Shown: in pieces, positions 1 to 30,011 of the stretch | Layout of the letters: each line of letters opens with the position of its first letter | Position numbering within the stretch: the first letter of the stretch is position 1 | Source of the DNA: a virus | DNA length: 30,011 nucleotides | Virus record (IMG/VR): IMGVR_UViG_3300030419_002899 | Coordinates: 1,596-31,606 of that record | Reading direction: 5' to 3' (one strand) | Made by a program: the position numbers and the translations under genes | Notes under the pieces: model-generated | What the model was told of the DNA's origin: nothing | Seen by the model: the letters and a program-made list of their open reading frames with translations, nothing else | Databases searched by the model: none

Positions 1-3000
1 CTAGCACTTAAAATTAAAGAACCACTAAGACTTCTAATTTCTTGTGTGGCAATTTTAAATGAACCTATTTCTGCTTTGGAAAATGTTGCTTCACCTTGTG
101 CTGTTATTACGGCAGTTTTTGTTCCTACGGCCGGTAATGATAAGGAATTAGCAGCAACAGCCGCATCAATCGTAACACCACTTGATATTGTTCCACCATC
201 TAATTTAAAATTTGAACCTGTTATTTGTCCATTTGACTTCAATACCAACTCACCATTAGAACTTGATATTGCTGTTTCACTAACACTAAATCCACCAATA
301 GAAGCAGAAGTAAATCTTGCGGCACCAGTTGATGATATACTTGCGGAAGCTTCAAAAGGATTAGAGGCGTTTGATGGAACTAATATAGAATTAGCAGATA
401 AACTACTATTGATAACTGCTCCACCACCAATGGTTAAATTACCATCTGCTTGTAAATGGAAATTAGAAGAACTAATTTCAATTTTATCATCTGAACCACT
501 TACAAATTGAACTCCCTCTTTACCAAAGAAGAACTTATTTGTTCTAACATCAAACTCACCAACTCCGTCAGCGTTTAATGTTCTAAATTTAAATGAACCA
601 CTATTTCCATCGTGTAATTCTATACCAACCCCGTCATAACTTTCACTTGTGTTTAATGACCTTGATATTGAACCACTCCACATTACAAATCCACCTCTAC
701 CACTTACACTTGAACTATCAAATCCAGCGTAATCAACTGAACGAATATATGCTGAATTTACACCAGCGGCTTCAATTCCAACTCCTAATGCATTACCAAT
801 AGATAATGAACCTGTTAATAAATTATTTGTTCCTTGTATTACATCATTTTCTCCGTCAAATTCTACGGCTTCTTTTATAGTAGAATATGATGATTTATTT
901 CCATCTCTATCATAAAACTCAATTAAAAAATCAAAGAAATCTGGTCGTTTTCTTAATTTAGGCATTGGAACTTGGAAAGTAAACTCGTCTGGATTAAAGT
1001 TTGTATCTGACGAAGGTTCTAATTCAATACTTTGAATAAATAACTCACCAGCTTCTACTTCAACTTGTAATTTTGTATCGTCATTAATTGTTATACCTGA
1101 ACCAGAAAATTGTGGTTTAAAAGGTATTTTAACTCTACCAAAATCAATAGTTTTACCTAATTCATTATCTTCTGTTCTTAATTCTATTACTTCACCTTGT
1201 GATTCGTCTTCTGTTTGTATAACTTTGACTGGGTCTCCTAATATATTACCAATACTTCCTGATGAACCTACATTTAATTTACCCAAATCTTGTGATAAAT
1301 TACTACCACTTAAATAAAATCTTACTTCTCCTCTTGATTGTGATTCAACTAATCCCTCATCTTTTAAAACATCTTTTTTACCAGTTTTTAAAATTGCATT
1401 AACTAATAATGTATAATCTACATTTGGTCGTAGTTTTACTTTTGGTGTTGTTGTTTCAAATACAATAGATTCATCTGCTTTACAATTTGAACCAGATATT
1501 AATACTGCATTCATCAATGGTGGATGAACACTTGAAGTAAATGTTGTTGTTCCGGCTACTTCTGGAGTTTCTACTCTTGAACCTTTCTTTATATGTTTTA
1601 TTTGCCAATTATTATCAATATGTTGTTGGTCAATAAACTTACCAATTTTTTGAGTTAAACTTACCGAACCAGTATTGATAAGAACATCAGACGATTCTAC
1701 AATTTTATCTGAAACTAATCTAAAATCTCCTTGTGTTGAAAATCCTTTTGCAAATACTTTAACTCTATGAACATCACCAGAAAATGTTCTCATATTTTTA
1801 ATCGTTATTTCTGCGAAAGATTGTAAAATTACCTCACTTACTGAACCTGTTGTTACTGGTTCATAATCAATTGTAAATCCTGAACCTGTGTGTGGAACTG
1901 GAATAAATGGATTACTATCGTCTTTTTCTGGTCTTTTATCTTCAATTACAAAAGGTGTGTCTATTTCTAATAAATCTGGACTATGAACTGCTAAAATAGA
2001 CGCAGTAAATGATGAACTTTCAAAAGGTCTTCCTTTTACACCTTCAACTAAATCACTAACAACTGGGTCTGCTTTAAATGTTCCACCTGCTAATTCTAAT
2101 CTAAATGGTTCACCACTTTGTCTTTTAATTAATGTTCCTTTACCAACAGCGTCTGGTTGTTTAGCTTTTGTTTCTACTGGTGGTGGTGTTGTTTTTGGTT
2201 TAGAAGCTACTGGTGGAATTGGTGGTGTTGGTGGTGGTGAAGGTTGTGCTTGTGGTTCGTGAAATTCTTCATATTTTTGTTCAACAATATCTGTTTCTAT
2301 AGCTGTTGTATCTGATGTATTTTGTTGATTTTTAGGTTTAGCTGCATAAGTTGATTTGGCTGTTTGTGCTCCACCTATTCCAGCGTGTCCCATATCTGTT
2401 GGTGGGCCATCTATTAAACTTTCTTGTGTTTGTGTATTAACTAAATCACCAATATGCATAGGTCTTGCAAATGGACTTGCATTTCCGTCATAAGTTCCAC
2501 CTTCAAATATAGAACTTGTTACAAAATCATTTCCACCAGAACCACTTGCTACCATAACACCAGTTACGGTTTCTACAACTTCTATTTCTGGTAATGGATA
2601 TCTTTGGTTTCTTGATACATCAAATCCTTGTCCTCTGAAAAGTATTGGTTGTGTATTTTTTAATACAGGGTCAATAAATACTTCTTTTTCCCACTTAACA
2701 TTATAAAGTCCTTTCCACTCATCAGGAACATCAATAACTGAACCTAATATTGTTAATGTTCCTACACCTGTAGCAGTAGTAGGATATACCTCAATCATTA
2801 TATGTCTTGAAGGGTCATCTCCTAAATATTTGATTGGTTCTGTATAAACAACATTACCATTAATATCTAATAATTCTATTTTTAATTCAACATTATCTTC
2901 TAAAAATTCAGAACCTAATATTTGAAATGTGCTTCTACCACCAGGTATAGTATCCTCTAAACTAAATACTTTAAAATATTTAGATGTTGGCAAACTATCA

Positions 3001-3062
3001 ACAATGTATGTTTCATAGTCCGTTAATCCTTGCGTTTGTAATATTTTTTGTTGAATTGACAT
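1..3062 (-). CDS. Large tail/tail-fibre-like virion protein, C-terminus outside the window
   Basis: An open minus-strand frame runs from an ATG at 3062 (protein starts MSIQQKILQTQGL) through the left edge without a stop, giving at least 1020 residues. The N-terminal ~250 residues are beta-rich with no clear family. A proline-rich linker (PSPPPTPPIPP and neighbours) lies at about residues 265-298. The distal part is Ser/Gly/Thr-rich and contains a module seen twice, near residues 920 and 995, of the form (A/S)xIGxFxxxxxxIxSxxGxLxL. Such repeats are typical of phage tail-fibre or tail-spike shafts. This is inferred from composition and repeats; no receptor-binding or chaperone domain is visible because the C-terminus is missing. 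There is no Shine-Dalgarno site. Instead an ATATTTATA motif sits 5 nt upstream of the start codon. Structural role fairly sure, exact role unknown. Confidence 0.75.
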   Translation of the reverse strand, partial: MSIQQKILQTQGLTDYETYIVDSLPTSKYFKVFSLEDTIPGGRSTFQILGSEFLEDNVELKIELLDINGNVVYTEPIKYLGDDPSRHIMIEVYPTTATGVGTLTILGSVIDVPDEWKGLYNVKWEKEVFIDPVLKNTQPILFRGQGFDVSRNQRYPLPEIEVVETVTGVMVASGSGGNDFVTSSIFEGGTYDGNASPFARPMHIGDLVNTQTQESLIDGPPTDMGHAGIGGAQTAKSTYAAKPKNQQNTSDTTAIETDIVEQKYEEFHEPQAQPSPPPTPPIPPVASKPKTTPPPVETKAKQPDAVGKGTLIKRQSGEPFRLELAGGTFKADPVVSDLVEGVKGRPFESSSFTASILAVHSPDLLEIDTPFVIEDKRPEKDDSNPFIPVPHTGSGFTIDYEPVTTGSVSEVILQSFAEITIKNMRTFSGDVHRVKVFAKGFSTQGDFRLVSDKIVESSDVLINTGSVSLTQKIGKFIDQQHIDNNWQIKHIKKGSRVETPEVAGTTTFTSSVHPPLMNAVLISGSNCKADESIVFETTTPKVKLRPNVDYTLLVNAILKTGKKDVLKDEGLVESQSRGEVRFYLSGSNLSQDLGKLNVGSSGSIGNILGDPVKVIQTEDESQGEVIELRTEDNELGKTIDFGRVKIPFKPQFSGSGITINDDTKLQVEVEAGELFIQSIELEPSSDTNFNPDEFTFQVPMPKLRKRPDFFDFLIEFYDRDGNKSSYSTIKEAVEFDGENDVIQGTNNLLTGSLSIGNALGVGIEAAGVNSAYIRSVDYAGFDSSSVSGRGGFVMWSGSISRSLNTSESYDGVGIELHDGNSGSFKFRTLNADGVGEFDVRTNKFFFGKEGVQFVSGSDDKIEISSSNFHLQADGNLTIGGGAVINSSLSANSILVPSNASNPFEASASISSTGAARFTSASIGGFSVSETAISSSNGELVLKSNGQITGSNFKLDGGTISSGVTIDAAVAANSLSLPAVGTKTAVITAQGEATFSKAEIGSFKIATQEIRSLSGSLILSA

Positions 3063-3067
3063 ATAAC

Positions 3068-3076
3068 TATAAATAT
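3068..3076. promoter_or_regulatory. TATAAATAT motif in divergent gap, possible late-type promoter
   Basis: On the plus strand this reads TATAAATAT, containing the T4 late-promoter consensus TATAAATA, and it points towards the only plus-strand gene. On the minus strand it reads ATATTTATA and lies just before the ATG at 3062. The same 9-mer, or a one-base variant, precedes five other minus-strand genes, so it may serve either or both directions. Confidence 0.4.
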
Positions 3077-3126
3077 CTTATAATTAAAAAAGTGTTTTTA
3101 TTTTATGATTTTTGTATGATTTTTTT

Positions 3127-3309
3127 ATGAAAAAACTACTTATTAGTATGGATAAGTTTGTAGATATAAAAATAAGAGCAAAATATAGGGATATGTTAAA
3201 GGAATATTGTAAAGATAATGGTTATAAAATGTATGCTTATGTTGAAAATTTAATAGAACAAAATTGTAGAAAAAAACAAGTTTTAAAAGTAGATAGAAAA
3301 ACTAATTAG
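3127..3309 (+). CDS. Small ribbon-helix-helix-like protein
   Basis: This is the only convincing plus-strand gene. From the ATG at 3127 it encodes 60 residues. The core VDIKIRAKYRDMLKEYC followed by KMYAYVENLIEQ has the pattern of one short amphipathic beta strand and two helices, as in CopG/Arc-type ribbon-helix-helix DNA-binding proteins, and the ends are Lys/Arg-rich. That suggests a small DNA-binding regulator, but this is inference from pattern only. No Shine-Dalgarno site precedes any candidate start; TTG at 3112 and ATG at 3148 are alternatives. A TATAAATA element lies about 50 nt upstream in the same orientation. Its stop codon overlaps the end of the convergent gene by 8 nt. Confidence 0.6.
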   Translation: MKKLLISMDKFVDIKIRAKYRDMLKEYCKDNGYKMYAYVENLIEQNCRKKQVLKVDRKTN

Positions 3310-4156
3310 ATTTGTTTGGAATTCGTGCACCCCTACCAAGAACTGGTTTTGGTAATTTATTTGGGTTTACGGGTTTTTTAGGTTTTTTTGGTTCTTCTTC
3401 CTCAACCAAAGTATCTTGTGAATAAATATCTTTCCAATGTTCGTGTTGAGTTTTTTGTTTTGGTCTATTTTCTAAAAGAACTTGGTTATATGCTACCACT
3501 AACATTACTGCAAGTGGGTCAAATACGAATATCAGTATAAATATAAAAAACTTTACTACGGTATCTATATCAGTATTAAATGCTCTGGCTAAATAAACTG
3601 CTGGGCCTACATCAACTCCTGTTTCTACCAATTCTGTTTTTAAATCTCCCACTTCTTTTTTTAACTCTAATAGTTCTGAATTGATACCTAAAATCTGTGG
3701 ATTGTAATCCTCACGAAGTTTTCTTTTAGCAGTTACATAATTGTCTGGTAATGAATTAACTTGTTGTTCTAACTCATTTAATAAGAATTTTTTATCTTCT
3801 TCTAATTGTTCTACTTGTTCTTCTTTAAATATAAGTGCTGTGGTTTGTTTCTCAAACTCCACAGTTGCTCCTTGATAGGCGTTAGATAAATACCCAAATA
3901 TACCAGCACTCGTGATAAAAATCAACATTATCGTTGCCGCGGCCATATAAACTTTTTGCAATAAATTTATCTTATCCCAATATCTATATAAAAAAGAAGC
4001 CGTAACTAACTTACCAATTTCTAATGAACTGGCCATAATTACGACTGCTATAAATGCTCCACTAAATAATTTTCCTATACCAAATACAGAAAAGAATGCG
4101 GCACAACCTGCTATAAATAATGCTGATAATCCTAATGTAAGTTGAAATTTGTTCAT
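3302..4156 (-). CDS. Membrane protein with four helices and a long coiled-coil loop
   Basis: A 284-residue protein with hydrophobic segments at about residues 7-27, 30-53, 68-92 and 200-224. Between the third and fourth segments lies a charged region (about 100-178) rich in Glu, Lys and Leu that looks like an antiparallel coiled coil. The C-terminal tail (about 255-284) is Pro/Lys-rich (EEPKKPKKPVNP). The layout suggests an inner-membrane protein with a coiled-coil stalk, but no family with a known function is recognised. Roles in envelope remodelling, superinfection exclusion or lysis control are all possible and unproven. An AGGAA Shine-Dalgarno site sits 5 nt before the ATG, and the upstream small gene ends 9 nt away, so the two are probably co-transcribed. 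Confidence 0.85.
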   Translation of the reverse strand: MNKFQLTLGLSALFIAGCAAFFSVFGIGKLFSGAFIAVVIMASSLEIGKLVTASFLYRYWDKINLLQKVYMAAATIMLIFITSAGIFGYLSNAYQGATVEFEKQTTALIFKEEQVEQLEEDKKFLLNELEQQVNSLPDNYVTAKRKLREDYNPQILGINSELLELKKEVGDLKTELVETGVDVGPAVYLARAFNTDIDTVVKFFIFILIFVFDPLAVMLVVAYNQVLLENRPKQKTQHEHWKDIYSQDTLVEEEEPKKPKKPVNPNKLPKPVLGRGARIPNKSN

Positions 4157-4164
4157 ATTGATTC

Positions 4165-4350
4165 CTATGATTTTGGTAAGTTATGACGCATAAGATATAT
4201 GTAAAGAGCTTCTATCTCATCTTTTGTAATATGCTTAAATTCTTTTTTTGAATCTACCAAATGTTTTAATCTTGACATTACATTTGGATTACTTTTAAAT
4301 ACCTCTTCGTTTTCTATTATTAGTTTAAATTTTTTACTTATATCTGTCAT
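4165..4350 (-). CDS. Small hypothetical protein, 61 residues
   Basis: A short charged protein (starts MTDISKKFKL) that is predicted mostly helical from its Lys/Glu/Leu pattern. No family is recognised. It lies 8 nt upstream of the membrane-protein gene and probably shares its mRNA. The start has no Shine-Dalgarno site. Instead a 6-bp hairpin (4351-4370) abuts the ATG, and an ATATTTATT motif lies within it, so initiation here may be leaderless or structure-controlled. Confidence 0.65.
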   Translation of the reverse strand: MTDISKKFKLIIENEEVFKSNPNVMSRLKHLVDSKKEFKHITKDEIEALYIYLMRHNLPKS

Positions 4351-4370
4351 ACTAATAAATATTGATTAGT
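4351..4370 (-). promoter_or_regulatory. Hairpin with embedded ATATTTATT motif abutting a start codon
   Basis: On the minus strand ACTAAT and ATTAGT form a perfect 6-bp inverted repeat with an 8-nt loop ending directly before the ATG at 4350. The embedded motif (plus strand AATAAATAT, 4354-4362) matches the 9-mer found before several other genes. It could be a promoter element, a translation-control hairpin, or chance in AT-rich DNA. Confidence 0.3.
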
Positions 4371-4411
4371 GGAAAAAGCCCTCCCCTATTCCCTTAAATC
4401 CTGTATAACCT

Positions 4412-4627
4412 TTATTCCTTATCAAACTCCACTCTTGGAGCCCAATCGGTGATTTCCTCTATTTCAACATCAATCATTTTTCGGGCAGGGAAGTAGGTTT
4501 CATCATTTTGAAGAATAGTATCGGCGTTGTAACTTTTCTTTAATCTCTCTATGCTAAGATTAGAAGTAATTGGAATTTCTGCAAGAATATGATACCTATC
4601 TTCCCCAACCGAAACGAATTTTCTCAT
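4412..4627 (-). CDS. Small hypothetical protein coupled to Hsp20
   Basis: A 71-residue acidic protein (starts MRKFVSVGED, ends EFDKE) with alternating hydrophobic residues that suggest a small beta-containing domain. No family is recognised. Its ATG overlaps the stop codon of the upstream hsp20 gene (TAATG), a standard arrangement for translational coupling, so the two proteins are expected at related levels. The 61-nt gap that follows has no clear intrinsic terminator. Confidence 0.75.
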   Translation of the reverse strand: MRKFVSVGEDRYHILAEIPITSNLSIERLKKSYNADTILQNDETYFPARKMIDVEIEEITDWAPRVEFDKE

Positions 4628-5100
4628 TAAGAAATTTTAACGAGCTTTTTGTCAGGTTTTTTAGGTTCAATCTTCGGAATATCAATTGATAATAGTCCGT
4701 CTTTGAAATTTGCTTTGATTTTGTCCCCGTCAAGCAAATCACCTAATTCAAATTGTCTTTTGAAAGATGATTGTTTTAATTCTCTACGAATTACTTTTGC
4801 ACCTTTGACATCAAATGTTCCGTGTTTATCACCTGAAATTGTAAGTTTTCCGTCTTCAACTTCAATCTTCAAGTCTTTTTTGTCCAAACCAGGAATTTCT
4901 GCGATAACTCCAACCTTGTCTTCAAATTCATAGACATTTACTTTTGGATATGCTGTTCCTTGAAATGGCTTAACTCCAACTGTTTTTGCAACATCTGGAA
5001 ATGCTGTTTCAACAATTTGGTCAAACATTCTGTCAAATGGGGTTAAAAATTCATCCCTATCGATTGCAGGGAAGTGTGTGTTATATACTACTTTAGTCAT
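4627..5100 (-). CDS. hsp20: Small heat-shock protein, Hsp20/alpha-crystallin family
   Basis: A 157-residue protein with an alpha-crystallin domain at about residues 50-145. Family hallmarks are visible: VIAEIPGLDKKDLKIEVEDGKLTISG and, near the end, NFKDGLLSIDIPK, the A-x-x-x-(D/N)G-L-x-I-x-I-P-K signature. The N-terminal arm (PFDRMFDQ) resembles the IbpA/HspA type. Members form oligomers that hold unfolding proteins in the cytoplasm without ATP. Hsp20 genes are common in marine T4-like phages, where they are thought to help capsid or host-protein folding; that role here is inference. A good Shine-Dalgarno site (AGGAG) precedes the ATG. The downstream small gene overlaps its stop. Confidence 0.95.
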   Translation of the reverse strand: MTKVVYNTHFPAIDRDEFLTPFDRMFDQIVETAFPDVAKTVGVKPFQGTAYPKVNVYEFEDKVGVIAEIPGLDKKDLKIEVEDGKLTISGDKHGTFDVKGAKVIRRELKQSSFKRQFELGDLLDGDKIKANFKDGLLSIDIPKIEPKKPDKKLVKIS

Positions 5101-5177
5101 TGTATTTCTCCTATTTTTGTTAACTATTAGTCTAACATTAATATCCTCTCTTGAGCGATATTAATTCTTGTTTCATA

Positions 5178-5186
5178 TATAAATAT
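5178..5186 (-). promoter_or_regulatory. ATATTTATA motif upstream of hsp20
   Basis: This 9-mer lies in the 105-nt gap before hsp20, about 77 nt upstream of its ATG. It is identical to the motifs at 3068, 19637 and 22530. No near-consensus TTGACA/TATAAT pair is seen in this gap, so the motif is the best promoter candidate, at low confidence. Confidence 0.3.
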
Positions 5187-5205
5187 AAGTTAAGTTTAGA
5201 AAACA

Positions 5206-5388
5206 TCACATTTTTTTCAAATATTTTTCTGGGATAAACCACACTCTACCCATACTATCTTTCGCTCGTATATGTCCAGGTTTCGTGTTATTATCATACA
5301 CTCTAACGACCTCGTTTGTGTATAAAGCTCCCTCAATACTTGTGTAATCTTTAATTAACTTATATTTTCCTTCTACTACTTTGCCCAT
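5206..5388 (-). CDS. Small hypothetical protein, SH3-like beta pattern
   Basis: A 60-residue protein (starts MGKVVEGKYKLIKDY, ends PEKYLKKM). Its alternating hydrophobic residues and the GRVWFIPEKYL ending resemble a small SH3-like beta barrel, but no family can be named. It overlaps the upstream gene by 13 nt, and the three small genes 5988-5206 form one compact operon. The start ATG has a weak GGAAAA Shine-Dalgarno-like sequence. Confidence 0.7.
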   Translation of the reverse strand: MGKVVEGKYKLIKDYTSIEGALYTNEVVRVYDNNTKPGHIRAKDSMGRVWFIPEKYLKKM

Positions 5389-5705
5389 CTTATTTTCCTC
5401 GGCAATGTAATTTCTGAAAAACCTATTTGTCTTGCGACTTTTACAATTAAACCAATCATTTCCATATTAGTTTTTGCATTAAATATATTGTCTAAAACTC
5501 TATCTGCTTGAGCACAAGTCATTCCTTTTTCGTGAACTACTCCGTCAAACATATATGTTTTTCCGTGTGTCTGTGAAATTTTTACTAAAGCGTTTTGAAC
5601 TTCTTTAAATTTCAGGAAAGATAAGTAATCAGAAGCTAACTTAGCTTGTCCTTTATCACACATTACTATATATTTCTCGTATTCCGAGCAACTACTTAAT
5701 TTCAC
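5376..5705 (-). CDS. Hypothetical protein, 109 residues, GTG start
   Basis: A mostly helical cytoplasmic protein with four cysteines (for example KLSSCSEYEKYIVMCDKG and GMTCAQADRVLDNIF). No family is recognised. The frame opens at a GTG at 5705, inside the end of the upstream gene (14-nt overlap); an ATG at codon 15 is an alternative. Neither has a clear Shine-Dalgarno site, so coupling to the upstream gene is likely. It may interact with DNA or protein, but nothing in the sequence shows which. Confidence 0.7.
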   Translation of the reverse strand: MKLSSCSEYEKYIVMCDKGQAKLASDYLSFLKFKEVQNALVKISQTHGKTYMFDGVVHEKGMTCAQADRVLDNIFNAKTNMEMIGLIVKVARQIGFSEITLPRKIRWAK

Positions 5706-5988
5706 TGGTAGTTTGCTTATTCTTTGTCCAATCTATCCAAGAGTTTTCCCACTCTCTGTATGCTTCTGATTTTTCTGATTGAACGAAATTATAAGCTATC
5801 TCTCTCTCTATTTCTTCATTTCGTTTTTCTATCTTGCGATGTTCTTTTTGGTAATCAACTAATATTTCCATTGTTGACTTACCTACTGCTGTTTCAACTG
5901 CTATCCTGTCGTATTTGTTTAAAAGTCTTGCAAGAGCTTCTAAAGCATAACCACATTCTTCACTATGTTGCTGCAATTTCGTTGTCAT
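5692..5988 (-). CDS. Hypothetical helical protein, 98 residues
   Basis: A charged, mostly helical protein (starts MTTKLQQHSEECG) with a Lys/Glu/Arg-rich stretch around residues 48-70 (EHRKIEKRNEEIEREIA) likely to form a short coiled coil. No family is recognised. It is the first gene of a three-gene overlapping cluster and has a strong Shine-Dalgarno site (AAGGAG, 8 nt before the ATG). The hairpin at 6026-6060 lies between it and the upstream AAA+ gene, so it may be read from the same transcript or from an unseen promoter. Confidence 0.75.
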   Translation of the reverse strand: MTTKLQQHSEECGYALEALARLLNKYDRIAVETAVGKSTMEILVDYQKEHRKIEKRNEEIEREIAYNFVQSEKSEAYREWENSWIDWTKNKQTTSEIK

Positions 5989-6025
5989 ATTACAACTCCT
6001 TATTTAACCTTTCTTTTATTATTTA

Positions 6026-6060
6026 CGGGGTAGATAAGAAAGGAAAACAACTCTACCCCG
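6026..6060 (-). terminator. Perfect 9-bp inverted repeat after the AAA+ gene
   Basis: CGGGGTAGA and TCTACCCCG form a GC-rich 9-bp stem with a 17-nt loop, 15 nt past the stop of the AAA+ gene. The sequence that follows on the minus strand is TAAATAATAAAAG rather than a T-run. It is therefore not a classic intrinsic terminator and may be a partial terminator or an mRNA 3'-end stabilising or processing hairpin. Confidence 0.45.
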
Positions 6061-6074
6061 CACCACTAACTTAA

Positions 6075-7241
6075 TTAGTGGTCAATATCTGAACCTTCAA
6101 TTTCGTCTTCATTGAATAAACTTTCACCTTCAGTTCTGTCATCTCTGACAAACTTCTGAACTAATTGTTTTACGAAAGTTCTTTCAGAATCTAACCCACC
6201 ATCATTAGAGTATTGTGGATAAATTGTAATCTCTGAAGCTTCTGGAAGAGAAAACCCGTCAAACAATAAACCAGCGATTTCAACCGAAGTTCTGGTAGAA
6301 ATACCACTTGTTAGTTTAGGATTTTCATTAGAGGCTTCAACTCTTGTTTGGTGTGAAATTTGAGAAACAGCATCTAACAATTCAGCATCAACATTAGGAA
6401 ACATATATTGAAGTAGTCCTAACTCTTCTGAATTGTTAAGGACATCCATTTCAATAATGGTAAATCTGTCCATTAACGCTTTATCTAAAACTCTCGTAGA
6501 AGTATATTCATTACCGATATTAGCAGTCGCGATGAAAGTAACACCTTCAGCAACATTAATAGTCGCTTGGCCGTCTTGTTCATCTAATCTCATATATCTC
6601 TGACCACTATCTAAAACGGTCATCAAAATATTCCACGCTTCAGGGTGAGCTCTCGATAACTCATCAAGAAGTATCACTGCGTTTGGTGTTTGAATTGCTT
6701 TCACGAAAAGTGATTCTGAAAAGTAAGTTCCCTTTTTCTTATCAAAGTGAACATTACCAATCAAGGTAGCTCTCGGGTCTTGAGTAGCACCTAAATTAAA
6801 GTAAAAATCTGGACGCTCTAACGCGTTTACCAGAGATTTAGCAGCTAATGTCTTACCACAACCGGCTGGACCAGTCATCATAATATTTTTACCACGAACT
6901 GCTGAACGAACTAAATATTTCCACTTCAACTCATTCATAACTAAACCAGTAGGTTTAAGAGAATAAGAAGTATGAATATAATTTAGAACTTCTTGGTGTT
7001 CTTGTGGAACTTCAACATTACCAGTATTAACTGGGATTGAGTTCACTTCAAACTCTGACATTGGAACTGACCACCAGTAATTCTTACCAGCTTTATTAAC
7101 TCTTTGTTCAAGAGCTGTTCCATTCTCATAAGCTTTCTTACGAGCACCAATAGAAATTTGAGAAGTATACTTGTTACCATTAATGTCCCAAGCATTATAT
7201 CTGTTTCCAGATTTCTCAATCTTTACGACTAAGTTATTCAT
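6075..7241 (-). CDS. MoxR/CobS-type AAA+ ATPase
   Basis: A 388-residue AAA+ ATPase of the MoxR/CobS clade. The Walker A motif GPAGCGKT is at residues 124-131, Walker B VILLDE ends at 194, the sensor-1 region ATANIGN is near 238-244, the arginine-finger region ALMDRF is at 255-260, and a sensor-2 arginine (STRTS) is near 317. The N-terminal ~90 residues form a small domain of unknown function. Such ATPases pair with VWA-domain proteins (CobS with CobT in cobaltochelatase; MoxR with VWA partners) and remodel or insert metal into target proteins. Phage CobS homologues are widespread in marine T4-like phages, but their substrate is unknown. The VWA partner is directly upstream (7320-9449). A near-consensus promoter (7280-7308) and an AAAGGA Shine-Dalgarno site precede the ATG. 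Confidence 0.93.
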   Translation of the reverse strand: MNNLVVKIEKSGNRYNAWDINGNKYTSQISIGARKKAYENGTALEQRVNKAGKNYWWSVPMSEFEVNSIPVNTGNVEVPQEHQEVLNYIHTSYSLKPTGLVMNELKWKYLVRSAVRGKNIMMTGPAGCGKTLAAKSLVNALERPDFYFNLGATQDPRATLIGNVHFDKKKGTYFSESLFVKAIQTPNAVILLDELSRAHPEAWNILMTVLDSGQRYMRLDEQDGQATINVAEGVTFIATANIGNEYTSTRVLDKALMDRFTIIEMDVLNNSEELGLLQYMFPNVDAELLDAVSQISHQTRVEASNENPKLTSGISTRTSVEIAGLLFDGFSLPEASEITIYPQYSNDGGLDSERTFVKQLVQKFVRDDRTEGESLFNEDEIEGSDIDH

Positions 7242-7279
7242 TGGTTATCCTTTCTTTATTATTATTAATCATATATCTA

Positions 7280-7308
7280 ATATTACTAATTTTTTTTGTA
7301 AAAGTCAA
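7280..7308 (-). promoter_or_regulatory. Sigma70 promoter P1 for the AAA+ gene
   Basis: On the minus strand there is TTGACT (7303-7308), exactly 17 bp, then TAATAT (7280-7285), followed by TAGATA. The predicted start leaves a leader of about 30 nt that includes AAAGGA before the ATG at 7241. The TTGACTTT -35 region recurs in P2-P4. Confidence 0.8.
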
Positions 7309-7319
7309 GTGCTTTTTCA

Positions 7320-9449
7320 TTATTTTTCCAAAAATAAATTGTTCATAGTTCTTGCTACAGCTGGAATTGATAGAATATCAATCTGTTCTGCATCAGAACC
7401 ATACATTTGTCTAAAATAGTTTATAGCAGTTGTGTCATCATCATCACCATAATATCTATCATTAATAAAATATGATAAAACTTTAATTCCCATTTTTCTC
7501 ATTTTATTAACCATATCTCTGGTGTGTTTTCTTGCTTCATCACCACTATAATAAATACTATCGTTAGAATACATTGGCATTCCGTCTGAAAAATTTAAGA
7601 AATAACTATCCATTTTATCAGTAGTCATTATCATATCTTTCATAACGGCTTCATAACATAATCCTTCAGGAGTAGTTGAACCACAATGTAAGTGTTTAAA
7701 TAATTGTCTAACTTTTGAAATCTTATCAACTCTACTATCGTAAGCGTAAAGTAGAAGTGGAACATCAGCTCCACCTGAATATCTATCAGTAGTTCCTCTT
7801 AATGAGAACACTACATCAAAGTTTGGTATCATATCAACAGCTTGAATAATAGCAATAGCACAAGTTAATGAGTTATCAAAACTCTTACCACTCATACTAC
7901 CACTTGCATCCAGAGAAATGTGTAAGAACCCGTCAGGATATTTTTCAACTTCAATGTTGTGAAAAACATTTTCATTGTTAAATCCAAGTTCCGCTACAAG
8001 TCTTTTATCAATTCTACCACTTTTTAATCTTGTGTTTTTTAATAATCTTTGTTCACCACGAATTTGTAATTTTTTACCTAACATCTTACCTAATCTCAAA
8101 CCTTCAAGAACTAATTTTTGTCTTTCAGACCAATCATATCTCCAATTTGAAATTGCATTAGGAAACAAATCACTATCAACTAATGATTTTGTAAATTTAT
8201 TTACAACAATAACTTTTGCGTCGTTTTCGGATTTAAAAGTATTAAGTGAATTTTCGTGTCTATTTTCAGTTAAGACATCTTTATATTCAGTTCCAGATTC
8301 TGAAATTGCATTTACTTGTTGAATATCTTTTTTAGAAAGTTTTCTTTTTGAAATTTTTCCGTCTAAAAACTTTTTTTGTTTTTCTAATACTTTATCAAGT
8401 CTTTTTCTAAAGTCAGATTTTTCATCATCTGTCAAACCATTATATATTTCTTGAAGTAGTTTATTTATATTTTGTGTAAATTTCTTATCACCCATATATT
8501 TTGCTTCATCAGCTACTTCAGATAATAATCTTTCATAATCTGAACTTGCTTGGTATTTATCCATAGCTTGTTTAATTCTTTCTTTTGAAAAATCACTATA
8601 ACTACTATTAGCATCATCATTAAAAATTGGTGAACTTGCTAATTCTTGATTAATTTTTTTCTTTATCTGATTATATTTATCTTGAGCATCAACATTATCT
8701 AAATTATTTATAATAACTTTAGACATATCATATGCAACTTGGAAGGCTTTTCCAGTAGAAGTTAATCTTGAAATATTTCTTAAATCTAATATATTCCAAA
8801 TATCTCTTAAACCAGGTAGAGCATCTAAATTAGTATCAGTATTTGTAAAATTGATAATTCTAAACATATAACTATCAAGATTAGTTTCTGTCATCTCATC
8901 TGATTTTAAACCTTTACCTACTTGGTTGTTATTAAAATATTTGTCATACATAGATAAATAATAACCTTTATAACCAGGAGCAGTAGTGATAATATGATTA
9001 TCAATTCTCCTGTCTTCAACATAATTCAACATATTTTTAACAAGCATTTTAGTTTCAGTTCTTGTTAAACCTTTCTCAGCTGTCGCTTCATAAAAAGTTT
9101 TTGGTATTCTTGAACCAAGTCTTTTTAGAAAATCAAAATCTGATAATAAAATATGAGAACCTTCGTGAAGTGCTAAACCAACCGAACTATCAAATAATTT
9201 ATCATCAAGTTTAGCAGATATTGTAACAACTTTCCCGTCTGTATAACTTTCACCCCTTGATGAAAATTTAACAGGAATATTTTTAGCAGTTACAATATTT
9301 ACGAAATTAGAAATCGCTCTTTGATAAGACGATAACTTAATATAGTCAACTTTTGGTTTTTGTTCTACATCATTTTCTATGAGTGATTTAGTCTTAAAAG
9401 TATCACCCAACCAAAAAGACGAAAAATTGTTCTGTTTATTTAACTTCAT
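7320..9449 (-). CDS. CobT-like VWA protein with N-terminal HExxH metallopeptidase-like domain
   Basis: A 709-residue protein with two recognisable parts. Residues ~40-150 carry HEGSH (H95, E96, H99) followed by YVEDRR (E145), the layout of a putative zinc-metallopeptidase domain found in VWA-containing proteins related to DUF2201 and CobT. The middle (about 250-400) is charged and helical. The C-terminal VWA domain (about 505-709) has a complete MIDAS set: D514-x-S516-x-S518, Thr in STTPEG (592/593), and D622 in SDGMP. The family works with MoxR/CobS AAA+ ATPases, here encoded just downstream at 6075-7241. Substrate and real protease activity are unknown. P2 lies so close to the ATG that the mRNA is probably leaderless; no Shine-Dalgarno site is present. 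Confidence 0.9.
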   Translation of the reverse strand: MKLNKQNNFSSFWLGDTFKTKSLIENDVEQKPKVDYIKLSSYQRAISNFVNIVTAKNIPVKFSSRGESYTDGKVVTISAKLDDKLFDSSVGLALHEGSHILLSDFDFLKRLGSRIPKTFYEATAEKGLTRTETKMLVKNMLNYVEDRRIDNHIITTAPGYKGYYLSMYDKYFNNNQVGKGLKSDEMTETNLDSYMFRIINFTNTDTNLDALPGLRDIWNILDLRNISRLTSTGKAFQVAYDMSKVIINNLDNVDAQDKYNQIKKKINQELASSPIFNDDANSSYSDFSKERIKQAMDKYQASSDYERLLSEVADEAKYMGDKKFTQNINKLLQEIYNGLTDDEKSDFRKRLDKVLEKQKKFLDGKISKRKLSKKDIQQVNAISESGTEYKDVLTENRHENSLNTFKSENDAKVIVVNKFTKSLVDSDLFPNAISNWRYDWSERQKLVLEGLRLGKMLGKKLQIRGEQRLLKNTRLKSGRIDKRLVAELGFNNENVFHNIEVEKYPDGFLHISLDASGSMSGKSFDNSLTCAIAIIQAVDMIPNFDVVFSLRGTTDRYSGGADVPLLLYAYDSRVDKISKVRQLFKHLHCGSTTPEGLCYEAVMKDMIMTTDKMDSYFLNFSDGMPMYSNDSIYYSGDEARKHTRDMVNKMRKMGIKVLSYFINDRYYGDDDDTTAINYFRQMYGSDAEQIDILSIPAVARTMNNLFLEK

Positions 9450-9458
9450 ATCTATCTA

Positions 9459-9487
9459 ATGTTACGAGCTTCCTGTGAAAAAGTCAA
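9459..9487 (-). promoter_or_regulatory. Sigma70 promoter P2, probably giving a leaderless mRNA
   Basis: TTGACT (9482-9487), 17 bp, TAACAT (9459-9464), then TAGATAGAT and the ATG at 9449. Only 9 nt separate the -10 box from the start codon, so transcription should begin about 2-4 nt before the ATG. The flanking sequence AGCTCTTGACTTT matches that of P3. Confidence 0.75.
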
Positions 9488-9498
9488 GAGCTTTTTTA

Positions 9499-9711
9499 TC
9501 ACTTTTCTACTTTTTCTTTATGAACCCAATTTACTGAATAATCTCTTTCTGAATATTTCCATTTCTCATTTACCAATTTTGGTATTTGTGAACATATTTC
9601 ATTAGCAAACCACTCAGCGTCTAAATCTTCATTTTTAGTAGACTTTGGCCCCCAACCTTGGTCAGGAACCCAAATCTCAATAGTAGCATTTACAAAATAT
9701 CTTTTAGCCAT
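9499..9711 (-). CDS. Small hypothetical protein, 70 residues
   Basis: A small charged protein (starts MAKRYFVNATIEIWVPDQGWG) with five tryptophans and a probable beta-strand start followed by a helix (DAEWFANEICSQIPKLVNEKW). It may be a small alpha/beta domain, but no family is recognised. Its start overlaps the end of the upstream gene by 8 nt, so the two are coupled and read from P3. The 49-nt gap that follows holds P2. Confidence 0.75.
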   Translation of the reverse strand: MAKRYFVNATIEIWVPDQGWGPKSTKNEDLDAEWFANEICSQIPKLVNEKWKYSERDYSVNWVHKEKVEK

Positions 9712-9901
9712 TATTGTTCTCGTTTTCTAATTCTTTTTGTAATTCATTTAAAGTGCATTGAGCACCATTTATAAAAGTCCTACCTTCACTAATTTGTAAA
9801 TCCATATTTTCCAAAGTTCCTTGATACTCTGGTAAATTGTTTAATCCATTAGTCAATTCTTGTTCTAATGTATTTAATAATTGTTTAATTTTTTCATTCA
9901 T
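9704..9901 (-). CDS. Small hypothetical helical protein, 65 residues
   Basis: A Glu/Asn/Leu-rich protein (starts MNEKIKQLLNTLEQEL, ends ENENNNG) that looks like two helices, possibly dimerising. No family is recognised. It is the first gene after promoter P3, with a leader of about 14 nt containing AAGGAC as a Shine-Dalgarno site. Its stop overlaps the next small gene, so it heads a two-gene operon. Confidence 0.75.
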   Translation of the reverse strand: MNEKIKQLLNTLEQELTNGLNNLPEYQGTLENMDLQISEGRTFINGAQCTLNELQKELENENNNG

Positions 9902-9921
9902 AATATCTGTCCTTTTTATAT

Positions 9922-9950
9922 AATATAACCAGAATAGCTGACAAAGTCAA
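9922..9950 (-). promoter_or_regulatory. Sigma70 promoter P3
   Basis: TTGACT (9945-9950), 17 bp, TATATT (9922-9927). It lies 20 nt before the ATG at 9901, leaving a short leader with AAGGAC. This is one of the closest matches to consensus in the window. Confidence 0.8.
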
Positions 9951-9958
9951 GAGCTATT

Positions 9959-10057
9959 TTATTTTTTTCTTAATTTAATTATACAAGGAATACACAATGT
10001 TGGGTAAAATATCGTTCCAACAAACTTATCTGTATTGCAATTATCACATTTTTTCAT
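9959..10057 (-). CDS. Tiny zinc-ribbon-like protein, 32 residues
   Basis: The frame encodes MKKCDNCNTDKFVGTIFYPT then LCIPCIIKLRKK. Two CxxC pairs (C4/C7 and C22/C25) 14 residues apart are the pattern of a minimal zinc ribbon, and the C-terminus is basic. Such miniature zinc proteins are common in phages and may bind nucleic acid or host protein; no specific role can be given. Promoter P4 ends only 7 nt upstream, so the transcript should start at or next to the ATG and be leaderless. Lack of a Shine-Dalgarno site fits this. It is too short for many gene finders. Confidence 0.65.
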   Translation of the reverse strand: MKKCDNCNTDKFVGTIFYPTLCIPCIIKLRKK

Positions 10058-10064
10058 ATATTTT

Positions 10065-10093
10065 AATATAATATAGCCCTTTATTAAAGTCAA
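10065..10093 (-). promoter_or_regulatory. Sigma70 promoter P4
   Basis: TTGACT (10088-10093), 17 bp, TATATT (10065-10070), then AAAATAT and the ATG at 10057. The -35 flank (TTGACTTT) is the same as in P1-P3. Confidence 0.75.
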
Positions 10094-10169
10094 CTGCTTT
10101 TTGCAATAAGCTGTGTTGTTTTCGTAGAAGTTTTTAAATTCATAAAATTTTTATTTAATTTGTCTGTTT

Positions 10170-10500
10170 TTTCTGTTAATTTTGTGTTTTTACGCAAAGG
10201 ACACTGGAAATAGTGTCTGATTTTGATTTCTGGTTTTCTCCTGCCCTCCTTCGTTGGTCCTGTGAACTAGCATTTAAGTCTTGTTCGTTGACAATGACTT
10301 TCGTCATCTCCACACACTTCTTGTGTGGACACCCCCAGAATGTATTTCTACAATAAGAGCTATATTCATATATAAGCGACTTACTCAGTATGTCCTCTCG
10401 TGGACTCCTGATGCGAACCTGTGTTTAAATCGATTCTACTCGATAAACTCCCGGTTTATGTTTTGTATTATCATTACTATCTCCTTGTGTTTTGTTTTGT
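10170..10500 (-). other. Non-coding, hairpin-rich region, second block
   Basis: No convincing gene is present on either strand. Several perfect hairpins are visible: 10200-10217 (6 bp), 10294-10307 (5 bp with a tetraloop that reads GAAA on the minus strand, a GNRA loop), 10309-10329 (7 bp TCCACAC/GTGTGGA) and 10443-10459 (6 bp). The base composition is less AT-rich than the neighbouring genes. It may be a continuation of the structured RNA at 10501-10994 or a separate RNA. No promoter directly before it is evident. Positions 10094-10169 hold nothing recognisable. Confidence 0.4.
10436..10474 (-). CDS. Possible 12-residue peptide with strong Shine-Dalgarno site
   Basis: Just after the intrinsic terminator, AAGGAG sits 6 nt before an ATG that opens a short frame (MIIQNINREFIE, then TAG). 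The spacing is good enough for ribosome binding, but the frame is so short that it may be a leader peptide or chance. It lies across the 10443-10459 hairpin. Confidence 0.2.
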   Translation of the reverse strand: MIIQNINREFIE

Positions 10501-10523
10501 AAAAAAAGAGAACCCGTGTTCTC
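10501..10523 (-). terminator. Intrinsic terminator, minus strand
   Basis: GAGAAC and GTTCTC form a 6-bp stem with a 4-nt loop (ACGG), followed directly by seven T. The 3' arm can instead pair with an upstream segment (AGAGAACCC at 10556-10564 with GGGTTCTCT at 10507-10515, 9 bp), giving two mutually exclusive stems before the same T-run. On the plus strand there is no T-run, so direction is clear. Confidence 0.8.
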
Positions 10524-10994
10524 AAGTTTGATATAAGGTGGAAACTGAAAATCTTGGGTTCTCTAAAATTTTGTGGAATTATGTGGGGATGTAGGACTAA
10601 TGATTACCTACAATTTCCGTCTTGGATTTTTTTATTACTTCATACCTCACATCTTTCAGTTACGAAAGTTCTTCTCAACTTGGTTAAAGTCATTGAAGTG
10701 GATACAACTCCTATGTGATTACATTAACTCTCCAAGAGTAGTTTTGTTCTGTCACAAGGTGGGATTTGGTTTTACCCTACCCACAATGAAGTCAATAGAA
10801 TCATCTTCTATTTGTTTTACGGAAATACTTTCTGTATCTTTTGTCAAAGAAAACCGATACAATATTTAGCATCGATTGAGTTACCACAACTCTACAGCGG
10901 ACTACCTTATGAGCTTCCATTGGTTACTCATTATTCGGTCAATCCCATATCAAGATGTACGGTCTTGATACTTTCCAATTCCAATTGTCAAATA
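10501..10994 (-). ncRNA. Candidate large structured non-coding RNA, about 500 nt
   Basis: This stretch lacks a credible gene and ends on the minus strand at a strong intrinsic terminator. It contains many perfect stems: 10948-10970 (8 bp), 10909-10931 (5 bp), 10878-10892 (5 bp), 10855-10874 (6 bp with one GU), 10759-10784 (5 bp), 10727-10739 (5 bp), 10653-10668 (5 bp) and 10590-10612 (6 bp). A 6-bp pairing of 10647-10652 with 10713-10718 would close a multi-branched domain. A candidate promoter (P5) lies just upstream. Size and phage location recall the large ornate RNA classes such as GOLLD and ROOL, but I cannot confirm membership; the boundaries are estimates. Confidence 0.5.
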
Positions 10995-11000
10995 ACTATT

Positions 11001-11029
11001 TTGTTATTACACTTATATATATAAGTCAA
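11001..11029 (-). promoter_or_regulatory. Candidate promoter P5 for the structured RNA
   Basis: TTGACT (11024-11029), 17 bp, TAACAA (11001-11006). The -35 and spacer length match P1-P4, but the -10 box is poor (3 of 6). It would start a transcript near 10994 that ends at the terminator at 10501. Confidence 0.4.
11011..11026. repeat. Perfect 16-bp palindrome
   Basis: ACTTATATATATAAGT is self-complementary over its whole length and overlaps the -35 end of P5. A second inverted repeat (AATAAC/GTTATT, 10991-11008) follows. These could be operator sites or cruciform-prone DNA, or a weak transcript end after the recombination gene. Confidence 0.35.
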
Positions 11030-11061
11030 ATCGCCCAAAATACATTTTTTTTTGCTTTTTT

Positions 11062-14000
11062 TTAATCGAACTTAATTTTACTAAAATCACTATCTTTCGT
11101 GATTTCCAGTAGTGTATCCACTGCATCTCTCATAGAGTCAACATGCGATACAATTAACGCGAATTGGAATTGTGTCTTTAAATATTGGAATAAATTATAG
11201 ACTGAATTGATATTATCACTATCCATTGTTCCCCAACCTTCGTCAATCGCTAAAAAATTACTTCTTGGTAAATTACTTACATTTATTAAACCAACTCTCA
11301 TTGCAAGAGAACTGATAAATCTTTCCATACCACTTGATAATTCTAATGGCCATTGGTTAACATCATCATATACAATATTACTATTAATATTCTTACCATC
11401 CATTTCTAATGCCATTTGGAAGTCAACTAATTGACTTAAAATATTATTTACTTCTCCTTCAATCGTAGGAATTGCTTTTTCAAGTAATTCATATGGAATA
11501 CTATCTCTTCTAACTGCATCTAAATAATAATGGTATGCTTGATTTTGTTTTTCTAATTCTGAAATCTCTTTTATCTTCTTGTTAATGTTTTTCATCTCAT
11601 TATCATTAACTTTTATATCTGAATGAACTTCTGTTATTTCATCATTTAATTCAGAAATATTATCATCTACATCAGACAATTCTAATTCTTTTTTAGATAT
11701 CTTATCTTTAATAGTATCATTAAATTTAATATTGTTTTCTTGTTCTTTATATCGTTTTATCTCACCATTTATTGATTCTATCTGATTTTCTATATTTTGT
11801 TTTCTCTCATTAATATATTGTAAACCATAGTTTAGATTATCTTCCCTTAATTTACCTTCAGATAATTGTGATTTTGCTTTATCTAATTCTTCTTTGAAAG
11901 CACGAACATTGGACATTTTTTCTATCTTTTTATCCATACTTTCTTTCTTTTCCATATATTGATGTGCTAATTCTTTGTCTTTATCAAGATTTTTTTCTGT
12001 TTCAATAGCATCTAATGTTAGTGGATTACTCATACAAAATTCACAATTTTCATCATATTTTACATCTTTTAATTTATCAATCTTATCTAATTTAACTCTA
12101 ACTTCTGCTTTTAATTTATCCAATTCTATTTCAAATAAACTTCTTTCTTTTTCAAGTTTTTCTAATTCTGCATATTGTTCTTGAATATTGTCTTTTTCAT
12201 AAATCTTTATTTTTGATTTTAAATCATCTATAACTGCTGATAAATCATATTGTTCTGTTGTAACATTACTCTCTTCATTATGTGTTGTATCAAGTAATTC
12301 TTCATTTTCAGATTTATCTTTCTCTAATACATCAATATCTCTTATTGTATCATCAACGGGTTTTAATTGTGTTGTTAAGTTAATAATTTGAGAATTTAAG
12401 TCATTGTGTATCTTTGTTTCATCATCTTTCTTACTAAGTAAATCTGTTTGTTTCACTTCTAATATTGTAGTTTCTTTCTGTAAATCTGCTAACATTTTAC
12501 CATAATCAGTTTTATTAAAATCTCTCAATAAAGTTTGTGTTTCAGATATTTTATCATTTGCTGATTGATATAAAGTATCAAAGATATTTGTTCCCATAAA
12601 TGTAGCTAATAACTCTTTTCTTTCTTTTTGTGTCTTATCTATAAAAACTGTGAAATTGTTTTGTGTTGATAATGTAGATAGAATAAAGTCGTCATATGTT
12701 CCAATTACACGATTAATATTATAATTGGTAGTTCTTCTTTGGTCTCCATTTAAACTAACGATATCCCCACCTTCATCAACCATCCAAAAGTTAACATCAA
12801 CCTTAACATGGCCATCTCTACTTCTTGTAGTTGCTTTTCTTTCAATATAATAGTCTAATCCACCAACTTCAAAATTTACTTTACAACTAAAATTCTTTTT
12901 CTTATTATTTAAAACTGAAGCGGCTCTTGTTGTTCTTGAAGTGATATCAAATAAACAAAATGATAAAGCATCTAATAAGGTTGACTTACCAGAAGCGTTT
13001 GGAGCAAACATACCAACAATCCCGTCAAGTTGTGTGAAGTCAACATAATTGTTTTCACCATAACAAAACATATTTGAAAATTCAAAGTTTTTTAATTTCC
13101 AATCTATATTTCTTTTAACTCTTGCTGGTGGTAATTCATTATTGATATCTTCATTTAGAGTTTTAATCTTTACCAACATATCGTCTGTAATAGCGTGGTT
13201 TCGTTTTAAATAATCCTCAATTAATTCATACTGATAATCTGTATCATTAACATCTCCTATTACGACTTGATGTTCTCCTCTAACTCTTTCTCTTCTATCC
13301 ACTCGTGTTATAGTAACATCTTTAATCCCATATCTATGGTGAATAACTGCTAAAGCTTTCTTTAATTGAGCTCCGTCTGTATTAGATATTCTAACTCGTA
13401 ATCTTGCTTTCTTTGGCATTCCTTTTACATCTGGAACTATCCCATTATCAATATCAATAGTATAATATCCAAAATCATTTGGTATTTCAATATATTCTGC
13501 TGTTCTTGTTGGAACTTCCCATAACAAATATCCGTGTCCTATACCTTCTCCGTGATTTTGTTGAATCAGAGAACCACAATAAGCAATAGTTTTTTCTTCG
13601 TTTAAGTATTGTCTTTTATGAATATCACCAATTAGACCCATATCATAATCGTCAAAATAATCTATTGTAACCTTACCTGGTAGTGAAAATCCTACATCAG
13701 TTTTTGACCTATCTACTGTCCCGTGATATAAAACAACTTTCGTATCAGCTTCAAAATCATTTGCTTTAATGTAGTTCTCTTCATCTTCCCATACATCCCA
13801 AACTACAAAACTAACATCTGCAATATCATAGATACCAGAGTGTTTAAGATAGTGTAGATTTGGTAAATTTAAATTATTTATTATAGGTGTTAAAACATCT
13901 AACCTATTTAAATTATTTAAATTACAATCGTGATTACCTGTGATAACTATCGTAGGGCAAATCTCTGAAAGAGATTTTAAGAAACGAGAAGTTTGGTCTA

Positions 14001-14211
14001 CGAGTTCAGGTGACATATCGGTTTTTGAGTGTGCTATATCTCCACCAATATAAATAAGAGAACTATCACGATTTTCTTTTATCTTTTCATACAACTTTTC
14101 AAATACTTGTTCGTATTCTGCGTGTCGTTTTAGATTTCTGATGTGAACATCAGATATATGATGTATGTATTTAATTTCCTTAAAAGGAATATCAATTTTT
14201 GTTCTTTTCAA
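11062..14211 (-). CDS. Fused Mre11-Rad50 (SbcD-SbcC, T4 gp47-gp46) recombination nuclease/ATPase
   Basis: A 1049-residue polypeptide joining both halves of the complex. The N-terminal nuclease (about 1-350) has the Mre11 phosphoesterase motifs DVH (21-23), GGD (56-58), GNHD (92-95), H163 and GDIH (195-198). The Rad50-like part has Walker A PNASGKST (404-411), Q-loop Q517, a long coiled coil broken by a zinc hook CEFC (723-726), signature LSSGMERF (958-965), Walker B FLAIDE (986-991), D-loop GTMD and H1023. It should process DNA ends for phage recombination-dependent replication and host DNA breakdown. In T4 the two activities are separate proteins. The start is a TTG directly after the primase stop; GGGATGG upstream may serve as Shine-Dalgarno site. 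Confidence 0.95.
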   Translation of the reverse strand: MKRTKIDIPFKEIKYIHHISDVHIRNLKRHAEYEQVFEKLYEKIKENRDSSLIYIGGDIAHSKTDMSPELVDQTSRFLKSLSEICPTIVITGNHDCNLNNLNRLDVLTPIINNLNLPNLHYLKHSGIYDIADVSFVVWDVWEDEENYIKANDFEADTKVVLYHGTVDRSKTDVGFSLPGKVTIDYFDDYDMGLIGDIHKRQYLNEEKTIAYCGSLIQQNHGEGIGHGYLLWEVPTRTAEYIEIPNDFGYYTIDIDNGIVPDVKGMPKKARLRVRISNTDGAQLKKALAVIHHRYGIKDVTITRVDRRERVRGEHQVVIGDVNDTDYQYELIEDYLKRNHAITDDMLVKIKTLNEDINNELPPARVKRNIDWKLKNFEFSNMFCYGENNYVDFTQLDGIVGMFAPNASGKSTLLDALSFCLFDITSRTTRAASVLNNKKKNFSCKVNFEVGGLDYYIERKATTRSRDGHVKVDVNFWMVDEGGDIVSLNGDQRRTTNYNINRVIGTYDDFILSTLSTQNNFTVFIDKTQKERKELLATFMGTNIFDTLYQSANDKISETQTLLRDFNKTDYGKMLADLQKETTILEVKQTDLLSKKDDETKIHNDLNSQIINLTTQLKPVDDTIRDIDVLEKDKSENEELLDTTHNEESNVTTEQYDLSAVIDDLKSKIKIYEKDNIQEQYAELEKLEKERSLFEIELDKLKAEVRVKLDKIDKLKDVKYDENCEFCMSNPLTLDAIETEKNLDKDKELAHQYMEKKESMDKKIEKMSNVRAFKEELDKAKSQLSEGKLREDNLNYGLQYINERKQNIENQIESINGEIKRYKEQENNIKFNDTIKDKISKKELELSDVDDNISELNDEITEVHSDIKVNDNEMKNINKKIKEISELEKQNQAYHYYLDAVRRDSIPYELLEKAIPTIEGEVNNILSQLVDFQMALEMDGKNINSNIVYDDVNQWPLELSSGMERFISSLAMRVGLINVSNLPRSNFLAIDEGWGTMDSDNINSVYNLFQYLKTQFQFALIVSHVDSMRDAVDTLLEITKDSDFSKIKFD

Positions 14212-15129
14212 TTAAACCATCCCAAGTTTATATTTTATTAATTCTTTAAACGAAGTTTGTTCTGTTAAATTTTTTATGTCTGTAAATTTTTCATATCCAA
14301 TGTCATTTGGGTCTTTTTCTGTTAGTTTTATCATATGAACTTTTATTCCTTCGTTCATTAATTCTTCTACTATTTTCATACTATCTTTTAAAGCATCATT
14401 ATCAAGTGCAACATATAGAGTTTTTACTTTTTTTTCTAAAATCTTTCTTTTTAAATTATTCATAATTGTTTTACCAAATAACGGGATTGAATTTACTTTT
14501 GCTGTTATTGCATCTAAAGCTCCTTCAACTAATAATATTGGTTCTTCCCAATTAACAAATAAATCAAATCCAATAATATCCTTTGGTGTTGGTGAATTTC
14601 TATATTTTAATTTACTATCAAATACATCTCTACCAACAAAAAAGTTTAGTTTACCTTCATCATCATATGAAGGAATAATAATTCTATTTGAATATAGTCC
14701 GTCTTCACAATAACCAATTGAATATTTAACCATATCGTCTTCTGAAACACCTCTTGATTTTAAATATTTTAAACAATGTCTATAAGTTGGTGAATTAGAT
14801 TTAATCCATATTGGTCTATAATCATCTGGTAATTTTACTTCTTTATTTGTTTCTATTCTTGGTGTATAATTTTGTGGAACAAAATCATCATAAAATTCTT
14901 TTAATTCGTCATAATGTTTTTTTGTTGCATTAACTTTTCTAAATAACTGAAAAAGATTATGTCCACCTTCACCAGAAACCCAACAATGCCATTTACCACT
15001 TTTTATATTAACTTGTAATTTTGGTTTATGGTGTGAAACAAATGGACTCCACCACATATACTCATTTTCTTTTGTTAATTGTTGTCCTTGTGATTTTAAT
15101 ACTCTATTGAGTAGATTCACTATCTTCAT
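14212..15129 (-). CDS. DNA primase, DnaG/T4 gp61-like
   Basis: A 305-residue primase that lays down RNA primers for lagging-strand synthesis, working with a replicative helicase that is not in this window. The N-terminal part (24-60) resembles a CHC2 zinc-binding domain (SPFVSHHKPK, KWHCWVSG) but has only one cysteine there, so the zinc site looks degenerate. The core (about 135-185) has the DnaG pattern YSNRIIIPSYDDEG with GRD and KYRNSP. The TOPRIM domain (about 196-275) keeps its acidic residues: E202 in VEGALDA and D243/D245 in ALDND. It is shorter than T4 gp61. Its ATG lies inside the end of the nuclease gene (26-nt overlap), and its stop abuts the recombination gene. Confidence 0.9.
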   Translation of the reverse strand: MKIVNLLNRVLKSQGQQLTKENEYMWWSPFVSHHKPKLQVNIKSGKWHCWVSGEGGHNLFQLFRKVNATKKHYDELKEFYDDFVPQNYTPRIETNKEVKLPDDYRPIWIKSNSPTYRHCLKYLKSRGVSEDDMVKYSIGYCEDGLYSNRIIIPSYDDEGKLNFFVGRDVFDSKLKYRNSPTPKDIIGFDLFVNWEEPILLVEGALDAITAKVNSIPLFGKTIMNNLKRKILEKKVKTLYVALDNDALKDSMKIVEELMNEGIKVHMIKLTEKDPNDIGYEKFTDIKNLTEQTSFKELIKYKLGMV

Positions 15130-15457
15130 CTAATAACTCTAATAACTTCCCAAATTCTAAAACTGCGTAAGTTTTACTTCTGTTTCTCTTAAATATTAAT
15201 AATGGTATGTGTTTCCCTGCATTCTGTTCTGCTTGTTCAAGAGAATTCCATATGTTTAATTTCTCTTGATTTTTACATTCTACTGCAAAAGGGAATAATT
15301 TACGAGCGGCTGGTGATAATAGAACATCTTCACCACTATCTCCCATAGTAGTTGAACGAACATCATCTTCTTCTAATTGTGTGAATTTTTCCAAGATTAA
15401 ATCTCGGACTTTATTCTGTAACCTTTTACCTTTGTTTTTAGCACTTCTCGTTTTCAT
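15104..15457 (-). CDS. PD-(D/E)xK nuclease-like protein
   Basis: A 117-residue protein with the core of a restriction-endonuclease fold: GED (D44) in a beta hairpin, 16 residues later ECK (E60, K62), and a basic N-terminus (KTRSAKNKGKR). DDVRSTTMGDSGEDVLLSPAARKLFP before the motif resembles small phage nucleases annotated as Holliday-junction resolvase or RecB-like. It may resolve branched DNA or trim ends with the recombination protein two genes downstream; substrate not shown. I prefer the ATG at 15457 to the TTG two codons upstream. No Shine-Dalgarno site is close (GGAGGAG is over 20 nt away), and an ATATTTATT motif lies just upstream. Confidence 0.8.
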   Translation of the reverse strand: MKTRSAKNKGKRLQNKVRDLILEKFTQLEEDDVRSTTMGDSGEDVLLSPAARKLFPFAVECKNQEKLNIWNSLEQAEQNAGKHIPLLIFKRNRSKTYAVLEFGKLLELLDEDSESTQ

Positions 15458-15464
15458 AACCAAT

Positions 15465-15473
15465 AATAAATAT
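15465..15473 (-). promoter_or_regulatory. ATATTTATT motif before the nuclease gene
   Basis: One-base variant of the recurrent ATATTTATA element, 7 nt before the ATG at 15457 in a 41-nt gap. It may be the promoter of the nuclease-primase-recombination operon. A GGAGGAG sequence in the same gap is too far upstream to be the ribosome site. Confidence 0.3.
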
Positions 15474-15504
15474 AAACCAACTCCTCCAAAATCAATTATT
15501 TTTT

Positions 15505-18500
15505 TTACTTGTATTTTTTAATGTGTTTATTTACTTCTCTTCTTGCCCATTTTTCAGCTGCTATTTCATATGGATTGTCGTCGTGGAAATCTCCACCTTT
15601 TTGTATAGCTATCTCTCCTGCTGTAGTATACATTTTTACGAATTTCTTTTTACCATATCTTTTACTATCCATAGCGTGATAAATTTCGTGTAAAACTGTA
15701 ATTAAAAAATCTCTCATACTTGAATAAAATGGTCTCAATACTATAACATTTCTATCAAAATCATAATCAGCTTTTGTTGTTCCTGATTTAAATTCTAATT
15801 TTGAATGAACTCTATATTTTTTTATCAATTCTTTTGCTATTTGACGAAAATCCACTCTTTCTAATACTAATTTAAAATTTTCGTTTGTCATCTTCTTTAA
15901 TAATCTTTGTTTTCTTACCCAAGATAATCCGATTTTATTTTTAATTGGTCTTTTGACAAATTTACTGATACCTCTTTTTACCAACATATTAAATCTTCTT
16001 TGTGCACTTTCTTCATCTAAATCTTTATTATTGTCTATAATCAAAAAGTTTCCACCAAATAGTCCTTGAAGTCCACCAATATTCTTTGTAACTGCTCTGT
16101 GTGAATCTCTAACTATTTTTTCAGGTAAAACTCTATCTCTGTTTTCATTTCTTTTTAGTGCTACTTCTAAAGAAGTATTAATAAAAATCATATAAGTATC
16201 ATATCCTTTTTTCTCTACTTCTTTCTTTTGTTGTCTTATCTCTTTAAAGTCATCACCAGTTCCGTCAATAATCATACCTAAACGACCATCCATATATTGT
16301 TTTTTTCTAACACCAGTTAATTCTTTAGCGAAAGTTCTTAAACCACTATAATCTGAATAACTTGGGTCTGTTAATTGTCTAAAGAGTTCGTCTGGTAGTA
16401 AATCTAAATTAGTTCCAAAACCATATTTGTTTAATAAGAATTTTAATTCTTTATCTGAATTTACCATTTTTAAACCAGATTGTGAAACATTAACTCTATC
16501 AGGTATTCCGAATAATCCTCTTGCTACCCAAGTTTTTCCACTACCAGGCCCACCTGCTAAAAATACCGCTTTTAGAATTCCAGGGTCATTAACTCCTTCT
16601 ACAACTACATCTGCGTCTTTAATAGCACTTTTTTTAGGTTTCTCATCCGTTGTCACAAATGTATCATATTTGTCGTGCGGTGAGTGTTCGTATTGACGAA
16701 CTTTCAATTTTATTTTTGGTTTGTGATTACCTGGTAATCTGTTTTCTACACCTACAAATTTTACTGCTCCAGGTATTAGATATAAAGTCATTTCGTTCTT
16801 ATTTAAATTCATTAGAATTTGACTTGAAGTCCATAATTTGTTTTGAGCTCTAACTAAATCATATTTAGGCCCCATATCTTGTGTGTGATTGTAAAATTGT
16901 GGAAATATTTCTTTATATTTATTTGTTTTGTTTAACAAATTTAATGCGTTTTTCATTCGTAGTTCAGACGAAACTCTGTCTTCACCTCTTGTATATCCTT
17001 GTTCTGGGTGTTCAATCCCGTGATTAGAACGAACCAATGGTGATTTACTAATATCGTGGATTTTTACTTTTGGTTTTGTTCTACTTGTATTTTCAATAGC
17101 AACTAATTTTTCTCCATCACTTACAAGTGTATGTCCTTTAACACCAGTATCAAACCCAACCAATGATTCTACAACTTCTTTCAATGTGTCTTTTGATAAT
17201 GCGTGTCTAATACGAATTCCGTCTTTGGAAGGAGCTTTCTTTTTCTTTGATTTATCAAAGTCTTTTTCATCTCTTTTTACGAATAGTGCTGAATTAACCA
17301 ATCCAATACCTTTAGAGTTCATACCTTCAGACCAATCTGTATCTTGGTCAACCATATAACAAAGTTCTACACCATTACCACTCATCTCTCTAACGACTTT
17401 TAGTTCTGGTGTATAGTTTCTATCACGATTTTTTCCTAATACAATATCATCACCACATTTTTTTGAGAATGCTACACATTCACTTACTTGTTTTTTTGGT
17501 AATCTAAATTTTAAAGCTGGTTTACCATTGAATAGTAAATCTCCTTTTTCGTTCCATTTTATAGTTTTTATTTTTACTTTTTTATTTTTGAACCTACCCA
17601 TTTTTACGGTATCACCGACTTTTATTGGAATTTTAATGTCTTCTTTTAGAACACCTTCCATTGTCATTATCTTATCATAAGCATCGTCTTTCATTTTAGA
17701 AATCATTGCGATAAATGGTGACCTACGAAGTGCTTTGAATGCGAGATTTTCAACTGAAAACTCACCACCTCTTTCTAATCCTGATTGTCTCATTCTTTTT
17801 AATTTAGTTTTTATACTTTCAATCATTTGGATTACTTTTTTATACCTACCAAGACTCATTAGTTCTTTCAGAGTATTAATAGAACCTACATATCCTTCAG
17901 CCTTTGAACGAATATCGTCAAAGTCTATTTTTAATTCTTTCTTTTTTGGAATAACTAACCATTTGTTGTGTAATATTGAATATAACCCAGAAGCTATGTG
18001 AGTATCACCTATATCTTCTACATAAACTTCTACTGGAAAATCATAAATTGTAATATCGTGTTTGTCGTTCCATATAGTTTTTTTAGCTAACATATAATTT
18101 TTTACAAAATCTTTATCGTCATCTATTTCACTAAAATCTAATCGTAGATGTAAATCTACATCTGAAAATTTTGACCAATTGTAATTTGAAATACTACCTG
18201 TTAAAGTTATATCGTGTAGTTTTACATTTGGTTCTAATTCTAATTCTTTAAAAAAGTCATTACCAATTTTTCTTAATTTTTTTAGGATTTCTACTTTTAA
18301 CTTTCCGTTTTCCCATATTTTAGGATTTAGGTTGTCTTGGATAGTAAAACTTTTAATGACATCTGGTGATATGTCTTCTTTTACTTTCTTTCTTGATTTT
18401 GGATTTAATGGGCCTTCTAAATATCTTCTTGATATATCACTATATTTTTTATTTGATTCTTTAACTATTGTTTCTGTTAAATCTTCTGGTTCTTGTAAAG

Positions 18501-19464
18501 TAATAATTTTTATTGTTCTACCATTTGACATTTTTTTAGTTTCTATTGAAACAACTTTTGCTTTTGATTTAGAACTACGAATAATTTCTTTTTCACGGTC
18601 TATTTCACTTGCCTCATCTCCGTCAACATATAAACCTCTTATTTGTCCTTTTGAGTTTGGTATTATTCTAAATAGGATTGATGTTTTATTTTTAGCGTCT
18701 TCTTTAGGTTCATCAGCATCAACTCTTGCAAAATGTCTTGCTTCTTTATTACTTATACTAAATCCACTTGAACCGTGTCCTGATTCATCTGGTATTTCAA
18801 CCATTTCTCCAATTTCAAATTCACTTAATATTAAGTCTGCTACATCATTGTCAACATCTATTCCTCTTTCTATTGGTTTATCAACCTTAGTAACAGTCTT
18901 ATGAGCTAAATTACTCATCCTTTCATTTCTATCTCGGATTTCTTGTTCTGTTATGTCTCCGTCTTCAATAGCATTTTGAATAGCTTCAAATCCACCATAT
19001 CTTTTCCAACTTTTAATATCTGTTTCTAATTGTTTTTGTTCTTTTTTTGATAATTTCTTTTTTTGTTCTTGATATTGATTTTCCACATCTTGTGTAATTT
19101 TCTCAATATCGTGACCTTCATCTCCTTTGTAATAAAAATCATCAGAAAAATGTTTATCATCTTTTTTATTTCTCATAACATCAACACCATTTTTCATATT
19201 TGGTTTTCTATCTGGTCTTGCTAATGCTTTTTCTCTCTTTTTTCTTCCTTTTTCTTTAGCCTTTGCAATATCTTCTGGTGAAAATTTCGGTGTTTTAAAT
19301 TTAAATTTAGGAACTTTAATAAATAAATTTGATTTTTTTGTTTTTTGTTTCTTTTTAATTGGCGTAGAACGACCAGCTTTAATTGCTTTATCTCTTGCTT
19401 CTTTAGACTGGTATGTTACAACTCTACCAGTTTTTTTTGATATTGCTTTAAAAACTTTAGACAT
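15505..19464 (-). CDS. Giant polyvalent protein: ADP-ribosyltransferase, nucleotidyltransferase, Ntn hydrolase, P-loop kinase and zincin domains
   Basis: A 1319-residue protein with five enzyme signatures in order. (1) R-S-E-type ADP-ribosyltransferase, ~190-310: IERG (R200), FSIS (235-238), EKE (291-293). (2) Nucleotidyltransferase, ~385-500: GS (423-424), DVD (435-437) and a third acid E479. (3) Ntn hydrolase resembling the choloylglycine hydrolase/C45 group, ~663-900: C663 followed by GKNRDRN. (4) Zeta-toxin/polynucleotide-kinase-like P-loop, ~960-1150: GGPGSGKT (971-978), IIDGTGDD. (5) Metallopeptidase, ~1200-1319: HEIYH (1259-1263) with E1300/E1304. The N-terminus is Lys-rich. The layout matches the polyvalent proteins of phages and conjugative elements, thought to be injected with DNA to modify host proteins. 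Position next to virion genes supports packaging (inference). AGGAG precedes the ATG. Confidence 0.88.
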   Translation of the reverse strand: MSKVFKAISKKTGRVVTYQSKEARDKAIKAGRSTPIKKKQKTKKSNLFIKVPKFKFKTPKFSPEDIAKAKEKGRKKREKALARPDRKPNMKNGVDVMRNKKDDKHFSDDFYYKGDEGHDIEKITQDVENQYQEQKKKLSKKEQKQLETDIKSWKRYGGFEAIQNAIEDGDITEQEIRDRNERMSNLAHKTVTKVDKPIERGIDVDNDVADLILSEFEIGEMVEIPDESGHGSSGFSISNKEARHFARVDADEPKEDAKNKTSILFRIIPNSKGQIRGLYVDGDEASEIDREKEIIRSSKSKAKVVSIETKKMSNGRTIKIITLQEPEDLTETIVKESNKKYSDISRRYLEGPLNPKSRKKVKEDISPDVIKSFTIQDNLNPKIWENGKLKVEILKKLRKIGNDFFKELELEPNVKLHDITLTGSISNYNWSKFSDVDLHLRLDFSEIDDDKDFVKNYMLAKKTIWNDKHDITIYDFPVEVYVEDIGDTHIASGLYSILHNKWLVIPKKKELKIDFDDIRSKAEGYVGSINTLKELMSLGRYKKVIQMIESIKTKLKRMRQSGLERGGEFSVENLAFKALRRSPFIAMISKMKDDAYDKIMTMEGVLKEDIKIPIKVGDTVKMGRFKNKKVKIKTIKWNEKGDLLFNGKPALKFRLPKKQVSECVAFSKKCGDDIVLGKNRDRNYTPELKVVREMSGNGVELCYMVDQDTDWSEGMNSKGIGLVNSALFVKRDEKDFDKSKKKKAPSKDGIRIRHALSKDTLKEVVESLVGFDTGVKGHTLVSDGEKLVAIENTSRTKPKVKIHDISKSPLVRSNHGIEHPEQGYTRGEDRVSSELRMKNALNLLNKTNKYKEIFPQFYNHTQDMGPKYDLVRAQNKLWTSSQILMNLNKNEMTLYLIPGAVKFVGVENRLPGNHKPKIKLKVRQYEHSPHDKYDTFVTTDEKPKKSAIKDADVVVEGVNDPGILKAVFLAGGPGSGKTWVARGLFGIPDRVNVSQSGLKMVNSDKELKFLLNKYGFGTNLDLLPDELFRQLTDPSYSDYSGLRTFAKELTGVRKKQYMDGRLGMIIDGTGDDFKEIRQQKKEVEKKGYDTYMIFINTSLEVALKRNENRDRVLPEKIVRDSHRAVTKNIGGLQGLFGGNFLIIDNNKDLDEESAQRRFNMLVKRGISKFVKRPIKNKIGLSWVRKQRLLKKMTNENFKLVLERVDFRQIAKELIKKYRVHSKLEFKSGTTKADYDFDRNVIVLRPFYSSMRDFLITVLHEIYHAMDSKRYGKKKFVKMYTTAGEIAIQKGGDFHDDNPYEIAAEKWARREVNKHIKKYK

Positions 19465-19619
19465 TAATATCTCCTACCCATTTGTTTAGGATTTATTCCT
19501 TGTTCTCTTAATTTAGCTTTATATTTTTTGACTTGGTTGGCAGTTCTACCTTGACGAGCATACAATGCGTTTAATCTTCTCTTTTTATCTTTTCTATCTT
19601 TTGCAGCTCTGTTTGGCAT
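19464..19619 (-). CDS. Small, very basic protein, 51 residues
   Basis: The frame encodes a Lys/Arg-rich protein (starts MPNRAAKDRKDKKRR, ends NPKQMGRRY) with a GRTANQVKKYKAKLREQG segment likely to form a helix. Similar small basic proteins of unknown role occur in myoviruses; it may bind DNA or RNA. A good Shine-Dalgarno site (GAGGAG, 7 nt before the ATG) supports translation. Its TAA overlaps the ATG of the polyvalent protein gene (TAATG), so the two are probably coupled and needed together. Confidence 0.8.
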   Translation of the reverse strand: MPNRAAKDRKDKKRRLNALYARQGRTANQVKKYKAKLREQGINPKQMGRRY

Positions 19620-19636
19620 TTATAATCTCCTCACTT

Positions 19637-19645
19637 TATAAATAT
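19637..19645 (-). promoter_or_regulatory. ATATTTATA motif before the basic-protein/polyvalent operon
   Basis: Perfect copy of the recurrent 9-mer in a 41-nt gap, 17 nt before the ATG at 19619, followed by the GAGGAG ribosome site. It is the best promoter candidate for the polyvalent protein operon. Confidence 0.35.
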
Positions 19646-19660
19646 GTAGAATTTATTTTA

Positions 19661-20776
19661 TTATACATCAAATCTTACAACAAAACTAATATCAAGTTCT
19701 TTTTCGTTTTTAATTGGTTTAGCTAATCTACCAATCGCTAATAATTGATTATAATCATCATACAAACCAATAGTAGATATATAAGGTGAAAATTCAGAAC
19801 CTGAAGCTATATCAAGAAATGCTCCAGTTGCGTGGTGTCCAACATCTCTATAAGATGAACTTGCTGGCCATACAGTTGATAAACCTAAATGTTGTGTTCC
19901 CCAACTACCACTAAATAAATTAGCTTGAACTTGATATCTACCTTTATAATCTGGTGTCAATGATATGTTTGAACTTAATGGAAATTCTCCTCTTTCAACA
20001 TTACATTGTATTTCTCTTTCGTGAATAGTTTTTGTTCCTTTAAAAGTTATCTCCCAACCATTTTGAGCACCACTACTATTACCAACATCTTTATAAGAAC
20101 CTGTATCTGTTATAATTATTAGTCCGTGACTATACATAATATTACCTATAACACTACCAGTTATTTGACCCCCACCACCAGATTTAAATGACTCTGATGC
20201 TTTTGTATAAGATGATGAATAGTTATTATCATAAATATTTCCTAATCCATCGTCTTTTAATGTATATGTAATGTTTGTGCTATTATCTGTAATTGTAACT
20301 GATTTTGGTTTTATTTTCTCACCATAAAATTTTCTTGGTATAGTAATCATTGATGCTGATTCGTGTAATATTCTTGATGAAAAGTTATATGTAAATTTTT
20401 CAGGAAAATCTGGTTGTGATGATGAAACTACTGCTTTTCTTGTTGAACTTTCTTGTTCCCATCTTGTTGTATCAACTTCTTCTGAATCTATTACATTTAT
20501 ATCACGATAAAATAAATTGTTTAATGAAAAGTAAACTGGAAGTTGATAATAGGTTGCCCAATAAGGTTCTTTCCCTAATGAAGCAGAATAAGAATTATAT
20601 TCTCCAAAACTTTGTGATATTGCTTTTGATTGTTGAAAGTCCCAAGAACTACCACTTATCGCACGAATTCCATAAACACTACTCCCACTATCATTGTGTG
20701 AGAATGTGAACTCTTTGTGGACTTGAAATGACCTAAGTGATACATCTTCCGGGTTTAGATTTTTGTAAATACCCAT
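19661..20776 (-). CDS. Virion structural protein, paralogue of the upstream gene
   Basis: A 371-residue Ser/Gly/Tyr-rich protein beginning MGIYKNLNPEDVSLRSFQVH. The style (many aromatic-Ser turns, FGEKIKPKSVTITDNS, TYTLKDDGLGNIYDDN, LIIITDTGSY) fits a family of large structural proteins seen in marine myoviruses. The last ~40 residues (YISTIGLYDDYNQLLAIGRLAKPI...RFDV) align with the end of the product of 20790-21878, so the two share a C-terminal domain and probably a binding partner or assembly site. No enzyme motif is seen. It sits 13 nt after the preceding gene in the structural operon. Exact place in the particle is unknown. Confidence 0.8.
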   Translation of the reverse strand: MGIYKNLNPEDVSLRSFQVHKEFTFSHNDSGSSVYGIRAISGSSWDFQQSKAISQSFGEYNSYSASLGKEPYWATYYQLPVYFSLNNLFYRDINVIDSEEVDTTRWEQESSTRKAVVSSSQPDFPEKFTYNFSSRILHESASMITIPRKFYGEKIKPKSVTITDNSTNITYTLKDDGLGNIYDNNYSSSYTKASESFKSGGGGQITGSVIGNIMYSHGLIIITDTGSYKDVGNSSGAQNGWEITFKGTKTIHEREIQCNVERGEFPLSSNISLTPDYKGRYQVQANLFSGSWGTQHLGLSTVWPASSSYRDVGHHATGAFLDIASGSEFSPYISTIGLYDDYNQLLAIGRLAKPIKNEKELDISFVVRFDV

Positions 20777-20789
20777 TTGTATAACCTAA

Positions 20790-21878
20790 TTAAAAGTCTA
20801 ACTTAACTTTAATAAGTGCTTCTCTTGATTTTGATTTTAAAATTGGTTTACTTAATTTAGCTACAGCTAATGGAAGTTCAGAACTATCTCCGTATAATGC
20901 AACTGATGTAATATAACTTTTAGGGTCATCTACATTGTTAGTCATTGAACTTGAGCCGTAAGTTGGATTACTACTATAATTAAATCTATTATTTACAACT
21001 CTACAAAAGTAGTGAGTTGAACTTACTGCTTCTTCTCTACGAGCTTGGAACATTGAACCTGAATTTAATGCTTGAACAAATCTATGTAAACTATGTGAAT
21101 ATTGAGCATTAACATTAGAACCAGTTAGAGCGTTCAAACCAAGTAAAGCTCCTTGAGTTGTTACTCCTGCGGCTCCTGCTCCACCACCAGTTGAACCTAT
21201 TAATGATTTTTCTAATGCGTGAGCACTTAAAATAAGTAGTCCTAAATCTGGGTAGAATTTTCCGTAAGAACCTGTTGCAGCGGCCATTGATGAAGCTGCT
21301 GTGTGAATAGTTGTTGAACCACCTTGTATAGAACCTGAAACAATATTATATTCTGTTACTCCAGCACCATTCTGCGGGTCTGAAAGTGTAGAACTATCAT
21401 CAATTAATTCTAATTGATTAGCTCCAGGATTACCAAGTCTTAATTCCCAATTTCCTGGGTCAACTTTTTCTCTCATACGAGCTCTATCTATTGCTATTAC
21501 AAAAATGTGTTGTTTTGTAACATCTGTTCCATTTTCAAAAGTAAATAATTCTGTATCTGGTGGTTGAGTTAAATTTAACATTTGTCCATAAACAACTGCA
21601 GTTTCTCTATTCCCATCAACACCAGGTTTTCCTGCTGAACCACTACCACCTTTGTGTCCATATAAAACTGAAAATTGTTTTTGAGATGTTGAATCTGAAG
21701 TATCTTTATTATATATTTGGAAATAATATTGTCCATTTGAACCTGATTGTGTAGATGAAGTAAAGAAAGAAGTCAATGAACCCGTTCCTTCTGACCAAAT
21801 ACCAGATGATACGGTTTGACTTGTGTCTTTTACTATATCATTACTTTCGTCAAATGTTGTTTGATATTCTGCTGACAT
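20790..21878 (-). CDS. Virion structural protein with shared C-terminal domain
   Basis: A 362-residue Ser/Thr/Gly-rich protein (starts MSAEYQTTFDESNDIV). Residues ~60-100 include YYFQIYNKDTSDS then FSVLYGHKGGSGS; an Ala/Gly-rich stretch lies around 225-245. The C-terminus (FCRVVNNRFNYSSNPTYG ... YITSVALYGDSSELPLAVAKLSKPI ... KLDF) is paralogous to that of the next gene. It may be a tail or baseplate component, inferred from the neighbourhood and composition. A GGGGGA ribosome site lies just before the ATG. The gene follows the frameshift-candidate gene by 12 nt. Confidence 0.8.
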   Translation of the reverse strand: MSAEYQTTFDESNDIVKDTSQTVSSGIWSEGTGSLTSFFTSSTQSGSNGQYYFQIYNKDTSDSTSQKQFSVLYGHKGGSGSAGKPGVDGNRETAVVYGQMLNLTQPPDTELFTFENGTDVTKQHIFVIAIDRARMREKVDPGNWELRLGNPGANQLELIDDSSTLSDPQNGAGVTEYNIVSGSIQGGSTTIHTAASSMAAATGSYGKFYPDLGLLILSAHALEKSLIGSTGGGAGAAGVTTQGALLGLNALTGSNVNAQYSHSLHRFVQALNSGSMFQARREEAVSSTHYFCRVVNNRFNYSSNPTYGSSSMTNNVDDPKSYITSVALYGDSSELPLAVAKLSKPILKSKSREALIKVKLDF

Positions 21879-21890
21879 TTTTTATTCCCC

Positions 21891-22471
21891 CTACGCTTTC
21901 AATGTTATGTTAATTGATGTTTGAGCTGCACTTGACTGACCTGTAGCATACAATGTAATTTGTCTATCTGTTCCATTTAGAACACCTGAAGGTCTACAAG
22001 TTACTGTTACTGAAGCTCCTACTGCAGTATCTGTTCCACCACCAGTTGTTCCACCAGGTGAATAACCACCATCAAATTCTTTATCCATATTACCAGTATT
22101 ACCACCTGCTTGATTAGATGTTCCTAAATATGCATATTGAGTAGAACTTATTGACCAATTATAAATTTCATCTCCCCAATTTGAAGTTTGACCTGAATAA
22201 ATTCCTTGACCTCCAGCGTCAATTGATGCTCCTCCATTAATCGTTAATTGTGGTGCATCTGAACCTTCTTGTATTGCATCAGTTAAAAAGTATTTAACTG
22301 CTAAATTTCCATTTGGTATAGCTTCCAATAGATTCATATTTTCTATTGCAGCTCCATAAAAATTTGAACCATTAGGATGCGTGATATCATACAATCCGTA
22401 ATCAATCTCGTCATCTGCTAATGCAAATTTTGTAATTTTAAATTGTCCGTTGTGTTATCTAAAACTCCCAT
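21891..22471 (-). CDS. Virion-associated protein needing a -1 frameshift (193 residues if shifted)
   Basis: The clear start is ATG 22471 with Shine-Dalgarno GGAG 5 nt upstream, opening MGVLDNTTDNLK. That frame stops at TAG 22418-22420 after 17 residues. The -1 frame is open from 22454 to 21891 and reads ITKFALADDEIDYGL then YDITHPNGSN, which looks like the natural continuation. A slippery heptamer T_TTA_AAA (22436-22442) sits in register at the junction. A -1 shift there gives 193 residues. The alternative, TTG 22394, lacks a ribosome site and would drop the FALADDEIDYGL segment. The C-terminal part (SVTVTCRPSG ... INITLKA) looks like a small beta-sandwich. A missing A in the A4 run (sequencing or real mutation) would look identical. 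Confidence 0.7.
22436..22442 (-). other. Candidate -1 ribosomal frameshift heptamer TTTAAAA
   Basis: In the frame of ATG 22471 the codons are AAT TTA AAA, so the heptamer reads T_TTA_AAA, matching the X_XXY_YYZ rule for tandem slippage. The shifted frame continues ATT ACA AAA TTT. I see no strong stem-loop or pseudoknot at the usual 5-9 nt downstream and no internal Shine-Dalgarno stimulator, which weakens the case. Confidence 0.45.
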
Positions 22472-22529
22472 TTCTACTCCTAATTGTGATTAAATTTTGA
22501 TTTCATTTTGAAACTACTTCGGTGTCAAT

Positions 22530-22538
22530 TATAAATAT
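22530..22538 (-). promoter_or_regulatory. ATATTTATA motif upstream of the frameshift-candidate gene
   Basis: Perfect copy of the recurrent 9-mer in the 91-nt gap at 22472-22562, about 58 nt before the ATG at 22471. It is the only obvious element in the largest gap of the structural module. Confidence 0.3.
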
Positions 22539-22562
22539 ATGAAAACAAAATTTTTCGTTAAA

Positions 22563-25500
22563 TTATTTCTTTCTTACTACTTCAAGTCTATCACCACCAT
22601 CTTCTGTTGTTTTTACTTTAGTTCCACCCTCTGAAGCTCCAACTTGAAGTGTTTTGCCTTCTCCAACATTTGTTGAAACTACTGCGGCTGGTGATGATGC
22701 TTGAACAATAATTGGTAATTCTTTATCAGATGTCGTATCTATTGTATTTTTTACACCCGAGTATGCACTTCTGTCATATCCACTCAAATAATCTGAAGGT
22801 GGTTGGAATTCTGCAGCTTTAAATGAAGATGAATAAGCGTGAAAGTCTGAACTTGACATTGGTGCATTCCTTACTGGTATAGAACCAGCTCCAGCTGTTC
22901 CTATAGCCGCTGATTGTGTATAGAATATTTCCATTTCTTCAAATTTTTCGTTTTCTCTTGATGAAGAAACAAATAAAGAAACTGCTTCGTTAAACAATAT
23001 ATCTGGTTGTCTTATAAAATCACTTCCTTGAGAACCTGTTGATGCTGTTCTTACAAACGAATCTGAATATCTATTGTCTTCTGTTGCTGAACCTGTCCCA
23101 ATCTTATAAAAAGATGATTCATATATAGAACTTGTAAACGCTATCACAGCTTCAGCTGCTGTAATGTCTGGTGGAAATACTTCAAATGTTGCACTCATTG
23201 ACATTACTGGTCTTCTCCAAGATTGTGAAGATTCAAAATTACCAACATTTAATTCACCTTCATATGATATATTATCTATACTCGGTGGTTTACTAATTAT
23301 TTCTTTTGTTCTTTGTAATATTGTTGGTTCAATTAATAAACCGTAAACGAGTTTATTTCTTGCTGGAACAACTTTCTTTATTTGTTCAAATATTGCTTGG
23401 TCATAATATTTTACCAATCTCATATATTCCCAGAAATTATTTGTTCCTGTATATTTTTGGAAATATGAATCTGCTAATTTTCTTAAACCTCTGTAAAAAT
23501 ATTCTTCTTCATCTCTTGGGTCACCAATTTCTTGGTCAAAATCTATATCTCCTAATGATTCAACTATATCTCTATTAATAACATCTTGTGGTGAAAAGAA
23601 TATACCAAGTTTATTTGAATCTAATGGTGATGTATCATAAGAACTTTCTTCTGTTCTATATTCACGACTTAAACCAGAACCACTTGGTATCCAATTTCTT
23701 TCCACACGAACTTTAGAATTTGATAATCCATACCCAACATTTGGCGTTAATGCTTTCTCTTCTTGTTCAACATTAGTAAATGTATTTGCGGTAAATCCTA
23801 TTGCACTACCAGATTGGAATTCAACTGCTTTAAATGATTGATTTGGTGCTATATTATTTAATCCAGGTGATGATGATAAATCTTTGTTATCATCTAATCG
23901 TAATCTAAATATTAAATCTGTATATGATGCTGATGCGTGATTACCATTAATTGCTTTTGGAGCTCTTGTATGATTGTTGAATGCTGATTCTGTAAGTGGA
24001 GCATTCCAAAGTCTTAATTCTTGTAATGAACCACTAAACTCCACACCCATATCTGTAAATGAACCTGTTGAACCCCAATATAAATCACCACTTGATGTCC
24101 ATTGTCCAATTAATAATGATGAAGTTAGTCCTGTTCCTGCGGTAGAACCACTCAATGTCATTGATGTTGCTGAATCGTAAAGTATTTTACTTCTACCCGA
24201 TTCATATTGTTTTACATATAAATTATATTTTATACTTGCTGTTGTATCAAATTCTGCTGTTACTTCTTGGTCATATCCACTACCTGTTTCTCTTGTAATA
24301 CCAACCGACCAAAATTCATTATTGTAAATAGGAAATTCAGATGAACTTACGCTACCACTTCCCAATGAACTTGATATAAGGAATTCAACACTACCTTTAT
24401 TATCACTTATTGAACTTGTTTCTTTTAATCTTACAACAAATTCATTATCTTTAGCTAATAAAACTTGATTAGAACCTGTTGGTGTTTTAAATCTAAACTC
24501 AATACTATCTGGTGTTCTCGAACTACCTTCTGAACTTGTAAACCAACTACTTAAAATATATTGACTTCCTTTAAAATCTAATGCTTTAGTAAATCTCTGT
24601 TGTGTATCAAAGTTTGGTTGATATTCCTTTACATCTGGTCCACCATATTCTTTTACATTTAATATTGTTGGTGGAATACCATAAGAATTAACAATAGCTT
24701 GAACTGATTCTTTTGTTCCCTTTTTCTTTAAAATATAAGGCATACTTGAAAGAATTCTACCCCATATTTCTCTTTCAATATCTTTTTCTGATTCTGTTGA
24801 ATAAACTTCATAAGTTGACGAAGTTGCTGAACCACTTAAATGATATCCTTTTATATATCTGTGTAAGTCTAATAATTCTTTACCTGATGGTTGTTTCCAA
24901 CCAAACGCATTAGAAACTGCCCATACTAAATCTTTTGATAACCCTTCAGTTAATTTTTCACTTCTATCATAAGTGTCTTTGAAAGCATTAATATAAATCC
25001 AAATATTATCATAGTAGTGTCCAACCATATCTAAAAAATCTAAAAATGGTTGATTTTCAGAATCTCTTTTGATATGTTCTGGAATTAAATTGATTAAACG
25101 ATTTGGATTGTTTTGGTCATATATAGAAGCCGATGTTGTATTATTATTATACCAAGTTGTAGCGGCTGATGCTGTTATACTTAATGGATTATGTGGTTTT
25201 GATGAATTTTCTTTTGGCCAAGAAGTATCAAACTCTAATCCAAATGAACTTGAATTCGCTGATGAACTTTCGTAATATAAATACTTTTCATAATGGTCAA
25301 AATTATTTATAATATTATTTTTTAATTCTTCATTCTTTACAATTTCAGATTCATACACCGAACCAGTTGAAGCAGCTTTTACGGCTAATGAACCACTCTC
25401 ACTTGAGTAATATTCATATCGTTCTAATTTTGTTCTGAAATTTTGAATTCTTTTTTCTACTGAACCAAATATAGAATAGTTTCCATAATCATTATAATCA

Positions 25501-26510
25501 ACATTAATATCTGCAGAATTACTTCCACTTAATACTTCATTAAATAATGAACTCGATAAAAAATTATTATTTGTATATAAGTCCTCTAAACTTTTTTCTT
25601 GTGTTCGTGAATTGTTAATATAATCTTTAGATTTATTATTTGGTTGTCTTAATATTGGATTACCTAATTCCGCTTCATCAAAAGGATATAATCTTATTTT
25701 TTCTCGTATAGGTTCTGCTATTTCTTGAACAATAGAAACATTTTGTTTTATTTGAACATCTTCTGGAACATTTTCATATGTTTTCAATACAATAGAATAA
25801 GGTTCTATCTTTATTGTTTCGGCATCAATCTGTGAATTAACAATTACTGATTTATGACCATCACCAAAATCTATCAAAGTATTTAATGATTTATAATCTG
25901 CTTCTTTACTTTTTATAGCCCAATTATAACTTTCGTCATATGTATTTGGTGTAAATTGATATGAATCTGGTAAATCATCTGATAATGCTTTTTTAGTTTC
26001 AAATTTATTTTCTTCTGGATATACTTTGGTAATAATTGAAGTAAATCTTTGGTGTATTTTACTTGGTATATCTGTATAGATAGTTCCTTGATTTGGCGAA
26101 GTTCCTGTTCCTGCGTCATCTGCTTCATCATCATCTGGTAAAAAAGTTTTATCAATTACTTTAAATACACCAGTTATTGGATAAGAATATTCATAGTCTT
26201 CACCAGTCTGTTCAAATGGGTCATATTCAGAAACATAGACAATAACTTCTACACCCCAATTTGCTGTTCCACCATATGTATTGACTGAAAAATCTAATGT
26301 TGTTTTTTTATTACTTGTTCTTTTAGATTCACCAATTTGTTGTCCATTTCTTGTAAAAGTAAATTTATATCCAGATACATTTTGGAAATCATTTGGTGCG
26401 TCTTCTGTGACTACTTCTATAATTCCTTTATTTATAGTGTTAGTAATATCAAAAGTTTGTATTCCGTCAACAATTGAAAAATTAGAGCCGTATTTTAATT
26501 TAAATTTCAT
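22563..26510 (-). CDS. Very large virion structural protein with LamG/ConA-like segment
   Basis: A 1315-residue protein. I use ATG 26510, which overlaps the previous stop (TAATG), rather than the TTG two codons earlier. The N-terminus (1-150) looks like an Ig-like or fibronectin-like beta domain. Around 540 there is FGWKQPSGKELLDLHRY inside a helical stretch. Residues ~640-875 resemble a LamG/concanavalin-like lectin fold: a KALDFKGSQYI start, IEFRFKT, FWSVGITRE, SGSLQELRLWNAPLTES, IFRLRLDDN. The C-terminus is Ser/Thr-rich with Gly turns. A carbohydrate- or surface-contacting tail component fits this, but it is inference. No lytic or proteolytic motif is seen. Confidence 0.82.
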   Translation of the reverse strand: MKFKLKYGSNFSIVDGIQTFDITNTINKGIIEVVTEDAPNDFQNVSGYKFTFTRNGQQIGESKRTSNKKTTLDFSVNTYGGTANWGVEVIVYVSEYDPFEQTGEDYEYSYPITGVFKVIDKTFLPDDDEADDAGTGTSPNQGTIYTDIPSKIHQRFTSIITKVYPEENKFETKKALSDDLPDSYQFTPNTYDESYNWAIKSKEADYKSLNTLIDFGDGHKSVIVNSQIDAETIKIEPYSIVLKTYENVPEDVQIKQNVSIVQEIAEPIREKIRLYPFDEAELGNPILRQPNNKSKDYINNSRTQEKSLEDLYTNNNFLSSSLFNEVLSGSNSADINVDYNDYGNYSIFGSVEKRIQNFRTKLERYEYYSSESGSLAVKAASTGSVYESEIVKNEELKNNIINNFDHYEKYLYYESSSANSSSFGLEFDTSWPKENSSKPHNPLSITASAATTWYNNNTTSASIYDQNNPNRLINLIPEHIKRDSENQPFLDFLDMVGHYYDNIWIYINAFKDTYDRSEKLTEGLSKDLVWAVSNAFGWKQPSGKELLDLHRYIKGYHLSGSATSSTYEVYSTESEKDIEREIWGRILSSMPYILKKKGTKESVQAIVNSYGIPPTILNVKEYGGPDVKEYQPNFDTQQRFTKALDFKGSQYILSSWFTSSEGSSRTPDSIEFRFKTPTGSNQVLLAKDNEFVVRLKETSSISDNKGSVEFLISSSLGSGSVSSSEFPIYNNEFWSVGITRETGSGYDQEVTAEFDTTASIKYNLYVKQYESGRSKILYDSATSMTLSGSTAGTGLTSSLLIGQWTSSGDLYWGSTGSFTDMGVEFSGSLQELRLWNAPLTESAFNNHTRAPKAINGNHASASYTDLIFRLRLDDNKDLSSSPGLNNIAPNQSFKAVEFQSGSAIGFTANTFTNVEQEEKALTPNVGYGLSNSKVRVERNWIPSGSGLSREYRTEESSYDTSPLDSNKLGIFFSPQDVINRDIVESLGDIDFDQEIGDPRDEEEYFYRGLRKLADSYFQKYTGTNNFWEYMRLVKYYDQAIFEQIKKVVPARNKLVYGLLIEPTILQRTKEIISKPPSIDNISYEGELNVGNFESSQSWRRPVMSMSATFEVFPPDITAAEAVIAFTSSIYESSFYKIGTGSATEDNRYSDSFVRTASTGSQGSDFIRQPDILFNEAVSLFVSSSRENEKFEEMEIFYTQSAAIGTAGAGSIPVRNAPMSSSDFHAYSSSFKAAEFQPPSDYLSGYDRSAYSGVKNTIDTTSDKELPIIVQASSPAAVVSTNVGEGKTLQVGASEGGTKVKTTEDGGDRLEVVRKK

Positions 26511-27859
26511 TACCAATTAGCTCCTGCTCTTATAAATGGTTCTGCTGGTCTTATATTTTCGTTTGATATAACAAAATCTGGTATAACTGCTAAAAGATTT
26601 GGTCTATATATTGTAAGTCCTCTTCTTTTTCCATTTAAATCAAAAGTTAAATCAAATTGTGCACTATATAGTCCACCAAATCTTTTATGGAATGTTGGTA
26701 TAGGAATAGTTTGTTTTTTACCTGGTTTAAACTTCATTTCTGATTTTGATTCAAATGTATTAGAAGTATCTACTAAATCATAACCTCTCATTGTTACTAC
26801 AATATTCGGGTTTAAAGATGAAATATTATTTAATGATGGTAAGGTTATGTCCATTACACAAGGAAAACCTATAGCTTGTGCTGTTCTATATCCTGTAACA
26901 TATGCTCCACCAAAAAGTATTCTTTCGTGTTCTAACCAAGTTTCTCGTGCATAATCTGCCATTTTATTTTCTTCATCACCATCTGAATCTGAACCTATAT
27001 CTTTAAAACATCTTTCATCATAATAATTGTCAATTAAATTTTCAGCAAGTCCTGCGGCTCCACCATTATCACCTGGTCGAAGATGTCCAAGTGAATATCT
27101 TTTTGTTATTGCTCCTATACTGAATCCGTCATTTTCTACACTCAATTCAGATAAATCTAATATTTCATAAGCATCATTTATCACAAGTTCAGAACCAACC
27201 ATACTTTCATCTACTTGAAGGTTACTATTACTTTTTATTGTAAAAATGTTAGAAACTTTATCTTTTGGATTTTCAAAAACTAAATTATCGTTAACTGCTA
27301 CTTTTGGATAAAGGTTTGATTGTGCTTCAACAAGTTTCATAAATTCTTTTTTATATATTTCATTCTTAATTGGTAAAGTTGCTAATCTTACTTCCTTTTT
27401 ATCGTTTGATATATCTTCAATATAATATTTATAATCTATTTCTTTTAGTTCTGATTTTGGGTTATCTTTTTTTACAATTCTACCATCAATTAATACATCA
27501 AATTCTCCAGTATAAATCTCGTTGTTTCTATCAAGTAAAACTGTTTTATTACTTCCTGCTATCTCTCTTAAAAAATTAAATTCTATATCATAATCTCCTG
27601 AAAAATAACCATTTCTTCTCATTATTATACCTGGATTTATTTTAAAATTACCATTACCGTCAATATATTGAGAAACTTCACCAACTTTTATAGTGTCTAA
27701 ACGAACTCCATTTGAATTAAAAACATTCATCTCTATGTAATCTCGTGGTGAACTACCAAATTCTGGTGTTATTTTTTTCTTTTTTCCACTAAAGATAATG
27801 TTATAATCTTTATCAGATATTTGTGATTTATATTTTTTTTCTTTTAAAAAATGTGTCAT
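26510..27859 (-). CDS. Hypothetical virion structural protein, 449 residues
   Basis: A beta-rich protein (starts MTHFLKEKKYKSQISDKDY) with no recognised enzyme motif. The region around residues 85-125 (IMRRNGYFSGDYDIEFNFLREIAGS) and a later GYRTAQAIGFPCVMDITLP stretch may be distinct domains. It sits between other structural genes with gaps of only a few nt, and its stop overlaps the next start. A baseplate or tail role is inferred from context only. Confidence 0.75.
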   Translation of the reverse strand: MTHFLKEKKYKSQISDKDYNIIFSGKKKKITPEFGSSPRDYIEMNVFNSNGVRLDTIKVGEVSQYIDGNGNFKINPGIIMRRNGYFSGDYDIEFNFLREIAGSNKTVLLDRNNEIYTGEFDVLIDGRIVKKDNPKSELKEIDYKYYIEDISNDKKEVRLATLPIKNEIYKKEFMKLVEAQSNLYPKVAVNDNLVFENPKDKVSNIFTIKSNSNLQVDESMVGSELVINDAYEILDLSELSVENDGFSIGAITKRYSLGHLRPGDNGGAAGLAENLIDNYYDERCFKDIGSDSDGDEENKMADYARETWLEHERILFGGAYVTGYRTAQAIGFPCVMDITLPSLNNISSLNPNIVVTMRGYDLVDTSNTFESKSEMKFKPGKKQTIPIPTFHKRFGGLYSAQFDLTFDLNGKRRGLTIYRPNLLAVIPDFVISNENIRPAEPFIRAGANW

Positions 27860-27863
27860 TTCT

Positions 27864-28613
27864 TTAACCTACATTATAAGACATTGGTGCACCAACTGGA
27901 ATTAAATCCAAATCATCTTTTTCTATTAAAATAATTTCTGCTTCTATACTTGATGAAAGTAAATTTCCTATATGAGAATTAAAAATACTAATATTTGGAA
28001 ATTGTCTTCTACGATTATTTTGCATATAATATACTTGTAAATAATTGTCTACTCTTTCTTCTTCTGTATTTACTTCTGAATTGTTCCAGTCTGATGGTGC
28101 TATAATATCACCATTTACTAATTCTATTGTGTATCCGTCTGTTCTAACTCTTGGTAATTTTCTTGAAGGTGTTAAAAGTAGTGGTGATAATAAACTACCG
28201 TCTGTATCTGGTGTTAATCTTAATTTTGGTTCTATTAAATTTTTGTTTGGAGCGTTAGCTAATCTTATTCTTGGTAAACTTTTTCTTTCTGAAATAAGTT
28301 TATTAATACTTGTATCAATGGTTACCTCAAATTTTTGTCCAGTATTATAAATTGGGTATTTATTAGGTTTTTGAATATTTTGGTCTGGTCTTTCCAATCC
28401 AAGTCTTCTAAAAGGTTCTTCTAATCTTTTTTCTTCATTAATATCTTCAAAACTTAAAAGAACACCATTTACATCAGTTATATGATTTCGTATTTCATTA
28501 TCAGTTTGTTCTTCTGTAACATCTTCAAGATATTTTGTATAGTTTTGTCTTCTTTGTCTAACTTTATCTTGATACCATTGATAATTTTCTAATTCTTCTC
28601 GTGTATAAGGCAT
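27864..28613 (-). CDS. Hypothetical virion protein, 249 residues
   Basis: The N-terminal ~65 residues are charged and helical (ENYQWYQDKVRQRRQNYTKYL), the rest is beta-rich with a Pro-containing middle (KLRLTPDTDGSLLSPLLLTP). No family is recognised. A GAGG ribosome site lies 7 nt before the ATG, and the gene is 4 nt from its downstream neighbour, so it belongs to the structural operon. Confidence 0.75.
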   Translation of the reverse strand: MPYTREELENYQWYQDKVRQRRQNYTKYLEDVTEEQTDNEIRNHITDVNGVLLSFEDINEEKRLEEPFRRLGLERPDQNIQKPNKYPIYNTGQKFEVTIDTSINKLISERKSLPRIRLANAPNKNLIEPKLRLTPDTDGSLLSPLLLTPSRKLPRVRTDGYTIELVNGDIIAPSDWNNSEVNTEEERVDNYLQVYYMQNNRRRQFPNISIFNSHIGNLLSSSIEAEIILIEKDDLDLIPVGAPMSYNVG

Positions 28614-28618
28614 TTTGG

Positions 28619-29725
28619 TTACCTCGTTACTTTGAATATATGGTCTTCATCTAAAATATGTTCTACTCTTGTATTTCCACTACCACTTACAACTTTGTAA
28701 AGAAAACGATAGTGTCTTTCTGGTTGAAACGCATTTAAATCTAATCTGAAATAATTACTTGTTCCATCACAACTTAAATAAGAACCTGTTGAAAATGGGA
28801 TAATTTCATCTTCTGTCAAAGCATCTCTAACTGAATATTGACTTTGACTTGGAATAAATTTTACGGTTAGATTTTGAGAACTTGTTGAATAAGTTCTTGT
28901 TGGAAATCTTTCACGACCATAAACTCTAAATTTAACTTTTGATTTTTCTTTATATTCTTCTCTTAAACCTTTCATATAGATAGTAACTTCATCTACATCA
29001 TCTGCATCTAAACTTGATAATGAACCAGTAGTAAATGAAGAATCATCATATTCAACTTCTAACTTTGGTGGATAAATAGTGTGTGTATCTCTTGAAAAGA
29101 ATGCAAAATTTCCAAGTCTGTCTGTGCTTCCCTCGTCTAATGATGATGAAGTATTACCAACACTACCTGAACGCTTTATCATAAATCCTTCGTTAGCTAC
29201 CGAACCACTTAACCATTTTTTCATAATATCTGTAACATCCATTCTCATATCTGTTGTTTCGTGATTAAATGATTGTGATGCTTCATAACCACTTCCTGCG
29301 AACCAAGTTCCACCTGTATTGTTTGAACCACTTACCCATTGAGTTCCTGTATTTTCACCATCTCGGTATCTCCAAGAAGTTCCCTCTGTTGTGGCTGGTT
29401 TATCAAAAAATCTACCATCTCCTTGAACCCAAGATTGACTTACTGGGTGTGCGAACAATGATTGACTTGTTGCTAATTCTGTTGAATTTGCGTCATATAA
29501 ATTTAAATAAAATTTTGCGTTTTCAGGAATAGTTCCTGCTACAATAGACTCTGATATATTTGTTATATTAAATTTAATTAATACTCTTGAAGCGTTAACT
29601 ACTGAACCATCGGTGTTCATATCTTTACGAACTTCTAATATTTCATCTAAACCAGTATTTCTACTTTGTGTTGTGCTACCTTCATAAAGTGTAGCGTCTT
29701 TTTCTGCAAATGTAAAGAAATGCAT
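28619..29725 (-). CDS. Virion protein with DNRLRE-like N-terminal domain
   Basis: A 368-residue protein. The first ~230 residues follow the DNRLRE/CBM96-like pattern: DATLYEGSTTQSRNTGLDEI, then SRVLIKFNIT, SWVQGDGRF, SWRYRDG, VTDIMKKWLSGSVANEGFMIKRSG and PPKLEVEYDDS. In cell-surface proteins this domain is a beta-sandwich tied to carbohydrate binding; in phages it occurs in structural proteins, so a surface-binding or tail-decoration role is likely but unproven. The remainder (~230-368) is another beta domain ending IFKVTR. GGAG precedes the ATG. It follows the probable baseplate gene by 2 nt. Confidence 0.82.
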   Translation of the reverse strand: MHFFTFAEKDATLYEGSTTQSRNTGLDEILEVRKDMNTDGSVVNASRVLIKFNITNISESIVAGTIPENAKFYLNLYDANSTELATSQSLFAHPVSQSWVQGDGRFFDKPATTEGTSWRYRDGENTGTQWVSGSNNTGGTWFAGSGYEASQSFNHETTDMRMDVTDIMKKWLSGSVANEGFMIKRSGSVGNTSSSLDEGSTDRLGNFAFFSRDTHTIYPPKLEVEYDDSSFTTGSLSSLDADDVDEVTIYMKGLREEYKEKSKVKFRVYGRERFPTRTYSTSSQNLTVKFIPSQSQYSVRDALTEDEIIPFSTGSYLSCDGTSNYFRLDLNAFQPERHYRFLYKVVSGSGNTRVEHILDEDHIFKVTR

Positions 29726-29727
29726 TA

Positions 29728-30011
29728 TTATACTCCTGTATTAGTTCCTTCTACTGAACCAATGATATCTTTTAATGGATATTTTAATTCAAAGATACTT
29801 GGGTCAAGTGAAGGATAAACTATATTGTTTTTTGTGGCTCCTACCATATCATAAGCATTACCACCATATCCCTCTGATACTTTGTATTTGTTTACTATAT
29901 CTACATTAACTACTGATGCTACTCCATCACATAATGAAATTTCATATGCTAAATCACTCAACATAATTGGTTGATTAATTTGCCATCTATCAATATCAAA
30001 AAATTGTGAAA
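29728..30011 (-). CDS. C-terminal fragment of a probable baseplate protein
   Basis: The minus-strand frame is open through the right edge and ends at 29728, so only the last ~94 residues are seen. It reads FFDIDRWQINQPIML, then DLAYEISLCDGVASVVNVDI and DIIGSVEGTNTGV. The IDxWQINQPI plus LAYEISxxDGVxSV pattern recalls the C-terminal part of J-like/gp6-like baseplate wedge proteins, where a loop-rich segment precedes a short domain with repeated hydrophobic turns. That is memory-based and uncertain. An ATG at 29962-29964 is internal, not the start, since upstream codons continue the same sequence style. Confidence 0.6.
   Translation of the reverse strand, partial: SQFFDIDRWQINQPIMLSDLAYEISLCDGVASVVNVDIVNKYKVSEGYGGNAYDMVGATKNNIVYPSLDPSIFELKYPLKDIIGSVEGTNTGV

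Follow-up and report, generated by a model that had tools for sequence, protein, structure and literature searches.

A double manA RNA of nested architecture on the minus strand of a viral genome stretch

The viral DNA stretch analysed here (hereafter the window, 30,011 nucleotides) carries on its minus strand, between 11008 and 10501, a structured RNA and not a gene. This RNA does not found a new family, as its core is the known manA motif (RF01745); what is new is a nested double architecture in which, as judged from the comparison of relatives, a second manA module (10792-10637) is inserted within P7 of the first. Sequence comparison establishes the fold, this nesting, the terminator, a conserved upstream box and the lack of a reading frame. 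The element is probably a double manA RNA gene running from about 11008 to 10501, equipped with its own promoter and terminator and acting in trans.

Since 2010, manA has stood as an orphan "riboswitch candidate". The doubled, nested form is kept in 44 viral contigs and brings its own terminator, and manA occurs once per phage genome near unrelated genes; this speaks for a stand-alone RNA and against a gene switch, and makes the role of manA accessible to test. The insertion of a complete structured RNA into a stem of another RNA of the same kind also illustrates clearly how RNAs can grow by modules. In the accessible text of Rfam 14 (PMC7779021) and Weinberg 2010 (PMC2864571), manA is a single domain, and a non-exhaustive search of the accessible literature on the manA motif and RF01745 returned no description of a nested, tandem or doubled form.

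A noncoding gap read on the minus strand

The gap is bordered by a minus-strand Mre11-Rad50 fusion gene (11062-14211) with a Metallophos domain at its N terminus and, on the other side, by the nearest minus-strand ORF that reaches 60 amino acids (9704-9901). An ORF search found no credible gene on the transcribed minus strand from 11061 to 9902, and the plus-strand ORFs of 70-98 amino acids in the gap are not conserved among 43 relatives, in which the longest antisense stop-free stretch spans 43-75 codons versus 100 in the window. A coding gap was thus rejected, since no reading frame is conserved across relatives, in agreement with the earlier note, which had seen no credible gene there. Its remark that the gap is less AT-rich also holds, G+C reaching 33-36% versus 24-31% in most flanking segments.

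Both strands of 10094-11061 gave more stable folds than shuffled sequence (z = -5.4 each, against 20 shuffles only); as both strands fold equally well, the strand has to be assigned from other evidence. The Rfam match, the terminator and the covariation alike indicate the minus strand. A plus-strand RNA was rejected: taken alone it folds as well, but models and covariation point to the minus strand. The element is about 500 nt long, its 5' hairpin starting at 11008 and the U-tract of the terminator ending at 10501, so that the span of 10501-10994 first proposed was nearly exact.

Assignment to manA

RF01745 is the sole match in a cmscan of the window, and a second, weaker match sits immediately 5' of the main one:

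10586-10781, minus strand: manA Rfam match covering the inner module and the 3' half of outer P7, P8 and the closing arm (RF01745, 71.3 bits, cut-off 55.2, E 1.8e-16)
10760-10970, minus strand: outer manA module, Rfam match covering P1-P6 and the start of P7 (27.2 bits, E 2.4e-5 in a permissive 301-nt scan, below the gathering score)

Among relatives, the main match scores 60.3 bits in L003 and 57.3 bits in L001 (gathering cut-off 55.2). The weak upstream match recurs in L001 (25.0 bits) and L002 (22.7 bits), and the more distant L067 has it at the same position with 36.8 bits (E 3.6e-10).

The gap had been proposed to hold a possible new large structured RNA comparable with GOLLD or ROOL. It does hold a large structured noncoding phage RNA, whose size and setting resemble theirs; the novelty as a family does not stand, the core being manA. 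GOLLD and ROOL are known as large ornate RNAs of phages or prophages whose function is open (cf. PMC12286853). The window RNA shares the ornate size and phage setting but is built from manA modules and matches them neither in sequence nor by model. The Rfam models for GOLLD, ROOL, HEARO and group I/II introns matched neither at the gathering level nor at E<=5, and matches to RAGATH-12 and S774 were rejected as far under the cut-off. A large RNA family without known kin, to which size, multi-branched fold, phage setting and an adjoining block without Rfam match (block B, below) would lend themselves, is extremely improbable in view of the 71.3-bit match, and is excluded for 10586-10970.

The likeness to manA, as far as the accessible description goes (RF01745; PMC2864571), comprises P1, the closing helix, P2, P3-P6, P7, P8, the conserved UGACNGAANAA and GUANNCANUA motifs and the phage setting. 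The score exceeds the gathering value and the helix closing P2-P8 is present, but it encloses both modules. P7 does not end in a short hairpin but carries a whole second manA module, which makes the RNA a variant and not a standard member; it further differs in its outer closing helix (GGGAU/AUCCC), its own terminator and upstream box, and a length of about 500 nt versus about 190. As to placement in a cis-regulatory 5' UTR, no gene directly follows in the window, while most relatives precede gp32.

Relatives and alignment

Three relatives with the same gap (L001, L002, L003) were found via the flanking gene and a fourth (L015) via a pattern. Two further pattern scans, the first fixing an AUCCCC arm and the second leaving the arm free, led to 44 viral sequences, window included, in which the double form can be followed from copy 1 into the terminator region. 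The closing arm is kept even in the scan that left it free, with two cases of GUCCC. The spacing between the two UGANNGAA motifs is near 186-190 nt. Matches without copy 1, such as L283 and L289, were excluded. A blastn search did not find the nested RNA in cultured phages, and manA is absent from Microcystis phage Mel-JY01, the nearest cultured relative. The 20 sequences forming the non-redundant set (<95% identity) were aligned with MAFFT and submitted to RNAalifold, which yielded 110 pairs.

Nested fold and covariation

The outer module runs through P1, the closing helix, P2, P3-P6 and P7, with P8 and the 3' closing arm lying beyond the inner module:

10942-10946, minus strand: outer closing helix, 5' arm GGGAU, paired with 10590-10586 in 20 of 20 sequences
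10586-10590, minus strand: outer closing helix, 3' arm AUCCC, paired with GGGAU 10946-10942
10819-10826, minus strand: outer P7, 5' strand, paired with 10620-10613 (5 of 8 pairs doubly changed, 99.4% paired)
10613-10620, minus strand: outer P7, 3' strand, paired with 10826-10819
10637-10792, minus strand: inner manA module in P7 (closing helix 10792-10787/10642-10637, P1'-P6'), with covariation
10591-10611, minus strand: hairpin P8, GUAGG/CCUAC replaced by GUGAG/CUCAC, 2 of 5 pairs changed on both sides

Both the outer closing helix (10946-10942/10590-10586) and P7 (10826-10819/10620-10613) span the insertion, and the two closing arms fall in the outer and the composite Rfam match respectively, as nesting predicts. 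The inner closing helix is fully paired (100%), four of its six pairs being changed on both sides, and compensatory changes occur in all of P1'-P6'. Across the 20 relatives, 98.4% of cells in the whole structure are paired versus 87.1% after shuffling and at most 47% in slid controls, in which partners were shifted by one to three columns. Changes on both sides affect 62 of 110 pairs (slid, at most 18) and 233 cells (slid, at most 33), these counts ignoring phylogeny and most sequences forming one clade; the covariation score is 0.370 versus 0.151 shuffled and at most 0.088 slid. The four helices that define the nesting are by themselves 99.6% paired, with 9 of 23 pairs doubly changed versus 0-1 in slid controls. 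Folded alone to minimum energy and without constraints, the window sequence reproduces 96 of 109 consensus pairs, and other relatives reproduce 42 to 86. The stems and the stem-closed multi-branched domain described in the earlier note are real, the majority of the stems varying in a compensatory manner, and the search for compensatory changes in related phages that it had proposed brought strong covariation.

Within the nested group, the outer closing helix is invariant except for one U-G; its U-A pair (U-G in one) stands against G-C elsewhere in the family. Across 118 manA loci, the helix takes the forms GGGAG, GUGGG, UCUUG and further ones, each with a tail to match, which shows it to be real in the family. 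GGGAU/AUCCC is thereby best taken as another compensated version of the family closing helix, on the strength of its contrast with the remaining family.

The side-by-side pair of Rfam matches could suggest two independent tandem manA RNAs, each folding by itself, and L067 does have a possible closing arm for a second copy (UCUUG with CAAGA). The first copy, however, has no P8 and no 3' closing arm of its own, most relatives show no separate 5' arm for the second, and P7 forms across the two copies, its 5' strand coming from the first and its 3' strand from the second, with both sides changed in 5 of 8 pairs. A simple tandem was rejected as a general account on the covariation of P7 and the inner closing helix, and this arrangement is very improbable. 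The nested arrangement also differs from glycine-type tandem riboswitches, in which two related aptamer-like domains are likewise joined in one RNA: here one module sits inside a stem of the other and not beside it.

Two loops could connect the modules:

10883-10887, minus strand: outer P4 loop GUGGU, invariant, candidate contact with 10686-10681
10681-10686, minus strand: apical loop of inner P5', UAACCA, conserved in almost every element read (UAACCC in L314)

The stem under UAACCA has been replaced several times (ACUU/AAGU, AGG/CCU, AUGA/UCAU, UAGA/UCUA). The outer P6 loop is GACA versus ACCA in the manA family, and inner P4' (UUGU) and P6' (GUAA) are still able to pair as in the family. 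A cross-module kissing contact between GUGGU and UAACCA, both nearly invariant, is therefore possible.

A probable transcription unit

Signals at both ends delimit the RNA:

11012-11025, minus strand: late-promoter-like box CTTATATATATAAG, a conserved upstream motif
10991-11008, minus strand: 5' hairpin P0 (AATAAC..GTTATT) where the transcript is expected to start, in the same place with different paired sequences in most relatives
10501-10564, minus strand: intrinsic terminator, a long hairpin with U-tract, supported by a scan match and stem covariation

At the position of the box, TATATATAA is found in 33 of 43 nested relatives, 27 of which also have TATAAATA (T4-type late box), versus backgrounds of 0.012 and 0.023 per 160 nt, respectively. 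P0 exchanges its paired sequences, e.g., TTACTTGA/TCAAGTAA and ATACTAA/TTAGTAT (not formally counted), and is absent or weak in L001 and L292. The minus-strand terminator proposed by the earlier note is confirmed: its outer stem has all seven of seven pairs changed on both sides in 20 sequences, with versions such as GAGAACCC/GGGUUCUC, AGAGAGCC/GGCUCUCU, GCCCC/GGGGC and GUGAGCC/GGCUCAC.

The layout of an aptamer immediately followed by a terminator is that of a usual attenuator, and Rfam and Weinberg 2010 (PMC2864571), in their accessible text, class manA as cis-regulatory. The RNA might accordingly be a leader, its double manA aptamer responding to a ligand or protein (possibly gp32) and thereby controlling read-through into the downstream sequence. 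No conserved antiterminator was found, however, in a comparison of own with swapped relatives: upstream complementarity to the 5' terminator arm is 12.65 for own versus 12.69 for swapped sequences, and to the 3' arm 15.78 versus 14.92 (sd 1.67). The antiterminator was rejected on this lack of signal; arms that change with no upstream segment tracking them argue against it and thus against the leader. The terminator of the window is followed only by a 12-codon ORF and block B, and in L292 a TTGACT-17-TAAGAT promoter comes directly after it.

Genomic neighbourhood of nested and single manA

Most nested RNAs are followed, about 95 nt past the terminator, by a gene for a gp32-type ssDNA-binding protein (PHROG 1192/224); in L286 an extra ORF separates the two, the window group follows Mre11-Rad50, and L292 lies elsewhere. 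Single manA was sampled by pattern scan as 117 members (L026-L143) that are not independent; among the matches listed, a gp32-like ORF directly follows in 74 of 117, gp32 starts 37-60 nt after most copies, and the remaining ones precede transaldolase, thymidylate synthase and other genes. The accessible part of the 2010 manA description does not mention this link with gp32, which keeps the cis-acting leader alive as the main rival, albeit an unlikely one.

Six complete cyanophage genomes, searched whole, contain exactly one manA each. Its neighbours in cultured cyanophages include gp32 (P-HM2), pstS (P-SSM4, P-SSM3), regA/purL (P-SSM2), ferredoxin (P-SSM7), transaldolase (P-RSM6) and gp23 (S-SSM5, P-HM1, P-RSM4, MED4-213), and in S-CREM1 (OP535465 10132-10501, L249) it is packed with hardly any spacing between the genes for tRNA-Leu and tRNA-Asn. 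One manA per genome near unrelated genes is unexpected for a switch of a single gene and expected for a single-copy trans-acting RNA. Taken with the compensatory replacement of the terminator stem, the upstream box, the terminator arms that nothing upstream tracks and the differing neighbours of the nested RNA, it favours a stand-alone, late and probably trans-acting RNA over the "cis-regulatory" label.

Such a stand-alone RNA would be transcribed late from its own promoter, would end constitutively at its own terminator and would act in trans as a folded molecule. The P7 of one manA domain has opened to hold the second module, with P1'-P6' on its own closing helix; two manA units would thus be linked in one covalent chain, perhaps held together by the GUGGU/UAACCA loop-loop contact. 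The best guess for a partner is one met late in infection, e.g., the translation machinery or the phage particle. It is a doubtful, tentative extension that manA in general is a late RNA which T4-like phages carry once per genome and which acts in trans and as a pair of units, the nested form being a natural single-chain dimer in which the GUGGU/ACCA contact has moved from within to between units.

Low-scoring manA matches in L088, L097 and L122 likewise adjoin tRNA arrays. In cultured cyanophages (L338, L339, L342, L343), annotated hypothetical ORFs such as PHM2_011, PHM2_012, PSSM4_169.1, SSSM5_127 and PHM1_121 coincide in part with manA and may be spurious. GUGGG-type single manA (L040, L044, L058, L068, L080, L091, L106) is followed by strong terminator-like hairpins of -18 to -31 kcal/mol, from which the GGGAG type differs. 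L067 has at 560-670 a perfect hairpin (ACGAGTCGA..TCGACTCGT) 5' of nested manA, longer than in other relatives.

Block B and other features of the window

Directly behind the terminator, the gap contains a second conserved block:

10225-10500, minus strand: block B, noncoding, present in L001, L002 and L015, diverged in L003
10436-10474, minus strand: ORF of 12 codons, MIIQNINREFIE, preceded by AAGGAG where block B begins; L001, L002 and L015 share its start codon and length, and L003 has 10 codons

Block B is probably structured. It lies within a gap about 80% identical in L001/L002, and its hairpins display a few compensatory changes; no Rfam family matches it. The AAGGAG before the ORF resembles a ribosome-binding site. 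Carriers in the searched data are five sequences only, window included; pattern matches in the contig set (24), in 108 viral stretches and in L332/L333 were rejected as chance or coding, bar the five known contigs. The 3' part of block B, ACAAGUCUUAAAUGCUA..GCAGGAGAAAACCAG, persists even in the diverged L003.

Near-copies of a TTGACT-17-TATATT promoter occur on the minus strand at 10065-10093 and 9922-9950, the former lying ahead of a four-cysteine ORF of 32 aa (MKKCDNCNTDKFVGTIFYPTLCIPCIIKLRKK) that is not in the ORF list. A 1319-aa protein encoded at 15505-19464 (minus strand) has a C-terminal Zeta_toxin/AAA_33 kinase-like match (E 2.4e-8).

Follow-up and report, generated by a model that had tools for sequence, protein, structure and literature searches.

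We describe a marine phage gene whose 1319-aa product is quite probably a modular, head-packaged effector polyprotein, which would be cut at prohead maturation so that a cysteine is freed at the N-terminus and an Ntn hydrolase is activated. The open reading frame is confirmed as real, and all five of its enzyme modules hold up in the sequence comparisons and structure models; the five enzymes probably constitute a precursor that is to be separated rather than one working five-headed protein. The gene (P0001) lies in the window, the whole 30,011-nucleotide stretch of DNA analysed here, which comes from a 33,365-base IMG/VR virus record. Read directly from the sequence and through its relatives, it is uninterrupted on the minus strand from an ATG at 19464 to 15505 (15505..19464), and every feature given below is on the minus strand in window coordinates.

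An earlier note on this DNA, based on motifs in the translation, had proposed that one polypeptide combines an ADP-ribosyltransferase (ART), a nucleotidyltransferase (NTase), an Ntn hydrolase, a P-loop kinase and a zinc metallopeptidase (zincin). This reading is borne out, the ART and the Ntn hydrolase by predicted fold, the NTase and the zincin by Pfam matches in their relatives, and the kinase by a Pfam match of its own. The motifs that it named are all present and conserved in relatives, and the minus-strand orientation, which it did not state, is added here. The profile and fold comparison that it suggested gave a divided result: PDB profile searches returned nothing useful for the ART, NTase, Ntn and zincin modules, and AlphaFold models supported the folds of the ART and the Ntn hydrolase. 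Chance association of motifs was considered and rejected on the strength of the folds and the family matches.

The ART module (residues 150-362; 18379..19017) retains R200, GFS at 234-236 and E291/E293, all of which are kept in relatives. Neither Pfam nor PDB profile searches gave a useful match, and the module was therefore assigned by fold: in an AlphaFold model, Foldseek matched C3larvin, ExoS, SpvB and others with a probability of 1.00 and the best VIA Z was 9.3. The ART fold together with the Arg, Ser-containing and ExE motifs places it in the R-S-E class of ADP-ribosyltransferases. The module that follows (residues 364-605; 17650..18375) matches phrog_36119 (E 7e-44) and carries G423-S424, D435/D437 and E479, again kept in relatives. 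Its assignment to the Pol-beta superfamily, by GS and DxD motifs and the NTP_transf_2 profile, runs through its relatives, 19 of 21 of which match NTP_transf_2 (best E 2.2e-5); the window copy has only an MTPAP-like match that is below the cut-off (E 0.0013). The call rests on these Pfam matches because the structure list for the model of ART and NTase together was filled by ARTs, the only folds matched.

A small module (residues 609-660, IKVGDTVKMGRFKNKK...; 17485..17640) that recurs at the start of or within many related polyproteins, and is possibly SH3/KOW-like, separates the NTase from the Ntn hydrolase (residues 663-948; 16621..17478). The latter carries C663 and N679-R680-D681, which are kept in the aligned relatives, and was likewise assigned by fold, since profile searches gave nothing useful. 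Its AlphaFold model (pLDDT 72, pTM 0.78) matches bile salt hydrolases, NAAA, acid ceramidase and isopenicillin N acyltransferase (IAT), with a Foldseek E of 2.3e-7 and a VIA Z of 17.5 to NAAA. The predicted structure shows the alpha-beta-beta-alpha fold, in which the first strand begins with the nucleophile. C663, residue 1 of the model, aligns with the residue that opens the mature chains of NAAA, acid ceramidase, IAT and penicillin V acylase, their nucleophile cysteine. The module probably acts as an amidase or acyltransferase. The AAT family PF03417 gave weak matches in relatives, none of which reached the gathering score (the best, in an MA9V-2 protein, was 22.2 bits against a cut-off of 23.2), and no match in the window protein. 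A scan across the species genomes of 84,980 bacteria and archaea turned up no relative of the Ntn module.

The two C-terminal modules are a kinase of the Zeta toxin/AAA_33 type (residues 957-1192; 15889..16596), with a Zeta_toxin score of 34.1 bits (cut-off 22.3) and the P-loop GGPGSGKT, and a zincin probably of the MPTase-PolyVal type (residues 1203-1319; 15508..15858), whose HEIYH at 1259-1263 is invariant in the aligned relatives. MPTase-PolyVal (PF18818) is matched by 13 of the 14 zincin members (best E 5.1e-5), but the window copy, at 16.7 bits, falls short of the cut-off of 27.5.

To judge from sequence comparison, these enzymes are widely shuffled as separable modules. Each of them was found elsewhere, either alone or in other orders: relatives of the NTase occur in Lak, Maribacter and cyanophages, and the kinase has relatives in pelagiphage HTVC008M. 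The Ntn hydrolase exists as a single-module gene in Chryseobacterium phages, including the isolated phages MA9V-1 and MA9V-2 (Ntn proteins WIC41446.1 and WNN12488.1), where the cysteine comes after FLNE or FINE. One related locus (L004) joins an ART directly to an Ntn hydrolase, and another (L233) combines the kinase, the small module and the Ntn hydrolase with a nucleotidylyltransferase-like segment, FGGRFQPFHSGH. The NTase-to-zincin fusion is also present in contigs L001 and L002, and the ART module is absent from the nearest relative (G001), which is 83% identical over residues 361-1319. The join in that relative falls at VKE^D (^ marks the boundary). Misassembly of the polyprotein was considered and rejected, since the fusion in L001 and L002 is found at 83% identity.

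The unexpected aspect of the polyprotein is the joints between its modules. When relatives were anchored at the module start and the preceding residues were read, [I/L/V/M]-x-E stood directly before the Ntn cysteine in 122/122 ORFs and 31/31 distinct upstream contexts, and [ILVFM]-x-E directly before the kinase glycine in 116/116 ORFs and 26/26 contexts, the contexts being sequence clusters that are not fully independent. A hydrophobic-x-E motif also precedes the zincin in 6 of 7 contexts and is frequent, not universal, at NTase starts. At all other positions of these upstream stretches, its frequency is 1.9-2.5% (2.1% for the Ntn set). P1 is always Glu and P3 is one of I, L, V or M, but there is free variation at P2 and P4, which indicates that the contexts had time to diverge. 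The five predicted head-protease sites of the window protein are VKE363^D364 (18373..18384), which coincides with the break point of the nearest relative that lacks the ART, LKE608^D609 (17638..17649), QVSE662^C663 (17476..17490), where a cut would expose the Ntn nucleophile, VVVE956^G957 (16594..16608) and LVLE1202^R1203 (15856..15870). Four of the five have Val at P3, a position at which T4 favours Leu or Ile, and only one has the strict L/I form, so that the [L/I]-x-E rule applies at these boundaries with P3 taken as hydrophobic. In standalone Ntn genes the start reads MINE^C, MAKLLNE^C, MAKILQE^C or MTSANNNEFLNE^C, with a leader of 4-12 aa ending in xE^C, and never Met-Cys. These starts are telling in that a Met-Cys start would suffice for an N-terminal cysteine. 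The earlier suggestion that C663 implies cleavage after E662 is well supported by the alignments, in which the Glu is invariant among the 122 relatives.

This motif resembles the specificity of the T4 head-maturation protease gp21, which cuts after L/I-x-E (PMC9026906). Within the capsid-targeting sequence of T4, the residues used for targeting are 4 and 7, and those used for processing are 8 and 10 (PMC9026906). A leader of this type, with the consensus MIKLKDLLxE, starts 64 of 1036 genes in the related loci, as compared to 4.2 +/- 1.8 in shuffles, although the 64 genes are partly homologous and do not represent 64 independent events. For example, standalone kinases start MIKLKDLLSE^G, with the T4 capsid-targeting spacing. 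Peptidase_S77, the gp21 family, is present in 30 of 46 related records. In a 266-kb phage (L307), the Ntn gene (MAKLLNE^C) is located in the interval that runs from the head-maturation protease to a gp22-like gene, and the major head protein comes next. The equivalent interval in L308 and L309 is taken up by small MIKLKxxxxE genes, again with the major head protein after the gp22-like gene. The gp22-like (scaffold-like) call in these three loci is based on position and on sequence resemblance among them, with no PHROG match. Likewise, neighbours of the Ntn gene in MA9V phages start MSNYINE^A and MKGFFINE^A.

The window protein itself starts MSKVFKAISKKTG and has no obvious capsid-targeting leader, nor do its closest relatives in L001 and L002. 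A leader missed through an upstream frameshift was considered and rejected, as a search upstream gave only a separate basic ORF of 51 aa (19464..19619), whose stop overlaps the polyprotein ATG (TAATG); this overlap perhaps reflects translational coupling. A series of tail- or baseplate-like genes lies further upstream, and downstream of the polyprotein come genes for a RusA-like resolvase and a primase, together with an SbcD-SbcC fusion gene. The virion-like genes beside the polyprotein gave no PHROG match. For the largest of them, distant matches came from Flavobacterium phages and from Microcystis phage Mel-JY01, where primase and SbcCD-type genes likewise lie downstream, and contig G001 is syntenic with the window from the baseplate-like genes to the window end. 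The 33-kb contig is a fragment that lacks head genes and hence shows no S77 protease of its own; a search of the 41-kb G001 likewise gave none. The window phage is tentatively placed in an S77-bearing lineage because its SbcCD and large tail-region proteins are common to S77-bearing contigs, with SbcCD identities of 54-58% to the nearer ones and 43% to the farther ones.

As a prediction from these sequence patterns, the protein is best explained as one of a widespread class of phage effectors that are packaged in the head. The precursor would enter the prohead core with a T4-type scaffold, and, as the invariant motif suggests, a gp21-type (Peptidase S77) prohead protease would cut after [I/L/V/M/F]-x-E as the head matures, at E363, E608, E662, E956 and E1202. 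The cut after E662 would leave C663 at the N-terminus and render the Ntn hydrolase active, an amidase or acyltransferase zymogen turned on by capsid maturation. The separated enzymes would then leave with the DNA on ejection, with host proteins, tRNAs or nucleotides as the probable targets of the ART, NTase and kinase. Packaging and injection of the putative polyprotein are plausible because relatives of its modules carry T4-like capsid-targeting peptides and because one Ntn gene resides in a head-gene cluster. The latter location also makes a role for the Ntn enzyme inside the head conceivable, such as the trimming of core peptides. More broadly, it appears reasonably likely that capsid maturation is the enzyme switch for the Ntn zymogen, and that T4-like marine phages shuffle effectors between conserved head-protease sites and deliver them, separated, from one gene.

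It is also conceivable, if unlikely, that the Ntn hydrolase cleaves itself, with xE as its own self-cleavage site and no head protease acting at C663. The closest folds, those of NAAA, acid ceramidase and IAT, belong to self-processing enzymes, penicillin acylases self-process as well, and the removal of a short leader by self-cleavage, as in penicillin V acylase, is known in the Ntn superfamily. However, the motif is also found ahead of the kinase (26/26 contexts) and of the zincin (6/7), even in standalone genes that lack an Ntn domain, and many small proteins of the head cluster begin with it as well. There is only a slight chance that the polyprotein is cut by its C-terminal zincin, whether inside the head or once injected, even though an MPTase-PolyVal-type zincin is in the same chain and such processing has been proposed for polyvalent proteins (Iyer et al. 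2017, PMC5512222). The site is kept without a zincin in cis in standalone Ntn and kinase genes and in several polyproteins, the motif resembles gp21 specificity, and the zincin itself has the site in front. The earlier note had suggested that the protein is perhaps cut by its own protease, which now seems less likely, given that [ILVMF]-x-E also precedes modules in genes without zincin or Ntn hydrolase and resembles the motif of phage head-maturation proteases. Lastly, the absence of a capsid-targeting leader from the window protein would fit a fused multi-enzyme that works whole, with hydrophobic-x-E acting as a structural cap or marking an inherited boundary of recombination, but this is very improbable, as the recurrence of one three-residue pattern ahead of unrelated folds and at many small-protein N-termini is hard to explain structurally, standalone Ntn genes retain their leader ending in xE^C, and an Ntn enzyme requires a free N-terminal nucleophile.

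The head-maturation model invites comparison with several known systems. Cysteine Ntn hydrolases, including AAT/IAT (PF03417), choloylglycine hydrolases, NAAA and acid ceramidase, share the predicted fold and the position of the nucleophile cysteine. They self-process, or start with Met-Cys or after a signal peptide, whereas here a site that is likely cut by a protease in trans directly precedes the cysteine. The window protein, with at least two disparate biochemical domains in one phage polypeptide, agrees in domain make-up with the polyvalent proteins that Iyer et al. 2017 (PMC5512222) described from phages and conjugative elements. It shares the ART, Pol-beta NTase and zincin types with them, and injection was proposed for those proteins as well. 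Processing there is attributed to zincins, whereas here a head-protease-like site stands at each module start and one site falls exactly at the catalytic N-terminal cysteine; the Ntn hydrolase is not mentioned in that paper, and 'prohead' appears in a reference only. The T4 internal head proteins IPI-III and Alt, which are processed by gp21 (PMC9026906, PMC9958956), offer the [L/I]-x-E site, the S77 protease, an ART cargo (Alt) and leaders whose phi-4, phi-7, phi-8, E-10 spacing is shared by the relatives. The T4 cargoes lose short terminal peptides, in contrast to the strung enzymes described here, which would be separated with predicted zymogen activation, and the window protein lacks the leader. 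In SPN3US and phiKZ, many ejection or inner-body proteins among the head cargoes are cleaved behind a short Glu-terminated motif (A-x-E in SPN3US), but the P3 residue and the protein families differ and no Ntn activation is reported there (PMC10052503). Apart from its self-cleavage, all gp245 cleavages detected in that work yield N-terminal propeptides (PMC10052503).

Module joints formed by cut sites, and activation of an Ntn hydrolase by capsid maturation, are probably, though not certainly, new. In a literature search that covered subscription papers only in part, we found no paper joining prohead proteases with N-terminal nucleophiles, or Ntn hydrolases with bacteriophages, virions and proheads together. 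An overview of jumbo phages handles S77 proteases and polyvalent proteins separately. The model makes a precise prediction, namely an N-terminal cysteine at a known residue. If it is true, virion assembly would be coupled to enzyme activation, and the delivery of large multidomain phage effectors as separate enzymes would be explained. It would also provide a sequence rule, [ILVM]-x-E module starts and MIKLKDLLxE leaders, by which head-packaged effectors may be found in uncultured T4-like phages.

The small IKVGDTVKMGRFKNKK module of the polyprotein (17485-17640 of the window) is found repeatedly, either at the start of or within many polyproteins, and also occurs alone in short ORFs. In a related contig, L233, a 1513-aa polyprotein (1912-6453) comprises a kinase, this small module, an Ntn hydrolase and a FGGRFQPFHSGH (nucleotidylyltransferase-like) segment, and its joints carry xE sites, the predicted cut sites of a head protease. 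The open frame that contains the match to Peptidase_S77, the family of the T4 gp21-type prohead protease, is well over 1000 aa long in Chryseobacterium phages MA9V-2 and MA9V-1, whereas the proteases of the other phages in the comparison are far shorter (approximately 200 aa).

Elsewhere in the window, a 51-aa basic ORF (19464-19619) and the polyprotein gene overlap, the stop of the former with the start of the latter. Other genes encode a small heat-shock protein (4627-5100), a MoxR-type AAA ATPase adjoining a 709-aa CobT/VWA-like protein (6075-9449), and a 1049-aa fusion of an SbcD-type phosphoesterase with an SbcC-type ATPase (11062-14211). This fusion is conserved, being shared with related contigs as well as Microcystis phage Mel-JY01.

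On the 266-kb phage contig L307, the Ntn gene is located in the interval from the head-maturation protease gene to a gp22-like (scaffold-like) gene (5261-11787). Two paralogues starting with MK[KT]QNSYLIMEGSANPKN also adjoin this Ntn gene. In the related records L308 (13010-16159) and L309 (5013-6176), the interval from protease to scaffold-like gene is occupied by rows of small genes, each with a MIKLKxxxxE-type leader resembling the T4 capsid-targeting peptide, and these genes likely encode a set of internal head proteins.
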